From Lachnospiraceae bacterium MD329 (GTDB lineage Bacteria > Bacillota > Clostridia > UBA1381), in NCBI GenBank assembly GCA_010206265.1, contig VIQV01000001.1, positions 1-64,000 on the forward strand: 64,000 bases of DNA, in the 5' to 3' direction. Under the pieces are notes generated by a model that saw only the letters and a program-made list of their open reading frames with translations, was not told where the DNA came from and searched no databases. Both the position numbers and the translations under genes were made by a program. How positions within the stretch are numbered: the stretch's first letter is position 1; every line of letters begins with the position of its first letter. This document shows, piece by piece, positions 1 to 64,000 of this stretch.

Positions 1-182
1 AGCAGAAACCTACAGAGGATTGCGCTGTATATGACTATATGCTGAAGAAGCAGGCAGAAGGTCATCCGGCTAAATACTACAATATCGCAGGACTTAACAA
101 ATTTTTAAAAATCTATTATGCCCGTGTAACTGAATTGTACAGAAACATTGACAACCAATCGATTTTCGGCAGCAACGTTTAA
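1..182 (+). pseudogene. IS110-family transposase, C-terminal end only (cut by window edge)
   Basis: The frame starting at base 3 is open from the window edge to a TAA at 180-182. It encodes a tail containing NKFLKIYYARV, the kind of C-terminus I associate with IS110/IS116/IS902 transposases of Clostridia (DEDD-type catalytic domain followed by the Transposase_20 region). Only about 59 residues are in the window, so an intact gene further left cannot be excluded. It is the only gene left of the truncated prophage and runs towards it. A perfect 8-bp stem (202-209 with 213-220) follows the stop and may belong to the element's end or act as a weak terminator. Family assignment is by memory of the motif. 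Confidence 0.6.
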
Positions 183-287
183 CAATCATTGTTTATTTTT
201 AAGATAGTCATTGACTATCTCTGTTTGCTGTGCATAATTCTATCCGTAAAAAAATATTATTTTTTTCATTTTACCTATTGACTTTAC

Positions 288-1265
288 TTAGCAGGTTTCT
301 ATAAATTTAATTAGTTCTGGTTTAAATGCTTTTACTTTTTCCAGCGATTCTTGCGCTGAATAATCATAATGCGTAAATGAAAAAGTATAAGTATATGGTT
401 TCAACTTTTTGTCCGTATTTTGAACGGCAGGCGCTTCAAGCGGTTCTGCCTGAGCTTCAGGCGGTATATAACCTTCCTCAGCCTCAGGGAACGGCAATTC
501 ATCAGAAATTTGTTCCTGTTCCTCTACTGCGTTAACAACTGCCTGTTCCGCCGCCTTTGCTCTTGCCCTGCGTTCCGCCTCTTTTTCTTTACGAGCCTTT
601 TCCTCCTCAATGCGCTTCTTCCGTTCCTTAACGGTTGTTATAGCGTTTGAAGCGTCAAGGCTTTTCTTGTACTCAACAAGGATTTCGTCCTCGTCCTCTT
701 GTGTGGCAATCATTTTCAGGTCTGCAACCACTCTTTCAAGAAAAGCGGATATTTGCTTTTTTAATGACGCAACACTTGACGACAGCGTAACATTGATACC
801 TAAATCCTCAAAAGTAAGAAAATCAATGTCTTTTGACTGTGCATACTCGTCAAAGTATTCTGTTACTTCTAAACGCTTGATTTCTTTCTGTGCGTCCTCG
901 AGAAGAGCAATTTTCTCTTTTAGCTCCTTGTCTGCTATATCATAGCCGCTTATACAATCTTTGAATTTCGCCTGTACCTTTTCTAACGGGGCTGTAACTT
1001 TTTCAAGAGCCTGCTTATATTGGGCTTGAAGCTCCTTTTTTTCTTTATTCAGATTAGCTCTTAATTTTTTAACAATCTGCCTGTTATCCTCTGTAACCTC
1101 CAGCGATACAGCTATCTTTGTCCGTTCATCTATGATGTTTTTTAACTGTTCAAGCTGTTCCTCGATAATCGGCAATTGAGTTACAGTGATAAGGCTTAAT
1201 TCATCAAATACAGGAGCGTCCAATACAGTCACATCTTCCTCTTTGATTTTCTCGACTTCGCTCAT
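288..1265 (-). CDS. DUF1351 family phage protein
   Basis: A 325-residue, strongly charged protein. It has a long coiled coil over roughly residues 35-140 and another Lys/Glu/Arg/Ala-rich helix around 205-245, then a Pro/Glu linker and a C-terminal block with the aromatic stretch YTYTFSFTHYDY. This architecture matches DUF1351 proteins, found in the early recombination/replication region of Firmicutes phages, often near single-strand annealing proteins. The molecular function is unknown. The start at 1265 (MSEVEK) follows a GGGAGGGG ribosome-binding site, and its ATG overlaps the TAA of the upstream gene (TAATG), so the two are translationally coupled. It is the last gene of the leftward early operon in the window. 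The recombination genes expected downstream are missing, consistent with truncation towards the IS110 end. Confidence 0.75.
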   Translation of the reverse strand: MSEVEKIKEEDVTVLDAPVFDELSLITVTQLPIIEEQLEQLKNIIDERTKIAVSLEVTEDNRQIVKKLRANLNKEKKELQAQYKQALEKVTAPLEKVQAKFKDCISGYDIADKELKEKIALLEDAQKEIKRLEVTEYFDEYAQSKDIDFLTFEDLGINVTLSSSVASLKKQISAFLERVVADLKMIATQEDEDEILVEYKKSLDASNAITTVKERKKRIEEEKARKEKEAERRARAKAAEQAVVNAVEEQEQISDELPFPEAEEGYIPPEAQAEPLEAPAVQNTDKKLKPYTYTFSFTHYDYSAQESLEKVKAFKPELIKFIETC

Positions 1266-1480
1266 TATATCCCCTCCCATACTGCTGTCCTTGCGTGGTT
1301 TTCCATACAGCTATCACATATTACATTTCCGTCAAATATGTAATATCGTTCGTCCTCAAAAACTGATTCTCCGCATTCTGGACAGGTAAAACATTTTCTC
1401 GGCTCACATTCTTCCATCTCTCTGTAATGGTCGTCTTCCATTGCCGATAATGCCATCGGGTCATTATTTCCATAAATCAT
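1265..1480 (-). CDS. small zinc-ribbon phage protein
   Basis: 71 residues with a CPEC ... CDSC arrangement (Cys33/Cys36 and Cys56/Cys59, roughly) typical of a LIM/zinc-ribbon fold binding one zinc ion. The ribosome-binding site AAAGGAAG lies 9 bases before the ATG. The stop overlaps the ATG of the DUF1351 gene, so it belongs to the same leftward early operon. Such small zinc proteins are frequent in phage early regions; no specific role can be assigned. An internal ATG further down is possible but less well placed. Confidence 0.6.
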   Translation of the reverse strand: MIYGNNDPMALSAMEDDHYREMEECEPRKCFTCPECGESVFEDERYYIFDGNVICDSCMENHARTAVWEGI

Positions 1481-1562
1481 TTGACAAATCTTCCTTTCTG
1501 TGATAGAATTACAAAAAGATATTTTATATATCTTGTTTGCTTTGACCGTTTTGAGTTGCCGC

Positions 1563-1718
1563 TCATACGGTCTTTTTTTCTACAAAATCAACATACGGTT
1601 TGCCATCTTTACAACCTAATTTGATTTCAAAATTTTCATTTCCATTTACATACACGGTACCACCACCATCTAATGGTTCAAGTATCGCTACAATATCAGC
1701 AATTACAAAATTGTCCAT
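1563..1718 (-). CDS. hypothetical 51-residue phage protein
   Basis: A short frame with a good ribosome-binding site (AAAGGAGAG) before its ATG at 1718. It starts MDNFVIADIVAILEPLDGGG and continues with a predicted beta-rich stretch ending KPYVDFVEKKTV. It overlaps the end of the preceding 107-residue gene by 23 bases, as expected in a tightly packed phage early operon. No family recognised. Support rests on the ribosome-binding site, the tight packing and ordinary amino-acid composition. Confidence 0.5.
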   Translation of the reverse strand: MDNFVIADIVAILEPLDGGGTVYVNGNENFEIKLGCKDGKPYVDFVEKKTV

Positions 1719-2019
1719 TTTTCATCTCTCCTTTCTGCCTATTTCCTGTTATACCTGCAACAAAAACTTCTTGATATAATGGGTTTTTACACGTTATCTT
1801 TGCGTTGGGCTTATATTTTATGATGTTTCTTGTCAAGTAATCGGTTTCAAACTGCCATATACGGAAACGCAATTTTAAACTATTATATTCCCGCCTCTCA
1901 ACACGTTCTATATGCGCTGTCATACGCATTTTTTGATAGTTTTTAATTTGTATATAAACTAATACTATCAGTGCTGATATAACCATAATAAAACCAATAA
2001 GACGCAGCATAGCTATCAC
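1696..2019 (-). CDS. hypothetical membrane-anchored phage protein
   Basis: 107 residues from a GTG at 2019 that overlaps the TGA of the upstream 46-residue gene (GTGA), implying coupled translation. An ATG three codons later is an alternative start. Residues 4-26 form one clear transmembrane helix (RLIGFIMVISALIVLVYIQI), followed by a basic segment and a soluble tail of about 75 residues. No family recognised. Its position between two tiny genes in the early operon suggests an accessory phage function. Confidence 0.5.
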   Translation of the reverse strand: MIAMLRLIGFIMVISALIVLVYIQIKNYQKMRMTAHIERVERREYNSLKLRFRIWQFETDYLTRNIIKYKPNAKITCKNPLYQEVFVAGITGNRQKGEMKNGQFCNC

Positions 2020-2156
2020 TCCTTTTGTAGTTTAGATACTTTTTCAGTTACTTCCAACGTATCTGCCGTTAATAAATTACTTATTTTCTTTTCACAGTCG
2101 CATACCTCGCCAGGGTCAAGATTTGCGCCGCAATTCGGACAGGGATTGTACATCAT
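2016..2156 (-). CDS. 46-residue zinc-ribbon microprotein
   Basis: A short gene beginning MMYNPCPNCGANLDPGE, with a CPNC knuckle and a second Cys pair (CDC) about 12 residues on, giving a four-cysteine zinc ribbon. The ribosome-binding site GAAAGGAGTGAG precedes the ATG. Its TGA overlaps the GTG start of the downstream membrane protein. Zinc-ribbon plus coupled start argues that it is genuinely translated. A long stem-loop lies directly upstream (2178-2280). Confidence 0.55.
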   Translation of the reverse strand: MMYNPCPNCGANLDPGEVCDCEKKISNLLTADTLEVTEKVSKLQKE

Positions 2157-2177
2157 TTTTCTCACTCCTTTCTACTT

Positions 2178-2280
2178 GCTTGCAGATATATGTAAACCGT
2201 TCCGAGGTATAATTTTCAGAAAGATGGGGGGTAAAAGGGAACTCATTGATTATCGGAACGGCTTAAATATACCCGCAAGC
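2178..2280 (-). ncRNA. long stem-loop in phage early transcript (candidate structured RNA)
   Basis: Two 28-base arms, 2178-2205 and 2253-2280, are inverted copies of each other. Read as DNA, 24 of 28 positions pair. Read as the leftward transcript, three of the four mismatches become G-U pairs, giving 27 of 28 pairs around a 47-base loop. That strand bias argues for an RNA structure rather than a DNA palindrome. It sits in an otherwise gene-free stretch (2157-2444) immediately before the ribosome-binding site of the 46-residue gene, where it could control translation or transcription, or act as a processing site. No known RNA family was recognised. Confidence 0.5.
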
Positions 2281-2444
2281 CGTCTTGACACCACATTATT
2301 ATTGTGATATACTTAAATTATGGTTGTGGGAGTGTGTTCGCATTAAGCGTCACGCTCTCTTTTGTTTTATAACTTAATAGGCTTGTCCTGTGTGTTTGCA
2401 ATCCTAAAGCCTCCTTTCTACTGATATATTGGAATTTTTAAATT

Positions 2445-2612
2445 TTATATTCTGTCGGCAGAAAAACTTTGTAATGCGCCCCTGCTTATCCTTTGCAATA
2501 TAAGGTTAATTTCATCTGATGTTTTATCGCTGCAATAATCAGTTGCAATTCTTACCCTCGTATTACCTATACGAAAGTCCTTTACGATATTGACTGCCAC
2601 AGTATCGCTCAT
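2445..2612 (-). CDS. hypothetical 55-residue phage protein
   Basis: A short frame from ATG 2612 (MSDTVAVNIVKDFRIGNTRV) to TAA at 2445. It has a mixed beta/alpha composition with one cysteine and ends FSADRI. A G-rich ribosome-binding region (GGGGGGTGAT, reading leftward) precedes the start. It lies between the XRE regulator gene (2662-3153) and the stem-loop region. Family not recognised; small proteins of this type are common next to phage XRE regulators. Confidence 0.45.
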   Translation of the reverse strand: MSDTVAVNIVKDFRIGNTRVRIATDYCSDKTSDEINLILQRISRGALQSFSADRI

Positions 2613-2661
2613 ACTTATCACCCCCCTACCTCAATATACTTTGAATGAAATTTGTCCTATG

Positions 2662-3153
2662 CTAAAATTCTTTTGACCTTTCAGCTTTATAAATCACCGT
2701 TAAAACATCAGCCATTCGTCTGTACATTTCAATAAAATTATCCTTAATCTGCTGTAATAGCATAATTTCGCTGAGGTCTACTTTTCCATCGTCCATAATT
2801 TTAGCAAGATTGTTCATTGACTCCATTACTTTAGGCAGCTCATTTTGAAGTCTTACAAAAATACGTTCCGCAGGAGCATCCTCAACCTCTCTGCATTTAG
2901 CACCAAGCGGACATTCCTTTGCACAATACCAAGATACTAATTCAGGCGCATTATAAGCGTCTGCCATAAGTGCTACAACACTATTAGGCGGATTGTTTAT
3001 ACCAAGCTCGTATTTTTTCAAGCTGTCCTCTGATACACCAGGTAAATGTTCTACCGCTGTTCGCCTGTTTGAAAACTCTTCATTGAACTTTGCCGCCCGT
3101 AAACGTGCTTGACAATACCTGTTATCTCCCGCTACTGTAACTTGCCTCGACAT
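2662..3153 (-). CDS. XRE-like phage regulator
   Basis: 163 residues. The N-terminal half (about 17-65) resembles a degenerate XRE helix-turn-helix, with EHLPGVSEDSLKKYELG and a following helix. A Cys pair follows in WYCAKECPLGAKC (about residues 76-88), then a long helical C-terminus. Proteins of this shape sit beside Cro-like genes in Firmicutes temperate phages and probably bind DNA in the early region. The start at 3153 follows GGCAGGTGA. It is the second gene of the leftward operon, 32 bases after the Cro-like gene. Target DNA is unknown. Confidence 0.6.
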   Translation of the reverse strand: MSRQVTVAGDNRYCQARLRAAKFNEEFSNRRTAVEHLPGVSEDSLKKYELGINNPPNSVVALMADAYNAPELVSWYCAKECPLGAKCREVEDAPAERIFVRLQNELPKVMESMNNLAKIMDDGKVDLSEIMLLQQIKDNFIEMYRRMADVLTVIYKAERSKEF

Positions 3154-3185
3154 TTATTTCACCTGCCTTTTGTGATATACTCTTA

Positions 3186-3389
3186 TTACGAGGAAACATT
3201 ATCAAGTTCTAAGTAATGACAAATCGTAGTTTTTAATTCTTCGCTCTGCTTTTTACCGTTAATGACTTGCGATACCCATACTCTGTCATAACCCAAATTT
3301 TTGGCTAACTGAGTTATGCTCATAGATTTTTCTAAAAGCACTTTCTTAACCTTGATACCCCACGGCGGAGTTTGCGTTGCTACTGCCAT
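3186..3389 (-). CDS. Cro-like XRE DNA-binding protein
   Basis: A 67-residue helix-turn-helix protein from ATG 3389, with AAAGGAGG just upstream. The core MSITQLAKNLGYDRVWVSQVING is a standard XRE helix 2-turn-helix 3, and little else is present. It is the first gene of the leftward early operon and diverges from the CI-like repressor gene across a 290-base control region, the classic Cro/CI arrangement. It most likely represses the lysogeny promoter when the phage enters lytic growth. Confidence 0.7.
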   Translation of the reverse strand: MAVATQTPPWGIKVKKVLLEKSMSITQLAKNLGYDRVWVSQVINGKKQSEELKTTICHYLELDNVSS

Positions 3390-3678
3390 CAATATTCCTC
3401 CTTTCAATTGACATTTGTTGCTTTTAATGATACAATATAAGGGAATAGCAACAAGTTTTGAGAGGGCTTCTTCCTATTCCCTTGTACTTTTTGACGGCTT
3501 TGACCGCCTCAGTATGTAATTATACTGATAGCACTCGGTCTAAACGGAAACAGTTTTTCTGTTTCGTGCTATATCATTGTTTACATTTGTTATTATAATT
3601 CGTATTTTACGGAAAGTCAACCGTTATTTTCGTATTTTACGGAATTTGTTAAAAATATATAAGTTGAGGTGATTTATT
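3390..3678. promoter_or_regulatory. phage lysis/lysogeny control region
   Basis: A 289-base gene-free interval between the divergent Cro-like and CI-like genes. Two identical 16-base sites (3599-3614 and 3629-3644), each containing the palindrome CGTATTTTACG, lie 30 bases apart just before the rightward repressor gene and are candidate repressor operators. A third element, GAAACAG-TTTTT-CTGTTTC (about 3547-3565), is a hairpin or operator half. A perfect 10-base inverted repeat (3439-3448 with 3474-3483, AAGGGAATAG) sits in the leader of the leftward transcript. Promoters are implied but not pinned down. Confidence 0.55.
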
Positions 3679-3993
3679 TTGTGTACTTTAGATAGAATAT
3701 TGAAATTAATAACCGATAATGGTCTAACTCAGCAAGAATTTTTAAAAAGTATTGGTCTAAATAAATCAGCTATAAGCGATTGGAAAAAAGGATTGAATGC
3801 ATCATATAAAAAACATATTGATAAAATTGCAGACTATTTCAATGTATCTGTTGATTATTTACTCGGTAAAACCGATACACCCACACCAGAACAACAAGAT
3901 GAATTTTCACAACTATTACAAGACTGCTCCCCTGATGAAAGGGAACAAATAAAAAAATATATAGAATTTGTAAAATCACAAAGAGGAAAATAA
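3679..3993 (+). CDS. XRE-family phage repressor (CI-like)
   Basis: 104 residues from a TTG start preceded by GAGGTG. Residues 7-60 form a canonical XRE helix-turn-helix (LTQQEFLKSIGLNKSAISDW), followed by the domain-closing FNVSVDYLLGKT typical of Firmicutes phage repressors. The short acidic and helical C-terminus lacks the LexA/CI peptidase domain. The protein would therefore be controlled by an antirepressor or a separate protease rather than by RecA self-cleavage. It faces away from the Cro-like gene and is followed by the toxin-antitoxin pair and integrase on the same strand. Confidence 0.75.
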   Translation: MCTLDRILKLITDNGLTQQEFLKSIGLNKSAISDWKKGLNASYKKHIDKIADYFNVSVDYLLGKTDTPTPEQQDEFSQLLQDCSPDEREQIKKYIEFVKSQRGK

Positions 3994-4008
3994 TATTACC
4001 GTGTTAAT

Positions 4009-4030
4009 TATGTTCAACATATGATATAAT
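4009..4030 (+). promoter_or_regulatory. hicBA promoter with palindromic operator
   Basis: A perfect 13-base palindrome TATGTT-C-AACATA (4009-4021) sits immediately before a consensus TATAAT -10 box (4025-4030), followed by AGGAGG and the HicB start. HicB antitoxins usually autorepress by binding a palindrome over their promoter, and this placement fits. The -35 hexamer is weak. Confidence 0.5.
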
Positions 4031-4049
4031 AAGAAAGAGGAGGAATTTT

Positions 4050-4268
4050 ATGAACTACACAATAAATTTAATTTGGGATAACGAAGCCAGCGTGTGGATT
4101 GCTACAAGTGACGATATACCCGGTCTTGTTTTAGAGGCAGGTTCTTTTGACGCACTTGTTGAACGCATACGTTTTGCAGTTCCTGAATTGCTCGAACTCA
4201 ATTCACCAAACAATTCGTCTGCAACTCTTACCTTTCTATCTGAACGACAGGAAAGGATTGCTCTCTAA
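4050..4268 (+). CDS. hicB: HicB-family antitoxin (DUF1902 type)
   Basis: 72 residues: a partial RNase H-like beta-alpha fold beginning NYTINLIWDNEASVWIATSD followed by DIPGLVLEAGSFD, which is the HicB/DUF1902 signature. There is no obvious C-terminal DNA-binding domain, so it is a short HicB. AGGAGG precedes the ATG. Its TAA overlaps the ATG of hicA (TAATG), giving coupled production of antitoxin then toxin. The antitoxin is expected to bind and mask HicA and repress the operon. Carriage inside a prophage lysogeny module suggests prophage stabilisation or superinfection defence. Confidence 0.8.
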   Translation: MNYTINLIWDNEASVWIATSDDIPGLVLEAGSFDALVERIRFAVPELLELNSPNNSSATLTFLSERQERIAL

Positions 4269-4462
4269 TGGCTGAATACGAAAAAAAGGTAAGAAATATT
4301 TTAAAACAGTATAAATGTACGTTTGTGCGACACGGCAAGGGCGACCACGATATTTGGTATAGTCCTATCACTTCTCGGCATATTACAGTAGATACAAAAA
4401 TAAAATCACGACATACCGCAAATGCAATAATGAAACAAAGCGGAATAAATTATAAATTCTAA
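4268..4462 (+). CDS. hicA: HicA-family mRNA interferase toxin
   Basis: 64 residues with the double-stranded-RNA-binding-like HicA fold. The motif FVRHGKGDHDIWYSP contains the catalytic histidine (His25, approximately) followed by RHITVDTK, as in active HicA ribonucleases. It is translated directly after HicB through a one-base stop/start overlap. A strong terminator (ACAACCGCC-GAAT-GGCGGTTGT, 4499-4520) closes the two-gene unit. Known relatives cleave mRNA and stall growth until antitoxin returns. No lesion is visible, so the toxin is probably active. Confidence 0.8.
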   Translation: MAEYEKKVRNILKQYKCTFVRHGKGDHDIWYSPITSRHITVDTKIKSRHTANAIMKQSGINYKF

Positions 4463-4498
4463 TACGACAAAATATATATTAAATAAATTCAACCAAAG

Positions 4499-4526
4499 AC
4501 AACCGCCGAATGGCGGTTGTTTGTTT
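4499..4526 (+). terminator. terminator after hicA
   Basis: Nine-base perfect stem with GAAT loop (4499-4507 / 4512-4520) followed by a T-rich run; a rho-independent terminator separating hicBA from the integrase transcription unit. Confidence 0.75.
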
Positions 4527-4570
4527 GTCTTAAAATATATTTTGTTGTTAATTTCTAACTACGGTATGTT

Positions 4571-4615
4571 ATTTTACAACAAAATGCACTTTAAATTGTA
4601 ATCTTGTTGTAAAAT
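4571..4615. promoter_or_regulatory. inverted repeat in the integrase promoter region
   Basis: Perfect 12-base arms ATTTTACAACAA (4571-4582) and its complement (4604-4615) flank a 21-base spacer. A plausible -35 (TTGTAA, near 4597) and -10 (TGTAAT, near 4620) overlap the right arm. This looks like an operator for the unit made of the 45-residue gene and the serine integrase; the binding protein is unknown. Confidence 0.45.
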
Positions 4616-4645
4616 GGCTGTAATATTGCACAAAGGAGATTACTT

Positions 4646-4783
4646 ATGAATATACAAAATGATGATGAATATGCTGAAATGATGAATATGTTTAAAACGC
4701 TTACAATAAAGGAAGCTGAAAGCGTGTTAGAGTTTATACGAAATCTTCGTATCATTTCTAATAACAATAAAAATCACTCATAA
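4646..4783 (+). CDS. 45-residue protein preceding the integrase
   Basis: A short frame with a strong AAAGGAG ribosome-binding site: MNIQNDDEYAEMMNMFKTLT, then a helix ending in IRNLRII and a basic/polar tail. Acidic N-terminus and helical C-terminus. It is 18 bases upstream of the integrase start and shares its transcription unit. By position it could be an excisionase or recombination directionality factor, which are small proteins beside serine integrases. No family is recognised, so this is a guess. Confidence 0.5.
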   Translation: MNIQNDDEYAEMMNMFKTLTIKEAESVLEFIRNLRIISNNNKNHS

Positions 4784-4801
4784 AGAAAGGAGGACCCTGC
4801 T

Positions 4802-6427
4802 TTGCCGTACTTAAATGAGTTTATACAAGAACAATATTGTCTATATTTGCGTAAATCACGTTCTGACGCAGAAGCAGAGGCACGCGGAGAAGGTGAAACA
4901 CTTGCCCGACACGAAAAGGCTTTACTTGATTTAGCAAAGAAATTAAATCTAAATATAACCGAAATATATCGCGAGGTAGTATCTGGCGAAACAATAGCCG
5001 CTCGTCCTGTTATGCAGCACCTGTTACAGGAAGTTGAACAAGGAATATGGAAAGGCGTTCTTGTTATGGAAGTAGAGCGTTTAGCTCGTGGCGATACCAT
5101 AGACCAGGGTATTGTTGCCCAGACATTCAAATTCAGCGATACGAAGATTATAACACCAATAAAAACCTATAACCCTAACAATGAATTTGACGAAGAATAT
5201 TTTGAATTTGGTTTGTTTATGAGCCGCCGCGAGTACAAGACTATAAACCGACGTTTACAACGTGGACGGCTTGCCTCGGTGAAAGAGGGTAAGTATGTAA
5301 GTAATAAAGCCCCATATGGATATAAACGTATACCGCTCCAGAACGATAAAGGCTGGACACTTGAAATAGCTGAAGATGAGGCTGATGTTATACGGCTCAT
5401 ATTTGAATTATATACCACAGGAAAACAACAGGCTGACGGTACATATAAGCGTTTGGGTACTTCCTTAATAGCTCAGCACTTAAATGCGTTAAAAGTGCCT
5501 ACAAAAACCGGTACTGATTGGAGCGTAGCTACTATTAGGGACATACTTATAAATCCTGTATATATTGGTATTATTCGTTGGAATTGGCGACCTGCAAAAA
5601 AGAAAATGATTGACGGCCAATTAGTTACATCTCGCCCACGAGCTAAACAAGAAGATTGCATTTACTCTAAAGGGCTACATCAACCTATAATATCAGAGGA
5701 GACATTTAACCTTGCACAAGAATATATAAATAGCAATCCTCCCCGTCCTATTGGCGAAAAGAACACCGTTAAAAACCCATTAAGCGGTATAGTAATTTGT
5801 GGGAAATGCGGGCGGCATATGGTACGACGACCATACTATAAAAGAGAATACCCAGATACTTTAATGTGTGCAGCTACTTCCTGCAATAATGTCAGCTCAC
5901 AATTAAATATTGTCGAAAAACGAATTTTAGAAGCTCTTGAAGAATGGCTTGACGGTTATAAACTGCAATGGGATATAGAAAATACACATAATGAATACAT
6001 ATCACAAAGTGAAATCAAACGAAAAGCGCTCAAAAAAAATCAAACTGAACTTGACACCCTCTATAAACAATTAGACAGAACACACGACCTTCTCGAACAA
6101 AACATTTATGATACCGATATGTTTCTTGAACGCTCCCGAGCAGTATCACAACGCATAAACGAAACAAAAAGCATTATATCTACTTTAGAACAGGAACTAC
6201 AAACAGAGCTTGCTCGTGAGGAAAATATAGAATGTATTATTCCTAAAGTTGAAAAACTATTAGAAGTCTATCACGAGTTACCTACTCCTAAGGCAAAAAA
6301 CGATATGCTCAAAGAAGTTCTCGAAAAAATAGTATATACAAAAAACAATCGTAATAAGCGCAACGGTCCTGTTGATGAATTTGATATAACTATTTTCCCG
6401 AAAATACCAAAATATATAAAACCATAG
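4802..6427 (+). CDS. large serine recombinase (phage-type integrase)
   Basis: 541 residues from a TTG start after AAAGGAGGACC. The N-terminal resolvase domain carries YLRKS, with Ser19 as the probable catalytic serine, and the helpful arginines of VMEVERLARG. The recombinase domain follows (GKYVSNKAPYGYKR onwards), then a zinc-ribbon with CGKCGRH ... CAATSC (about 337-361), a long coiled coil (about 400-480) and the C-terminal tail. This is the full architecture of large serine integrases that join phage and host attachment sites. It is the last gene of the lysogeny cluster, so an attachment site is expected just right of its stop (6428-6727), though no core could be identified without the empty site. 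Confidence 0.9.
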   Translation: MPYLNEFIQEQYCLYLRKSRSDAEAEARGEGETLARHEKALLDLAKKLNLNITEIYREVVSGETIAARPVMQHLLQEVEQGIWKGVLVMEVERLARGDTIDQGIVAQTFKFSDTKIITPIKTYNPNNEFDEEYFEFGLFMSRREYKTINRRLQRGRLASVKEGKYVSNKAPYGYKRIPLQNDKGWTLEIAEDEADVIRLIFELYTTGKQQADGTYKRLGTSLIAQHLNALKVPTKTGTDWSVATIRDILINPVYIGIIRWNWRPAKKKMIDGQLVTSRPRAKQEDCIYSKGLHQPIISEETFNLAQEYINSNPPRPIGEKNTVKNPLSGIVICGKCGRHMVRRPYYKREYPDTLMCAATSCNNVSSQLNIVEKRILEALEEWLDGYKLQWDIENTHNEYISQSEIKRKALKKNQTELDTLYKQLDRTHDLLEQNIYDTDMFLERSRAVSQRINETKSIISTLEQELQTELAREENIECIIPKVEKLLEVYHELPTPKAKNDMLKEVLEKIVYTKNNRNKRNGPVDEFDITIFPKIPKYIKP

Positions 6428-6694
6428 TGCCGTTCAGAGTATGAACGGTACTTTTTTAGTTGATAACCTCTACGTCCCTATTCCTCGGTACCTACATCGT
6501 GTTCAAAATGCTCTTGATACTCAAAAAGTCTTGATTTTGCGGGAATTTCCACTATATAAGCGTACTCCAAAATACAACACAAATAAAAATTCAAGTACCA
6601 AAAATGCGAGGGACAAACCGCCAATAACGGTGCGTGTAGGTATATCAGCATAAGATGATTTTCTTAGAAACACTTTAACCGGTGTTTCTTTTTT
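6428..6694. other. junction between prophage remnant and rep module; two terminators, no gene
   Basis: About 300 bases (6428-6727) without a convincing gene. The first part is a terminator (GCCGTTCA-GAGTA-TGAACGG then T6, about 6429-6457) for the integrase. The last part is another (GAAACAC ... GTGTTTC then T6, about 6668-6692) just before repA. The prophage right attachment site probably lies here, but nothing in the window shows a matching repeat. Confidence 0.5.
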
Positions 6695-6727
6695 ATGCTT
6701 ATAAAGGCAAAGAAAGGAGCATTACTA

Positions 6728-7633
6728 ATGAGATTTGAATATATTTACGGCGAAAATGCCGACCTTTTTACTTTTTACAGAATACCAAAAGTGTTAATTA
6801 TAGCGCCCGAATTTAATTCTGTATCTACCGATGCAAAATTGCTTTACGGTTTATTACTTGACCGTATGGGACTATCCTTAAAAAATAATTGGTTAGATGA
6901 AGAAAACAAAGTCTATATTTATTTTACTATTAAGGATATATGCGAACAGTTAAACTGTGGCAGGGATAAGGCTATGAAACTACTTTCTGAACTTGATACC
7001 AAAACGGGAGTTGGTTTGATTGAACGCAAAAGGCAAGGTTTGGGAAAGCCAGCAAAAATTTATGTTATGAGCATTAAATGTTTTGAAGCCGAAAATATCG
7101 ACTTGCAGAGGTCGGGAAAACCGACTTTTAGAAATCTTAAAAATCGACCTCAAGAAGTCGGCAAAACAGACCCTAATGATAATAATATAAATAAGATTGA
7201 TTTGAATAAGATTGAAAATAATCATATCAAATCTATCGAAGCCACAGATGTCAGTACAGATGATTGGCAAGCGGAGCGTATTCGATGCGAGGATATGATT
7301 AAATCAAATATTGAATATGACATTATTTGTAATCAATATAATAAGTCTTGGCTTGATGAAATAGTGGCTATTATGGTTGATACGGTATGCAGCAAAACGC
7401 CGACAATACGAATTAACAAGCAGGACTATCCTATTGAGGCAGTAAAAAGTAAATTTTTGAAAATCAAAGCTGAACACATTGAATATATTGATATGGCTCT
7501 AAAACAAAATACTTCTAATGTCCGTAATATACGGGCATTTTTAATTACAACTATTTTTAGAGCCGATGAAACAATGGATAATTTTTTTAGAACAACAGTA
7601 AATCACGATTTATACGGAGGTAACAAACGATGA
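6728..7633 (+). CDS. repA: RepA N-terminal-domain replication initiator (copy 1)
   Basis: 301 residues from ATG 6728, chosen because AAAGGAGC precedes it and the family N-terminus MRFEYIYG starts here. The first ~110 residues, with FTFYRIPKVLI and KLLYGLLLDRMGLS, are the RepA_N winged-helix initiator domain. A low-complexity Asn/Asp/Lys linker and a ~90-residue C-terminal domain follow. RepA_N proteins start theta replication of Firmicutes plasmids and ICEs, usually at an origin inside their own gene. It is clearly homologous to the copy at 20405-21367 but diverged. The stop overlaps the start of parB (ATGA); the parA gene that sits between them in the other copy is missing here. Confidence 0.85.
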   Translation: MRFEYIYGENADLFTFYRIPKVLIIAPEFNSVSTDAKLLYGLLLDRMGLSLKNNWLDEENKVYIYFTIKDICEQLNCGRDKAMKLLSELDTKTGVGLIERKRQGLGKPAKIYVMSIKCFEAENIDLQRSGKPTFRNLKNRPQEVGKTDPNDNNINKIDLNKIENNHIKSIEATDVSTDDWQAERIRCEDMIKSNIEYDIICNQYNKSWLDEIVAIMVDTVCSKTPTIRINKQDYPIEAVKSKFLKIKAEHIEYIDMALKQNTSNVRNIRAFLITTIFRADETMDNFFRTTVNHDLYGGNKR

Positions 7634-8466
7634 TAAAAACAGTTAATATTACAGAATTGAAACCTTATGAGGCACAGCCTTATAAAGTGCTTATGGATGA
7701 AAGTATGAATGAACTTGCAGAGAGCATATCTGAAAACGGGCTTTTCTCTCCTGTAGTAGTCAGACCGCACAAGGATGGCGGATATGAAATACTTTCGGGA
7801 CACAGACGAGTGCAGGCGTGTAATCTTGCAGGAATAGAGGATATTCCCATCGAAATTCGAGAACTTAATGATGACAATGCCGCAATATTTCTTGTAGATA
7901 GTAATTTACACAGGGAAAATATATTGCCAAGCGAAAAAGCCTTTGCATACAAATTAAAATTAGAGGCTATGAAACGACAGGGAAAGAGAATGGATTTAAC
8001 TTCCCGACAATTTGTCGGGAAGTTAGAAAGTGCCAATATTATTGGAGTAGATGTAGCTGAAAGCGGAAGACAAATCCAAAGATATATCCGTTTAACCAAT
8101 TTAATTACTCCTATTCTTGATTTGGTAGACCAAAAGCAAATCGCACTGAATGCTGCAGTTGAATTATCGTATTTATCTGCAAAGCAACAAGCAGAAACGT
8201 TTAAAGCAATAAAATATGAACAAACAGCACCATCAATTTCACAAGCGAAAAGAATACGAAAATTTGCGGATAATAATAAACTTCTGCCGGAAGTAATTGA
8301 GGCTATTTTACAGGAGGAAAAACCTGAAAAATTGAAATTAAACTTTGATAATGGAAAAATACGGCGGTATTTTCCAAAAAACTATTCTCAAAGGCAAATG
8401 GAAGATACCATTATGCGCTTGCTTGAAAATTGGTATAAGCGCAGAAATAAAAATATGGAACGATAA
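7630..8466 (+). CDS. parB: ParB-like partition protein (copy 1)
   Basis: 278 residues. The N-terminal ParB/Srx nuclease-like domain shows LKPYEAQPYKVL, then the Arg box GGYEILSGHRRVQAC (about 53-67) and VDSNLHRENILPSEKAFAYK, which bind CTP and spread on DNA. A helix-turn-helix (about 130-160) would recognise parS. It is translationally coupled to repA by an ATGA overlap. No ParA ATPase is encoded beside it, so partition would need a ParA in trans, for instance from 21360-22178, or it acts only as a regulator. It ends in NMER. Confidence 0.85.
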   Translation: MIKTVNITELKPYEAQPYKVLMDESMNELAESISENGLFSPVVVRPHKDGGYEILSGHRRVQACNLAGIEDIPIEIRELNDDNAAIFLVDSNLHRENILPSEKAFAYKLKLEAMKRQGKRMDLTSRQFVGKLESANIIGVDVAESGRQIQRYIRLTNLITPILDLVDQKQIALNAAVELSYLSAKQQAETFKAIKYEQTAPSISQAKRIRKFADNNKLLPEVIEAILQEEKPEKLKLNFDNGKIRRYFPKNYSQRQMEDTIMRLLENWYKRRNKNMER

Positions 8467-8537
8467 TTTTTTTGCAGTATTTACAGAAATAATATAAACT
8501 ATGATTACCAAATTAAAACTGAGGAGGAACTTATATT

Positions 8538-8906
8538 ATGAAATCTAACTTTGAGCAGATAGGTGGAACTTACAGACAAGCAGGAGATTACTTAATCCCT
8601 GATTTAGAAGTTAAAAATGAGAGTATGGACATTGGAAAATATGGCAGAATGCGGGAGGCATTTCTAAAAAATCACAGAAATTCAATTTATACCGCTTTAC
8701 TTCTTACGGGAGAATTAGACAAGCATTTGTTAGAAATTGAAGAAACAGCAAGACAAACAGTTGACAAATATGTAAAGAAAATGGCTGCCGCAGAAAATGT
8801 TGATGAAAATATGAAAGCTGCATCACCAATGAAATGGATAGGTTTGATGAATAACTTTCGCCAAGCCGCAGAAGAAATCGTCAAAGAAAATCTGATATAT
8901 TGTTAA
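8538..8906 (+). CDS. tnpV: TnpV-family transposon protein (stand-alone copy)
   Basis: 122 residues with the TnpV family pattern: GDYLIPDL, then IGKYGRMREAFLKNH, a helical central part, and PMKWIGLMNNFRQAAEEIV near the end. The family is named from Tn4451-like transposons and is widespread in clostridial mobile elements; its biochemical role is unknown. GAGGAGG precedes the ATG. The gene lies between parB and the oriT-like sequence. About half of its residues match the protein encoded in an alternative frame inside the giant gene at 25726-26079, which makes this copy the key control for that overlap. Confidence 0.85.
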   Translation: MKSNFEQIGGTYRQAGDYLIPDLEVKNESMDIGKYGRMREAFLKNHRNSIYTALLLTGELDKHLLEIEETARQTVDKYVKKMAAAENVDENMKAASPMKWIGLMNNFRQAAEEIVKENLIYC

Positions 8907-8920
8907 TATGTTTCATATGC

Positions 8921-8981
8921 GGCAAGCATAGCATTTGTCCGCACAAATACCGCTTGGCTGGGGACACCCCCTGCAACCCCG
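8921..8981 (+). other. oriT: oriT-like transfer origin (copy 1)
   Basis: Non-coding block just upstream of mobC with a GGCAAGCATAGCATTT box, an inverted CAAGC ... GCTTG pair enclosing a small stem, and a C-rich segment CCCCTGCAACCCC. The same elements in the same order occur at 35506-35567, upstream of the second mobC and the relaxase gene. Conservation in non-coding DNA at both mobC genes points to the relaxase nick region; the exact nick is not determined. Confidence 0.6.
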
Positions 8982-9013
8982 TTATAAATATCAATGTAAG
9001 GAGATGAGAATTT

Positions 9014-9334
9014 ATGAGAACAAGACAGCACAGAATACATATCCACTTAACAGATGATGAAAAAAAGAAATTAGATGAATTAAAAGAGATGACCGGATTG
9101 ACGGCATCTGCTATTGTCCGCACTTTTTTATCAAAACGAAAAAAGGACAGAATTTTACGACCAAAGCCGGATGAGAATTACGGAAAAATTACAAGCGAAC
9201 TTTTTGCCATTAGCAATAATTTAAATCAAATTAATCGTGTGGCTGAAAGAAATAATGATAATATTCAGTTGGTACAAGAAACAGAAAAAGAATTTAAAGA
9301 GATGGCAAAACTCATAAGACGATTATACTTGTAA
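9014..9334 (+). CDS. mobC: MobC-type relaxosome accessory protein (copy 1)
   Basis: 106 residues. A ribbon-helix-helix-like N-terminus (HRIHIHLTDDEKKKLDELKE) is followed by the MobC helix with NNLNQINRVAERN (about 70-85), the sequence class that helps MOBP relaxases melt oriT. AAGGAGATGAG precedes the ATG. In the second module the relaxase gene follows mobC directly. Here a terminator and then oppositely oriented defence genes follow, so the relaxase is absent and mobilisation would need one in trans. Confidence 0.8.
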   Translation: MRTRQHRIHIHLTDDEKKKLDELKEMTGLTASAIVRTFLSKRKKDRILRPKPDENYGKITSELFAISNNLNQINRVAERNNDNIQLVQETEKEFKEMAKLIRRLYL

Positions 9335-9352
9335 CTGCAAATCCAAAAAAGC

Positions 9353-9388
9353 GGCGAGGTGCTTTATGCCCCTCGCCTGATTTTTTCT
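9353..9388 (+). terminator. terminator after mobC copy 1
   Basis: GGCGAGG (9353-9359) pairs with CCTCGCC (9371-9377), followed by a T-run. It ends the rightward rep/mob unit; the reverse strand also serves as the far end of the leftward defence operon. Confidence 0.75.
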
Positions 9389-9424
9389 ACAATATTACAC
9401 CTTTATTTTCCATATCGCACCTCA

Positions 9425-12400
9425 TTATTCCATCGGGCTTACTTTTGTTTCTATAAATTCGATTTCTTCTTTGCTTAGATCATATTTAGCATATAGTTGA
9501 TTATCAATATCAGGTATAGACTTTGACCAATCAATATCAGAATTGTCTGTAAAATCTTGAAGCGGAACAAATTCCCAAACTTTTTTTGTATTATCTTGAG
9601 TTACTTTTAAAATACCTAATAAAGCTCTTGCAAACTTAGATTTTACATACTTTAAAATTGCTTCTGCTTCTTTAACAGAATCCGTTGCTCCTACAGAAAT
9701 ATATGTTTCTGTATAGCCAATTAACGGCGTGCCAATTAACGGCGTGCCAATTAACGGCGTAGAAAGAACTTCCCCTATTGCTCCACTACCATTTGCCTTG
9801 GGAAACATTACTTTATATTTATATAGATTTTCTATCGGCGACAGATAGTCTTTTCTAAACCATCTATAAACTCTGATATTATTATAATTCCCATACATTT
9901 GAATATACTCCTTGCCGTCATTTGGCTTGGTTTCAGTAAACAGTTTTGGCATACGCTCAAATGCACTTGTTGAGATTCTGCGGTCAGGAGTTTTCTTCAT
10001 TTCTTCGGGATGTTCAATATAAACCTTGTCCGAAAATCTATACTGCCCTCTATTCAAAACGATTTTCGACAAACTTTCTTTACAAGTTTTCCATACTTTT
10101 ACTTTTACACTATTTAATTCTGGGAATGGACAATACATACCTATTTTACCAAAGTCAGTCTTAGCATCCCTATAAGTTACTGCCACACCGCCTTTTATAT
10201 CTACATTCGGAAAAACATCTGTACTGTTCGATGTGTAGTAAATAACTTTAAAATGTTCATCAGAAAGCATTTTTTCATTCCAACTCGTTGGAGTTGCTCC
10301 AGCATTAAAAAGAAAACGTGCAGGAGTAATAAAACTTACTTTATCAGATATATTAAACGCTGCATCCATAAAATGATAGTATATAGGCTTATCATTGACA
10401 GTACCTTCTGCACTTTCCTGATACGGAGGATTGCCAACTATTGCATCAAAATTCATTCTATCACCGCCTTTATTCCAAGTATTTGGATTTGTTAATTTTT
10501 TTGTAAACCTATCTTTATCTTGCATTCGTTCAAGCAATTTTGTCAAATAAATTGCATTAACAGTTTTACCTGAATATCCTGCAAGCGTTCTTGTTGTTAT
10601 AAGTCGAGCCATTTTAGTCTTACATAAAACAAAGATATTATTTTCAAGAGTTTCAAACCACAGTCTTTGAGCTTCGTCAAAGGATAAATCTTTTTCTTTA
10701 CCCGACACCTTTATCATATAAAGGCTATATGCCATGTATAGAGGATATAAACCGCTCTTTGAGTTCATTTCCAATATTTTTGCTTCTGTATTCAAAAGAA
10801 TATCCGCAGTAATATCACCTTGCTCAATTAAACGCGGTTCCTCAATTTCGTTTATATATGTATCATCAAAGAAATTATATCCACCTAAACTTTCACCAAG
10901 GTGCATATTTACAACTCTCCAAGGTGTCAAAACTGTTTCCTTGTCCGGATTTTTGAATTTGCCGATAATTTCAACAATTCTCTTTGCTCTTACAGTCGGT
11001 AACATTTCATCAGCTGCTTTTGCCATTTTTCTAATACGAAGTCCGGCGCCTACCAAAACATCTTCATCATAATATTTTAAGATTTGGATAAATAACTCTT
11101 TTCGTAAACCTTTTGGCATGAACTCTTGCCACGACTCATCATCGACTATTTTAACAAAGTCTTTTAGGTGGATTGTCTCTGTAATGTCAGCATCTGCACC
11201 ATAGAAAAGAAGTGGCAAACGGATTGATACTGCACGCAAAAGGTCTGTAATTTTCTTTTGTTGTTCACGAAGTTCCTTCATTCTTTTAAGAAGTTCTTCT
11301 TCCTCTTGGGTACGTTCGCGCTTCGGCTTTTTCTTTGCACGTTCTGCCTTTTTATATTCCTCTCCGGTCATACCTTTTTGGTTTACAACAACTTCGTTTT
11401 TCTTTTTACCTTTTTTCTGCGGAGTAACAACATTAACTAACTGTCTTATGATTTCAGCATCATTTTCATCCATGTTTATACCGACATCTTTTTTATAAAT
11501 AGTTTCATCTTCAAATCCGCTATTGATGGCGTGTTCAACGGATATGCGCTTAATTTGACGCATCATTTCGTCAACATCATATTTACGCATAACCGTACCC
11601 TCTACAGAAATGATGGGGCAGAAATTTAGAAATTCGCCCATTTTTACCTTTTCTGTATCATCAGAACCGCCGCCCTTGACGGATAAATTATGTACATTTG
11701 CAATAACCTTTAATGCTCTATCAGGTGCAAAATCAAACACATAACAATTTTCTTTCTGTTTACCATCTATGCAACCGGGTGATTGTACTCTAAAAATAGC
11801 TTGCATATATCCGCTTGCTGATGTAGATGCGGAACCTGAAAGCATCATAATACCTGTCCACTCTTTAACTGTTACGCCTGTGGTAAGTTTCCCACACGAT
11901 AGAGTTATGGTATATGGATGTTCTTTTATGTTATCTTTAACGAGCTTTAATGCTGTATCGTATTGTTGTTCTTCATCGCCATCTCCGGCAATGTTCGCCA
12001 CATAAAAGTTTTTAAAAACATCGTGTTTTTTCAATAAAACACTGAGCGCTTTTGCTTCTTTAACTCCGGGAACAAGCCAAAACGTGTGGCGGAACATATC
12101 TCTGTAATTATCTGTAGAGAAGGGATAATTTGTTTCATCACTTTTCTTTGTAATTAGGTCAAGGAAAGAAACAACATCTCTTTCGTGTACAAAATCGCCA
12201 ATATTTGCTCCTTCAGAAATTGGTCTAAAATCTTTTTCCAAATCTCCAGTCCATACTCTAAAAAATTCTCTAAAATTAAATGCAGAGTCCTCAGTAACAT
12301 ACCTATACGAGGCAGACAAATTCTCAGATAAATCAAAGGTTAAGATATTCATTGTAGGAAGCTCGGCATAAGGATTTTTCTCATTTGGATGTTTCTTATC

Positions 12401-13486
12401 CCAATTTGCTTTTGCATTCTGTTCGTCAACATAAGTCCAACTATAAATGTTGTCATCAAATCCCTCCATAATGTTATACGGAGTCCCTGAAAGAAGCAAA
12501 AGTTTTGTTCCGTCTTTTCTCAAATTTGCAATGACGGCATCTCCAAGCTCGGTCTGTGTTCCTTCGTGCGCTTCGTCTATGATAACCAAATCCCATTTTG
12601 TATCAAAGATAAAGTTATTCTTATTGAATTTACCACCTACGCGAGCAGAACCCCTTAAATCTTGCATAGAGGCAAAGTATGTAAATGGCACACCTGAATT
12701 AACTAATTCAGCTAACACTCTGTCATTTTCTTCATCAATAGCCGCATTGAATATATCTGTTGAGCCTGCTTTCTTTATTTCAAATCTATGCTTATTTCTG
12801 TCAAAAATCAAATCGTGGTCAGAGTCCCAGCCATCTTCAACCGCTGGTCTATGCGTAACAACAATAACCTTTTGATAATTCTGCCTACGGATAAGCTCAT
12901 AAGCGGTTACGGTTTTACCATAACGCATTTTGCAATTCCATAGCATTTCATCATAGGTTTCAAAAATTTTTATTGTCTTCTTTACATTTTCGTCTTGTTC
13001 TTTTCGTAACTCTATAGTTTTCTTTTTGTTATACGGTTCCATTTGAATACCCGGCAATATCAACGGCTTACCTTCTTTTACGGCTTCAATAGCTAATTTT
13101 ACAATATCCAAATCCACCTCAAACCATTCGCTTTCAAGACCGCTTTCCATAAACTTTACGCTACGATAATGTGAGTTGTAGAGCACCTTGTGAACATCTT
13201 TGTCTATAAATGAATTTGTTTGTACTTCTCCATCACTCATAACCAACCTTTGTATTGCCAACTCAGTATGGAGCAATTCATATTCGACAAGAGCCGTTTT
13301 TGTTTCTTGGTCAATGCGTTTACGCGCAGCAATATTTAATTCCTCACAGTTCGGAGGAAGTTGTTTCCAACTTGAATGTGAATCAAGAGAAGCCTTGCCG
13401 ATTTTAAGAATACCTTTATGTCTTTCATCGTGAATTGCAAATACATATATTAAATTATAACTCGCAGTAGGTTTATAATTATCCAT
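9425..13486 (-). CDS. GIY-YIG/T5orf172 – DEAH helicase – N6-methylase fusion (restriction system)
   Basis: 1,353 residues. The N-terminus has a T5orf172-like GIY-YIG pattern (LIYVF ... LKIGKA, about 12-33) that could be a nuclease. Next comes a superfamily 2 helicase: KMRYGKTVTA as Walker A (about 186-195), VIIDEAHEGTQ as the DEAH box (about 303) and a C-terminal helicase half (around 520-600). A Lys-rich coiled segment follows (about 690-745). The C-terminal third holds the adenine methylase motif NPPYQ (about 1017) in an Eco57I-like target region, but I find no clear SAM-binding motif I. The upstream gene, overlapping by 8 bases, supplies a methylase-like partner. The pair resembles restriction-modification fusions; substrate and activity are not shown. 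A 15-base triple repeat lies near its 3' end. Confidence 0.75.
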   Translation of the reverse strand: MDNYKPTASYNLIYVFAIHDERHKGILKIGKASLDSHSSWKQLPPNCEELNIAARKRIDQETKTALVEYELLHTELAIQRLVMSDGEVQTNSFIDKDVHKVLYNSHYRSVKFMESGLESEWFEVDLDIVKLAIEAVKEGKPLILPGIQMEPYNKKKTIELRKEQDENVKKTIKIFETYDEMLWNCKMRYGKTVTAYELIRRQNYQKVIVVTHRPAVEDGWDSDHDLIFDRNKHRFEIKKAGSTDIFNAAIDEENDRVLAELVNSGVPFTYFASMQDLRGSARVGGKFNKNNFIFDTKWDLVIIDEAHEGTQTELGDAVIANLRKDGTKLLLLSGTPYNIMEGFDDNIYSWTYVDEQNAKANWDKKHPNEKNPYAELPTMNILTFDLSENLSASYRYVTEDSAFNFREFFRVWTGDLEKDFRPISEGANIGDFVHERDVVSFLDLITKKSDETNYPFSTDNYRDMFRHTFWLVPGVKEAKALSVLLKKHDVFKNFYVANIAGDGDEEQQYDTALKLVKDNIKEHPYTITLSCGKLTTGVTVKEWTGIMMLSGSASTSASGYMQAIFRVQSPGCIDGKQKENCYVFDFAPDRALKVIANVHNLSVKGGGSDDTEKVKMGEFLNFCPIISVEGTVMRKYDVDEMMRQIKRISVEHAINSGFEDETIYKKDVGINMDENDAEIIRQLVNVVTPQKKGKKKNEVVVNQKGMTGEEYKKAERAKKKPKRERTQEEEELLKRMKELREQQKKITDLLRAVSIRLPLLFYGADADITETIHLKDFVKIVDDESWQEFMPKGLRKELFIQILKYYDEDVLVGAGLRIRKMAKAADEMLPTVRAKRIVEIIGKFKNPDKETVLTPWRVVNMHLGESLGGYNFFDDTYINEIEEPRLIEQGDITADILLNTEAKILEMNSKSGLYPLYMAYSLYMIKVSGKEKDLSFDEAQRLWFETLENNIFVLCKTKMARLITTRTLAGYSGKTVNAIYLTKLLERMQDKDRFTKKLTNPNTWNKGGDRMNFDAIVGNPPYQESAEGTVNDKPIYYHFMDAAFNISDKVSFITPARFLFNAGATPTSWNEKMLSDEHFKVIYYTSNSTDVFPNVDIKGGVAVTYRDAKTDFGKIGMYCPFPELNSVKVKVWKTCKESLSKIVLNRGQYRFSDKVYIEHPEEMKKTPDRRISTSAFERMPKLFTETKPNDGKEYIQMYGNYNNIRVYRWFRKDYLSPIENLYKYKVMFPKANGSGAIGEVLSTPLIGTPLIGTPLIGYTETYISVGATDSVKEAEAILKYVKSKFARALLGILKVTQDNTKKVWEFVPLQDFTDNSDIDWSKSIPDIDNQLYAKYDLSKEEIEFIETKVSPME
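9716..9760. repeat. three perfect 15-bp tandem repeats inside the helicase-methylase gene
   Basis: The unit GCCAATTAACGGCGT occurs three times head to tail (9716-9730, 9731-9745, 9746-9760). On the coding (minus) strand it gives TPLIG repeated in frame. Copy-number change would lengthen or shorten the protein by five residues without a frameshift. Confidence 0.9.
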
Positions 13487-14465
13487 AAAGATTTCCTCCT
13501 TTTATCAAATCGACAAAACATATCACTTCGTTTGTTTCCCAATCTTTAATGGTTGCTTTTATACCATTGTGGTCATGCGGTCTGTTATATTTACAACCGG
13601 GACACGGTTCGGACTCTCTGTCATCCGAATCGAAAAATGCCATTTGCTCTGAAATTTCATCGTGGCAAGAGTCGGGGATTACATACTTCATTCCATCCAT
13701 CTGCCATATATTCCAAGCGATAATGTCGGAACATTTCAAAATAAATGCTTTATCGGGCATCTTTTTGAACTTCTCGAAAAAACTCTCAATTACTGCATAT
13801 AAAAGGTTTTCTCTTGCAAGAAGAATATTATCCCCTTGCCATTCAAACCCATAAATGCTTTGTAACGCTTTCTCCGCCCATAAATTCCAATCTTTTTGCG
13901 TTTCTGTATTCTCACTTACAATGCGGAGTTTTCTGTCGAGTAATCCGATTCTTCGCTTGACGGTTATATACTTGCCTGATACCATATCATATCTGCTTGT
14001 TAGATAGGGAGCTTCTCCGCAAGACATTTCCATTCGATTTGCGTTTACATAATCTTGCCAAGTCTTACTCTCAGGAAATCTGATTTTGTAGTAGTTAGTT
14101 TCCCAAGAACAATCCTTTTCGGTATTAAATCTCTTTGCTTCCTTGCCAAACCAAGCATTATCAACCAAATTATTTTGAGCATTGCAAACCCAAGATGGAG
14201 TAAAAACCTCTGCTTTTTCTCGCGAACGCAACACTTGTATACTTCTTTCTTTATCTGCTCTCGGTTTTATAATTCTTTCGTTATTTCCTGTTATTGCAGT
14301 AGCCAAAATAGGCGAATGAAATTTATATTCCTCGCCTAAACTCTCATAGTTGTTTGTTGCCCATATTATATTTTTGTTAGTTGTTTTATCACTTAAAAGG
14401 ATATTAAGAACCTCTGCGTCTAATGAGCCTTCAAGTATATCAAGATTTTTTTGCTTATTAGTCAT
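13479..14465 (-). CDS. restriction-modification 'subunit M'-like methylase partner
   Basis: 328 residues. It contains EVFTPSWVCN (about 90-100), the motif that precedes the SAM site in type I and type IIG adenine methylases. MSCGEAPYLTSRYD (about 147-160) then resembles a modified motif I, and YGFEWQGDNILLAREN follows (about 210-225). It has no NPPY catalytic tetrad of its own; that motif is in the downstream helicase fusion, whose start overlaps this stop by 8 bases. The two products may together form one methyltransferase. Near the C-terminus CPGCKYNRPHDHNG suggests a metal site. The family is seen annotated as 'restriction endonuclease subunit M'; function here is inferred. Confidence 0.65.
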   Translation of the reverse strand: MTNKQKNLDILEGSLDAEVLNILLSDKTTNKNIIWATNNYESLGEEYKFHSPILATAITGNNERIIKPRADKERSIQVLRSREKAEVFTPSWVCNAQNNLVDNAWFGKEAKRFNTEKDCSWETNYYKIRFPESKTWQDYVNANRMEMSCGEAPYLTSRYDMVSGKYITVKRRIGLLDRKLRIVSENTETQKDWNLWAEKALQSIYGFEWQGDNILLARENLLYAVIESFFEKFKKMPDKAFILKCSDIIAWNIWQMDGMKYVIPDSCHDEISEQMAFFDSDDRESEPCPGCKYNRPHDHNGIKATIKDWETNEVICFVDLIKGGNLYG

Positions 14466-14504
14466 TTCATAACCTCATATAGAAATTTAACAGCGCATGT
14501 GTGT

Positions 14505-14621
14505 CTAAAGTTGTGCCAATTGATTTATAATTCGCTGTTCAGACCAGTTAATTGTGTTGCTTATACGGTCTTTCAGTTCCGCAAACTGTAAATCCAACAG
14601 AAACGTTTTTAAATCTGTTAC
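14505..14621 (-). pseudogene. remnant of a second HipA-like gene (C-terminal 38 codons)
   Basis: Read leftward, this segment encodes VTDLKTFLLDLQFAELKDRI and continues SNTINWSE before a stop. It aligns with the C-terminus of the intact HipA-like protein at 16682-17773 (LTAVKTFLSDLQFEELKERI, then ANVISWTE). No start or kinase domain is attached; the rest of 14466-14749 holds no convincing gene, only a short ATG frame of 23 codons with a ribosome-binding site near 14714. The copies are diverged, so this is an old remnant of a related gene, not a recent duplication. Confidence 0.7.
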
Positions 14622-14749
14622 CTGTTGTTCTATCTTTTAGCAAAATAACGAGAAATACATTATCCAATTTATATATAGCTTTTTTATATCAATTAAAACT
14701 TTGTCCATTTGTTTCTCCTAATCGAATTTCTAAATATATTTCATTATAA

Positions 14750-16597
14750 TTAACTGCCAAATATAAATCTAACAATTCTATCGCTTGCTTTCTCAGTAGC
14801 AACTAAAATATCACCTTTCTTCCAGTGCGGCTTATTTTTACTTTGATATTCAGACACTAATGCACGAGCAATTGGATATTTACTATCAATATAACCTGTT
14901 TTGTTTTCAAGTTTTGTTGAAACTTTAGTTCTAAACCATTCATTCCCTAACGCTCTATTAATCTTTTCTTCAAGAATTATCTTATTGCCCAACTTGTTTA
15001 CAAATGCATAGAACTCATCTTCACTATCAATTTCCGCATCTTCTCTAATTGCCTGAAGATTATATCCACTATACGGCATTATGTGTTCTATGTCATATCT
15101 TGTTCCAAGAGAAAACATTGTATCATTTTCTTGCGCAAAAAGATACTCATTTAGATATACAAGCACATTTCCATTATAGTCATATAATGTTGATGTGATA
15201 GTTTCCTTATCCCAATTAGATAAAATGTGTTTATTGAAATCCTTTATAATTTCATCAGCAGAAATATTTTTATCAATAAGTTTTGCTTCTTCACTAAACA
15301 AGAATGTTTTGAAATATTTACTTGAATAGCCAACATCAACAACCTCCAGCAAAGCAAATAAGCGTAATAAACAATCAAGAATTGGCTCAACAATAGTTTC
15401 AGTAATCTCGTCTTCAGTAAATCTATAAAAATAACTTGCTAAAAATAGTTTTGTATTCTCATTAAACTTTAACAAAACTTTCATTTGAGGATATTCTGCA
15501 ATCTTTTTCCAAATTCTGGATAATCTGATCATATCAGTACACATAGCAATGGGTTCAGTGATAGGAGTTTTATTGATTTCAGTAAAATATCTTCTTAAAC
15601 CCGGTGTAGTAACATTAATTGCACCTGTTTCGCTAATTGTTTCCTTATTGACGGTACGTATGTAATACATATACTGCATCAAAATTGAATTAATATCTGC
15701 AATACGAATAATTTCTAATTCATTTATAATATCATTTAACTCTTTCCATAAATCTGCAAACTCTTTTTGTTGTCCCTTTTTTTCTGCCTCAGCATATAAT
15801 TTTGCAGAAATAATATCGGAATCATAAAGAGGCAAACCATCAGAGTTCAGAGAGTTGAACATTGTAATTGCCTGTTCAACTTGCCAACTCTTAATTTCAA
15901 TTACTTCACAATTGTCTGTAATAGCCTTCGCTATACTATTCAACTGTGAATCTGACAGTTCACTTATTTTGTTATAAAAGAATTTGAAGTTTCTAAAAAA
16001 GTTAGTGTATCTATTGTCTTTTTGTTTAAATTTGATTTTAATTACCATTGCTTCGGCTGATATGTAATCAACTGCCTGAAGAATTGTTTTCAAATCAGTT
16101 TTATACTGTTCATTTATCGAAAAATTTTCAAATATATTTCCACGACAAAAAATTTCAAAATCTTTCTCGGCATCAGGCTTGTCGGAAATATCTTCTGTTT
16201 CAGCCTTATAAAGAATACCCATAATTCTTCTTCTGCGTTCTTGTAATCCACGACAAAGGCTGACCGAATCCTCATCACTTGCAGTTTTCTCAATCGCAAT
16301 GTTAATTCTAACCAACAACGCTTTTAATAATAAAAAAAATGTAGTTGTCCTTTGTTGACCATCAATAAGTCCATATTTTGTGTCATCGTCTTGACAATTA
16401 ATTATAATAGTTCCAAAGAAATATCTATCCTTGCTTTCACTTTCAACAAAATCATTTATATCTTGCCATAGTTTATCACAATTATCTATCCCCCAAGAAT
16501 ATGCGCGCTGATATTCCGGAATAGTAAATATGGTATTTTCTTCTAACTTTAGATAATCTCCAATTCTTTTTAGTGTAGGTTCAATATTTTTAGCCAT
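14750..16597 (-). CDS. DUF262/DUF1524 (GmrSD-like) restriction protein
   Basis: 615 residues. The N-terminal DUF262 domain has FTIPEYQRAYSW (about 24-35) and the nucleotide-linked YGLIDGQQRTT motif (about 75-85). The C-terminal DUF1524 domain shows YDIEHIMPYS (about 500) and NKLGNKIILEEKIN (about 530), the HNH-type (His-Me finger) nuclease core with its histidine and asparagines. This is the GmrSD fusion arrangement: known members are type IV restriction enzymes cutting modified phage DNA with NTP hydrolysis, and DUF262 proteins occur in several other defence systems. It is a single gene between two HipA-like sequences, on the same strand as the restriction pair. All key motifs look intact. 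Confidence 0.8.
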   Translation of the reverse strand: MAKNIEPTLKRIGDYLKLEENTIFTIPEYQRAYSWGIDNCDKLWQDINDFVESESKDRYFFGTIIINCQDDDTKYGLIDGQQRTTTFFLLLKALLVRINIAIEKTASDEDSVSLCRGLQERRRRIMGILYKAETEDISDKPDAEKDFEIFCRGNIFENFSINEQYKTDLKTILQAVDYISAEAMVIKIKFKQKDNRYTNFFRNFKFFYNKISELSDSQLNSIAKAITDNCEVIEIKSWQVEQAITMFNSLNSDGLPLYDSDIISAKLYAEAEKKGQQKEFADLWKELNDIINELEIIRIADINSILMQYMYYIRTVNKETISETGAINVTTPGLRRYFTEINKTPITEPIAMCTDMIRLSRIWKKIAEYPQMKVLLKFNENTKLFLASYFYRFTEDEITETIVEPILDCLLRLFALLEVVDVGYSSKYFKTFLFSEEAKLIDKNISADEIIKDFNKHILSNWDKETITSTLYDYNGNVLVYLNEYLFAQENDTMFSLGTRYDIEHIMPYSGYNLQAIREDAEIDSEDEFYAFVNKLGNKIILEEKINRALGNEWFRTKVSTKLENKTGYIDSKYPIARALVSEYQSKNKPHWKKGDILVATEKASDRIVRFIFGS

Positions 16598-16681
16598 TTC
16601 TTTTTCTCCTTAAATTTAGTGAATTTTTTGCTTGCTTTTAATCATTATAATAATATCCATCCATATGTTGCTCATTTCATT

Positions 16682-17773
16682 TTAGTAGCCCTTATTCATC
16701 TCTGTCCAGCTAATCACATTAGCAATCCGCTCTTTTAATTCTTCAAACTGTAAATCCGACAGAAACGTTTTTACAGCTGTTAAATCTATTGTTTTAAGCT
16801 TGTCCGCAATGTCCTTATGCTTCTTTATGAAACGCTCGCAAAGCTCGTCAAGCGGAAGCGATGCGGAATTACCCATTGTCGTTCTCGTAAGACCTATAAA
16901 ACCCTCTTGAAATGCTACGTTATGGTCATAGCAGGGTGAAACAGACTTAAATTCAAATGTGCGGCTGTCATAAATAAGTCCGTAATTATCATCGTGTAAA
17001 TCAGGATTTGCAATAATATAGTTAAATATAAACAGCCTTTGCAAGCCTCTGATTAAATCTTTATTTGCGCTGTCCTTTGCAAGAATATTATAAATCTCGT
17101 CTGCTGTGTTAAAATAATTTTTCAGCTCGCTTGCGTGTACCAAAGAATTATTATAATCGGTAAATATTTTAATTTTAACATAATCTCCGTCTAATACGAC
17201 ATCAGATACATTAACACCGATTTGCCTGCCTATAAGATATGCCGGATATTCCAAAACAGCGTCTTTTTTGAGTTTATAAATATAACCGCCGAATACCGCT
17301 TTTGGAAAATAGCCCTTTGTAGTGAAAAGCGAAGTAAAGCCTTTTAATAATTCCTCGCTGTCATTAACCTCGCCCGTAAGAGCTACATTATTGAGCGCAA
17401 TATTATCATCGCGCATTTTTTTTAGGTCGTTCCAATCGCAGATGGTATCTCTTGTTTTAATCCAAAAATTATCAGTAAACGAAACGCCCGAACTATCCTT
17501 TATGATTTTATCTCTGTCCCTGCCGACTCTGCGGGCGATATAAACAACATTCATATAAGTACGACTTATGTTATTTACTCTGTCCGATAACCACTCGAAT
17601 ACATCTACGGCGGAAAGCTTTTCTCTGCCTCTCAAGCCGAAAGGAAGAAGATTTTTATTGTAAATTCTAATTTCATCAGTTTCACGATTAAATTCAAGCA
17701 CCGGACTGTCCTCGTGCATAATAGTATATCTTTTAACCTTTTCGGCAGCGTTTTCCGAAACAGCTCCAATCAC
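16682..17773 (-). CDS. HipA-like kinase family protein
   Basis: 363 residues; the start at 17773 follows AAGGAGGTATTT. The C-terminal half carries IANPDLHDDNYGLIYDS (about 252-270) and VSPCYDHN (about 279-287). These match the catalytic loop (N-x-D-x-H-x-x-N type) and the metal-binding loop of HipA-like protein kinases. The N-terminal ~120 residues look like the HipA N1/coupling region, but no HipB antitoxin gene lies next to it. HipA toxins phosphorylate aminoacyl-tRNA synthetases; stand-alone relatives are of unknown target. It heads the leftward defence island, and a related full-length gene lies at 47535-48710. Confidence 0.6.
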   Translation of the reverse strand: MIGAVSENAAEKVKRYTIMHEDSPVLEFNRETDEIRIYNKNLLPFGLRGREKLSAVDVFEWLSDRVNNISRTYMNVVYIARRVGRDRDKIIKDSSGVSFTDNFWIKTRDTICDWNDLKKMRDDNIALNNVALTGEVNDSEELLKGFTSLFTTKGYFPKAVFGGYIYKLKKDAVLEYPAYLIGRQIGVNVSDVVLDGDYVKIKIFTDYNNSLVHASELKNYFNTADEIYNILAKDSANKDLIRGLQRLFIFNYIIANPDLHDDNYGLIYDSRTFEFKSVSPCYDHNVAFQEGFIGLTRTTMGNSASLPLDELCERFIKKHKDIADKLKTIDLTAVKTFLSDLQFEELKERIANVISWTEMNKGY

Positions 17774-18325
17774 AATAAATACCTCCTTTTTTCTCAGATA
17801 CGTTTACACTTTCGGCTATATATCCTCCAGATTAAATCCAATAATACATATTTTAACACAAAATTACGGAAAAATCAATTAAGGTTTTTAGAATGTAAAA
17901 TATTAGGCGATATGTATAAGCGTTTTGCAATTTATATTACATTTCCTTTACGATTTTTAAATACATACTCAACAAAGCGCCCTAAAATTCACATTTAATT
18001 AGAGGCTCTTTTACAGAAAATAAAAATTTTTTAGAAAAAAGGTTGTCAAAACCCATTAAAAATCACATTAAGTGGGAGGGCTTTTTACAGACAAAGAAAG
18101 CACGCAAGATAACGGCGGCGCAGTATAACAGTCAAACGGTAACACTTAAAGATACTTCTGCTTAGTCATAGTCCGAGCGTTAAAAGCGTCACAGGCATTG
18201 AGGGCAGCCCGGTCTGAAGACGGGGAGGTGAAATTCCTATGGGCAGTTTCGAGGCTTCTGCCAACCGTTTGTTTTCATAGAGTACAAGCAGCGGCACATA
18301 AACTTACAAGGAGGAGGTGTTGCCT
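17774..18325. other. 550-base non-coding boundary between defence island and serine recombinase
   Basis: No gene is supported. The left part is the promoter side of the HipA-like gene (AT-rich, no clear hexamers). The right part (about 18110-18320) has a markedly different, GC-richer composition and several stems: CCCGGTCTGAAGACGGGG (18209-18226) folds on itself, and GGCAG (18242-18246) pairs with CTGCC (18258-18262), with a GGAGGAGG ribosome-binding site at the end. This could be a structured leader RNA or recombinase attachment DNA; nothing in the window decides. Confidence 0.35.
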
Positions 18326-18496
18326 ATGGCAAAAGAAAAAAAGGCTGACTGTATTTTGCAAGTTAAAGCCGACAGCAAAGAATTTCTTTTTGGTTTTCAA
18401 AAGGCAATACTTCTATCCTTGCACGAAAATGGAAAGCTGACATTTGAGCAATATAATTATGCAATAGAATTGCTTGAAAAGAAATTTAAAAACTGA
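18326..18496 (+). CDS. 56-residue SHOCT-like small protein
   Basis: MAKEKKADCILQVKADSKEF, then a helix and LTFEQYNYAIELLEKKFKN at the end, a short C-terminal two-helix motif resembling SHOCT-type tails. An unusually strong GGAGGAGGTG precedes the ATG. It lies 56 bases before the recombinase start and is probably co-transcribed. Small proteins in this position beside serine recombinases may modulate excision; this is positional inference only. Confidence 0.55.
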   Translation: MAKEKKADCILQVKADSKEFLFGFQKAILLSLHENGKLTFEQYNYAIELLEKKFKN

Positions 18497-18552
18497 TTTT
18501 TTTGCGATATATTTTTTTGAATGGTAAAATACAGATGAAAGGAGATGGTTTT

Positions 18553-20295
18553 ATGATTTATGTAGCGGCATATTGCAGAGTTTCAACCGACTCTGATGAC
18601 CAAGCCAATTCTTTTGAAAGTCAGCAAAGGTTTTTTAAAGATTACATTGACAGAAATCCCGATTGGGAGCTTGTGGAAATTTATGCGGATAAGGGACTGA
18701 CGGGAACGAGTACAAAAAAAAGAAAAGATTTTAACAGAATGATTGCAGACGCCAAACTTGGCAAATTTACTTTTATTATTACAAAAGAAGTGAGCAGATT
18801 TGCAAGAAACACCGTTGACACCTTGCAGTACACAAGAGAGTTAAAACAAAGAAATATCGGCGTTTATTTTATGGTTGATAATATAAACACCTTAGACCCC
18901 GACGCAGAGCTTCGTTTGACGATTATGGCTTCTATTGCGCAGGAAGAAAGCAGAAAGACCTCCGAGCGTGTAAAATGGGGACAAAAGCGGAGAATGGAAG
19001 CAGGCGTTGTTTTTGGTCGTGATATGCTCGGCTACGATGTTCACGACGGCAAATTATTTGTAAACGAAGAAGGTGCAGAAATTGTGCGGCTTATTTTCCA
19101 TAAATTCGCAGAAGAGAAAAAAGGCACATATACGATTGCAAGAGAACTCAGAGAGGCGGGATATAAGACTATAACAGGAAACGCTGTATGGACTAATACG
19201 GTCATTTTAAAGGCTATACGCAACGAAAAATACTGCGGTGATTTAATTCAAAAAAAGACCATAACGCCTGATTATCTTACGCACTCAAAAAAGTATAATA
19301 AGGGCGAGGAAGAAATGGTTATTTTGCGTAATCATCACGAGCCTATTATAAGCCGTGAACTATGGAATAAGGCGCAGGACGAGCTTGACCGTCGAAGTCC
19401 GTCGCAAGAGATAAAAAACAAGCACTCGAACAGATATGCTTTATCGGGTAAAATATTCTGCGGCTCTTGCGGCAACCATTTTGTATCACGCACAAAAAAG
19501 CGTAAAGACGGAAGCAGGTATAAAGCGTGGCGATGTTATGAAGCTGCGCAGCACGGACTGCCAAAAGAGGATGCGGCAGGGAATCACATCGGCTGTGATA
19601 TAAATTGTCAAATTCGTGACGAGGACTTTATGCTGGCTATTCAGGAGGCTGTTAAAGCACTTGAATTTGATAAAAAGAAACTTATCAAGGATTTAACTGA
19701 GATTTTGGAAACCGCGCTTAAAATAGGCGAAGAAAAGCCTGTAGACGAAGCTGAAATCAAAAAAAGGCTTGAAATTATAAAAAGCAAAGATGAACGGCTT
19801 TTAGATTTATATTTAAGCGAGGATTTGACAAAAGAAGATTATCGCAGGAAAAAAGCAGATTATGAAGCTGAAATCACAAAACTGCAAGCCGAACTGGCTA
19901 ATATTAATAAGCAAAAGGCATTTACGCCCAATACAAAGAATATTGCCGCTGAAATTAAGGCGCATATTACAGATGTGGTACTTGGAAATAAAAAAGACGA
20001 GACCTTTTACAAAAATATTGTAGATAAAATCATAGTACATAGCAGAAATGAAATTGATATTTTTTTCGACCTGCTCCCGTATGAGCTAAAAATCATATTA
20101 AGGTCTTGCGGGAGCATTCCGAACACGACCTCCCTACCTCCGATTAAAAATGACGACGCTGAAAAAAATAGCATACGATTAGCAGAAATCTCAGTGTTTG
20201 AGCGGTGTTGCAAGTATGGTACTTCCTTACAGCAATCAAACACTCGGACAAACGAACAGTCCGAAAAGACGGTTGGAATAAATTTATATGCTTAA
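18553..20295 (+). CDS. large serine recombinase (second, TnpX/integrase type)
   Basis: 580 residues from ATG 18553, chosen because AAAGGAGATGG precedes it. The resolvase domain begins MIYVAAYCRVST with Ser11 as the nucleophile. ITKEVSRFARN (about 80) and IMASIAQEESRKTSERVKWG complete the active site and long helix. The recombinase domain, a zinc ribbon (FCGSCGNHF ... CYEAAQHG ... C, about 300-350) and a coiled coil follow. It differs clearly from the phage integrase at 4802-6427. Either the ICE to its right or the defence/mobilisable region to its left may use it for integration and excision; the location at their junction fits both. Confidence 0.88.
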   Translation: MIYVAAYCRVSTDSDDQANSFESQQRFFKDYIDRNPDWELVEIYADKGLTGTSTKKRKDFNRMIADAKLGKFTFIITKEVSRFARNTVDTLQYTRELKQRNIGVYFMVDNINTLDPDAELRLTIMASIAQEESRKTSERVKWGQKRRMEAGVVFGRDMLGYDVHDGKLFVNEEGAEIVRLIFHKFAEEKKGTYTIARELREAGYKTITGNAVWTNTVILKAIRNEKYCGDLIQKKTITPDYLTHSKKYNKGEEEMVILRNHHEPIISRELWNKAQDELDRRSPSQEIKNKHSNRYALSGKIFCGSCGNHFVSRTKKRKDGSRYKAWRCYEAAQHGLPKEDAAGNHIGCDINCQIRDEDFMLAIQEAVKALEFDKKKLIKDLTEILETALKIGEEKPVDEAEIKKRLEIIKSKDERLLDLYLSEDLTKEDYRRKKADYEAEITKLQAELANINKQKAFTPNTKNIAAEIKAHITDVVLGNKKDETFYKNIVDKIIVHSRNEIDIFFDLLPYELKIILRSCGSIPNTTSLPPIKNDDAEKNSIRLAEISVFERCCKYGTSLQQSNTRTNEQSEKTVGINLYA

Positions 20296-20308
20296 ATATG
20301 AATTACAG

Positions 20309-20345
20309 AACACTATATTATCACGCAATAATATAGTGTTTTTTC
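20309..20345 (+). terminator. terminator after the serine recombinase
   Basis: Perfect 13-base arms (AACACTATATTAT, 20309-20321, with 20328-20340) around a six-base loop and a following T-run. It insulates the ICE rep/par operon from recombinase transcription. Confidence 0.85.
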
Positions 20346-20373
20346 TTTGTAAAAAATTAAGGAGGGACAGACA

Positions 20374-20415
20374 ATGGCAATATTCAAAACGGAGGTATGG
20401 CACAATGCAGTTTGA
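20374..20415 (+). CDS. 13-codon leader peptide overlapping repA start
   Basis: MAIFKTEVWHNAV, with the strongest ribosome-binding site in the area (AAGGAGGG) seven bases upstream. Its TGA lies 11 bases inside repA in another frame, and repA's own GGAGGT site is inside the leader. Ribosomes finishing the leader would be positioned on the repA start, so translation coupling or attenuation of the initiator is likely. Similar tiny overlapping ORFs precede two other ICE genes in this window. Confidence 0.45.
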   Translation: MAIFKTEVWHNAV

Positions 20416-21367
20416 CTATTTCTACGGCAATGAATCAGAACAGTTTACATTCTACCGCATACCAAAGGTGCTTATATCATCACCGCAATTCAAAACGGTA
20501 TCAGACAGCGCAAAACTGCTTTACGGTCTTATGCTTGACCGTATGGGATTATCAATACGCAATGGTTGGTTTGATGAACAAGGCAGAGCCTATATATTCT
20601 ATAAACTTAATGATATTGAGGAAGATATGAATTGCAGTATAGGAAAATGTGTAAAACTCCTTGCAGAACTTGATACAAAGAAAGGTATAGGCTTGATAGA
20701 GCGTATTAAGCAAGGGCAAGGCAAGGCGGATAAAATATATCTGAAAAAGTTTGTCGGTGCGGATAACTCGCAGACATATTCAAGAGTTATAAATAGCGAA
20801 GAACAAGCCTTGCAAGAATTAGATTTCCAGACTTCTAAAAATTGCAAGTCAAGACTTGCACAAACCGAAAGTGCAGACTTGCAGAAAGTAGAACGAAATA
20901 ATAATAAATATAATAATACTGATTTGAGTAATATCAATCCTATCAATTCAGACATACCTGAAAATATAAAACCGCGCGAACGGTTGATTGATATATACAA
21001 CAAAACAATTATTCAAATCAAAGAGCAAATCGACTATGACAGCCTTGTAAATACAAACGATGCTGAAATCATAAACAACATTGTCAATGTAATGGCAGAC
21101 GTTATGCTTTTGGATATACCCTATTATGAAATTGAGGGCAATAAAATTTCCACCGATTATGTGCGACTCAGATACGGTCAAATTACATACGAAAGTCTTG
21201 ACGCTTTTCTCATAGAGTTTAGCACGATATATTACAAGATAAATAACCCTAAAGCATATTTAACAACAGCATTATACAATGTTGCACTGACCGCAGGTAC
21301 AGCATTATCAAACAGAGTAAAACACGATATGTATAATATCGCCGGAGGTGAACGAAGAAATGAGTAA
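20405..21367 (+). CDS. repA: RepA N-terminal-domain replication initiator (ICE copy)
   Basis: 320 residues from ATG 20405 (MQFDYFYG), matching the start of copy 1. The RepA_N domain shows FTFYRIPKVLI and KLLYGLMLDRMGLS. An Asn-rich linker (NNNKYNNTDLSN) near residue 170 is encoded by an AT-rich stretch where a RepA_N origin might lie. The C-terminal ~110 residues are the taxon-specific domain, ending HDMYNIAGG as copy 1 ends HDLYGG. RepA would permit autonomous theta replication of the excised ICE. Preceded by a 13-codon leader ORF, overlapped at its end by parA. Confidence 0.87.
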   Translation: MQFDYFYGNESEQFTFYRIPKVLISSPQFKTVSDSAKLLYGLMLDRMGLSIRNGWFDEQGRAYIFYKLNDIEEDMNCSIGKCVKLLAELDTKKGIGLIERIKQGQGKADKIYLKKFVGADNSQTYSRVINSEEQALQELDFQTSKNCKSRLAQTESADLQKVERNNNKYNNTDLSNINPINSDIPENIKPRERLIDIYNKTIIQIKEQIDYDSLVNTNDAEIINNIVNVMADVMLLDIPYYEIEGNKISTDYVRLRYGQITYESLDAFLIEFSTIYYKINNPKAYLTTALYNVALTAGTALSNRVKHDMYNIAGGERRNE

Positions 21368-22178
21368 AATAATAGCTATTGCAAATCAGAAAGGCGGCGT
21401 TGGCAAAACTACCACTACCGTCAATCTCGGCATAGGACTTGCAAACGAGGGTAAACGTGTACTGCTTATAGATTGCGATGCACAGGCAAGCCTAACGGAA
21501 AGTCTTGGATACAGAAATCCCGACAATATGGATATTACGCTGTCAAACCTTATGCAAAAAGTAATAGAAGAACAGCCTATTGCAGACGGCGAGGGTGTTT
21601 TGCACCACGTAGAGGGCATTGACTTAATACCCGCAAATATTGAGTTATCAGGTATGGAAACCGCATTGATAAGCATTATGAGCCGTGAACGGGTATTAAA
21701 AAATTATATAAATCAAGTCAAAGGCAATTATGACTATGTGCTGATAGACTGTACTCCCTCATTCGGTATGCTGACGGTAAATGCTTTAACTGCTGCAAAT
21801 GAGGTCATTATCCCTGTACAGGCACAGTATTTACCCGCAAAAGGCTTGGAACAGCTTATGAAAACCGTGTCAAAGGTTAGGCGGCAGATAAACCCGAAGC
21901 TAAAAATCGGAGGAATATTGATGACAATGCTTGACAGCCGTACAAACTTAGCAAAGGAAATATCGTCATTGATACGGGATACATACGGAAAAAACCTTAA
22001 AATATTCAATACAGAAATTCCTATGTCAATACGGGCAGCGGAAACCTCGTCGGCAGGCAAGAGCATTTATGCCTATGATAAAAACGGTAAAGCGGCAGAA
22101 GCATATAAAAATCTGACAAAGGAGGTGCTTAACAGTGGCAAAGAGCAATCTAAACATAGGTCTGACCTCATACGATGA
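21360..22178 (+). CDS. parA: ParA partition ATPase
   Basis: 272 residues from ATG 21360, placed after CCGGAGGTG; an in-frame GTG at 21348 is a weaker alternative. It has the deviant Walker A KGGVGKTTT near the N-terminus, Walker A' YDYVLIDCTPS, and the C-terminal Walker B-like region typical of the MinD/ParA family. It lacks an N-terminal DNA-binding extension, so it is a type Ib-like ParA. It overlaps repA by eight bases and parB by 44 bases. With ParB it would place ICE copies during its replicative state. Confidence 0.93.
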   Translation: MSKIIAIANQKGGVGKTTTTVNLGIGLANEGKRVLLIDCDAQASLTESLGYRNPDNMDITLSNLMQKVIEEQPIADGEGVLHHVEGIDLIPANIELSGMETALISIMSRERVLKNYINQVKGNYDYVLIDCTPSFGMLTVNALTAANEVIIPVQAQYLPAKGLEQLMKTVSKVRRQINPKLKIGGILMTMLDSRTNLAKEISSLIRDTYGKNLKIFNTEIPMSIRAAETSSAGKSIYAYDKNGKAAEAYKNLTKEVLNSGKEQSKHRSDLIR

Positions 22179-23049
22179 CATTTTCAAATCAGACGAGAGC
22201 AGAAATAGCGATGAAATCAAGCCTATTCCACTATCGGAACTGAAACCGTTTGAGGAACAGCCGTTTAAGGTACTGCTTGATGAAAGTATGGACGAATTGG
22301 TAGAGAGCATACAACAAAGCGGCGTATTATCCCCCATTATAGCAAGACCGCATAAGGACGGAGGATATGAAATTCTATCAGGACACAGACGCGCAAAGGC
22401 TTGTGAACTTGCAGGGATTACAGAAGTACCCGTTGTTATAAAAAATCTTGATGATGATACGGCGACAATTTTACTTGTAGACAGTAATCTGCAAAGAGAG
22501 AATATATTACCAAGTGAAAAGGCTTTTGCATATCAGTTGAAATTAGAAGCTATGAAAAGAAAAGCGGGTAGACCGTCAAAAGAAAATTTGTCCCAAATTG
22601 GGACAGATTTTAGAACAGATGAAAAACTTGCACAACAAGTTGGAGAAAGTCGCAATCAGGTACAGCGATATATTCGTCTGACAAATCTGATAGACCCTAT
22701 TCTTGAAATGGTAGACAACAAGCAAATTGCTATGAACGCGGCAGTTGAAATATCATATCTTGGCTCAAAGGAGCAGACGGACGTGTTAAAGGCGATTGAA
22801 ACGGAAGAAGTAGCACCGTCTATCGAACAAGCGAAAAAACTCCGCCGCTTTTCAGTAGACGGACATTTAAATGATGATGTAGTTTTATCTATTATGCAGG
22901 AGCAGAAACCCGAAAAAATAAAGGTTGTATTCAAAGAGGACAAATTAAGAAAGTATTTCCCAAAGAATTTCACTCAAAAACAGATGGAGGAAACTATGGA
23001 AAAGCTGCTTGCAAATTGGGCGCGCAAACGAAACGAGCCGGAAAGGTAG
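22135..23049 (+). CDS. parB: ParB-like partition protein (ICE copy)
   Basis: 304 residues from a GTG start after AAGGAGGTG, overlapping parA. It has an N-terminal extension of about 30 residues relative to copy 1, then LKPFEEQPFKVL, the CTP-binding Arg box GGYEILSGHRRAKAC and VDSNLQRENILPSEKAFAYQ. A helix-turn-helix follows around 165-190. It is strongly similar to the ParB at 7630-8466. The protein ends NEPER, and the DNA for this ending (GGAAAGGTAGG) also supplies the ribosome-binding site of the next gene. Three other ICE proteins end the same way. Confidence 0.9.
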   Translation: MAKSNLNIGLTSYDDIFKSDESRNSDEIKPIPLSELKPFEEQPFKVLLDESMDELVESIQQSGVLSPIIARPHKDGGYEILSGHRRAKACELAGITEVPVVIKNLDDDTATILLVDSNLQRENILPSEKAFAYQLKLEAMKRKAGRPSKENLSQIGTDFRTDEKLAQQVGESRNQVQRYIRLTNLIDPILEMVDNKQIAMNAAVEISYLGSKEQTDVLKAIETEEVAPSIEQAKKLRRFSVDGHLNDDVVLSIMQEQKPEKIKVVFKEDKLRKYFPKNFTQKQMEETMEKLLANWARKRNEPER

Positions 23050-23055
23050 GAATAT

Positions 23056-23199
23056 ATGATGGATTTACTTATAGCTTTTGCAGTAGGTGTACTGCTTGGC
23101 GCAGGACTTATATGCAATATTATTCTTGTAGTAAAAGATGAAAAAATTGAAATCGTTGATGATGACGAAACAGAACATAAAGCCGATATTTCAGAATAA
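23056..23199 (+). CDS. DUF3789-like small membrane protein
   Basis: 47 residues: one transmembrane helix (LLIAFAVGVLLGAGLICNIILVV) followed by an acidic tail with DDDETEHKAD. This fits the DUF3789 family of tiny single-pass proteins found in clostridial conjugative elements; the function is unknown. It starts seven bases after the ParB stop and uses a ribosome-binding site formed by the parB ending. Confidence 0.6.
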   Translation: MMDLLIAFAVGVLLGAGLICNIILVVKDEKIEIVDDDETEHKADISE

Positions 23200-23232
23200 G
23201 AAGTGTCGGCTTTTTTGATTGGAGGAATAATT

Positions 23233-23445
23233 ATGGCTTCAAGCAGAAGTCCAAACGTAAACTATAACGGCAGCGGTTATTTAGACGTAACCGCCCGTGA
23301 TGCAATTATAAATGCTGACCGAGAGCAGCTAACCGAGCGAAGAAAACGTGTTATGGATAAATTTTACGAAATCGCAGCAGCAGAGGGATTGCGGATAGAC
23401 AGCTATATAAAATTATCAGAGATTGGAGATGAGGAAAATGTATGA
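23233..23445 (+). CDS. hypothetical ICE protein, 70 residues
   Basis: From ATG 23233 after TTGGAGGA: MASSRSPNVNYNGSGYLDVT, then a helical second half with REQLTERRKRVMDKFYEIA. Charged and without membrane segments. Similar small proteins accompany parB in related elements, but no function is known. Its stop overlaps the start of the next gene. Confidence 0.55.
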   Translation: MASSRSPNVNYNGSGYLDVTARDAIINADREQLTERRKRVMDKFYEIAAAEGLRIDSYIKLSEIGDEENV

Positions 23446-23704
23446 TGTGAACAACTTGCCTGCAAGTTGTAGCGAGCAAAAACAAAGTTTTGCGCAGCGT
23501 AGTAAAGATTGCTTTGCACGAATGGAACAGTGCAGCGTTTTGAAAAAAATGCTTTGTAAAAACGGAGATTGCCCGTTTTATAAATCAAAGAAACAGCACA
23601 GTGAGGATATGAAAAAATATCCCCACCGCGACAGCATAACAAGGAAATCTGACGGAGGTGGTAAACGTGGCAGACGAAAAAAGAATTGTGGCACTTCACA
23701 ATGA
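23438..23704 (+). CDS. hypothetical cysteine-containing ICE protein, 88 residues
   Basis: From ATG 23438 (MYDVNNLPASC). It has a cysteine-rich centre, CFARMEQCSVLKKMLCKNGDCPFY (split here as CFARMEQC, then CKNGDCPFY), which could hold a zinc ion, and a basic tail KRGRRKKN. The last codon and TGA overlap the ATG of the PAPS-reductase-like gene (ATGA). The combination of a Cys cluster and a basic tail suggests nucleic-acid binding; no family recognised. Confidence 0.5.
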   Translation: MYDVNNLPASCSEQKQSFAQRSKDCFARMEQCSVLKKMLCKNGDCPFYKSKKQHSEDMKKYPHRDSITRKSDGGGKRGRRKKNCGTSQ

Positions 23705-24447
23705 GATACTATCATAGTTGGAGTGGTGGCAAGGACAGCACAGCTGCTGTTATCCTCGACCATATACATAATTTACCGTCTTCGACCATTGTTTTCAGTG
23801 AAGTTATGTTTGATAAAACCCGAAATATATCCGGCGAACTTCCTGAACACATAGACTTCATAAAAAACAAGGCAATTCCTATCTTTATAAAATGGGGATA
23901 TGACGTTAAAATCGCACAGGCAGACAAAGACTATATCACAGAGTTTCATACAATAATCAGAAAATCCAATATTCCTCATAGAAACGGACAAAAGCGCGCT
24001 TTTCCTTTGGGTGGTAAATGCAGTATAAACAGAGATATTAAAACAAAAGCCATACAAGATTTTTTCAAGACGATAGACGGTGATTATATACAATATGTCG
24101 GTATAGCTGCTGATGAGCCGAAACGCCTTGAACGCTTGAACGGTACGAATAAAGTATCTTTGCTTGCAAAATACGGCTATACCGAGCAAATGGCATACGA
24201 ATTATGTCAAGAATATGACCTATTATCACCTATATACAGTTTTACCAAACGTAACGGCTGTTGGTTTTGTCCTAATCAGTCATATGCTGAAATGGCACAT
24301 CTGAAAAAGTATTATCCGTATTTATGGCGGGAACTTGAAAAATTATCACAAGAAAATAACCTTGTTACACAAGGCTTTAAGTACAATGCGACCTTTGCAG
24401 AAGTAAATGCAAAGGTTGATAAGATTATTAAAGAAAAGGAGGTTTAA
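23701..24447 (+). CDS. PAPS-reductase/ATP-pyrophosphatase-fold protein
   Basis: 248 residues from ATG 23701, coupled to the previous gene by ATGA. The N-terminus HSWSGGKDSTAAV carries the SGGKDS PP-loop (residues 8-13) that binds ATP in PAPS reductases, DndC and tRNA thiolases. Toward the C-terminus NGCWFCPNQSY is a Cys pair like the metal or Fe-S ligands in DndC-like proteins. A further CSINRDIKTKAIQDFF segment (about 105-120) matches the family's central region. Such proteins could modify DNA, tRNA or sulfur compounds. No dnd/ssp partner is nearby, so the role on the ICE is open. Confidence 0.7.
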   Translation: MRYYHSWSGGKDSTAAVILDHIHNLPSSTIVFSEVMFDKTRNISGELPEHIDFIKNKAIPIFIKWGYDVKIAQADKDYITEFHTIIRKSNIPHRNGQKRAFPLGGKCSINRDIKTKAIQDFFKTIDGDYIQYVGIAADEPKRLERLNGTNKVSLLAKYGYTEQMAYELCQEYDLLSPIYSFTKRNGCWFCPNQSYAEMAHLKKYYPYLWRELEKLSQENNLVTQGFKYNATFAEVNAKVDKIIKEKEV

Positions 24448-24452
24448 CGCTG

Positions 24453-24494
24453 ATGAACAAAAAAGAAATATGGAAAGGCAGGCGGCGATTATGA
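24453..24494 (+). CDS. 13-codon leader peptide overlapping the next gene
   Basis: [13 protein letters not shown], preceded by AAAGGAGG at good distance. Its TGA overlaps the ATG of the 131-residue gene (ATGA at 24491-24494), which has no good ribosome-binding site of its own. Translation of the larger gene therefore probably depends on ribosomes terminating here. Confidence 0.45.
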   Translation: MNKKEIWKGRRRL

Positions 24495-24886
24495 TTACAG
24501 CAAGAATACAGTTTTTACAAAATAGTCTTACCGCTGACTTATCTCAAATACCTATATGCTTACACGATGATTTACAGCATATGGGTGTACTTACTCCGCA
24601 GGACTTAATTTTACTTGATAATGCACGGACGCTCAAAATCGAGTTATATCCGGCAGATAACCGCGGAGAGCGTATATTGGACTTGATAGACAAAAAGACT
24701 GATACGCTCGGAGCAGTCAACCGTTTATGCTACTCTATCCGTTGTATGGACGCGAGCGATAAGACGCGCTTTTTTGATAGCCTTAAAAATGGCAATTACA
24801 ATACACTGTCGGAAGTGCAGCAGGATGTGGATAAATTACGCGAACAGCGTAAAATAAAAAACAGGCAAGATGAGAAATGCAGATAG
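24491..24886 (+). CDS. hypothetical ICE protein, 131 residues
   Basis: From ATG 24491 ([13 protein letters not shown]). A mixed alpha/beta protein with [22 protein letters not shown] (shown in part: [15 protein letters not shown]) in the middle and a helical, basic C-terminus ending RQDEKCR. No family recognised. It sits immediately upstream of the giant methylase/helicase gene; its stop is 13 bases before that ATG. By its constant position it may be a partner of the giant protein. Confidence 0.55.
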
Positions 24887-24899
24887 CGAGGTGGATATT

Positions 24900-27800
24900 A
24901 TGACAGATGAAACACAACGCATTTTTAATCTGATGCAGAACTCAATGCAGGCGATTTCCGACAGTGATGTATGGCAGTATTTCCTAAAAACTGCCGCGTG
25001 GCATTTCAAGTATTCGTTTAACGACCAAGTGCTTATATTCGCACAGAACTCCGAAGCGACAGCTTGTGCGGGTATGGACGATTGGGTAAATAAAACGAAA
25101 AGATGGGTAAAAAAGGACGCGCGCCCTATCGCGCTTGTGCGAGAAAACGGAAATCAATATTACCTTGACTATGTATTTGATATTTCCGATACGAGCAACT
25201 TCAGCAAGCGTGAAATAAAGCTATGGCAGTACGATAACCGTTATGAAAGCGCGGTTATACAAACGCTTGAACGGTCTTTCGGCAAGTTAAAGGTTAAAAC
25301 GTCAGATATTGACGCTGTAATTTGTGCCGCAAATAACGCAGTCAATGCCCGCAAGGACGATTATCTGCGCGACCTAAAATATGTAAAAGGCGACAGCTTT
25401 TTATCAGGACTTGACAATGTTAATCTTGACGTTCGTTTTCGTCAAACAGCCGCAGTGTCCGTTGCATATATGATTATGCAGCGTATGGGATTACAGCCTG
25501 ACAGTACCTTTGACGAATACGATTTTCAATACATACGCGACTTTAATACGGTTGAAACAATGAGTATTCTCGGTAACGCCGTGAGTACGATTGCAGAGGA
25601 CGCATTAAGGGATATTGCAAAAACAATTCATTTTGAGCAAAAAAAATTTGCAGAAAAAGAAAACAGCGTATATAATGAAAATAACAAAGAAAAAAACAGT
25701 ATTCAAGAAGAAAGGACTGATAAAAATGACAGAAGCAGTAACATACACGAAGGTCGGAGATTACAGGATACCCAATCTGACAGTACCGACAGAGGAATAT
25801 CAGATAGGCAAATACGGAATGATGAGGAGGACATACCTGAAAGAACACCGTCCGAACCTGTACTCAATACTGATGATGAAAGGCGAACTTCTGAAACATC
25901 TGGAGGAGATAGACAGGATAACAACACAGCAAGTACAGACGATAGTCGCACAGATGGCGAAAGCAGAGGGATTGACCGAGGAAATGAAATCGACAGACCC
26001 GTTATTATGGACGGGACTGATGAACAATTTTCTCCATTCAGCGGAGGAAATCGTGTTATCGGAAACGGTGTACAGTTAAGTATATTTGATATGGTACTCC
26101 CTACCGAGGAGGAACAAAAAGAATATATTATGAAAGCGGAGCAATCAAGAAGCTCCGCTTTTTCTATGCCGCAGCAAATTGTTGACGAGGTTTTGACAAC
26201 AGGCGGTAATGACGCGGATAGCGTTATAAAAATATGTGTTCAGTACAGTAAAAATAAATCGTCCGTAGAAAATATTGATTTTCTGAAAGATGAATATGGT
26301 ACAGCCGGCAAAGGCTTTATATTTGACGGTAACAAGGTGTCTGTATGGTGGAATGACGAGGGTATCCGCATTGCTTACGGCGAACGCGCAAACGGACGCG
26401 GTGAACTCATATCGTGGGAACGAACAGAAAAGCGTATCGGTGAACTGTTGGAACTCGGCAGATTCGCGCCGCAGGAAACGATTGACGGAATGGACGAATT
26501 TGAGCGTATGAGCGCGGCAGGAGATTTTTGGGAATTGCATAGAGATTTAGACAGAGAAAAATATCCTGACTTAAACAATGATTTCAAAAAGGAATGGTTT
26601 GACGGTGGTTTTCCCGACAGTCAAATGCGAATTGCAGAACTTATGAAAAGTCCTGAAAATTTAACAGAGTTTGTGAAAATCACTGAAACTCTTGCTAATC
26701 GTTATGCCGACAATCCCGATATTATGCGCTTCCGTTGGTATTCACCCGATAAAGTGCTGCCGAACTTAAAAGATTTACAGCTTCAGCACAGAACCTTTAC
26801 TGCAAACGATTATCAAAAAAACACCGCCGCACCCTTTATAACGGAGGACGAAATCGACAAGCTGCTTACAGGCGGCAGTAATATAGAGCAGAGTAAAATC
26901 AGAATTTATTTATATTTCAAAGAACATACGGACGCAAAAAAACGTCAGGACTTTTTGAAAAATGAATACGGTACAGGCGGTTATGGAGAAGGAATATTCA
27001 ATGAGTGGCACGATTCCAAAGGAATATCATTCAGCCGTGGTGATATATCAGCACCGTATGCAAAGGTTGATATTTCTTGGAGTACGGCTGAAAAGCGTAT
27101 TGACAGTCTTGTAAAATCAGGTAAATACTTGACCGAGCGTGAAATTGCCGAGGATATTCCGAAGTATCAAGCAAGGCAGAAAAAGTTACACACTCGCGGC
27201 GAACAAATAAAATTCCTTAATAATACAGAAAATTTAACACCGCAGGAACGGCAGCAGACAATACCAAAACGGTTTGTATATTTTATCAATACTATTGATT
27301 ATTCCGAGCAACGCAAACTCAGTCTGTTTGAAATGTCAGAAATAAATGAAGTATCGGAATTTAAGATTTTAGATTTAATCGTAAATGCCGATACAAGACA
27401 GCAGTTAATTGATGACTTGGAGTATTTGCAATCATCTACGGGCGATGTTCACACACGCAGTAATGCATATTGGCTTGCGAACGACCTTAAAGCCGCAAAG
27501 GTTATAACTTTTACGCGCATAGGAGATTTCTATGAGATTTACGGTGATGAAGCCACAGAAGCCGCAAAGATTTTAGATATTGCTGTTACTCCAAAGACCA
27601 TAGACGATAAACAGATTTCAATGACAGGTTTTCCCGCCCATATATCTCAAAGATATGCTCAAATATTAAATACTAACGGATACTTTGTAGCTTTTTCGGA
27701 GGATAACAGAAAGCAAGAAAAACAGTATGATATAGGGTATGGTATGCTTGGCAACGGTACTACTGTTTGGAATAGGCTTGAAGAAGTGAATAACGATTAT

Positions 27801-30800
27801 AAGACTATCGCACATATAAGCGTTGAGGGTGATGTCAAATATTATGAGGAATTACCCGAAGATATAAAACAGCGCATTGAGAAAGTTGCGGCTACCGACA
27901 AAGCAAAATATGAAGAACAATTTGCTGATAATAAATCTGAAATTAATCAAGAACAGCCGGAACTCCCACCGCCAAATATTCCGCAGCCAAAGCCTGTTCA
28001 AAATAAAGTCATATATCCTGAAATACTCGCGTCAGAGCGTCATAACTTTACTATCACCGATAACGAACTCGGTTACGGTACGGCAAGTGAAAAGTACGCG
28101 GCGAATATCGCGGCAATACGAACGCTGAAACAGCTTGAAAGCGAACACCGCCTTGCTACTCTCGAAGAACAGGAAACATTATCACGCTATGTCGGTTGGG
28201 GCGGTCTTGCAGACTGTTTTGAGGAAAAGCACAGTAAGTATAACGAATTAAAATCATTACTTACTGATGACGAATACGAGCAGGCGCGCGCAAGCGTCCT
28301 GACTTCACACTATACTCCGCCCGTAGTTATACGCGCTATGTATAAGGCTATGGAAAATATGGGATTTCAAAAGGGTAATATTTTAGAGCCGTCTTGCGGT
28401 ATCGGTAATTTTATGGGACTTATGCCTGAAAGCATTTCCGAAAGTAAAATTTACGGTATCGAGATAGACAGCATAACAGGCAGAATTGCACAGCAGCTAT
28501 ATCAGAAAAACAGCGTAACCATACAGGGATATGAGGACAGCGCACTCCCCGACAGCTTCTTTGATGTTGCAATCGGTAATGTTCCGTTTGGTAATTACAA
28601 AGTCTTGGAAAAGAAATATGATAAGCATAATTTCTTAATCCACGACTTTTTCTTTGCAAAGACTTTGGATAAGGTCAGACCGGGCGGCATTGTTGCGTTT
28701 ATCACGTCAAGCGGCACAATGGATAAGCAAAATTCAAAGGTCAGAAAATACATAGCACAGCGTGCCGACCTCATAGGTGCAATACGCTTGCCGAATGATA
28801 CCTTTAAGAAAAACGCGGGTACAGAAGTAACAGCGGATATTCTGTTTTTACAGAAGCGCGACAGAATGACAGATATTGAGCCTGATTGGGTACATATCGG
28901 ACAGCACGAAACAGGACACCAGATAAATCAATATTTCCTTGACAATCCCGATATGGTACTCGGTGAATTAGTCGAGGAAAGCGGTCCGCACGGTATGCAG
29001 CTAAACTGCAAGCCTTATGAGGACGCAACCCTTGAAGAATTGCTTGACAGAGCGATACAGAATATTCACGCTGAAATGACGGAATACACAATAGATGATA
29101 TTGACGATATTTCAGCTAATGAAAGCATATCAATTCCCGCCGACCCTGATGTTAAGAATTTCAGCTACACCATAGTTGATGGTGATATATATTTCCGTGA
29201 AAACAGCGTGATGAATAAGGTTGAACTTAATGCTACCGCCGAAAACCGCGTTAAGGGTATGATTGAAATTCGGGATTGCGTCCGTGATTTAATCGAGTAT
29301 CAGACAAAGGACTTTCCTGATTATGAAATTAAGAAACAGCAGGAGAAGCTGAATACCCTGTATGATAATTTCACCAAGAAATACGGACTTATCAATTCGC
29401 GCGGTAACAACAGCGCATTTTCGTCAGACAGCAGCTATTTTCTGCTATGCTCGTTGGAGGAGCTTGACGATGACGGAAACTTAAAGCGCAAGGCTGATAT
29501 GTTTACAAAGCGTACCATCGGCGCAAAAAAGGAAGTTACTCACGTTGATACCGCAAGCGAAGCATTGGCGGTGTCAATCGGTGAAAAAGCAAAGATTGAT
29601 ATGGAGTTTATGCAGTCGCTCACAGGCAAAACCGAACAGGAATTGTTTGCAGACTTAAACGGAGTTATATTCCTCAATCCATTACACGAGGAAGAAAACG
29701 AGCAGTATTTTCCTAAGTATTTGACAGCAGACGAATATCTGTCGGGCAATGTCCGTGAGAAATTGCGTATTGCACAAGAGAGCGCGAAAACAGACAGTAA
29801 TTTTAATGTCAATGTCGAAGCCTTAACGCAAATACAGCCGAAAGACCTCAGCGCAAGTGAAATCACCGTCCGGCTCGGTACTACTTGGATACCCGCCGAA
29901 TACTTTAAGCAGTTTACTTTTGAATTGCTTAATTCTTCATCGTATGCGAGAAGTAATATTGATATTCAGTATTCAAAGCTGACAGGCGTTTGGAATGTAT
30001 CAGGTAAAAGCTGCGACAAGGGCAATATAAAGGTAAATAAAACATACGGCACTCACCGCGCTAATGCCTTGAAAATCATTGAGGACACTCTAAACCTTAG
30101 AGATGTCCGCATTTTTGATTACAAGGAAAACGAGGAGGGAAAGCGCGTAGCTGTACTCAATCCAAAGGAAACGACAATAGCACAGCAGAAGCAGGAGGCT
30201 ATAAAAGCCGCGTTTGAGAATTGGATATGGAAAAACCCCGAAAGACGCAATACGCTTGTAAAGACGTATAACGAGAAGTTTAATAATATCCGTACACGCG
30301 AGTATGACGGAAACCATATCACATTCAGCGGTATGAACCCCGAAATACAATTACGTCAGCATCAGAAAAATGCGGTTGCGCGTATTATGTACGGCGGCAA
30401 TTCCCTTTTAGGACACGTCGTAGGTGCGGGCAAGACTTGGACAATGGCGGCAGCGGCTATGGAAAGCAGGCGGCTCGGTCTTTGCAATAAACCGCTTTTC
30501 GTTGTGCCTAATCACCTAATTGAACAATGGGCAAGCGAATTTTTACAGCTTTACCCTGCCGCGAATATCCTTGTTACTACTAAAAAGGACTTTGAGATGA
30601 AAAACCGCAAGAAGTTTTGCGGCAGAATTGCAACGGGCGATTATGACGCTATCATAATGGGTCATTCGCAGTTTGAGAAAATTCCTATGTCGGTGGCAAG
30701 ACAAAAGCAGATACTTAGTCAGCAGCTACACGCAATTATGGACGGTATAGCCGAAGCAAAAGCAAATAACGCGGAACGCTTTACCGTCAAGCAGATGGAG

Positions 30801-32810
30801 CGCACAAAGAAAAGTATTAAGGCAAAGATTGATAAACTCAATAATCAAGACCGCAAGGACGATGTTGTTACCTTTGAGGAATTGGGCGTTGACAGGCTGT
30901 TTGTCGATGAAGCGCACAATTACAAAAACCTGTTTCTTGTTACTAAAATGCGCAATGTCGGTGGTATAGCGCAGACGGACGCGCAAAAGTCGAGTGATAT
31001 GTTTATGAAAGGACGATACCTTGACGAACTCACAGGCGGCAAGGGCAATATCTTTGCCACAGGTACGCCGATAAGTAATTCAATGGTTGAACTCTATACA
31101 ATGCAGAGGTATTTACAGTATGAAATGCTCAAAGAACACGACTTGGAACACTTTGACGCTTGGGCGTCCACCTACGGCGAAACCGTTACCGCGATTGAGC
31201 TTGCGCCGGAGGGTACGGGATACAGAGCAAAGACGCGGTTTGCAAAATTCTTTAATATCCCCGAACTGATGAATATGTTTCGCGAGGTCGCGGATATTCA
31301 GACTGCCGATATGCTCAAATTACCTGTACCCGAAGCAGAGTACCATAACATAGCGGTTGAGCCTACCGAAATGCAGAGAGAAATGGTAGCCGCTCTTGGC
31401 GAACGCGCGGAAACGGTACGAAAAGGCAGTGTTGACCCTACTGTTGACAATATGCTAAAAATCACAAATGACGGACGCAAACTTGCGCTTGACCAGCGGT
31501 TAATGAACGATATGCTCCCCGATGAGGACGGTACAAAGGTCGCTGCTTGCGCTGATAATGTATTTGATATATGGAATAAGACTACCGACTTTAAGGGTAC
31601 GCAGCTTGTATTTTGCGACAGTTCCACTCCTAAAAAGGACGGTACGTTTAATGTGTATGACGATATTCGTAGGAAGCTAATCGATAAAGGCGTACCCGAA
31701 AGTGATATTGAATACATACATAACGCCGATACTGATGTAAGGAAAAAGGAATTGTTTGCAAAGGTGCGAAGCGGTGATGTGCGTATTTTGCTCGGCTCAA
31801 CACAGAAAATGGGCGCAGGCACGAATGTTCAAACGCTTTTATATGCGTCGCACGACCTTGACTGCCCTTGGCGTCCTTCGGACTTGGAGCAGCGCGCAGG
31901 ACGCATTATCCGTCAGGGCAACACAAACGATACCGTACATATATATCGCTATGTTACAAAAGACACCTTTGACAGCTACAGCTATCAGCTTGTCGAGAAT
32001 AAGCAGAAATTTATATCGCAGATAATGACATCAAAATCTCCCGTCAGAAGCGCGGAGGATATAGACGAAACCGCTTTATCGTATGCCGAGATAAAGGCGC
32101 TTGCAACAGGTAATCCGCATATAAAGGAAAAAATGGAACTTGATACCGAAATATCAAAATTGAAATTATTGCGGTCAAGTTTTATGAGCGAGATATACGA
32201 CCTTGAAGATAAAGTGGCGAAATTCTATCCGCAGGAAATACAAAAACTCACAGAACAGATTTCAGGCGCGGAAAGGGATATTGAGGTAGTCAATCAAAAC
32301 CCGAAACAGGAAGATAAATTCAATACTATGACGATTGACGGACTCGGCTATTATGAAAAGGACAAAGCAGGCGCGGCACTTATAGAGCGGTGTAAAACAA
32401 TGACCTCTACCGACCCCGCTGTTATAGGCGAATACAGAGGTTTTACAATGATTTTGTTGTTTGATTCCTTATATAAGACGCATAAGCTGACACTTCAAAA
32501 TTCAAGGTCATATACAATAGACCTCGGTACTGATGTGTTCGGTAATATTCAGCGTATTGATAACGCGCTTGCGTATATCCCGAAGTTAAAGGCAGAATGT
32601 GAGCAAAAGCTGACGGAAACAAAAAATCAGTTTGAGATTGCAAAGGTTGAGAGCAAAAAGGAATTTCCGCGTGAGGCAGAACTTGCCGAGAAGATGGAGC
32701 GTGTAGCTGCACTTGACGCACTCCTTAATATCGACAAAAAGCATAGCGAGGTTTTGGATATTCCCGATGAAGCACCTCAGCAAGAGCGTTCATATGCTAT
32801 GGCACGGTAA
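24900..32810 (+). CDS. giant ICE protein: ArdC-like N-terminus, DNA methylase and SNF2-type helicase
   Basis: 2,636 residues from ATG 24900 (MTDETQRIF), preceded by GCGAGGTGG. Order of parts: an ArdC/LtrC-like N-terminal domain (about 10-230); a charged low-complexity linker (about 245-390); two tandem copies of a ~105-residue domain (about 420-530 and 640-750) sharing [16 protein letters not shown] and [16 protein letters not shown]; a MutS domain I-like segment with [13 protein letters not shown] (about 873); an adenine-methylase core with EPSCGIGNF (motif I, about 1163) and IGNVPFGN (motif IV, about 1228); and an SNF2/SF2 helicase with GAGKT (about 1842), VDEAHNYKN (about 2001) and a [10 protein letters not shown] motif VI (about 2340). 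Such proteins are common on Firmicutes ICEs and are thought to protect incoming DNA. The linker region doubles as the tnpV gene in another frame. Confidence 0.88.
25726..26079 (+). CDS. tnpV: TnpV-family gene nested out of frame inside the giant gene
   Basis: 117 residues from ATG 25726 with AAAGGA about ten bases upstream. The product ([18 protein letters not shown] ..., [15 protein letters not shown] ..., [18 protein letters not shown]) aligns along its full length with the stand-alone TnpV at 8538-8906, sharing GDY-IP, IGKYG-MR, GEL-KHL and GLMNNF-AEEIV. The same bases, read in the frame of the giant protein, give a Ser/Thr/Asp/Glu/Arg-rich linker with no fold. Both frames are open throughout, so this stretch codes for two proteins. 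TnpV's function is unknown; its expression would be locked to that of the giant gene. Confidence 0.85.
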
Positions 32811-32842
32811 CGGAGGTGGTTAAGTGAAAACGTATTTCTATA

Positions 32843-32871
32843 TTGAAAAAAAGGCAATAATATGATATAAT
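32843..32871 (+). promoter_or_regulatory. sigma-A promoter for the Fic gene
   Basis: TTGAAA (32843-32848), a 17-base spacer and a perfect TATAAT (32866-32871), 37 bases before the Fic start. The Fic gene therefore has its own promoter inside the ICE backbone. Confidence 0.75.
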
Positions 32872-32908
32872 TAACACATAATGTTACAGGAGTTTATACC
32901 TTTATTTA

Positions 32909-33685
32909 ATGGGAAAGGATTATGATATGCAGAATTTATTAAAGCGTATTGATGAATATAAAAAGCTGATTGACACCAAACGTCCATTAAAGCCGGAGGA
33001 AGTAAAGGAGCTTGACGATTATTTTCGTATAGGTACAACATATTCTTCAAATGCTATTGAAGGCAATACCCTTACAATTACCGAAACAAAGGTATTGCTT
33101 GAAGATGGAATAACTGTCGGCGGCAAACCGATAAAAGATTGTTATGAAGCAACAGGACACGCAAAAGCGTATGATTATATGCTCAAAATTGCAAGAAGCG
33201 ATAACTTTTCATTCAGTGAAGAAATGATAAAAGAATTGCATCGACTATTTTATTCAAGTATAGGCGCAGATGACGCAGGGCAATATCGCAAACATCAAGT
33301 GTTTATAACAGGTACGGAATATGTACCGCCTGCACACGAGGAAGTCCCTCAGCTTATGGCAGAGCTTATAACGGAATTAAACAATAAGTCAAACGAATTA
33401 CACCCTGTTATGCTTGCGGCATATGCACACAGACGATTGGTTGATATTCACCCATTCACGGACGGTAACGGCAGATGTGCAAGGCTTTTGATGAATTTAA
33501 TTCTTGTAAACAAAGGCTATCAAATTATTACAATCCCACCTATATTGCGTAATGAATATATATCGTCACTTCGTACAGCGCAGAAAGAAAAAAATCCGAG
33601 CGACAGGGATTTCAATATGCTGATTGCAAATTGCGAATTGGAGTCGCAAAAGGATATTGGCAGAATGTTCCATATAAAGCTGTAA
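32909..33685 (+). CDS. Fic-family AMPylation protein
   Basis: 258 residues. The catalytic loop HPFTDGNGRCAR (His181) is the full Fic motif HPFx[D/E]GNGRxxR, so NMP transfer should be possible. YSSNAIEGNTLT (about residues 50-60) matches the class II inhibitory helix motif (S/T)xxxE(G/N), placed N-terminal and able to hold the enzyme off. A flap segment lies in EYVPPAHEEVP. Fic proteins modify hydroxyl side chains of target proteins with AMP or other NMPs. With its own promoter and terminator, it looks like an independent cargo gene of regulatory or toxin type. Confidence 0.85.
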   Translation: MGKDYDMQNLLKRIDEYKKLIDTKRPLKPEEVKELDDYFRIGTTYSSNAIEGNTLTITETKVLLEDGITVGGKPIKDCYEATGHAKAYDYMLKIARSDNFSFSEEMIKELHRLFYSSIGADDAGQYRKHQVFITGTEYVPPAHEEVPQLMAELITELNNKSNELHPVMLAAYAHRRLVDIHPFTDGNGRCARLLMNLILVNKGYQIITIPPILRNEYISSLRTAQKEKNPSDRDFNMLIANCELESQKDIGRMFHIKL

Positions 33686-33728
33686 AACAAAGATGTTGAT
33701 ATAAGCAGATAAAATCAAATAATAAGGC

Positions 33729-33762
33729 AAAGCCTGTTGGTTATATAATCGGCAGGCTTTTT
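33729..33762 (+). terminator. terminator after Fic
   Basis: AAAGCCTG (33729-33736) pairs with CAGGCTTT (33753-33760) and runs into T residues; ends the Fic unit before the parM-like gene. Confidence 0.75.
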
Positions 33763-33789
33763 CTATTGGAAACTTTATGGAGGTGTCAA

Positions 33790-34713
33790 ATGAAAGAATT
33801 TGAAAACGGACTCAAGGTTATTGGTACGGACTTGGGATACGGTAATATCAAGACCGCAAATACCGTAACGCCTACGGGACTTACCGTTTACGATACCGAG
33901 CCTATATTTCAGGGTAATACCCTCGAATACAACGGCAAGTATTACCGTTTTGGTGAAAATCACAAGGAATTTATTGCAGATAAATCAGTTGACGAGGATT
34001 TTTACATACTAAACCTTATGGCGGTTGCGCGTGAGTTACAGCGCACAGGAACATATACCGCGCGCGTTTATCTTGCAACAGGCTTACCGCTTACTTGGGT
34101 ACGCGCACAGCGCGTTAGCTTCAAAGCGTATCTTATGAAAAATACTGTTGTGAACTTCCGATACAACGGTAACGATTTTCATATTGAGTTTGCCGGGTGC
34201 AGCATCTATCCGCAGGGCTACCCCGCCATTGTGGAGCGTATCAAAGAGTTTAAGGGTACAAATATCCTTGCCGACATCGGTAACGGTACAATGAATATAT
34301 TGTATATTCAGAATAAAAAGCCGATTGAAAGTAAGTCTTGGACGGAAAAACTTGGTGTCAATCAATGCGTTATCCGTATTAAAAACACCGTTATGGATAT
34401 GTACGGAGTAAAGATTGACGAAAGTATTGTGGAACAGTATTTGCGCTTCGGCAAGGCTGATGTTTCCGACAAGTATCTGAAAATACTGCATAAGACCGCA
34501 GAGGAATATGCGTCAGATATTTTCGCGGCATTACGGAAATATGAGTACAATTCCGAACTGATGAAGCTGTATATAATCGGCGGCGGTGGTTGTATTGTAA
34601 AGAACTTTGCCGACTATGACCGTGAGCGCGTTATCATAATTGACGATATATGCGCCACAGCAAAAGGCTTTGAGCAATTAGCCTATTCAATGCTTAGAGA
34701 GCGTAACAAATGA
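33790..34713 (+). CDS. ParM/StbA-like actin-fold segregation ATPase
   Basis: 307 residues from ATG 33790 after TATGGAGGTG. VIGTDLGYGNIKTA near the N-terminus is the actin-like phosphate-1 loop; ILADIGNGTMNI (about 160-172) is phosphate 2; LYIIGGGGCIV (about 260-270) is the adenosine loop. This is the ParM/Alp family that polymerises and pushes plasmid copies apart. The following gene starts by an ATGA overlap and resembles a ParR adaptor, and repeats lie downstream. Together they make a type II partition module in addition to ParAB. Confidence 0.8.
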   Translation: MKEFENGLKVIGTDLGYGNIKTANTVTPTGLTVYDTEPIFQGNTLEYNGKYYRFGENHKEFIADKSVDEDFYILNLMAVARELQRTGTYTARVYLATGLPLTWVRAQRVSFKAYLMKNTVVNFRYNGNDFHIEFAGCSIYPQGYPAIVERIKEFKGTNILADIGNGTMNILYIQNKKPIESKSWTEKLGVNQCVIRIKNTVMDMYGVKIDESIVEQYLRFGKADVSDKYLKILHKTAEEYASDIFAALRKYEYNSELMKLYIIGGGGCIVKNFADYDRERVIIIDDICATAKGFEQLAYSMLRERNK

Positions 34714-35048
34714 GAAACACAAAATTTTGTAATATACGCTTTAATTTAGACAATCCCGCCCATCGTAAAGCGTGGGAACATTTGCAGACAATGGACAGAG
34801 ATAAATACAAGTCATATTCCAACACCGTTATAAATGCCATCAATTCATATTTTGAAAGCGAATATAACAGCAATTTAAGAGAAACGGAATGGGAGAAACA
34901 GCTTGATAAACGCATAATATCAGCAATAAGAAAGGGATTTGCCGAGGTTATTTCAACCAATATTACAGAACGCATATTTAATGATAATAAATCAGAATTG
35001 CAGACAGATGATATCGATTGGGAATTTCTCGGCGATATTGAAAAATAA
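34710..35048 (+). CDS. ParR-like adaptor protein (candidate)
   Basis: 112 residues: NIRFNLDNPAHRKAWEHLQ, a Tyr/Ser/Asn segment resembling a small DNA-binding helix set (YSNTVINAINSYF), a central charged helix and an acidic C-terminus ending WEFLGDIEK. Its start overlaps the ParM-like stop (ATGA). Small proteins immediately after parM are usually ParR, which binds the centromere and the ParM filament end. Sequence similarity alone is not enough to prove it; the assignment rests on position. Confidence 0.55.
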   Translation: MRNTKFCNIRFNLDNPAHRKAWEHLQTMDRDKYKSYSNTVINAINSYFESEYNSNLRETEWEKQLDKRIISAIRKGFAEVISTNITERIFNDNKSELQTDDIDWEFLGDIEK

Positions 35049-35085
35049 CGATCTCACTATCGCTGCGGTATTACTTTAAGATAAA

Positions 35086-35200
35086 ATCAGTATTGAAATC
35101 CAGCAAATTTCTTGCATAAAAAACATACATATCAAAACCGATATTGATTTATCAAAAAGGCAATATTGCATCGGTATTGAAAACATATAAAATCAATACA
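35086..35200. repeat. iteron-like repeats after the ParM/ParR pair
   Basis: Three direct copies of a 14-base element with consensus ATCGGTATTGAAAA or close to it (35086-35099, 35137-35150, 35170-35183) and one inverted AATCAATAC (35191-35199), spaced about 51, 33 and 20 bases. No gene occupies 35049-35221. Repeats of this kind next to parR suggest a parC centromere or an operator array. Confidence 0.45.
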
Positions 35201-35221
35201 GCAGTAAGGAGAAAACACAAA

Positions 35222-35476
35222 ATGCAGAACTATAAAGCAGAAATAATAACAGGCAGAGTCTTTAATGTAAAGGCAAATACAGTGCAGGAAGCGATGGACT
35301 TCATACTTCACGCATATTTCAAAACCGATATGGTTGACGCAAACACAGAAAATATTGAATATGTCAACTTTTCCTGCTTCTCGGAGAATGAAACAGATAA
35401 GAGCGAATATATGGCAATCCGAAACGGTAACAGTTTTGAGGTAGTCGATATGAGCAAACTCCATTTCAATCAGTAA
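35222..35476 (+). CDS. hypothetical ICE protein, 84 residues
   Basis: From ATG 35222 (MQNYKAEIITGRVFNVKANT), with AAGGAG upstream. A beta-alpha-beta pattern with EAMDFILHAYFK in the central helix; no membrane segment. No family recognised. It lies between the iteron-like repeats and oriT, so a relaxosome or partition accessory role is possible. Confidence 0.55.
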   Translation: MQNYKAEIITGRVFNVKANTVQEAMDFILHAYFKTDMVDANTENIEYVNFSCFSENETDKSEYMAIRNGNSFEVVDMSKLHFNQ

Positions 35477-35505
35477 TTTGTCGCAAAGGCTTTGCCTTTG
35501 GTACG

Positions 35506-35567
35506 GGCAAGCATAGCATTTTGCTATCCAAAATACAGCTTGTTAGTGGCTTCGCCCCTAAACCCCA
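35506..35567 (+). other. oriT: oriT-like transfer origin (ICE copy)
   Basis: GGCAAGCATAGCATTT, the inverted CAAGC ... GCTTG pair with an internal TTTG/CAAA stem, and a GCCCCTAAACCCC segment, in the same order as at 8921-8981. A second hairpin, CAAAGGCTTTGCCTTTG (about 35483-35499), precedes it. It lies just before mobC and the relaxase gene, the usual oriT position. Confidence 0.65.
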
Positions 35568-35586
35568 AAGATTGGAGGCGGTAATA

Positions 35587-35889
35587 TTGAGAAAACGCAG
35601 TCAAGCGGTATTGATACGCTTAACCGATAATGAGAAAAATCACTTACAGCGTCAGGCGGCTAACGCAGGCTTGAAGATGGAGCCGTTTATCCGAAAACTG
35701 ATTATGGGTGTGGATATAACTCCGCGTCCGCCGGATAATATTGTAAATCTCATACGGGAAGTAAACTATATCGGCAACAATATAAATCAGATTGCCAAAA
35801 AGGTAAATTCGGAAAACAGCGTCAATCAATCACAGCTTGAAGAAATAATGCGTCTGCTCGGTGAGATATACCGAGAGGTTAAAAACTGA
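35587..35889 (+). CDS. mobC: MobC-type relaxosome accessory protein (ICE copy)
   Basis: 100 residues from a TTG start at 35587 with TTGGAGGCGG upstream. RSQAVLIRLTDNEKNHLQRQ forms the ribbon-helix-helix-like part and NYIGNNINQIAKKVN (about 60-75) the MobC motif. The stop codon shares its last base with the relaxase ATG. With the relaxase it would bind the adjacent oriT and open the strands for nicking. Homologous to but diverged from the MobC at 9014-9334. Confidence 0.85.
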   Translation: MRKRSQAVLIRLTDNEKNHLQRQAANAGLKMEPFIRKLIMGVDITPRPPDNIVNLIREVNYIGNNINQIAKKVNSENSVNQSQLEEIMRLLGEIYREVKN

Positions 35890-37235
35890 TGGCAATTACA
35901 AAAGTATATCCTGTACGGAATAAGCTGCACCGCGCAGTAAGCTATGCGGCTAATGAGGAAAAGACCTCGCTTGAAAAGCTAATCGGATATGCCGTCAATC
36001 CCGACAAGACTGAACAGAGTATATTTGAAAGCGTTGTAAACTGTACTACCGTTGAAACCGCGTTTGATGAAATGACATCTACAAAGCGGAAATACGGTAA
36101 AGAGGATAAAGTCCTTGCTTATCACTATATACAAGCCTTTAAGCCGGGCGAAGTAACGCCCGAACTTGCGCACAGTATCGGAGTACAATTCGCAAAGGAA
36201 TGTTTTGGGGATAGATTCGAGGTTGTTATAGGAACGCACCTTGACCGTAAACATTTACACAATCATATAGTTGTAAATTCCGTATCGTTTTTAGATGGCG
36301 GCAAATTCCGCTCAACCCCGCAAAGCCACTATAACGTAATCCGTAAAATTTCAGACAGGCTATGCAGAGAAAACGAATTATCGGTCATAGACAATCCGAA
36401 ACACAAGGGTATGCACTATGCGGAATGGAAAGCTTTGAACGAGGGCAAGCCGACAATTCGAGGTCAGGTACGAGAGGAACTTGACGAGATTATAAAGTCC
36501 TCATACACAATGCAAATATTTTGGAAAGAACTGAAACAGCGCGGCTATGCAGTACACCGAAAGGGCGAAAATATCAAGTACACGTCTATCATTCCCCCGT
36601 TTGGTAAAAGACCGATAAGGCTTGACAAGCTCGGCGCAGAATATACGGAAACGGCTATACAGGAGCGTATCACGGCAGAGCGTAACGGTATCCGTACTAT
36701 GCCGCCATCACAGCGCAGAAAAATATATAAATATAACGGAAATCTTAAAAAAGTACCTCGAAAAAAACTCAAAGGCTTTCAAGCCTTGTACTTCCATTAC
36801 CTGTACTTATTTAAGAAAATCCATAAGAAGCAGACACCGCAGAGGGTGTCATTTTTTATGCGTGATGAAATTGTCAGGTTTGAACGCTATCAGAAGCAGT
36901 TTAAGTTTTTATACAATCACGGAATAGAAACCGCAGAGCAGTTACGGGAATATCAGACTGAGCAGGAACAGAAGATTGAGGATTTAACGGAGAACAGAAC
37001 AATTCTATATTATGAAAGGAAGTACACAGATGAGCCGGAAAAAATCTCACAGCAGATTTCAAAAATCAATAATGCGCTCAAAGTCTGTCGTGCAGATGTC
37101 AGAATGTGCAAAGCGATATTTACAGACGCAGACCGCATCAAAGAAAAGTATCATAAGGCACAGGAATTACAGACACAAGCAATAGAAAATCAAAAGGAGG
37201 TTACAGACAATGAACACAAGCGGAGAAGTCGCTGA
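35889..37235 (+). CDS. MOBP-type relaxase
   Basis: 448 residues. HLDRKHLHNHIVVNS (about 118-132) is the three-histidine metal motif III of HUH relaxases. AITKVYPVRNKLHRAVSYAAN at the N-terminus (AITKVYPVRNK, then HRAVSYAAN) carries the candidate catalytic tyrosine. The C-terminal half is a basic coiled coil (about 310-445) likely to contact DNA and the coupling protein. It nicks oriT, stays attached to the 5' end and pilots the strand through the type IV channel. This is the only relaxase in the window and the natural candidate to act on both oriT copies. Confidence 0.88.
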   Translation: MAITKVYPVRNKLHRAVSYAANEEKTSLEKLIGYAVNPDKTEQSIFESVVNCTTVETAFDEMTSTKRKYGKEDKVLAYHYIQAFKPGEVTPELAHSIGVQFAKECFGDRFEVVIGTHLDRKHLHNHIVVNSVSFLDGGKFRSTPQSHYNVIRKISDRLCRENELSVIDNPKHKGMHYAEWKALNEGKPTIRGQVREELDEIIKSSYTMQIFWKELKQRGYAVHRKGENIKYTSIIPPFGKRPIRLDKLGAEYTETAIQERITAERNGIRTMPPSQRRKIYKYNGNLKKVPRKKLKGFQALYFHYLYLFKKIHKKQTPQRVSFFMRDEIVRFERYQKQFKFLYNHGIETAEQLREYQTEQEQKIEDLTENRTILYYERKYTDEPEKISQQISKINNALKVCRADVRMCKAIFTDADRIKEKYHKAQELQTQAIENQKEVTDNEHKRRSR

Positions 37236-37863
37236 TTTAATGGCAAAAGAAGCTATACAGATTACCGAGTCAAGCGTTAAGCTGATGGCACTCGGTGCGA
37301 AAAACCTTGCCGCAATCATAATGGCACTTGTTAATGAGGATACCAAGCTGCAAGGAATGACCAATATGAAGCAGCTTATAAAATCGGAGAAGCCGTTATG
37401 TATTATGCAGATTAAAGAAGAAGATTTACGGCAATTCAACAAAGAAGCGAAAAATTACGGAGTGTTATTTGCGCCCGTCAAAGACAAAACAAATGATACG
37501 GGACTTTGTGATATTATCGCAAAGCAGGACGATATACCGCAGCTTAATCACATTATGGAAAAACTTGGTTTTAACGCGCCTGTTATTGAAAATGTACCCG
37601 ACAATGAAGAAACGGAGGTAAATCACGATAAATCGGATAAGGCACAGTCAAAAAACTCAACACCCCGCGCGAACGAAAATCCGTCAGGCGGCAGATATAC
37701 AAAGCGCGGGGATACGGAGCGAACGGACAGCAATTCTAAACCGTCCGTAAAAAAGCAGATAAACGATATAAAGGCACAGCAGGCTAAGAAACAGGCAGGA
37801 CGCGCGCCTGTTCGTCAGAATACGCGTACTGTACCGAAAAAGGCAATGACAAAGGAGAGATGA
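37210..37863 (+). CDS. PcfB-like DUF3801 protein (coupling-protein accessory)
   Basis: 217 residues from ATG 37210 after AGGAGG, overlapping the relaxase end by 26 bases. The N-terminal ~130 residues, with MALGAKNLAAIIMALVNED and YGVLFAPVKDK, match DUF3801/PcfB, the accessory factor that docks the relaxosome on the VirD4-type coupling ATPase. The C-terminus is a basic disordered tail. In related ICEs the VirD4 gene follows directly; here about 7.5 kb of other genes separates the two. Confidence 0.8.
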   Translation: MNTSGEVADLMAKEAIQITESSVKLMALGAKNLAAIIMALVNEDTKLQGMTNMKQLIKSEKPLCIMQIKEEDLRQFNKEAKNYGVLFAPVKDKTNDTGLCDIIAKQDDIPQLNHIMEKLGFNAPVIENVPDNEETEVNHDKSDKAQSKNSTPRANENPSGGRYTKRGDTERTDSNSKPSVKKQINDIKAQQAKKQAGRAPVRQNTRTVPKKAMTKER

Positions 37864-37964
37864 CGAAAATGAGTTGTATTCATAAAATTGATGTATTATC
37901 TCTAACTAAAAATGAATTGTAAGATTAATATGAAAAAACGAATTATAGAAAGGAAGATTTAACA

Positions 37965-39047
37965 ATGAACAAGAATTTAAAGAAACTTATAGCTATAGCT
38001 ATTTCAATTACAGCAGCAATTACAGCGGTAACAGGTATTTCAGCAAGCGCAGAGGGTACAAGTATCAGCTATACGGGTAAAGAAATCACACCCGATATTG
38101 TTTTGTATGACGACGACATACAGCTTGTCAAGGGTACAGACTACGACCTTACATATGAAAACAACATCAATGTCGGCACAGCAACCATCATTGTAACATT
38201 CAAGGGCAATTACAGCAGTGAGCGTCGTATTAACTTCAATATACTCGCTAAAGCACTTACACAGGACGACGTTGTTATAAGTCCGATTGAAAATCAGACA
38301 TATACAGGTAAACCTATTACACCAAAGCCGACAGTTTCTTTTGGGGATGTGACCCTTGTGGAAAATATTGATTATGAACTGACTTACACAGATAATACAA
38401 GCGCAGGAACGGCAGCGGTTACGGTTAATTTCAAGGGAAATTACAGCGGTACTGCGACAACAAACTTTGTAATTGAGGCTAAAGACCTTACAAATGATGA
38501 TAGTCTGACAAGCAGTGTCATTCCATCACAGACATATACAGGCGAGCCGATTGAGCCGAAGCCTGAAATTAAGTATGGAGACAAGGTTCTGGAGGAAGGA
38601 AAAGACTATGACCTTGCATACGAAAACAATACAGGTGTCGGAGAAGCAAAGGTAAAGGTTGAATTCAAGGGCGATTACACAGGCGAAAAAGAATATACTT
38701 TTGAAATTCAGAAAAAGTCAGTGACAGATGATAATACTGAAATCACGGGAATTGCGGACACCGCATACACGGGCGCAGAAATCAGACCTGAGCTTATAAT
38801 TGCGGTTGACGGTCGTACACTTGAAGCTGACAAGGATTACACCGTAACCTATGAAAACAATATAAACGTAGGCACGGCAATGGTTACTATCAAATTTATC
38901 GGCAATTATGATGGTGAAATGACAAGAGAATTTGAGATTACACCGTTTATTGTTACAGATGATAATGTAAAAATCAGCAGCGTATCAGACCAAATATATA
39001 CAGGCTCAGAAATTACGCCTGATGTAACTGTTACCATTGTAAGATAA
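37965..39047 (+). CDS. secreted Ig-like repeat surface protein (ends mid-repeat)
   Basis: 360 residues. A signal peptide (KKLIAIAISITAAITAVTGI, cleavage near SASA) precedes about four and a half copies of a ~75-residue beta-sandwich repeat. Each copy has YTGxxIxP, then a D-Y-x-x-x-Y-x-N-N segment, then F-x-G-N/D-Y-x-G. These are bacterial Ig-like (MBG-type) extracellular modules. The protein stops after SDQIYTGSEITPDVTVT, halfway through the fifth repeat. The next gene, in the same frame 21 bases on, begins with a fresh signal peptide and the missing second half. No anchor is present, so it is probably released or held by partners. AGAAAGGAAG precedes the ATG. Confidence 0.75.
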   Translation: MNKNLKKLIAIAISITAAITAVTGISASAEGTSISYTGKEITPDIVLYDDDIQLVKGTDYDLTYENNINVGTATIIVTFKGNYSSERRINFNILAKALTQDDVVISPIENQTYTGKPITPKPTVSFGDVTLVENIDYELTYTDNTSAGTAAVTVNFKGNYSGTATTNFVIEAKDLTNDDSLTSSVIPSQTYTGEPIEPKPEIKYGDKVLEEGKDYDLAYENNTGVGEAKVKVEFKGDYTGEKEYTFEIQKKSVTDDNTEITGIADTAYTGAEIRPELIIAVDGRTLEADKDYTVTYENNINVGTAMVTIKFIGNYDGEMTREFEITPFIVTDDNVKISSVSDQIYTGSEITPDVTVTIVR

Positions 39048-39068
39048 TCAAGCGAAGGAGTGATGAAA

Positions 39069-40019
39069 ATGAAAAAAATCATATCTTTTTTACTGACTAT
39101 TGCGCTGTCCGCGTCGGCGGTAAGTGCGTTCGCGGATGAGAGCGTTGTCGCTGATGTTACAAATGATGATATTGTCATAAAAGCGGAAAATACAGTCCTT
39201 GTTAAAGATGTGGACTATACGCTGGAATACAAAGACAATGTAAAGGTAGGCACTGCAAAGGTAATTGTACGCTTTATAGGCAATTACAGCGGTGAAAAGG
39301 AACAGACCTTTAACATCAAGAAAAAGTCATCCGGCGGCGGAGGCGGTGGCGGCGGTTCAAGCAGACCGTCACCTCAAACCACACCCGCGCCATCTGCTTC
39401 GCCTGCTCCGTCTGTCTCACCTTCTCCCACACCTACAACAGAGCCTGACGAATTTGAGCATAGTGCATATATAAGCGGTTATGAAGATGGTACATTTATT
39501 CCTGACGGAAAGATAACCAGAGCCGAAACAGCGTCTATGCTGTACGGAGTTCTTGAAACAAACAATAAAAATGCTGACGTTACATTCTCAGACCTCGCAG
39601 ACGGTGCATGGTATATCCCCGCAGTAACTGCTATGTCTAAAGCAGGTGTTATAAACGGCTACCCTGATGGTACTTTCCGTGCGGACAATAAGATTACAAG
39701 GGCTGAATTTGTAACAATGCTTATGCAGGACAGAAATGTTGAAAAGTATACAGAGCTTCCGTTCGGTGATGTATCATCTGAATTGTGGAGTGCGGATTAT
39801 ATATATTCTGCATACAAGGCAGGATATATTGACGGCTATGAGGACGGCACATTCAGACCTGACAGCCCTATTACACGCGCGGAAGCGGTAAAGATTATAA
39901 ATGAAGCCTTAGACAGAACTGATTTTAATAACGAAACTAATCCGTTCAATGATGTTTCAGGCAGTCATTGGGCTTATATGTACATACTTGAAGCTTCTGT
40001 AACACACAAGGTAAAATAG
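39069..40019 (+). CDS. S-layer homology (SLH) surface protein with half Ig-like repeat
   Basis: 316 residues from ATG 39069, spaced eight bases after AAGGAG; ATG 39063 is an alternative. Signal peptide (IISFLLTIALSASAVSAFA), then the second half of one Ig-like repeat (LVKDVDYTLEYKDN ... GNYSGEKEQTFNI), a Gly8/Pro/Ser linker and three SLH domains, recognisable by ISGYEDGTFIPDGKITRAE, INGYPDGTFRADNKITRAE and IDGYEDGTFRPDSPITRAE. SLH domains bind pyruvylated wall polysaccharide, so this is the wall-anchored member of the cluster. It may tether the neighbouring repeat proteins through shared Ig-like modules. Confidence 0.85.
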   Translation: MKKIISFLLTIALSASAVSAFADESVVADVTNDDIVIKAENTVLVKDVDYTLEYKDNVKVGTAKVIVRFIGNYSGEKEQTFNIKKKSSGGGGGGGGSSRPSPQTTPAPSASPAPSVSPSPTPTTEPDEFEHSAYISGYEDGTFIPDGKITRAETASMLYGVLETNNKNADVTFSDLADGAWYIPAVTAMSKAGVINGYPDGTFRADNKITRAEFVTMLMQDRNVEKYTELPFGDVSSELWSADYIYSAYKAGYIDGYEDGTFRPDSPITRAEAVKIINEALDRTDFNNETNPFNDVSGSHWAYMYILEASVTHKVK

Positions 40020-40035
40020 AGAAAGGACTGATTTT

Positions 40036-42189
40036 ATGAAAACGAAATTGAAGAAATTACTTGCAGGTATATTATCGGCAGTAATGTTAACATCATCATT
40101 TGCGGTTTTTGCCGCTGATAATAACACAGATACTTTGTACCACCCTGATACAAAGTTAGAAATTACTAACAATGAAGTTGCAGAAGATACAAACGATATT
40201 ACCCCTGCAGAAACATCTGAGCCTGATACGTCAGAATCGGAAGAAATTACAGCTCAGGATTTAAGCATTTGGGATATTCCTACACCGTTAGACTTTAATG
40301 ACGAATTGGTTACTCCGTTTGCAGCAGACAACGATAATATAGCCTCCGGCAAATGCGGAGCAAACCTTACTTGGACGCTTGACAGCGAAGGTACACTGAC
40401 TATTAGCGGTACTGGTAATATGAATAATTATGGTATCAATCCTAATAATATTACCTCTGCGCCGTGGGGACAATATGCCGATAGCTTGAAAAAACTTTTA
40501 TTTAGCAATGAAATGACATCTATTGGTGAATGTGCGTTTACAGGCTGTTCAAACTTAACTGGTGACCTTATAATTCCAAATAATATTATCAGTATTGGAA
40601 AATCTGCATTCTTATGGTGTTCTGGTTTTAATGGTAGTCTTATAATATCCAATGGTATTACTTTAATTAATGGCAGTACCTTTAGTGGCTGTTCAAGTCT
40701 AACCGGCGACCTTATAATTCCTGATAGTGTTACATTTATTGGTGGTTCTGCATTTTCAAATTGCAGCAAATTAACAGGTAACCTCGTAATTCCCGACAGT
40801 GTTACATCTATTGGTAGTTGGGCATTTTCGGACTGTAGTGGATTTACAGGAGACCTTATTCTCCCAAGCGATATAACTTCAATAGATAATAGAATGTTTT
40901 ATAATTGTTCGAATTTAACAGGCAACCTTGTAATTCCTGATAGTGTTACATCTATTGGAGATAGTGCATTTTATCGTTGTTCGAGTCTTACCGGCAACCT
41001 TGTAATTCCTGATAGTGTTACGAATATTGGTAGCTCTGCATTTGGCAATTGTAATAACTTAACAGATATGTATATTCCGCAAATAGAGGACAGCATTGGT
41101 ACGGGTAATTTCCCGAACCGCGTACACTGGAAATATGACCTGTCGCAGTGTACCGCGACAATTAACAACTATACCTGTACAGGTTCGGCTATAATCCCTA
41201 CGGAGGATAGTATAACCGTCACTTCTCCTAACGGCAAGACGTTGTATTATGGAACTGACTACATTATAGAGAGTGCAAAGAACAATACTGATGTTGGTAC
41301 TGCGACAGCTCGTATTGCACCACCCGAAGGAGGTATCTCAATTCTAAGTCAGGACGTTCCGTTTAATATTGTTGGCATTGACCTGTCGGGTGCAACAGTA
41401 ACATTTCCCGATAATATCACATGGGACGGCGCGGCTGTTGAGCCTGAACCGACGGTAATTCTTGACGGCAAGACGCTTGTTAGAGGCACGGACTACACCA
41501 TAACCTACAGCAATAACATATTTACGGCTTCAGACTTCCCGACAAAAGACACGGTAAAAACATCAGCAGCAACCATAACGGGTATCGGGAATTACATCGG
41601 CAGTTTGACAAAGGATTTTGAAGTCAAGGGATATAGACCTGACGGTTGGGATAGTGTTGATATAAGATTAGATGATATAGTGTCAGCAACAATAGACGGT
41701 ACATTCGTATACAACGGTGCAGAGCATACGCCTACACCGAAACTTGTATATCACTTTGTAAATCCGACTACAAATGTTGCGATTGACTATGATATGGTTG
41801 AGGGCGAGGACTTTGAGATTGTATCGTATTCAAATAATGTAAATGCAGGAAAAGCCGTTGTTACCATTGAGGGTATTGGAGCTTTTGAGAATACAAGAAG
41901 AATTACTTTTAACATCTCACCTTGTGAATTATCTGCAACTACAATAGCAGATATTCCGTCATTTGAATACTGCAAGAATGACATCTGTCCTGACGTGGAA
42001 ATCAAGGTCGACGATACGGTTATGACAAAAGATGTTGATTATGAATTGACGTATGAGAATAATCGCAACAGAGGTACAGCAACCGTTACTATTACAGGCA
42101 AAGGAAATCTAACAGGCGTAACAACAAAAACTTTTGAAATTACGCCACGCGACGGTTCAAGGTTTACATATTATATCATATTGCCTTAA
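40036..42189 (+). CDS. secreted BspA-type leucine-rich repeat (LRR_5) protein with Ig-like C-terminus
   Basis: 717 residues. Signal peptide (LLAGILSAVMLTSSFAVFA) and an acidic Thr/Glu/Ser linker, then about eight LRR_5 repeats (about 120-350) with the pattern LTGDLIIPDSVTSIGxxAFxxC. Three or more Ig-like repeats related to those of the two upstream proteins follow (DYxLTYENNxNxGTATVTI). It ends without a wall anchor. BspA-like LRR proteins commonly mediate adhesion to host proteins or other bacteria. A 27-base sequence near its 5' end recurs just beyond its stop. GAAAGGACTG precedes the ATG; it probably shares the transcription unit of the SLH gene 16 bases upstream. Confidence 0.8.
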   Translation: MKTKLKKLLAGILSAVMLTSSFAVFAADNNTDTLYHPDTKLEITNNEVAEDTNDITPAETSEPDTSESEEITAQDLSIWDIPTPLDFNDELVTPFAADNDNIASGKCGANLTWTLDSEGTLTISGTGNMNNYGINPNNITSAPWGQYADSLKKLLFSNEMTSIGECAFTGCSNLTGDLIIPNNIISIGKSAFLWCSGFNGSLIISNGITLINGSTFSGCSSLTGDLIIPDSVTFIGGSAFSNCSKLTGNLVIPDSVTSIGSWAFSDCSGFTGDLILPSDITSIDNRMFYNCSNLTGNLVIPDSVTSIGDSAFYRCSSLTGNLVIPDSVTNIGSSAFGNCNNLTDMYIPQIEDSIGTGNFPNRVHWKYDLSQCTATINNYTCTGSAIIPTEDSITVTSPNGKTLYYGTDYIIESAKNNTDVGTATARIAPPEGGISILSQDVPFNIVGIDLSGATVTFPDNITWDGAAVEPEPTVILDGKTLVRGTDYTITYSNNIFTASDFPTKDTVKTSAATITGIGNYIGSLTKDFEVKGYRPDGWDSVDIRLDDIVSATIDGTFVYNGAEHTPTPKLVYHFVNPTTNVAIDYDMVEGEDFEIVSYSNNVNAGKAVVTIEGIGAFENTRRITFNISPCELSATTIADIPSFEYCKNDICPDVEIKVDDTVMTKDVDYELTYENNRNRGTATVTITGKGNLTGVTTKTFEITPRDGSRFTYYIILP

Positions 42190-42395
42190 ATTACAAATTG
42201 GAATATGGGAGCTTCTTGCTCCCTGTTCCTCTTTCCAAAAAATAACACAATAAAATAACTTTGTACCACCCTGTTACAAAGTTAAAAAACATTAAATCAG
42301 AGCTAAAAAAGCTCTGATTTTTTTATAAAATGCCTTGACATACTGCAAACAGTATGCTATAATAATATTAAGAATTAGATAGGATTGTGATTAAT
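42190..42395 (+). promoter_or_regulatory. terminator and operator-controlled promoter before the RHH gene
   Basis: No gene. AAATCAGAGC (42294-42303) pairs with GCTCTGATTT (42311-42320) before a T-run: terminator of the adhesin unit. A perfect consensus promoter follows: TTGACA (42335-42340), 17 bases, TATAAT (42358-42363). Between the boxes lies the perfect palindrome CATACTG-CAAA-CAGTATG (42339-42356), a likely operator for the ribbon-helix-helix protein encoded directly downstream. Confidence 0.8.
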
Positions 42396-42599
42396 ATGGA
42401 AACAAAAAAGCGTAAAACTTATACAAGTTCAGCAGTTAAGCAAAGATACAACAAAAAAGTATATCGCGCTATTACAATACGGCTAAAAAAAGAGCTTGTT
42501 GAAGAATGGGAAGAAGCAATAAAAGAAGATAAAATTCCAAAAGCTGAATTTTTACGCCGTGCAATGGTGCAATATTTAGAAAATCGGAAAAAACAATAA
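42396..42599 (+). CDS. ribbon-helix-helix (Arc/CopG-type) repressor
   Basis: 67 residues from ATG 42396; a GTG nine bases earlier is too close to the ribosome-binding site. The core YRAITIRLKKELVEEWEEAI gives the beta strand and first helix, and KIPKAEFLRRAMVQYLEN the second helix of an Arc/CopG dimer. The N-terminus is basic (KKRKTYTSS). Its promoter holds a perfect palindrome between the -35 and -10 boxes, so autorepression is probable. It likely also controls the subtilase gene 56 bases downstream, which has no separate promoter visible. Confidence 0.75.
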   Translation: METKKRKTYTSSAVKQRYNKKVYRAITIRLKKELVEEWEEAIKEDKIPKAEFLRRAMVQYLENRKKQ

Positions 42600-42655
42600 G
42601 AAAAATAAATATAATAATTAACAACAGCTGAAACTCTTTTGGAGGTGTTTATACA

Positions 42656-44791
42656 ATGAAAAAGTTTATATATTTTCTCATTTCAATTACAGTGGCTATG
42701 CAGATATTCACCGTCTTTGCGTCTGCTGACGCATTATATGACGAGCCTAACGATACACTGTTTTTCAGACAGTGGTATTATGACGCAACAAAAGCATATG
42801 CGTATCGAAATAACAATATTACAGGAAAAGGCGTTAAGGTTGGTATCATTGACAGCGGACTTACAAAGAATTTCAAGTCATTCCACGATTTTGAAGGCGT
42901 TGATGTTCAAACGGGTATAAATGTATGTGCTCTTATTGATAACAACGAGGAAAGGTTGTATAACACCGAAGATAGCGGACATCACGGCACAAATGTAACA
43001 AGTGTTATCTGTGCAAAAGCAGACAATGATTACGGTATAGCAGGACTTACGGACGGTTGTACAATTATTCCATATAAGATAGAGGATTTTGAAAGCTTAG
43101 CAAATAAAGGCGGTGCTTTGATTTTAGCAATAGAATTAGCATATCGTGACGGCTGTGATGTTGTTAATATCAGTCAAGGTGACACCAATAGAAGCTATAA
43201 ATTAGACCAAGTTATAAACAAAGCAGTTCAAAATGGTATGATAATTGTAGCCGCAGCTGGAAACGAGGGCAAAAAGGGAAATGATTTAGGCTATCCTGCG
43301 GCTTGCGATAATGTAATCGGCGTGGGCGGTTTAGAACCTGATTGTCAAGAAGAAGAAATAGACATTGATTTGCCGGAAACGTGTAATGATATAAACTTAA
43401 AGTATGCTTATCCTAAAGAAACAATAAGAAATCTTGCAGATAATGCTTACTCAAAATATTCTACCTCTACGGCAAATGAAAGTGTGTTCGTTTCTGCTCC
43501 CGGAACAAATATAACTTTACCTTGCATTACAGACCGTGTAACACAAGAATGGACATCAGGTTCAGGCACATCATACGCTACTCCTATTGTAACCTCAGCA
43601 GCAATCGGCGCGAAGCAAATGCGTCCGTATATTGATGTGGATATGTTCAAGGAAATTCTTATTGCCACGTCAACCGACCTTGACGCGGAGGGCTATGACA
43701 TCAATACAGGCTATGGAATGGTGAATTTTGAGAAAATATATGAATATGTATCGCAAATGCCTCTGACAGCTCCCGAACGCACCCCCGAAGTGACCGTAGA
43801 CTATGAAAACGGCAAGCTGATTAATTTTTGCCCGAACCGTGAATACACCATAAACGGCGTTAATATCGGCACTCCTGAATATGACGACAGCATATTGGGT
43901 ATAGGCAAAAATATAGGCGGCAATATAGATATTCCCGAAGAATGGTACGGTACTACTATTGAGATTGTTAAAAAGGCTTCATCAGACGCTTATACCGACA
44001 GCGAACCGCAGTTATTAGAAATTCCTGCTCAGCCTGAGCCGCCGACTATAGAGGTAGCAATTGACTATGCTAATGAACGGCTTTTAGGTTTAGATAACAA
44101 CAAGGAATATACCGTGAACGGTGAAACCGTTGAGCTTGAAACCTTTGTATATCCTACCACAGGCACGGGCTTGGAAATAGCTGATGATTGGTTTGGAAAT
44201 ACAATTGAAATTGAAATAAAAGGTACAGATGTAAGTACGAATGTTGAAATTCCAGCTCGTAAATCTGCACCGATAATAGATGTGCAAAATGATAATTCTG
44301 TTAAGTTTTCATCAGATATTCTTTTTAAAGAGGAAAATGCTGCTACTTGGAATAGAACCACTGCCGGAAATATAATAACGCTTAAACCGGGCAAAACGTA
44401 TGTGTTCAAAATACCATATACAGAAAATTCATTTGCGAGCGAAATACGGCAAATTACAGTACAATTCCCTGAAACACAGTATAACATTGAAACAAGTATT
44501 GAATATGACCCCGACACAGGCGAGTGTACTTATTCAGCGGTCAATAATACCATATGGACAACAGACGTAACAGGCATAATCGCTGTATATGCTCAAAACG
44601 GCGTTCTAAAGCATTTAGAAACAGTTAGCGCAATTCCTGCCGAGGGTATTAATAAAAAGCTGAATTTTGCACTTACAGACGGCGATACGGTTAAATGGCT
44701 GGTATGGGATAGTCTTGAAAGTATGAAACCGAAAGAGAAAGTTAAGTTATCGGAATACAATATTAAACTGAAAGAAGCGACTAATACTTAA
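42656..44791 (+). CDS. secreted subtilisin-like serine protease (S8) with Ig-like C-terminus
   Basis: 711 residues. Signal peptide (FIYFLISITVAMQIFTVFA), then an S8 catalytic domain without a clear propeptide: VGIIDSG (Asp, about 67), DSGHHGTNV (His, about 110), AAAGNEG oxyanion region (about 202) and SGTSYATP (Ser, about 306). The triad is complete. The C-terminal ~330 residues are beta-rich repeats with NxEYTINGxxI / NKEYTVNGETV motifs. No wall anchor. It could process the neighbouring surface proteins or host substrates. The stop codon lies inside the stem of the terminator at 44774-44808. GGAGGTGTT precedes the ATG. Confidence 0.88.
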   Translation: MKKFIYFLISITVAMQIFTVFASADALYDEPNDTLFFRQWYYDATKAYAYRNNNITGKGVKVGIIDSGLTKNFKSFHDFEGVDVQTGINVCALIDNNEERLYNTEDSGHHGTNVTSVICAKADNDYGIAGLTDGCTIIPYKIEDFESLANKGGALILAIELAYRDGCDVVNISQGDTNRSYKLDQVINKAVQNGMIIVAAAGNEGKKGNDLGYPAACDNVIGVGGLEPDCQEEEIDIDLPETCNDINLKYAYPKETIRNLADNAYSKYSTSTANESVFVSAPGTNITLPCITDRVTQEWTSGSGTSYATPIVTSAAIGAKQMRPYIDVDMFKEILIATSTDLDAEGYDINTGYGMVNFEKIYEYVSQMPLTAPERTPEVTVDYENGKLINFCPNREYTINGVNIGTPEYDDSILGIGKNIGGNIDIPEEWYGTTIEIVKKASSDAYTDSEPQLLEIPAQPEPPTIEVAIDYANERLLGLDNNKEYTVNGETVELETFVYPTTGTGLEIADDWFGNTIEIEIKGTDVSTNVEIPARKSAPIIDVQNDNSVKFSSDILFKEENAATWNRTTAGNIITLKPGKTYVFKIPYTENSFASEIRQITVQFPETQYNIETSIEYDPDTGECTYSAVNNTIWTTDVTGIIAVYAQNGVLKHLETVSAIPAEGINKKLNFALTDGDTVKWLVWDSLESMKPKEKVKLSEYNIKLKEATNT

Positions 44792-44808
44792 ATGGTCGCT
44801 TCTTTTTC
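44774..44808 (+). terminator. terminator overlapping the subtilase stop
   Basis: GAAGCGAC (44774-44781) and GTCGCTTC (44795-44802) form a stem followed by T5; the stop codon at 44789-44791 lies in the loop. Confidence 0.75.
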
Positions 44809-44849
44809 AAAGACTGAAACTTGGGTAAAATAGTTTTCGGAATTGTGCA

Positions 44850-44878
44850 TTGTAATTGTATGTGTTCTATGGTATAAT
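44850..44878 (+). promoter_or_regulatory. promoter for the ferredoxin gene
   Basis: TTGTAA (44850-44855), 17-base spacer, perfect TATAAT (44873-44878), 33 bases before the ferredoxin ATG. Confidence 0.65.
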
Positions 44879-44911
44879 CTTTATAATATTTTAATTAAAG
44901 GAGAGAATATT

Positions 44912-45097
44912 ATGGATAAAAAATTAAAGATAATTATAGAAAACTGCCCTCAAAATCATAAATGCCCCGCAGTAAATGTTTGTCCTGTCGGAGCGTTAAG
45001 TCAGAAAGATTTTGAAGCACCTGTAATAGATTATGACAAGTGTGTAAGGTGTGGTAAATGTTCAAATTTCTGTCCTAAAAAAGCATTGGTGCTATAA
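44912..45097 (+). CDS. 4Fe-4S ferredoxin-like protein
   Basis: 61 residues from ATG 44912 after AAAGGAGAG. The C-terminal motif CVRCGKCSNFCPKKA is a full CxxCxxCxxxCP 4Fe-4S ligand set. The N-terminal CPQNHKCPAVNVCPVGAL supplies a second, irregular set (C-x5-C-x4-C-P), so one or two clusters may bind. Such small dicluster-like proteins carry single electrons in anaerobes. It has its own promoter and is odd cargo between an adhesin/protease cluster and transfer genes; it may be host-derived. Confidence 0.8.
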   Translation: MDKKLKIIIENCPQNHKCPAVNVCPVGALSQKDFEAPVIDYDKCVRCGKCSNFCPKKALVL

Positions 45098-45125
45098 ACA
45101 GATTATACATAGAGGAGTGTAAACG

Positions 45126-45242
45126 GTGGAGGAACGCATAGAACCGGCAAATACGGTACAAACTGAATTTGACGAATGGGTACAAAACGGCTTGGATAAA
45201 GCCGAAGAAATCACAAATAATTCTGATAACAAAATAAAGTAA
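45126..45242 (+). CDS. 38-residue small protein
   Basis: GTG start after GAGGAGTG; the product begins with VEERIEPANTVQTEFDEW as encoded and is acidic and helical, ending NNSDNKIK. It lies 28 bases after the ferredoxin gene, probably in the same transcript. No family recognised. Confidence 0.4.
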   Translation: MEERIEPANTVQTEFDEWVQNGLDKAEEITNNSDNKIK

Positions 45243-45244
45243 CA

Positions 45245-45308
45245 CGGAATAATTTTGCGAGGTTATTCCGGCGCGGTTGTTTTCGCATACAATCGCGTCT
45301 TTTTTTGT
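45245..45308 (+). terminator. double hairpin and terminator before virD4
   Basis: CGGAATAA (45245-45252) pairs with TTATTCCG (45263-45270). Next to it CGCGGTTG (45272-45279) pairs with CAATCGCG (45290-45297, one G-T), followed by T7. The second is a rho-independent terminator; the first may compete with it or add stability. Confidence 0.7.
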
Positions 45309-45349
45309 ACCCTTTTTTAGAGAGTTATGGATAAAAGGAGTTGATTTTA

Positions 45350-45388
45350 ATGCAAATTTCAAGACGAAAGTTGTGTGATAGCAGTTGA
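45350..45388 (+). CDS. 12-codon leader peptide overlapping virD4 start
   Basis: MQISRRKLCDSS, with AAAAGGAG nine bases upstream. Its TGA overlaps the TTG start codon of virD4 (TTGA). virD4 has no convincing ribosome-binding site of its own, so coupling through this leader is the likely way it is translated. Confidence 0.45.
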   Translation: MQISRRKLCDSS

Positions 45389-47166
45389 ACAGACAGGAAA
45401 GCAGAAAAAATATGATAATTATGTTTGTACTGCTTATCCCTGTTGTAATATGGTTTGCGTTAAAGGTTGCTATGTGTTACAGTACGGGATTAAAACTGTT
45501 CGATATACTACCGCTTTTAACCGCAAGCCTTAATCAGCCGTTCTATTTACATCTAAACGAGTATAGCCTAAAAGCCGTACTCGTTTTTTTATTTCTCTAC
45601 GCTTGCGGTGTGGGTATATATTTTACGTCAAGCGAAAACCGCAGACCGGGCGAGGAACACGGCTCGGCAAAATGGGGTAATATTTCGAGCATTGCAAGGA
45701 AATACACAGACAGAAAGCACAAATTAAAAAATCTCATATTGTCGCAGAGCTTGGCACTAAGCCTAAATGCAAAAAGTCACAGACGAAATCTAAACGTGCT
45801 TATAGTCGGAGGCAGTGGCGCAGGAAAAACGCGCTTTTATGCGAAGCCGAACATTATGCAGTGCAACACCTCATTCGTTATAGCCGACCCGAAGGGCGAA
45901 ATGTTAAGAGCGACAGCGCCGCTATTGCTGCAACGCGGATATGATGTTAAGGTGTTTAATCTTATCAATCCGTCGGATTCAGATGGATACAATCCATTTA
46001 CATATATCCGCACTGATGAAGATGTAGTAAAGCTAATATCAAACCTGATACAGAATACCACACCAAAGAACGCGCAGCAGTCAGACCCGTTTTGGGAAAA
46101 GAGCGAAATCGCGCTTGACACAGCGTTAATGCTTTACCTTTTGCATGAAGCACCGCCGGAGGAACAGAATTTTGAAACAATGATGTTCCTGATTGAAAAT
46201 GCGTCTGCTATGGAGGAGGACGAAACATTCCAATCCCCCGTTGATATACTGTTTGAAGCACTTGAAGAAAGATACCCAGAACATATTGCGGTAAAGCAGT
46301 GGAAAATATTTAAGCAAGCGTCAGGAAAAACCGCGAAGTCGATTTTAATTTCCGCAGCGGTAAGGCTTGCGGCTTTTAACCTACCCGAAATTGCCAAGAT
46401 GACCTCATATGATAATCTTGATATAGGCAGTCTTGGCGAACAGAAAAAAGCCGTATTTTGTGTAATACCCGACAATGACAATTCATTTAACTATCTTGTC
46501 GGTATGCTTTACACGCAGGCATTTCAGGAATTGTATTACAGAGCAGACCATAAACACGGCGGTGAATTGCCTATACCCGTACATTTTGTAATGGACGAGT
46601 TCGCTAATGTGGCATTGCCCGATAACTTTGAACGGGTACTTGCGACTATGCGCTCGCGCCGTATTGCTGTATCAATCATCATTCAGAATATGGCGCAGTT
46701 AAAGGCTTTATTTAAGGATAGTTGGGAAAGTGTCGTAGGAAACTGCGACACTTTTTTATATCTCGGCGGTAACGAGCAGAGTACGCACGAATACATCTCA
46801 AAAATGCTCGGCAAGGAAACAATCGACACCCGAACACGCGGAATTACAAAGGGACGGAACGGAAGCAGCAATACAAATTATCAGAACGCAGGGCGTGAGT
46901 TGTTGACATTGGACGAGGTGCGTCTGTTGGATAACTCAAACGCCCTTATTTTTATTCGCGGCGAAAAGCCTATAATGGATAAGAAGTTTGACATACTATC
47001 CCACCCGAATATTAAGCTGACGGAGGACGGAGGTGCAACACCGTACAGACACAGCAAAGACAATAAATATCTGATAGACGATATTAGCGTATCGGATATT
47101 AACAACTTAAAGTATATAGAATTGGAGGACGAAAACAGAAATGAAAAAGACAATAAAAAAAATTGA
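45385..47166 (+). CDS. virD4: VirD4/TraG-type coupling protein
   Basis: 593 residues from a TTG start at 45385. Two N-terminal transmembrane helices (about 9-27 and 58-77), then the motor domain with LIVGGSGAGKTRF (Walker A, about 140-151) and HFVMDEFANVALPD (Walker B, about 400-412), ending in an acidic tail. It is a hexameric inner-membrane ATPase that recruits the relaxase-DNA complex, with PcfB, to the channel. In related ICEs it directly follows pcfB; the intervening surface-protein block is therefore likely inserted cargo. Its end overlaps the Maff2 gene by 26 bases. Confidence 0.92.
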   Translation: MNRQESRKNMIIMFVLLIPVVIWFALKVAMCYSTGLKLFDILPLLTASLNQPFYLHLNEYSLKAVLVFLFLYACGVGIYFTSSENRRPGEEHGSAKWGNISSIARKYTDRKHKLKNLILSQSLALSLNAKSHRRNLNVLIVGGSGAGKTRFYAKPNIMQCNTSFVIADPKGEMLRATAPLLLQRGYDVKVFNLINPSDSDGYNPFTYIRTDEDVVKLISNLIQNTTPKNAQQSDPFWEKSEIALDTALMLYLLHEAPPEEQNFETMMFLIENASAMEEDETFQSPVDILFEALEERYPEHIAVKQWKIFKQASGKTAKSILISAAVRLAAFNLPEIAKMTSYDNLDIGSLGEQKKAVFCVIPDNDNSFNYLVGMLYTQAFQELYYRADHKHGGELPIPVHFVMDEFANVALPDNFERVLATMRSRRIAVSIIIQNMAQLKALFKDSWESVVGNCDTFLYLGGNEQSTHEYISKMLGKETIDTRTRGITKGRNGSSNTNYQNAGRELLTLDEVRLLDNSNALIFIRGEKPIMDKKFDILSHPNIKLTEDGGATPYRHSKDNKYLIDDISVSDINNLKYIELEDENRNEKDNKKN

Positions 47167-47461
47167 GAAATCAAAAAAGACTTTGCGTATAGCAAAATAC
47201 GCGCTTATGACGGTACTGCTTATGTTGTCATTCGCAACACCCGTATTTGCAGACGACCCGCTTGCGGCAATCAACGGACTGTCAACATTCATATTCTCGG
47301 CTATAAAGGCAATCGGTATGATATTGCTCGGTTTCGGTATCGTACAAATCGGTCTGTCGCTGAAATCGCACGACGCATCACAGCGCGCAAACGGCTTTTT
47401 GACATTCTTTGGCGGTGTTATTATCGCATTTGCAAAGGATATTCTTGACTTGATACTGTAA
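47141..47461 (+). CDS. Maff2-family small membrane protein
   Basis: 106 residues: basic N-terminus, a hydrophobic segment ending TPVFADDP that may be cleaved, and two more membrane helices (about 45-70 and 83-104, with IGMILLGFGIVQIGLSL and FFGGVIIAFAKDILDLIL). The size, topology and position between virD4 and the VirB6-like gene fit the Maff2 family. A pilin-like VirB2 role has been suggested by position only. Confidence 0.75.
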   Translation: MKKTIKKIEKSKKTLRIAKYALMTVLLMLSFATPVFADDPLAAINGLSTFIFSAIKAIGMILLGFGIVQIGLSLKSHDASQRANGFLTFFGGVIIAFAKDILDLIL

Positions 47462-47474
47462 ACCGCGTAATACC

Positions 47475-47503
47475 TTGACTTTTCACTCTTGTTTTGATAG
47501 AAT
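47475..47503 (+). promoter_or_regulatory. internal promoter for the HipA-like gene in the transfer operon
   Basis: TTGACT (47475-47480), 17-base spacer, TAGAAT (47498-47503), 31 bases before the ATG at 47535; gives the HipA-like gene expression independent of the transfer operon. Confidence 0.65.
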
Positions 47504-47534
47504 AAAGGCAGATTAAAGGAAAGCAGGTGATATT

Positions 47535-48710
47535 ATGTTACAGAATTACGAATTAAGAATATACAACGATACACTTATCACCTTTTCTCTTGAAAAGCGC
47601 GGCTTGGAGGGACTTTCCGCAGAGATTATATCCATAGCGGACGATAAAAAGCAGTTGTTTCCGCTTGACCTGAATATTACACCACAGGGCATTTTGAAAT
47701 GGCTCGAAAAGCGCGTAATACCGAAAAACCGTATGTTTGTAAATGAAATCTTGAAAACGCTCGGTTTATCGGCAAATGATACACAGGGCATTATTGACGT
47801 TTGCAAAGGCTTATCGTTAAACGACAGCTATTGGGTAGTGCCGCAGGGCTTTGACGGAACGTATGAGCAGTATAACCTGTATGAGAATAAGTTTTCCGAA
47901 ATATTATCACTTGTTGCATATACAGGCGTAGGACACAGCAACGAAGCGTTTACTACCTCGCCCGAACTTACGACAAACGGTATGCTCCCCAAAGGCTGGC
48001 GGTTTATTGAAAACGACGGTATTTATCTGTATAAAGGCGGCACAACAGGAGCGTCAAATACGGGTAACGAGCCGTACAGTGAATACTATGCGTGTCAGAT
48101 AGCGGAAACTATGGGACTTAACGCAGTGCATTACGACCTTGAACATTGGAAAGGTATTCTTGCTTCAAAATGCAGACTGTTTACTGATATAGACACATCA
48201 TATATCCCGATAGGACGTATTGTGAAAGAGGGCGGCTTAAAGGCTTGTCTTGAATATTACAAAAAACTCGGTACAGAATACTTTGAACAGATAAAGAGTA
48301 TGCTTGTATTTGATGCAGTAATCTATAACGAGGACAGACACTTCGGAAACTTCGGTGTGCTTCGTGATAACAGAAGCGGAAAAATAACCGCGCCTGCACC
48401 GATATTCGATAACGGTCTATCGCTGTTCAATTTTGCGACAAAAGAAGATTTTGAAAATTTGGACAGCTATGCGAAAACGCGCAGCACACCGTATGGAGTA
48501 TCGTTTGAGGACGTATGCGCGGAGGTTATGGGAAAGACGCAGACAGCACAGTTAAGGCGGCTGATTGATTTCAAATTCAAGCGTCATTCAAGTATAAACC
48601 TCCCTGATTGGAGAATTGCCGCGCTGGAGGAGCATATACAAAAACGTGTGGTACAGCTTCTTGATATTTCAAGAGAAAAGAAAAGACAGAAAAACGAGCC
48701 GGAAAGATAA
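47535..48710 (+). CDS. HipA-like kinase family protein within the transfer region
   Basis: 391 residues. MLQNYELRIYNDTLITFSLE leads an N-terminal domain like that of the protein at 16682-17773. The kinase half has DAVIYNEDRHFGNFGVLRD (about 255-273, with N-E-D-R-H-F-G-N matching the HipA catalytic loop) and IFDNGLSLF (about 294-302, metal loop). All catalytic positions look present. No HipB-like antitoxin is adjacent. It has its own promoter and a strong terminator behind it, so it is an inserted cargo gene between maff2 and virB6. The protein ends KNEPER, shared with ParB and two other ICE proteins. Confidence 0.65.
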   Translation: MLQNYELRIYNDTLITFSLEKRGLEGLSAEIISIADDKKQLFPLDLNITPQGILKWLEKRVIPKNRMFVNEILKTLGLSANDTQGIIDVCKGLSLNDSYWVVPQGFDGTYEQYNLYENKFSEILSLVAYTGVGHSNEAFTTSPELTTNGMLPKGWRFIENDGIYLYKGGTTGASNTGNEPYSEYYACQIAETMGLNAVHYDLEHWKGILASKCRLFTDIDTSYIPIGRIVKEGGLKACLEYYKKLGTEYFEQIKSMLVFDAVIYNEDRHFGNFGVLRDNRSGKITAPAPIFDNGLSLFNFATKEDFENLDSYAKTRSTPYGVSFEDVCAEVMGKTQTAQLRRLIDFKFKRHSSINLPDWRIAALEEHIQKRVVQLLDISREKKRQKNEPER

Positions 48711-48726
48711 ATAGAAAATTGGCATA

Positions 48727-48762
48727 AGAGCAATCAATCTTGTTAGATTGGTTGCTCTTTTT
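48727..48762 (+). terminator. terminator after the HipA-like gene
   Basis: AGAGCAATCAATCT pairs with AGATTGGTTGCTCT around TGTT, followed by T5. It would also stop transcripts of the transfer operon unless antiterminated. Confidence 0.8.
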
Positions 48763-48782
48763 GCATACGGAGGTGAAAACTA

Positions 48783-49622
48783 TTGTCAGATAATTGGATA
48801 GTGGCGAACTTGGAAAATGCGTTCGGTACTTGGAATGATAAAATGACCGAAATATGGTCGCTTATAACTACCTCACCGCAGAGCTTCAAAGGCGGAGCAA
48901 TATGGAATATCGTTACTACAATAAACGGAGGATTACAGGCTATCGGATATGCACTGCTTATCCTCTTTTTTGCTATGAGCATATTCAAGTCAACCGCGTC
49001 ATTCAGGGACTTTCAGCGTCCCGAATACGCATTAAAGCATTTTATCCGCTTTCTTGCAGCAAAGGTGGCGATTACATACGCGCTTGACCTTATGACGGTT
49101 ATATATAAAATATGCGGCGGTGTAGTAGAGAAAATCGCCGGAAGTCTTGGCGGTATCGGCGGCGCGGCTGTAACGCTCCCCGCAGCGATTGAAACCGCAG
49201 TCGAGGACGCAGGCTTTTGGGCAAGCATACCGTTATGGCTTGTTACAATACTCGGCAGTCTGTTTATAACGGTATTGTCGTTTATTATGATAATGAGCGT
49301 GTACGGACGATTTTTCAAGTTGTATATGTACACAGCGCTTGCCCCTGTACCGCTTTCATCATTTGCGGGAGAAGGTACATCACAGATGGGAAGAGCATTT
49401 ATAAAGTCATATGTCGGAGTATGTTTGGAGGGCGCAGTTATAGTCCTCGCCTGTATAATATTCTCGGCATTTGCAAGCGCAAGTACGCCCCATATTGATA
49501 CATCAATCACAACGGTAACAATGATATGGAAATATATCGGTGAGGTGATTTTCAATATGCTTGTGCTTGTCGGACTTATCAAGGGCGCGGACAGAATAGT
49601 AAAAGAAATGTTAGGAACTTAA
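48783..49622 (+). CDS. VirB6/TrbL-like inner-membrane channel protein
   Basis: 279 residues from a TTG start after GGAGGTG. Six or so hydrophobic helices (for example around 57-73, 150-175, 215-235 and 250-270), with a central Gly/Ala-rich stretch GSLGGIGGAAVTLPAA. This is the polytopic channel component of Gram-positive type IV secretion. It follows Maff2 in related elements once the HipA-like cargo gene is ignored. Confidence 0.8.
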   Translation: MSDNWIVANLENAFGTWNDKMTEIWSLITTSPQSFKGGAIWNIVTTINGGLQAIGYALLILFFAMSIFKSTASFRDFQRPEYALKHFIRFLAAKVAITYALDLMTVIYKICGGVVEKIAGSLGGIGGAAVTLPAAIETAVEDAGFWASIPLWLVTILGSLFITVLSFIMIMSVYGRFFKLYMYTALAPVPLSSFAGEGTSQMGRAFIKSYVGVCLEGAVIVLACIIFSAFASASTPHIDTSITTVTMIWKYIGEVIFNMLVLVGLIKGADRIVKEMLGT

Positions 49623-49640
49623 ATTAAGGAGGAAACTATT

Positions 49641-50216
49641 ATGGCATACAACAATATAATCAGCGCGAACGACCCTATGGCAATAAATATGTTAAAGGAG
49701 AACTTGGCGCATTTTGAAAACAATACTGCATATATGCAGTCAGTAAATGACTTTTACAAAGAAAACGGTACAATGGTCGGTTTTGAGGGCATTGACTATG
49801 CGGAAGCGGTAAAACTTGACGAGCATGTGAACGGTTATCAGACAGCACCGTATCCGGGGAAATTCTTTAAGGATAATTATGAGAAAATCGGCAGAATTAA
49901 GGCGAACATTGACCGTCTGGAAAACAGACCTGAAACAATGTTTAAGGGCTGGCAGTTTGTAGGCGGCGAAGCTATTGTAAATCTTGCAAATAACCGTTTA
50001 CAGCTTATGTTTGAGGAAAAGCCGTCTGATGAACACAGAGCAATGCTGAAGCAGAACGGTTTTAAGTTTGCGCCTACAACAAAGGCTTGGCAAAGACCGC
50101 TCGACTATAAGACAATGGCGGCGGCAAACCGTATTGACTTCATCAAGCCACTTGACGGCAGGACGCCTATGGACTTACAGCCGAAAATGACACACCGCGA
50201 TGCGCCGGAAAGGTAA
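49641..50216 (+). CDS. hypothetical ICE protein, 191 residues
   Basis: Starts MAYNNIISANDPMAINMLKE after AAGGAGG. The C-terminal half has QLMFEEKPSDEHRAMLKQNG and FKFAPTTKAWQRPLDYKT, a small beta-alpha module seen in several antirestriction-like and DUF3560-type mobile-element proteins. The N-terminal half is helical. Function unknown. It ends DAPER; the DNA of this ending provides the AAGGTAAGGTG ribosome-binding sequence of the next gene. Confidence 0.6.
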   Translation: MAYNNIISANDPMAINMLKENLAHFENNTAYMQSVNDFYKENGTMVGFEGIDYAEAVKLDEHVNGYQTAPYPGKFFKDNYEKIGRIKANIDRLENRPETMFKGWQFVGGEAIVNLANNRLQLMFEEKPSDEHRAMLKQNGFKFAPTTKAWQRPLDYKTMAAANRIDFIKPLDGRTPMDLQPKMTHRDAPER

Positions 50217-50225
50217 GGTGCGGTT

Positions 50226-51200
50226 ATGAGCAAAGTATTATGTGGAGATGCGCTTGAAATGCTGAAAACACTTCCCACGGGAAGCGTTAATATGTGCGTT
50301 ACAAGTCCTCCGTATTATGGATTGCGCGATTACGGCATTGACGGTCAGCTTGGAACGGAGGACACCCCCGCGTTATACATAGAAAGACTTGTTGATATAT
50401 TCCGTGAGGTGTACCGCGTTTTACGAAAGGACGGTACACTATGGATAAATATTGCGGACAGCTACGCAGGAAGCGGCAAAGGCGGTTGGGACAGTCCAAT
50501 AAAAAATGGTATTAGTCAGCAACAGTATAATCCAAAAGCCTTTAATATGCCGAAAAAGTGGAAAGGCATTAAGGCGAAGGATATGATAGGCATACCGTGG
50601 AGTCTTGCTTTTTCTTTGCGCGACAGCGGTTGGTATCTGAGGTCGGACATCATATGGCAGAAGCCTAATTGTATGCCCGAATCGGTCAAAGACCGCCCAT
50701 CAAAATCTTATGAGCATATATTCTTGCTTGCAAAGTCAAAGAAATATTACTACGACTACGAAGCAGTACAAGAGCCTGTTGCACCTGAAACGGTTGCACG
50801 GTTAAAACGCGCCGTATCAGACGTAGGAAAATATGCTAACGGCGTTGACGGTCAGCCTATGCAGGCTATATTCTTGCCGCGCGACCATTCAAAGGAACGC
50901 ACTATGCGTAACAAGCGTGATGTATGGACGGTCAGCACAAATTCATACCGCGCGGACGGTCATTTTGCTATGTACCCCGAAAGGCTGATTGAGCCTTGTA
51001 TATTAGCAGGCTGTCCTGTCGGCGGTGTTGTGCTTGACCCGTTTTTCGGTAGCGGTACAACAGGCGCGGCGGCAAAGCGGCTCGGCAGAGAATATATAGG
51101 GATAGAACTCAATCCCGAATATTGCACCATCGCAGAGAAGCGAATTGACGAGGTTATTCCACAAAAAGATATGGAGGGATATAATGAAAAAGTTGAATAA
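50226..51200 (+). CDS. DNA methyltransferase, SPPY (beta-class) type
   Basis: 324 residues. The catalytic TSPPYYG (27-33) is near the N-terminus and the SAM motif LDPFFGSGTTG (about 270) near the C-terminus, the beta-class order of N4-cytosine and some N6-adenine methylases. Between them lie a DNA-recognition region and WQKPNCMPESVKDRPSK. No restriction endonuclease is adjacent, so it is an orphan methylase, plausibly protecting transferred DNA from recipient restriction or regulating the ICE. It sits inside the transfer operon, ten bases after the previous gene, and overlaps the next by 17 bases. Confidence 0.87.
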   Translation: MSKVLCGDALEMLKTLPTGSVNMCVTSPPYYGLRDYGIDGQLGTEDTPALYIERLVDIFREVYRVLRKDGTLWINIADSYAGSGKGGWDSPIKNGISQQQYNPKAFNMPKKWKGIKAKDMIGIPWSLAFSLRDSGWYLRSDIIWQKPNCMPESVKDRPSKSYEHIFLLAKSKKYYYDYEAVQEPVAPETVARLKRAVSDVGKYANGVDGQPMQAIFLPRDHSKERTMRNKRDVWTVSTNSYRADGHFAMYPERLIEPCILAGCPVGGVVLDPFFGSGTTGAAAKRLGREYIGIELNPEYCTIAEKRIDEVIPQKDMEGYNEKVE

Positions 51201-51687
51201 ACAGGATATTATACGTCAGGCAGAACAAGCATTGAAGCGTACAGAAGAATATAAATCAAATAGAGGTATTGACAGCTTAGATTACAAGATGTCATATATT
51301 GTGATGAAAGAAAACACGTCAGATTTGACAACTGTTAAAGCGTTTGCGGTGTCAGACGATTATCTTATGGAATTTAGTCCTTATAAAGATGAAAAAATAC
51401 ATACATACTTAACAGAGATGGTAAGCGCGGATTTTATAGTATCTTCATTAGAAGATGATAACAAACTGATTTATATGTCATTGGACACTCATCACTATAT
51501 ATGGAATGAGATAAGTGAATATGGTTTGGAATATATAGAAAGTCCTGATGCTTTTCAAAAATATCTGAAATATTGCAAACAACACGGTATCACTAAGGCT
51601 AAACTTCAAGCGAAAGAGGATTATAAGGGTGAAGATGTTATGAAGTATTATCAAAAAGAAAAGCATCATTCTGAGCCTGAGAGATAA
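51184..51687 (+). CDS. hypothetical ICE protein, 167 residues
   Basis: From ATG 51184 after GGAGGGAT. A soluble alpha/beta protein with TVKAFAVSDDYLMEFSPYKD in the middle and a lysine-rich C-terminus. No family recognised. It ends HSEPER, and the AGATAAGGAG that follows serves as the ribosome-binding site of prgI. Overlaps the methylase gene at its start. Confidence 0.55.
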   Translation: MKKLNKQDIIRQAEQALKRTEEYKSNRGIDSLDYKMSYIVMKENTSDLTTVKAFAVSDDYLMEFSPYKDEKIHTYLTEMVSADFIVSSLEDDNKLIYMSLDTHHYIWNEISEYGLEYIESPDAFQKYLKYCKQHGITKAKLQAKEDYKGEDVMKYYQKEKHHSEPER

Positions 51688-51697
51688 GGAGATATTT

Positions 51698-52096
51698 ATG
51701 GAAATACGGATTAACAAGGAAATCAAGGATTACCACGAAAGCCTGTTTTTCGGACTGTCCGCGCGTCAGTTTATATGCTCGGTTGCCGCGGTTGGCGCGG
51801 CTGTCGGCGTGTACTTCGGACTCAAGGATATAGTCGGCAAAGAAATGGTTTCATGGTTATGCGTAGTCTGCGCCGCACCGTTGGCGGCGGCAGGCTTTTT
51901 CAAGTACAACGGTATGCAGTTGGAGGAATTTATAACTGCGTTTTTTCGGAGCGAGTTTATTTACGCGGGAGTAAGGAAATTCAAATCTGAAAACATACTT
52001 TATAACTTATACAAGGAGGTTTTGACAGATGCTAAAAAAGCAAAAAAGAATACTCGCAAGGCTTTTTGGAAAAAAAGAAAAACGGATAATTCCTAA
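51698..52096 (+). CDS. PrgI-family type IV secretion membrane protein
   Basis: 132 residues. RINKEIKDYHESLFFGLSARQ at the N-terminus (RINKEIKDY, then FFGLSARQF) is the PrgI family hallmark, followed by two membrane helices (about 27-45 and 52-72) and a cytoplasmic basic C-terminus. PrgI (VirB3-like) always precedes the VirB4 ATPase in Gram-positive conjugation systems, as here, where the genes overlap by 68 bases. Confidence 0.85.
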   Translation: MEIRINKEIKDYHESLFFGLSARQFICSVAAVGAAVGVYFGLKDIVGKEMVSWLCVVCAAPLAAAGFFKYNGMQLEEFITAFFRSEFIYAGVRKFKSENILYNLYKEVLTDAKKAKKNTRKAFWKKRKTDNS

Positions 52097-54365
52097 ATCT
52101 GTTCAGCAGTCTATTCCGATAAAGCGTGTTTATAGGGACGGAATAATGCAGTGCGGTCAGTATTTCTCTAAAACGTGGCGGTTTTCCGATATAAATTATG
52201 CGGTTGCGTCAGATGATGACCAATTAGAGATGTTTCTCGCACACTCGGCGATCCTGAACGGACTGCCGACTGATGCGTTTGCAAAAATCACCGTCTACAA
52301 TAAGCAGCTTAACAGAAATGTATTTGAGCAGTTTATAACGCCGAATGACAGGACGGATAAAAACAGTATAACATATACAAATGAACTTAAAGAGTTACTT
52401 AGTGATAAAATGTCAGACAGTAACAATATCGTTCACGAAAAATATATTACTGTATCAAGCGAAAAGAAAAATATCGAGGAAGCGCGCACATTCTTTGCGC
52501 GTGTCGGTAATGACCTGACAGCCGATTTTGGTAAAATATCATCACATATTACGGAGCTGAACTATAAAGAACGGCTTCGTATTTTTTATGACTTCTTCCA
52601 TGGTAAAGAGGGCGGCACATTCAATTTTGACATCAAAAAAGCTATGGCGGTCGGCTCGGACTTTAAGGACTATATATGCCCCGACAGTATGGAGTTTAAG
52701 AGCGATTATATAAAAATCGGTGATAGATTCGCAAGAGTTATATTCCTGAAAGAATATCCGTCATTCCTTAAAGACAGTATGCTGTCTGAACTGACGGACT
52801 TTTCACGCAGTATGATGTTGTCGGTGGATATTCAGCCTATTCCTACCGATGACGCGGTAAAGGAAGTACAAAAGAAGTTGTTAGCGGTTGAAACGGATAT
52901 TACCAAATGGCAGCAAAAGCAGAATATGAACAATAACTTTTCTGCAAACGTGCCGTATGAGTTGGAGCAGATGAGAAAGGAAATCAAAGAATTTCTTGAC
53001 GATTTAACAACGCGCGACCAAAGAATGATGTTTGTTACCGTAACGCTTTTACATATTGCCGACACTCTTGACGTGCTCAATAACGATACGGAAACGCTTA
53101 TGTCCATAGGACGCAAACACCTTTGTAATTTTGCAACGCTCAAATATCAGCAGGAGGACGGAATGAAAACCGTATTACCTTATGGCTTGATGAACATTAA
53201 GGCTATGCGAACACTTACAACAGAAAGTACGGCGGTACTTATGCCGTATAAGACTCAAGAGATAATCGACAATGACGGTATCTACTACGGTATCAATGCA
53301 ATATCGCATAATCTCTTAATGTGTAATCGCAAATTACTGTTGAATGGCAACGGCTTTATTCTTGGCGTGTCCGGCTCAGGTAAATCGTTCGCGTCAAAGA
53401 TGGAAATTGCTATGGCGGCATTATTTACTGATGACGATATAATCATTGTAGACCCCGAAAGAGAGTATTCACCGCTTATTGCAAAACTCGGCGGCGAAAC
53501 GGTCAGAATATCTGCGTCATCAGAGAATTATATCAATGCTATGGAAATGGACAAAGACTACGGCGATGGCGAAAACCCGATTGCATTGAAGTCTGAATTT
53601 GTAATGTCATTGTGTGAGCAACTTATGGGCGCAGGCAAGATTGAAGCGAGGGACAAATCAATCATTGACCGCTGTACCGATAATGTATATAAAGATTATT
53701 TGAGCGGCAAGACGGACACACCGCCCACACTTGTCGATTTCAGAAATGATTTACTTAATCAGCCTGAACAGGCGGCGCACGATATGGCACTTGCACTCGA
53801 ACTGTTTACGGAGGGCAGCTTAAATGTATTCGCCCATCAGTCGAATGTGGACACAAGCGGACGCATTATAGCGTATGACATACTTGACCTCGGCGAGCAG
53901 TTAAAGCCTATCGGACTTTTGATTATGCTTGACAATATTCTAAATCGTGTTATTGCAAACAGAAAGAAAGGCAGATACACACGCATATACATTGATGAAG
54001 CGCACCTGTTCTTTGCAAACCCGTACAGCGCACAATTCTTATCAAAGGCGTGGAAACGATTTAGAAAATACGGCGGTCTTGTAACGGGTATCACACAGAA
54101 CATTGAGGAATGTCTGCACTCGGATACCGCGCGGCTTATGCTTGCGAACTCGGAATTTTTGCTTATGCTCAATCAGGCGGCAACAGACCGCGTTGAACTT
54201 GCAAAAATACTCAATATTTCCGAAACGCAGATGAGTTATATCACCAATGCGCCCGCAGGACGCGGCTTGATAAAGGTCGGCGGCTCAATCGTACCGTTTA
54301 TAAATGACTTCCCGACTGATACGGAACTCTATAAGCTGATGAGTACAAAACCAGGCGAAGAATAA
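52029..54365 (+). CDS. virB4: VirB4/TraE-type conjugation ATPase
   Basis: 778 residues; ATG 52029 lies inside prgI and follows AAGGAGGTTTTGAC. The C-terminal motor domain has LGVSGSGKSFASK (Walker A, about 445-457), IIVDPEREYSPL (about 475) and IYIDEAHLFFANP (Walker B, about 652-664), with the downstream QNIEECL and arginine-finger region. The N-terminal ~400 residues are the VirB4 domain contacting PrgI and VirB6. It powers channel assembly and substrate transfer. A GC-rich terminator follows (54374-54406). Confidence 0.93.
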   Translation: MLKKQKRILARLFGKKEKRIIPKSVQQSIPIKRVYRDGIMQCGQYFSKTWRFSDINYAVASDDDQLEMFLAHSAILNGLPTDAFAKITVYNKQLNRNVFEQFITPNDRTDKNSITYTNELKELLSDKMSDSNNIVHEKYITVSSEKKNIEEARTFFARVGNDLTADFGKISSHITELNYKERLRIFYDFFHGKEGGTFNFDIKKAMAVGSDFKDYICPDSMEFKSDYIKIGDRFARVIFLKEYPSFLKDSMLSELTDFSRSMMLSVDIQPIPTDDAVKEVQKKLLAVETDITKWQQKQNMNNNFSANVPYELEQMRKEIKEFLDDLTTRDQRMMFVTVTLLHIADTLDVLNNDTETLMSIGRKHLCNFATLKYQQEDGMKTVLPYGLMNIKAMRTLTTESTAVLMPYKTQEIIDNDGIYYGINAISHNLLMCNRKLLLNGNGFILGVSGSGKSFASKMEIAMAALFTDDDIIIVDPEREYSPLIAKLGGETVRISASSENYINAMEMDKDYGDGENPIALKSEFVMSLCEQLMGAGKIEARDKSIIDRCTDNVYKDYLSGKTDTPPTLVDFRNDLLNQPEQAAHDMALALELFTEGSLNVFAHQSNVDTSGRIIAYDILDLGEQLKPIGLLIMLDNILNRVIANRKKGRYTRIYIDEAHLFFANPYSAQFLSKAWKRFRKYGGLVTGITQNIEECLHSDTARLMLANSEFLLMLNQAATDRVELAKILNISETQMSYITNAPAGRGLIKVGGSIVPFINDFPTDTELYKLMSTKPGEE

Positions 54366-54373
54366 AATACATA

Positions 54374-54406
54374 GGCGGCGGTGGAAATCGCCGCCTTAAT
54401 TTTTTT
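54374..54406 (+). terminator. terminator after virB4
   Basis: GGCGGCG (54374-54380) pairs with CGCCGCC (54389-54395), followed by TTAAT7. Confidence 0.75.
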
Positions 54407-54429
54407 ATATAGAATTGAGGTGAACAATA

Positions 54430-56727
54430 TTGAGCGAGTCAAAGACAAAGCCTAAAACAAGGGAAAAGCCGACCACTGCTTCTCACACAGTAAAGAACGC
54501 GCCAAAGACCGTGAAATCTATTCCATATAATGTTCTCCGCAATGCTCCGTCCGTTATGAAAGAACAGCTTGCAAAGCAGACCTCGGAAAAGCTGTCAAAG
54601 GTAAAACAAGACGGACAGTCGGAGCAATCCCCCGAAAATTACGCGACGGATACAGTGGAAAATGCGGTATACGGCACAGCGGCGAAAATTTACCGAACTA
54701 CGCGGACTATTGCGGAGCATACAATAAAATCACACAGGGCGCATAAAATCAAGACCAAAGAAAATTATACAATGCCTGATATTCCTGTCAATCCGACTGT
54801 TACTGATAATACACCAAAGTTAGCAAACAATCAGCCGAAAACCTTTCAATTATCAGACGGGAAAATTTCGCCCAATTCGGTCGGAAGTCAATCTAACACA
54901 GAAATTAGTCGCAATTTGCGACGCATTTCCCCCAAGACAAAGGGAGCATACACAGCCGCGCGGTCAGACACTCTCTCTGCTGTTCCCGAAGCAAAGAAAA
55001 AGGCAGTCCAACAGATAAAAGCAAAGGCACAGCAGAAATCTGATATTAAAAAAAAAGAGAATTATATTAAACAGCACAGCGCAGATACAGATATAAAAAC
55101 TCCCGATACTGCAAGACGCGATTATGCCCGTGATAAACTGAAAGCCAAATCGGAGGAACAAAAACGGCTACAGCACACGGACGCGAATATGTCTAATACT
55201 CTAAATACGGATATTTCCCCCGACACTCTCCCTATTGACAAGCCGAATATAAAGACAAAGGAAAGCTATATGCAGTCGCTCCGAAGCGAAAAAACGGCAG
55301 AGCATATAAAGTCGGCATACAGAACACCAAAGCAGAAATCAAGCGAGATTGCCCGTCAGATTCAGTCTACGTCAAAGGCAGTACATAGTAAGGAGAAAAT
55401 GACATCTAAAACTGTAAAGAGCGGTAGGAATGTGTTTAAGGCAAGCCGGACGGCAAAGAAAAAAGCGTCAAAGGCGCGCAAAGTCGTTGTCAAAACTCAA
55501 AAACAGGTTACAAAACAAGCCGCGAAACAGACCGCGAAAATGGCAAAGGAAGCGGCACAGCGGAGCGCACAGGCGGCGAAAGCAACGGCACGTGTTGCAG
55601 GTAAGGTTGCTGTCAAGGTTGCACAAGCAGTTGTCTCGGCGGCAAAAGCGATTATTTCCGCAATTGCATCAGGTGGCGCGGTAGCGGTTGTAGCGGTTGT
55701 GTTGATTATTGTAATCATTATAGCGGCTATTGTGGCGAGTCCATTTGGTATTTTTGTTTCCGAGGAGGTTACGAACGCAGGCACAATTCCGCTGTCGCAG
55801 ATTATAGCGGAATATAACGTAGAACTTACGCAAGAGGTTGAGGATATAGAATTATCCGTAGACCATACTGAGGTTGACGTTATAGATAATCAGACGGACA
55901 GAAATATTGTACTTGCCGTATTTGCGGCAAAGACCGCAGGCGCGGAGAACAACACAGCCGAAGATGTTGTCATATTTGATGATGTTAAGGCTGAAAAGCT
56001 AAAAGCATATTTCCGAGCCGCAAACACCGTAAGTCATACGGTTGAGGAAATCGCAGTATCGGATACGGAAACAAAAAAGAAGCTGACCGTTACTATAAGC
56101 GAAAAAACAAAAGACGAGCTTATGGACTTATACGGTTTAACCGCAAAACAGCGTGAAGCGGTTGAAACGCTGCTTGAACACGGAGATGTTTTGACATCAT
56201 CAAGCCACAGCTTAGCAATTACAAACGCAGATGTGCAAAGCATAATAAACGGTCTGCCGTCATCACTTCCGCAGAGGCGGAAAGATGTTGTCAAGAACGC
56301 AGGCTCACTTGTAGGCAAGGTCAATTACTTTTGGGGCGGCAAATCAAGCGCAATCGGTTGGGATAGTGCTTGGGGTACTATGCGCCGTGTTACTGCTGCC
56401 GGAAGTCCGTCATCGGGAACACTCCGAGCATACGGTCTTGACTGTTCAGGTTTTGTAATGTGGGCGTTTAACAACAGCGGTATGGGATATGCTGTAGGGC
56501 ACGGAACATACGGACAGCGTGATGCAAGTATTCAGGTAACAGCGTCAACGGTACAAGCAGGAGATTTATGCTTCTTGCCGAGTTACAGCCACGTTGGAAT
56601 CGTTGTCGGCAAGGACACAGGCGGCAATATTCTTGTTATCCACTGTTCAAGCGGTGCAAATAATGTTGTGGTATCCACCGCGTCAAGCGTAGGTTTTACT
56701 GTATTCCGCAGACCGAATTGTTATTAA
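54430..56727 (+). CDS. NlpC/P60 cell-wall hydrolase of the conjugation apparatus (CD1108 family)
   Basis: 765 residues from a TTG start after GAGGTG. A ~410-residue basic, Lys/Ala/Gln-rich cytoplasmic N-terminus precedes one transmembrane helix (about 415-440, VVAVVLIIVIIIAAIVASPF). A linker and an extracellular NlpC/P60 domain follow with LDCSGFVMWAF (Cys about 671), YSHVGIVVG (His about 721) and VIHCSS (third residue about 737). It cuts peptidoglycan locally so the mating channel can cross the wall, the VirB1/PrgK role. The unusually long basic N-terminus may bind DNA or the membrane. It is the last transfer gene before the insertion sequence. Confidence 0.85.
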   Translation: MSESKTKPKTREKPTTASHTVKNAPKTVKSIPYNVLRNAPSVMKEQLAKQTSEKLSKVKQDGQSEQSPENYATDTVENAVYGTAAKIYRTTRTIAEHTIKSHRAHKIKTKENYTMPDIPVNPTVTDNTPKLANNQPKTFQLSDGKISPNSVGSQSNTEISRNLRRISPKTKGAYTAARSDTLSAVPEAKKKAVQQIKAKAQQKSDIKKKENYIKQHSADTDIKTPDTARRDYARDKLKAKSEEQKRLQHTDANMSNTLNTDISPDTLPIDKPNIKTKESYMQSLRSEKTAEHIKSAYRTPKQKSSEIARQIQSTSKAVHSKEKMTSKTVKSGRNVFKASRTAKKKASKARKVVVKTQKQVTKQAAKQTAKMAKEAAQRSAQAAKATARVAGKVAVKVAQAVVSAAKAIISAIASGGAVAVVAVVLIIVIIIAAIVASPFGIFVSEEVTNAGTIPLSQIIAEYNVELTQEVEDIELSVDHTEVDVIDNQTDRNIVLAVFAAKTAGAENNTAEDVVIFDDVKAEKLKAYFRAANTVSHTVEEIAVSDTETKKKLTVTISEKTKDELMDLYGLTAKQREAVETLLEHGDVLTSSSHSLAITNADVQSIINGLPSSLPQRRKDVVKNAGSLVGKVNYFWGGKSSAIGWDSAWGTMRRVTAAGSPSSGTLRAYGLDCSGFVMWAFNNSGMGYAVGHGTYGQRDASIQVTASTVQAGDLCFLPSYSHVGIVVGKDTGGNILVIHCSSGANNVVVSTASSVGFTVFRRPNCY

Positions 56728-56734
56728 ATATATA

Positions 56735-57480
56735 ATCATAACCACCAGTAAACTGGTGGTTTGCACAGCCCCTAGAAGGGGCAATTACAGGCTTAACCCT
56801 CAAATGGGCATTGAAGCCTGACACCGCATTACTATCTCAGGCAGCCGCTCACGTGCGGCTGTCTTTTTTTGCCTACTTTTTCTCGCTACCCGTAAACGGG
56901 TCTATATATTCTTTCAAACTTATTTGATCTGTTGCATAATCTTCTTCCATCTGATTTCTTATATATTCAGCTATAATTTTCTTGTTACGTCCTACTATAT
57001 CAACATAATATCCTCTACACCAAAAATGACGCGAACCATACTTATATTTCAAATTCGCATGACGATCAAATATCATAAGCGAGCTTTTTCCCTTGAGAAA
57101 TCCCATGAATTGTGCTATACTTAAATATGGTGGAATACCCACAAGCATATGTATATGGTCCTGGCATGCCTCTGCCTCAATTATCTCTACTCCCTTTTGT
57201 TCACACAATTTACGGAGTATCTCTCCTATATCTCGCTTTATTTGACCATATATCTCTTTCCTTCTGTATTTTGGTGCAAATATTATATGATATTGACACC
57301 TATACTTGGAATGTGCTGTACTTTTTATTTCATTTTTATTATTCTTTAACATTGTTAAAAACCTCCATGATATACTTTTAGTAATGCGGTCGCCAAACCT
57401 TTTACTATTATATCATGGAGGTTTTCTCATGCTAAAGCTTTTTTTCTTCCTCCGGTATAACCGGAGGTTTATTTCCTCGT
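56735..57480 (-). mobile_element. IS200/IS605-type insertion sequence
   Basis: A single transposase gene flanked by hairpins rather than inverted repeats, as in IS200. The left side has ACCACCAGTAAACTGGTGGT (56741-56760), then GCCCCT/AGGGGC and a CAGCCGC/GCGGCTG stem with T7 that would terminate rightward transcripts. The right side has CCTCCGGTATAACCGGAGG (57452-57470). It starts about eight bases after the NlpC/P60 gene stop. Limits are approximate because IS200 leaves no target duplication. Confidence 0.75.
56873..57352 (-). CDS. tnpA: IS200-type TnpA transposase (Y1 HUH)
   Basis: 159 residues, the normal IS200 TnpA length. The HUH motif is DHIHML (His66, His68) and the nucleophile is Tyr130 in AEYIRNQ; KYRCQYHIIFAPKYRR at the N-terminus is typical. 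It mobilises single-stranded DNA through the end hairpins. No TnpB gene accompanies it. All catalytic residues are present, so the element may be active. Confidence 0.93.
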   Translation of the reverse strand: MLKNNKNEIKSTAHSKYRCQYHIIFAPKYRRKEIYGQIKRDIGEILRKLCEQKGVEIIEAEACQDHIHMLVGIPPYLSIAQFMGFLKGKSSLMIFDRHANLKYKYGSRHFWCRGYYVDIVGRNKKIIAEYIRNQMEEDYATDQISLKEYIDPFTGSEKK

Positions 57481-57531
57481 CTAAAGACACCAACAGAATA
57501 TAGGAGCTGTATTTCACAGCTCCTATATTTT

Positions 57532-58248
57532 TTAATTAAGCTTAATAAATGAATTTTCTATGTGTGAAACATAATCATAATTTGTTAGATAAATATCTTC
57601 TTGGTCTGTCGGGAATGAGAATGTATACATTCTTACAATTCCATTAGTAAATATACACTTTCTATAATGATAATATCCATCAAAAGTCTTAGTAGATATT
57701 ACATACCACCCATCTCTTTCAAGTAAGTCTTCACGATATAATTCTGTTCCTCCGTAAGTCCTTCTGAATGTATCAATTGTGAATTTATCAGGCAACTCTC
57801 CGTCAATATACCTTGCAGTAAAGTTTAATGTTGCTTCTCTGTCTGCGGAGGTTAAATTGAAATCATCTTCTTCATCTTGGTCTAATCCGCCTTCTAATAC
57901 AAAATTAGACGGACAGTCTATAGTATAATTGAATTTCTCGGAAGTTCGTTTCTCAAAAGTTGGCTCTGTGTATATAACAGGAGTTGGTGTTAATGTTGAT
58001 GGTGCTTGAGATGGCATTGGAGATGGTGTATTGATATTTAAAAGACCACTTATAAATGTAACAGGATCACCTAATTTTAAGCCAGCACAACAAACTAAAA
58101 AAGCACATGTTAATGCAATTATTATTGGAATAGTTACTTTTTCTATAATAGGATTTCCCTTGGTCTTATGGTATTTTAATAAAAAGATACAAGTTGCAAT
58201 GCCTGATATAATTATTAAAGCTATAATTCCCCACACTAATTTGAACAT
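57532..58248 (-). CDS. membrane-anchored protein with extracellular domain
   Basis: 238 residues. Two N-terminal transmembrane helices (about 4-24 and 38-58), then a Pro/Thr/Ser linker (about 75-95) and a ~140-residue outer domain. The outer domain's mixed beta pattern (FNYTIDCPSNFVLEGG ... WYVISTKTFDGYYHYRKC) resembles PsbP-like or DUF1795-type surface domains. AGGAGG precedes its start. Family not certain. It lies downstream of the XRE gene on the same strand within the toxin locus, so an immunity or sensory role is conceivable. Confidence 0.6.
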   Translation of the reverse strand: MFKLVWGIIALIIISGIATCIFLLKYHKTKGNPIIEKVTIPIIIALTCAFLVCCAGLKLGDPVTFISGLLNINTPSPMPSQAPSTLTPTPVIYTEPTFEKRTSEKFNYTIDCPSNFVLEGGLDQDEEDDFNLTSADREATLNFTARYIDGELPDKFTIDTFRRTYGGTELYREDLLERDGWYVISTKTFDGYYHYRKCIFTNGIVRMYTFSFPTDQEDIYLTNYDYVSHIENSFIKLN

Positions 58249-58340
58249 AATAATATCCTCCTTTTTTATTAAAATGATTTATAAAATTGCAAGCATATCC
58301 CACAATTTTATAATAATTATATTAAACCAATTTACACTTT

Positions 58341-58384
58341 TCAATAAAATGGAGTGAATTACCAAAATATCGGCATAAAAACAG
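58341..58384. repeat. 44-bp direct repeat, left copy
   Basis: Matches 59160-59203 at most positions (CAATAAAAT-GAGT-AATTACC-AAATAT then CGTAAAAACAG or GCATAAAAACAG). The two copies bracket the XRE gene in direct orientation; each lies downstream of a toxin-locus reading frame. Confidence 0.6.
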
Positions 58385-58450
58385 TTTTTTCGACAAAAAA
58401 AGAAAAACTGCATCATTGCAGTTCTCTACATTTATGGAATAACAGCTCAG

Positions 58451-58984
58451 CTATCCTGTATATTTAGGCGCCGCATACTTTTTATATATACTTTTATAAT
58501 ACTCAATATCCACCATATAATCTTCAATAATATCTCTGAAATGAATGACTGACACATCAAAGTAATTCAATAAGTTAATCAAACAAACAATATCCGTGTA
58601 ATTAATACAAATATCAGCGACAAAATCCAAAAATTCCAAGAGCTCGCTTTTTTGCTCCGATAATAAACCGATACCATACGTATCATATGTACTTGAGTAA
58701 TTATTATTTGCTTTGTGTTTTATAGAACAATACGGAAAATACATATTTTCATCCTCCATCTGCATATTTTTTAAATTTGACAGAAGCTTTGCAACAGGCT
58801 CTCCTATATAAGCGGCACATTTTTGCATAGTTTCCAAAGTTGGATTAATACTTTCTCTTTCTATAAGACTTAATGTTTCTTTGCTGATACCACATTCCAT
58901 TGCCATTTCGTATTGAGATAAATGGTTTTCTCTTCTGTATTTTATCAGATTATCAGCTAAAATTTTTCTTTCCGGCACAATCAT
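58451..58984 (-). CDS. XRE-family transcriptional regulator
   Basis: About 177 residues from ATG 58984; GTG 58978 is an equally good start given GAAGGGTG upstream. Residues around 6-65 form a standard XRE helix-turn-helix (LSQYEMAMECGISKETLSLIE) with SINPTLETMQKCAAYIGEP closing the domain. The C-terminal ~100 residues are helical, without a known domain. TATAAT-like sequence precedes it. It lies between two direct repeats in the RHS locus and may regulate toxin or membrane-protein expression. Confidence 0.75.
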   Translation of the reverse strand: MIVPERKILADNLIKYRRENHLSQYEMAMECGISKETLSLIERESINPTLETMQKCAAYIGEPVAKLLSNLKNMQMEDENMYFPYCSIKHKANNNYSSTYDTYGIGLLSEQKSELLEFLDFVADICINYTDIVCLINLLNYFDVSVIHFRDIIEDYMVDIEYYKSIYKKYAAPKYTG

Positions 58985-59159
58985 CACCCTTCGATATAAA
59001 ATTATATAATACGACATTATTTTTGGCAACGTAATATATTACGTTTTTTATTAAACATAAATCATTATACAGCAAAAGCTGCGGAAACTACCGCAGCTTA
59101 ACATTTATAGTAATACATCTGCAATTTAAATTTAATTTTATATATCATCATTATCTTTT

Positions 59160-59203
59160 CCAATAAAATAGAGTAAATTACCTAAATATTAGCGTAAAAA
59201 CAG
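59160..59203. repeat. 44-bp direct repeat, right copy
   Basis: Right copy of the repeat at 58341-58384; it lies at the 3' end of the displaced RHS fragment. Confidence 0.6.
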
Positions 59204-59695
59204 GAGCATAGGCAAAAATAGGGAAGCCGCAGGTGATACGGCGTCTCTATCTTTATGGAAGGATATTTTAATTATACGGTCATAAGTATAGTTTGTTGTA
59301 CCATTTCTTTCGCTGACCATCTGACTTCTGTTTCCGTAGATGTCGTATTGATAGCTGTATGTATTGTTCGGAGCTTGCTCGGTAACAAGCCTGTTCAGTC
59401 CGTCATAAGTGTAGTTTGTCGTACCCTTGTTAGTTCCTGCAACGCTCTCGGTCTTGCTCTTTTGGTTTCCGTCTACATAGTATGTATAGCTGTACTTGGA
59501 AATCTGCGTGCTGCCGTTTGCGTTGTTTACTTCTGTAAGCAGATTTGCAAGGTTATAGGTATAATCTGCTGTCTGACTTCCGTATGATGATTTCTTTAGC
59601 GTTCCATTAATGTTTAGAACAGGGTACTCCGACAATGATGTAAAGATAACTATCCTTCTTGTCACTATCATACTATTAATTTGGCATAAAAGCAT
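59189..59695 (-). pseudogene. displaced RHS/YD-repeat fragment
   Basis: The frame is open for 168 codons, but only the part from about 59610 down to 59275 is RHS-like (GTLKKSSYGSQTADYTYNLA ... YSYQYDIYGNRSQM). It is almost identical, in DNA and protein, to 61640-61930 of the large RHS gene. The beginning and end are unrelated sequence with no toxin domain. This is the usual look of a recombined or orphaned RHS tip junction left after the C-terminal cassette was exchanged. It is unlikely to make a functional product. Confidence 0.75.
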
Positions 59696-60290
59696 TATTT
59701 ATTGTATCAAAGCGGAAAATGTGTTGTTGTCTGCCATCATATATTTCAATAATAGAAGTTTTAACATCTGATAAAAGAATTGTGTTAACGATATTATTTA
59801 CTAACTCTTCATCTATATATTGATTTGTATTTATCCTTAAGCGTTCTAAACGTATATACTCAGGGATTTCGTTCCAATTTGCTGGTCGATTATGTTTTTC
59901 ATATAATGTGTATAATTCTTCAAATGGTGTTGTAATACTCTCATATCCAAACATTTGAGCAACACACGTATATTCTGGATAGATATTATTAAATTTTTGT
60001 TCTGCTTCGTACTCTAATGCTCTTTCTAAATATGTATCAATATATTTTCCTCTAACTGAAAATTTTAAATCTGGTTCGGTTTCTGGCGAAACAACTGCAC
60101 AATATCCAAAATCACTCATATATGTATCAGTTATAATCATATTTTCTGAATATTTATTTTGCAAATAGTTTTTTACCCATTTAGGATAAGAGATGTACTT
60201 AGAATATACAATATTGATTAATAAATAGATAGTAGGTATTAACAACATTATAGTTATTAATATTATTAAATTTTTTCTTTTTTTGTTCAT
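59676..60290 (-). CDS. candidate immunity protein for the RHS toxin
   Basis: 204 residues from ATG 60290; GAGGTT lies six bases upstream, and the start is 19 bases after the RHS stop. One N-terminal membrane helix (LIILITIMLLIPTIYLLINI), then a ~170-residue soluble domain with aromatic and acidic character (YDGRQQHIFRFDTINNAF near the end). It resembles no family I know. Position immediately behind a toxin-tipped RHS gene is the standard place for the cognate immunity gene. A membrane anchor would fit protection against a toxin acting at or entering through the membrane. Confidence 0.55.
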   Translation of the reverse strand: MNKKRKNLIILITIMLLIPTIYLLINIVYSKYISYPKWVKNYLQNKYSENMIITDTYMSDFGYCAVVSPETEPDLKFSVRGKYIDTYLERALEYEAEQKFNNIYPEYTCVAQMFGYESITTPFEELYTLYEKHNRPANWNEIPEYIRLERLRINTNQYIDEELVNNIVNTILLSDVKTSIIEIYDGRQQHIFRFDTINNAFMPN

Positions 60291-60309
60291 TGTATTTAAC
60301 CTCACATAA

Positions 60310-63300
60310 TCAATAATAAAGCTTCTCTAAATTTTTTGCTTTCCTTTTATCTCTTTTTACTCCTTCTGTAGCTTCCCATAATTGGTCATTAATAGTTTTT
60401 CTATATGAAGTATAATTCCAGCAATTGTTATAAAATTTTTTTGAAAGCGCATTCATTGTAGATTTAGGAAAAAGCCCTGAAACAGACCATATATAACTTG
60501 ACATACTTGTTCCATCATATAATGTAGCCTTTTTTAAACCCTCTATAACAAATTCAGAACAATTATTAAATGCCAAATTATATTCCAGCCCATTTTCATA
60601 TTGTTCATTAAAAAAGTTATATGATTCTGCTGTATTAGCTGTTACATATGTTGCGGTATCATAGTCAGACCAATATGATGATAACCATTTATTAAAATTG
60701 TTACAATCATTTAAAGCCCATCGTGGGCAAGCTATCTTGGTTAGTCCTTCTGAATTTAATGAAAAATAATACCATTCGCCATTACAATCTTGTACAACAA
60801 TTGCCATATGCCCTAATGCGCTACCACCATCTGCAGACGAAACATACTCATCAAGTGGAGCCCCATTTGAATTTAATATCACAACAGCATCTGTACCTCG
60901 ATAATCAATGTGCATCACCGGCTCACCCGCACAATACACATACCAATTAAATCCATCCTTGATTGGGTCTTCAGTAATAAACTGTCCTGTTGTTGGTCTG
61001 TAATATCTTGCTCTCAGATATATACTGTCGGTTTCGGTATCGTAGTATTCACCGCAATAGCGGAAGGGGTTTGTATCGTTATCGGTTTTGTTCTGTTCCA
61101 CGCCAAATGCGTCATAGCTATACTGCTTCGTTATCGCTCCCGTACCGCTTGTAAGCTGAACAACATCGCCGTGTCCGTTATAGGTATAGAAGCTCTCGTT
61201 ACTGCCCTTCTTTGAGGAAATAAGCTGTAAACCGCGGATATACTTCGTCACTGTTGAGCCTGATACGTCAGCTGCAATATTTGTTCCGTCCCATATATGG
61301 CTTGTTTTCGTTCCATTTACAGTCTTGCTCATTCTTAGACCGTCGCCGTTGTAGGTATAACTTGCGGTCTTACCGTTCTGCATGGTCTTTGTAAGCTGAT
61401 TCCAACTGTTGTATTCGCTGTAGCTGCTGGTGTTATCAGCTCCAACAAGCGCAATGCCTACTCCTGCTGTACCTGCACCGCCTGTCGATACCGTCATACT
61501 TGAAATCTGATTACCATTCGGGTCATACCAGAAGTCTGTTATTTCTTTTGCTGTTCCTGCTGTCTTGGTTTGATTGCGCATACGGTTATTCTTATCGTAT
61601 GTGTAGCTTGTTGTATAATTTTCATCACCCGTAACGCTTAACTGACTTCTGTTTCCGTAGCTGTCGTATTGATAGCTGTATGTATTGTTCGGAGCTTGCT
61701 CGGTAACAAGCCTGTTCAGTCCGTCATACGTGTAGTTTGTCGTACCCTTGTTAGTTCCTGCAACGCTTTCGGTCTTGCTCTTTTGGTTTCCGTCTACATA
61801 GTATGTATAGCTGTACTTGGAAATCTGTGTACTGCCGTTCGCATTGTTTACTTCGGTAAGTAGGTTTGCAAGGTTATATGTATAATCTGTACTCTGATTT
61901 CCGTATGATGACTTTTTCAGCGTCCCGTCAGGGTTATATGTATATTCGGCTTTTACAGTACCGTCCTCATATACCTTTGTAAGCTGATTACGCTTGTCAT
62001 AGTCATAGGTGAGTGTATACTGAACAGTACCGCCCTTTGTCAGCTTAAAGCTCTTGCGATTTCCGTTCATATCATAATTATACTCCTTAACTGTGCCATC
62101 TGTCAATGTTTCTTTTGCTAATTGTCCAAGGTTGTTATAAACAGAGGTAGTATTTACTCCGCCGCCTGTCATACTTGTACGATTTCCTTTCTTGTTGTAC
62201 GCATAAGTATAGGTATCGTCTGTCGTCTTGCTTGAGCTTTTTTGCGTAAGCTGATTTAGTCCGTCATAGGTATAATTTAACGTATTTCCGTTTCTGTCAA
62301 CAGTTTTTATGAGATTGCCGTTAATATCATAGGTGTTGTTTACAGTCTGTCCGAGAGCGTCTGTCTGAGAAGTACATCTGTTCAGGCTGTCATACGCATA
62401 CTTTGTAACCGCATAATTACTGCTTCCGCTGACCTTATCAAGTCCGCTTACAGTCAGTGAGTTGACATCACCCGTATACATTCTCAAAACATTTCCTACG
62501 CTGTCGTAGTAATACTGTACACTGTTTTTCACGGTACTTCCGTCATAGCCCATTACCTTAGTAGGCTGATTTTGCCAGTTATACTTGTACTCCGTTGTGG
62601 TATAAGTAGCGCTTGAACCGGCAACATTATTTGCCGTCTGTGACTTTGTAACATTTCCGTTACCGTCATAGTAGTATTTATTCTCGGCATAAATAGTGCT
62701 TGTACCATTCTTTTGGAACGGAATTTGCTCTTTTAACAATCTGCCGAGATTGTCATAAGTATTTGTGGTGGTGTTGCCGTTCTTGTCCTTGACGGAAATG
62801 AGGTTGCCTAAACCGTCATAGGTGTTTATTATACTTTTGCCGTTAATGTCTGTTTCCTTGATTACATTGCCGTCTACATCATAGTTATATTGAGCGGTGT
62901 ACTGGCTTGCAGTCCAATTCTCAGCCTTTGCGCGCGGTTCACGCACAGTCTTTACGTTGCCGAGGTAGTCGTAGGTGTACTCAGTAGTTGCAGTTTTTTC
63001 TGCTCCGTTTTCGGTGTAAACGGTTTCCTCTTTCACGACATTTCCGTAAAGGTCAGTGTACTGTATGTTCTTTACATTCTCGGCAGCAGTGTCGCCATAA
63101 ATAGTAGTAATTGTTTTAAACTGCTTTTCCGTAGGCAAGACTTCATATTCATATGTCTGTTTTGACAGAGTGGTACCGCTATTGTCGAGAACCTCGCTTG
63201 ATATTTTTCTTCCGAGAGCATCATATGCTGTTACTGTCTGAGACGAATTGTTTACATCGCTGTATGTCTGTACAATATCCTGTCCATCTTTATATGCATA

Positions 63301-64000
63301 CTCGTACGATAATATCTTTTTGCTGTCAGTCACGTTGTATTCCGATGACAAATCGCCGATACTATTATAGTTATGCTGAATTACCTTGCCGTTTTCATCG
63401 GTCTCAGTAACTTGATTTTTAACTACTTTGCTTGTCTGTGTGTTTTCATATTTAACATCATATGTATAGGTTTGGTAGCTATTATCGGGATTGATTACTT
63501 TGGTTAGGCGATTGTTTTTATCATATTCATATTTATAGATATTTCCGTTGCAATCTGTTTCCTGTTTGACATTTCCCCAACAGTCATAAACAATGTTTTG
63601 TTTAACATCATTTACTGCAGTACCATCAACATTTTTCAGATTTGATACTTTTGCGGAAGTGACATAAGCGTTTGATATGACATTATTGTTATCCGAGTAT
63701 GTGTAGTCTATAGTAGCACATTGACTCATATTACCATTTACCCCATATCGGTTTTCCCTTGTGACATTACCATGTGTATCATACTCGTATGTTGACTTTT
63801 TCTTGGTGCTGTTATTTTCTAAAACTGTACTTTCCGTTATGGTTTTATGGTCACTGCTTGGTTTGTAATTTTCTACAACAGTTGTGCTTGAATCGCGTTT
63901 ATGTTCCTTTTTTGTAGGATAATGATATGTAGAATCATATGTATATGTGGTTTTGCGGTTAGTATCGCCGTTTAATGTTTCAGTTAAAACATTTCCCCAA
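60310..64000 (-). CDS. RHS/YD-repeat polymorphic toxin, 5' end beyond window
   Basis: The frame is open from the window edge (base 63999) to TGA at 60310, at least 1,229 codons; the ATG at 63729 is internal. Dozens of YD repeats (YxYDxxGNxxxxxxxxG) form the shell that encapsulates a C-terminal toxin. The RHS core closes with FRYCGEYYDTETDSIYLRAR, then YRPTTGQFITEDPI, and DYRGTDA near 60,890. The last ~195 residues are a variable tip with GHMAIVVQD (about 60,810) and NNCSEFV (about 60,560), a His-then-Cys order as in circularly permuted papain-like folds (LRAT, PPPDE, DUF4105 types). Activity is inferred. The upstream part should contain a signal or secretion region outside the window. Confidence 0.88.
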   Translation of the reverse strand, partial: WGNVLTETLNGDTNRKTTYTYDSTYHYPTKKEHKRDSSTTVVENYKPSSDHKTITESTVLENNSTKKKSTYEYDTHGNVTRENRYGVNGNMSQCATIDYTYSDNNNVISNAYVTSAKVSNLKNVDGTAVNDVKQNIVYDCWGNVKQETDCNGNIYKYEYDKNNRLTKVINPDNSYQTYTYDVKYENTQTSKVVKNQVTETDENGKVIQHNYNSIGDLSSEYNVTDSKKILSYEYAYKDGQDIVQTYSDVNNSSQTVTAYDALGRKISSEVLDNSGTTLSKQTYEYEVLPTEKQFKTITTIYGDTAAENVKNIQYTDLYGNVVKEETVYTENGAEKTATTEYTYDYLGNVKTVREPRAKAENWTASQYTAQYNYDVDGNVIKETDINGKSIINTYDGLGNLISVKDKNGNTTTNTYDNLGRLLKEQIPFQKNGTSTIYAENKYYYDGNGNVTKSQTANNVAGSSATYTTTEYKYNWQNQPTKVMGYDGSTVKNSVQYYYDSVGNVLRMYTGDVNSLTVSGLDKVSGSSNYAVTKYAYDSLNRCTSQTDALGQTVNNTYDINGNLIKTVDRNGNTLNYTYDGLNQLTQKSSSKTTDDTYTYAYNKKGNRTSMTGGGVNTTSVYNNLGQLAKETLTDGTVKEYNYDMNGNRKSFKLTKGGTVQYTLTYDYDKRNQLTKVYEDGTVKAEYTYNPDGTLKKSSYGNQSTDYTYNLANLLTEVNNANGSTQISKYSYTYYVDGNQKSKTESVAGTNKGTTNYTYDGLNRLVTEQAPNNTYSYQYDSYGNRSQLSVTGDENYTTSYTYDKNNRMRNQTKTAGTAKEITDFWYDPNGNQISSMTVSTGGAGTAGVGIALVGADNTSSYSEYNSWNQLTKTMQNGKTASYTYNGDGLRMSKTVNGTKTSHIWDGTNIAADVSGSTVTKYIRGLQLISSKKGSNESFYTYNGHGDVVQLTSGTGAITKQYSYDAFGVEQNKTDNDTNPFRYCGEYYDTETDSIYLRARYYRPTTGQFITEDPIKDGFNWYVYCAGEPVMHIDYRGTDAVVILNSNGAPLDEYVSSADGGSALGHMAIVVQDCNGEWYYFSLNSEGLTKIACPRWALNDCNNFNKWLSSYWSDYDTATYVTANTAESYNFFNEQYENGLEYNLAFNNCSEFVIEGLKKATLYDGTSMSSYIWSVSGLFPKSTMNALSKKFYNNCWNYTSYRKTINDQLWEATEGVKRDKRKAKNLEKLYY

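Follow-up and report, generated by a model that had tools for sequence, protein, structure and literature searches.

A 13.7-kb mobile element of a spore-forming bacterium, Lachnospiraceae bacterium MD329 (GCA_010206265.1), lacks a relaxase of its own and carries as cargo a restriction-modification (R-M) system, a second restriction enzyme, and a HipA-type kinase. It lies in the window that we analyzed, positions 1-64,000 of the forward strand of contig VIQV01000001.1. The best explanation, to which we assign a probability of roughly 0.8, is that this is an integrative mobilizable element (IME) without a relaxase whose cargo consists of three independently acquired defence modules. The cargo genes look like separately acquired defence genes gathered in one place, not one new multi-gene system. 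Their combination is a local assembly and not a recurrent system, and defence cargo on a relaxase-less mobilizable element is ordinary in kind. The least ordinary component is the architecture of the R-M unit, which comprises a small methylase-like protein (M) and a larger fusion protein (HelMT). The first-pass annotation had proposed an anti-phage island on a mobilizable module; the defence genes are indeed cargo of a mobilizable element without a relaxase, but the evidence does not support one combined system. The element is a clean case of defence genes accumulating on a transfer-deficient element.

The element, which we call B, extends on the + strand from its repA end at 6488 to its recombinase end at 20219, and its gene content and layout were established directly. 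It begins with a RepA_N/DUF6017 replication initiator (6695-7633; Pfam RepA_N 2.6e-29, DUF6017 9.7e-34), a ParB-like protein (7630-8466; ParB_N 5.9e-21), and TnpV (8538-8906; 1.5e-38). These genes, as well as the oriT-like DNA and mobC described below, had all been placed at 6.7-9.3 kb by the first-pass annotation, and all are present on the + strand. That annotation did not include the large serine recombinase of the element (18502-20295, + strand; Pfam Resolvase/Recombinase/Zn_ribbon), several homologues of which lie beside halves of the coat gene cotJC. Also absent from it were the element ends and a HipA-type 3′ remnant at 14539-14620.

The left end of B is a GTACC core at 6488 that abuts the end of recombinase element A. 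Here the element end, ATTCCTCgGTACC, is the same as the recombinase end found at cotJC in a related genome (G015), ATTCCTCcGTACC; this match indicates that B starts at 6488. The right end is less certain and is given approximately: homology of the recombinase gene (rec2) to its relatives stops near 20112, a GTAC core lies at 20219, and the recombinase ORF reads across this core into the next element. Serine recombinases at 4802-6492, at 18502-20295, and outside the window at contig positions 75558-77350 all point in the same direction, and the third abuts the cotJC 5′ half at 77159. Related recombinases abut cotJC at GTACCTATATC in four other loci (L202, L207, L218, and L220), with one base changed in a fifth (L221); cotJC was named from its own sequence and a CotJB-like neighbour. 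From these junctions, three elements are stacked at one target with B lying between two others, and the element ends assign the recombinase at 18502 to B and separate B from the element that carries the MobP relaxase. Because GTACC(T)ATATC within cotJC marks the recombinase end in several related genomes, this gene is an apparent shared integration hotspot. Tandem accretion of integrative elements has been published (PMC5704250). On another contig of MD329, a cotJC 3′ half lies in two pieces separated by about 10.7 kb (C22, 765-947 and 11678-11902), which suggests a further insertion.

The mobilization region contains an oriT-like site, GCAAGCATAGCATTTG, with the inverted repeat ACAAAT/GCTTG (8922-8965, + strand), a motif shared with related elements, and a MobC/NikA-type relaxosome accessory protein (9014-9334, + strand; Pfam NikA-like 3e-8, RHH_1) that had no match in viral contigs or plasmids. 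In three related elements (L190, L191, and L193), a relaxase follows the MobC-type gene directly, with adjoining or overlapping ORFs; in L193, a gene that reads as TnpV-like also precedes the MobC-type gene. These relaxases are related to the MobA/VirD2-like relaxase in the window. When the three were searched against the window, the only match at a meaningful E-value was 35889-37235 (49-61% identical), and neither a relaxase nor a remnant of one was found between mobC and the recombinase. As a relaxase follows mobC in the relatives and the cargo of B directly shows none, the earlier premise of a missing relaxase was right.

It had also been proposed that B could use the relaxase at 35889-37235. 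The oriT motif occurs with at most two changes upstream of mobC-type genes in four related loci (L179/L190, L181/L191, L182, and L186) and at 35507 in the window, upstream of the neighbouring MobP element's own MobC gene. At three mismatches, the motif count in the window was reached in 8 of 100 shuffles, which is not rare by chance, so the oriT argument rests on exact and one-mismatch matches and on their position. The proposal is plausible because both elements have the same oriT family (GCAAGCATAGCATTTG with the inverted repeat), but the nic-side flanks differ between the two sites (gctgggga vs. ttagtggc) and identity between the two MobC proteins is only 26%, so use of this relaxase is no more than possible. 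For transfer, B would depend on a relaxase provided in trans, for example the MobP relaxase of the adjoining element.

Where the relaxase would be expected, the first-pass annotation saw a terminator and an 8.3-kb leftward block, and both were confirmed. A hairpin lies at 9345-9386 between the convergent mobC and HelMT genes, with a fold of −18.5 kcal/mol (z −3.7) and a core stem at 9353-9377; none of 200 shuffles folded as well. T runs on both sides make it suited to both directions. It was not listed by the automated terminator scan and was evident on direct folding. Beyond it, 9425-17773 is filled by four intact leftward ORFs encoding HelMT, M, a GmrSD-like protein, and a HipA-like protein. 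The M and HelMT ORFs share 8 bp; a gap of 284 bp separates the end of the GmrSD gene from M downstream of it, and one of 84 bp separates the end of hipA from the GmrSD gene. The three cargo modules read leftward and may form one transcript.

The first module would be a complete R-M system. HelMT (9425-13486, − strand; 1353 aa) was assigned by Pfam and PADLOC as a T5orf172 nuclease, putatively of the GIY-YIG superfamily, joined to an SF2 helicase and an N6-adenine methylase with NPPY and a target-recognition domain (TRD). It matches Eco57I (E 2e-24) and ResIII (1.7e-9); T5orf172 scores 20.2 bits against a cut-off of 20, with 24.7 bits in a relative (L059), and its motif LIYxFxIxD...LKIG...RI...TE...EW is conserved. 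Across 60 aligned HelMT proteins, the nuclease motif, GKT, DEAH, SGTP, QxIFRxQ, TPWRV, SKSGLY, and NPPYQ are kept. TPWRV and SKSGLY correspond to the methylase motif X and I-like pair, and residues ~1100-1300 are variable in the way a TRD is. M (13479-14465, − strand; 328 aa; PADLOC MTase_II 6e-121) is a methylase-like partner subunit in which the alignment shows motif X (FTPSWVCNAQNN) and an I-like CGEAPYL motif, without NPPY. What had earlier been described as a helicase-methylase pair is in fact a single fusion protein accompanied by the small partner M, itself methylase-like. HelMT had no PDB sequence match at E up to 1, the PDB search with M gave no real match, and Foldseek returned nothing usable for the AlphaFold model of M (pLDDT 69). 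The model of the T5orf172 domain (pLDDT 85.8) aligned with the GIY-YIG domain of At-HIGLE at Z 4.0 (rmsd 3.5 over 89 residues), a score that unrelated chains equalled. It had no Foldseek match at E 0.001, and its matches to toxin pores (rmsd >13) were discarded as noise.

The second module is a GmrSD-like single-chain type IV restriction enzyme (14750-16597, − strand; 615 aa). It has both the GmrS (DUF262; GmrSD_N 2.9e-32) and GmrD (DUF1524; GmrSD_C 2.4e-10) parts, DGQQR, and the HNH-type motif EHIMP...LGNK...IN, and it had no match in viral contigs. Its close relatives (52-64% identical) are solo (G006 and G306) or follow a type I hsdM-S-R locus (G233). The solo relative in G006 (64%; L057 9447-11297) contains an in-frame stop and is probably a decaying gene.

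The third module is a HipA-like kinase (16682-17773, − strand; 363 aa) with conserved NPDLHDDN and CYDHN motifs. Its HipA_C match (8e-7) reaches 29.4 bits, just below the cut-off of 30.5, and a 76% identical orthologue (L187) passes with 33.8. HipBA toxin-antitoxin was considered as an assignment and rejected: no recognizable HTH ORF for an antitoxin lies at 17774-18501 or at the opposite flank of hipA. Close relatives (70-76%) are solo (G033 and G051) or directly follow Fic (G015, G406, and G439), and in G406 and G439 the Fic-HipA pair is preceded by an HTH gene and a second HipA gene. Such runs of HTH, HipA-like, Fic, and a second HipA-like gene occupy L187 9853-12914 and L188 6769-9435, with Fic and HipA only at L029 298-2007; we know of no named system with this composition. 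A second, distantly related HipA-like gene lies at 47535-48710 in the window, inside the neighbouring conjugative-type element. The kinase had no match in viral contigs and no real match in a PDB sequence search, and a plasmid search returned only four distant Campylobacter/Helicobacter matches. HipA-family kinases defend against phage elsewhere (HipAD/DS-6; PMC13092281), so by analogy a defence role for this kinase, acting alone, is possible.

The 284-bp gap upstream of M holds a remnant of a second HipA-like 3′ end (14539-14620, − strand), in which 82 nt are 76% identical to 16701-16782, compared with at most 52% in 2000 shuffles of the gap; the amino acid identity is 64% over 28 residues. 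As the remnant matches the hipA 3′ end, the GmrSD gene has a diverged HipA 3′ end on either side, an arrangement that fits insertion or recombination at the end of hipA. GC content also differs between the GmrSD (30.5%), HipA (37.4%), and HelMT (35.5%) genes. Together, the remnant and the GC differences fit a stepwise, patchwork assembly. In an alternative explanation that we consider unlikely, the element is dead and the block a relic that persists by chance or solely because of its methylation function. The missing relaxase, the HipA remnant, and the burial of the element between two others agree with decay, and a relic has been argued for DnmA-YeeB-YeeC of B. subtilis (PMC9973331). Against it, the four ORFs are full length and their active-site motifs are conserved, as observed directly.

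Independent acquisition of the modules is supported by their distribution in other genomes. The first-pass annotation had suggested a search for the gene set elsewhere, with the genes occurring only separately as the outcome that would speak against their forming one system. A scan with M over 84,980 species genomes gave 80 loci. HelMT lies directly after M in 79 of these, across many phyla (78 by BLAST distance and L116 by ORF position); the remaining locus, L092, stops at a contig edge. GmrSD was found in 0 of the 80 loci by tblastn, motif, or profile, and HipA-family ORFs in two, as weak, distant relatives 4-9 kb away. As a control, the GmrSD and HipA profiles recovered both window genes. 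The flanks extend at least 9 kb downstream in 56 loci. Upstream of M they reach at least 5 kb in only 45, so a HipA or GmrSD gene past a contig end would be missed. Three genomes of the same order or class (G023, G040, and G041) have M-HelMT without GmrSD and HipA. In 95 same-order and up to 391 class genomes searched with HipA and GmrSD, the stretches read around close HipA relatives contained no M or GmrSD. M-HelMT is the only recurrent pair among the four genes, and GmrSD and HipA occur separately.

These results weigh against the idea that the four genes act as one system, in which the R-M and GmrSD proteins would attack phage DNA and HipA, released on their failure or on disturbance of the operon, would arrest the cell as an abortive back-up. 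The genes share one strand, an 84-bp gap, overlapping spacing, and a likely single transcript, and HipA-family kinases take part in phage defence elsewhere (PMC13092281), but no second case appeared in any of the genomes searched with M, HipA, or GmrSD, and the run is broken by the gap with the HipA remnant, so we regard it as very improbable. Literature searches found no description of the M/HelMT/GmrSD/HipA set. The remnant shows that a HipA-like gene end adjoined GmrSD or M on at least one further occasion, and a rare true association would fit as well. Gene neighbourhood by itself would have pointed to a false system, as the co-occurrence test shows.

With three independent modules as the preferred reading, a division of labour can be proposed from the predicted protein activities. 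Together, M and the NPPY-TRD portion of HelMT would methylate an adenine within a site that the variable TRD specifies. When the DNA lacks this modification, the HelMT helicase would move along or remodel it and the T5orf172 domain would cut. The GmrSD-like enzyme would cut modified-base phage DNA out of reach of the first module, and the orphan HipA-family kinase, without its usual neighbours, would perhaps arrest growth.

The arrangement of the R-M genes varies among relatives. In G040, a single protein combines M with the NPPY-TRD part (C), and the nuclease-helicase protein (R) is separate; in G041, the M, C, and R pieces are three separate genes. Here, R and C are fused and M is separate. 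Relatives with a 649-aa M-NPPY-TRD fusion or three separate R-M genes occupy L059 10114-15377 and L060 1-3688. From the motif distribution and these rearrangements, we infer that the methylase consists of M plus the NPPY-TRD part, and that its recognition unit also serves the nuclease-helicase. M and R may therefore compete for or share the target-recognition half, switching between methylation and cutting. We tentatively suggest, while considering it rather doubtful, that M-HelMT is an undescribed ATP-dependent R-M type whose methyltransferase is split between M, as the SAM-binding half, and the C-terminal NPPY-TRD part of a T5orf172-helicase protein. If the split is real, this would be a widespread R-M family with an unusual division of labour; one scan found relatives of M encoded in 157 genome stretches. 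Tenacibaculum phage PTm1 (L194 7989-8996) encodes M next to an HTH gene and close to a further DNA methyltransferase, with no HelMT among the adjacent genes; this suggests that M can be useful by itself, perhaps for self-modification.

Several known systems resemble parts of the element. IMEs with only an oriT and an accessory factor have been published (PMC5704250), and B, with its own integrase, oriT, and MobC but no relaxase, in tandem with a conjugative-type element, resembles these non-canonical IMEs; it differs in its RepA_N/TnpV backbone and cotJC target, and its mobilization is predicted only. Like HipBA, HipBST, and HipAD (DS-6), the kinase has a HipA_C domain, NPDxHxxN catalytic loop, and metal site, but no antitoxin gene adjoins it and its closest relatives are solo or follow Fic. 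The GmrSD-like protein shares with GmrSD, Eco94GmrSD, and BrxU (PMC4619093, PMC4437046, PMC12409352) the DUF262 and DUF1524 single chain, DGQQR, HNH-type motifs, and R-M neighbours, and GmrSD adjoining R-M genes has been published (PMC4619093); it is distant from solved members, with SspE as the best PDB match (E 3e-4, N-terminal domain only). HelMT carries nuclease, helicase, linker, methylase, and target recognition on one chain (ResIII, Eco57I, NPPY, and the variable residues 1100-1300), as type ISP enzymes such as LlaGI and LlaBIII do (PMC4666363). Type ISP enzymes have an N-terminal Mrr-type (PD-(D/E)XK) nuclease and no separate M subunit, whereas HelMT has T5orf172 and M beside it, so assignment to type ISP was rejected. 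DnmA-YeeB-YeeC of Bacillus subtilis and Vibrio crassostreae (PMC9973331), likened to M-HelMT by description and not by sequence, also combines an N6-adenine methylase, an SF2 helicase, and T5orf172 in a mobile defence-type region. There, these are three separate proteins with an MmeI-like methylase; in M-HelMT, nuclease, helicase, and methylase are fused in HelMT, and M adds a second methylase-like subunit.
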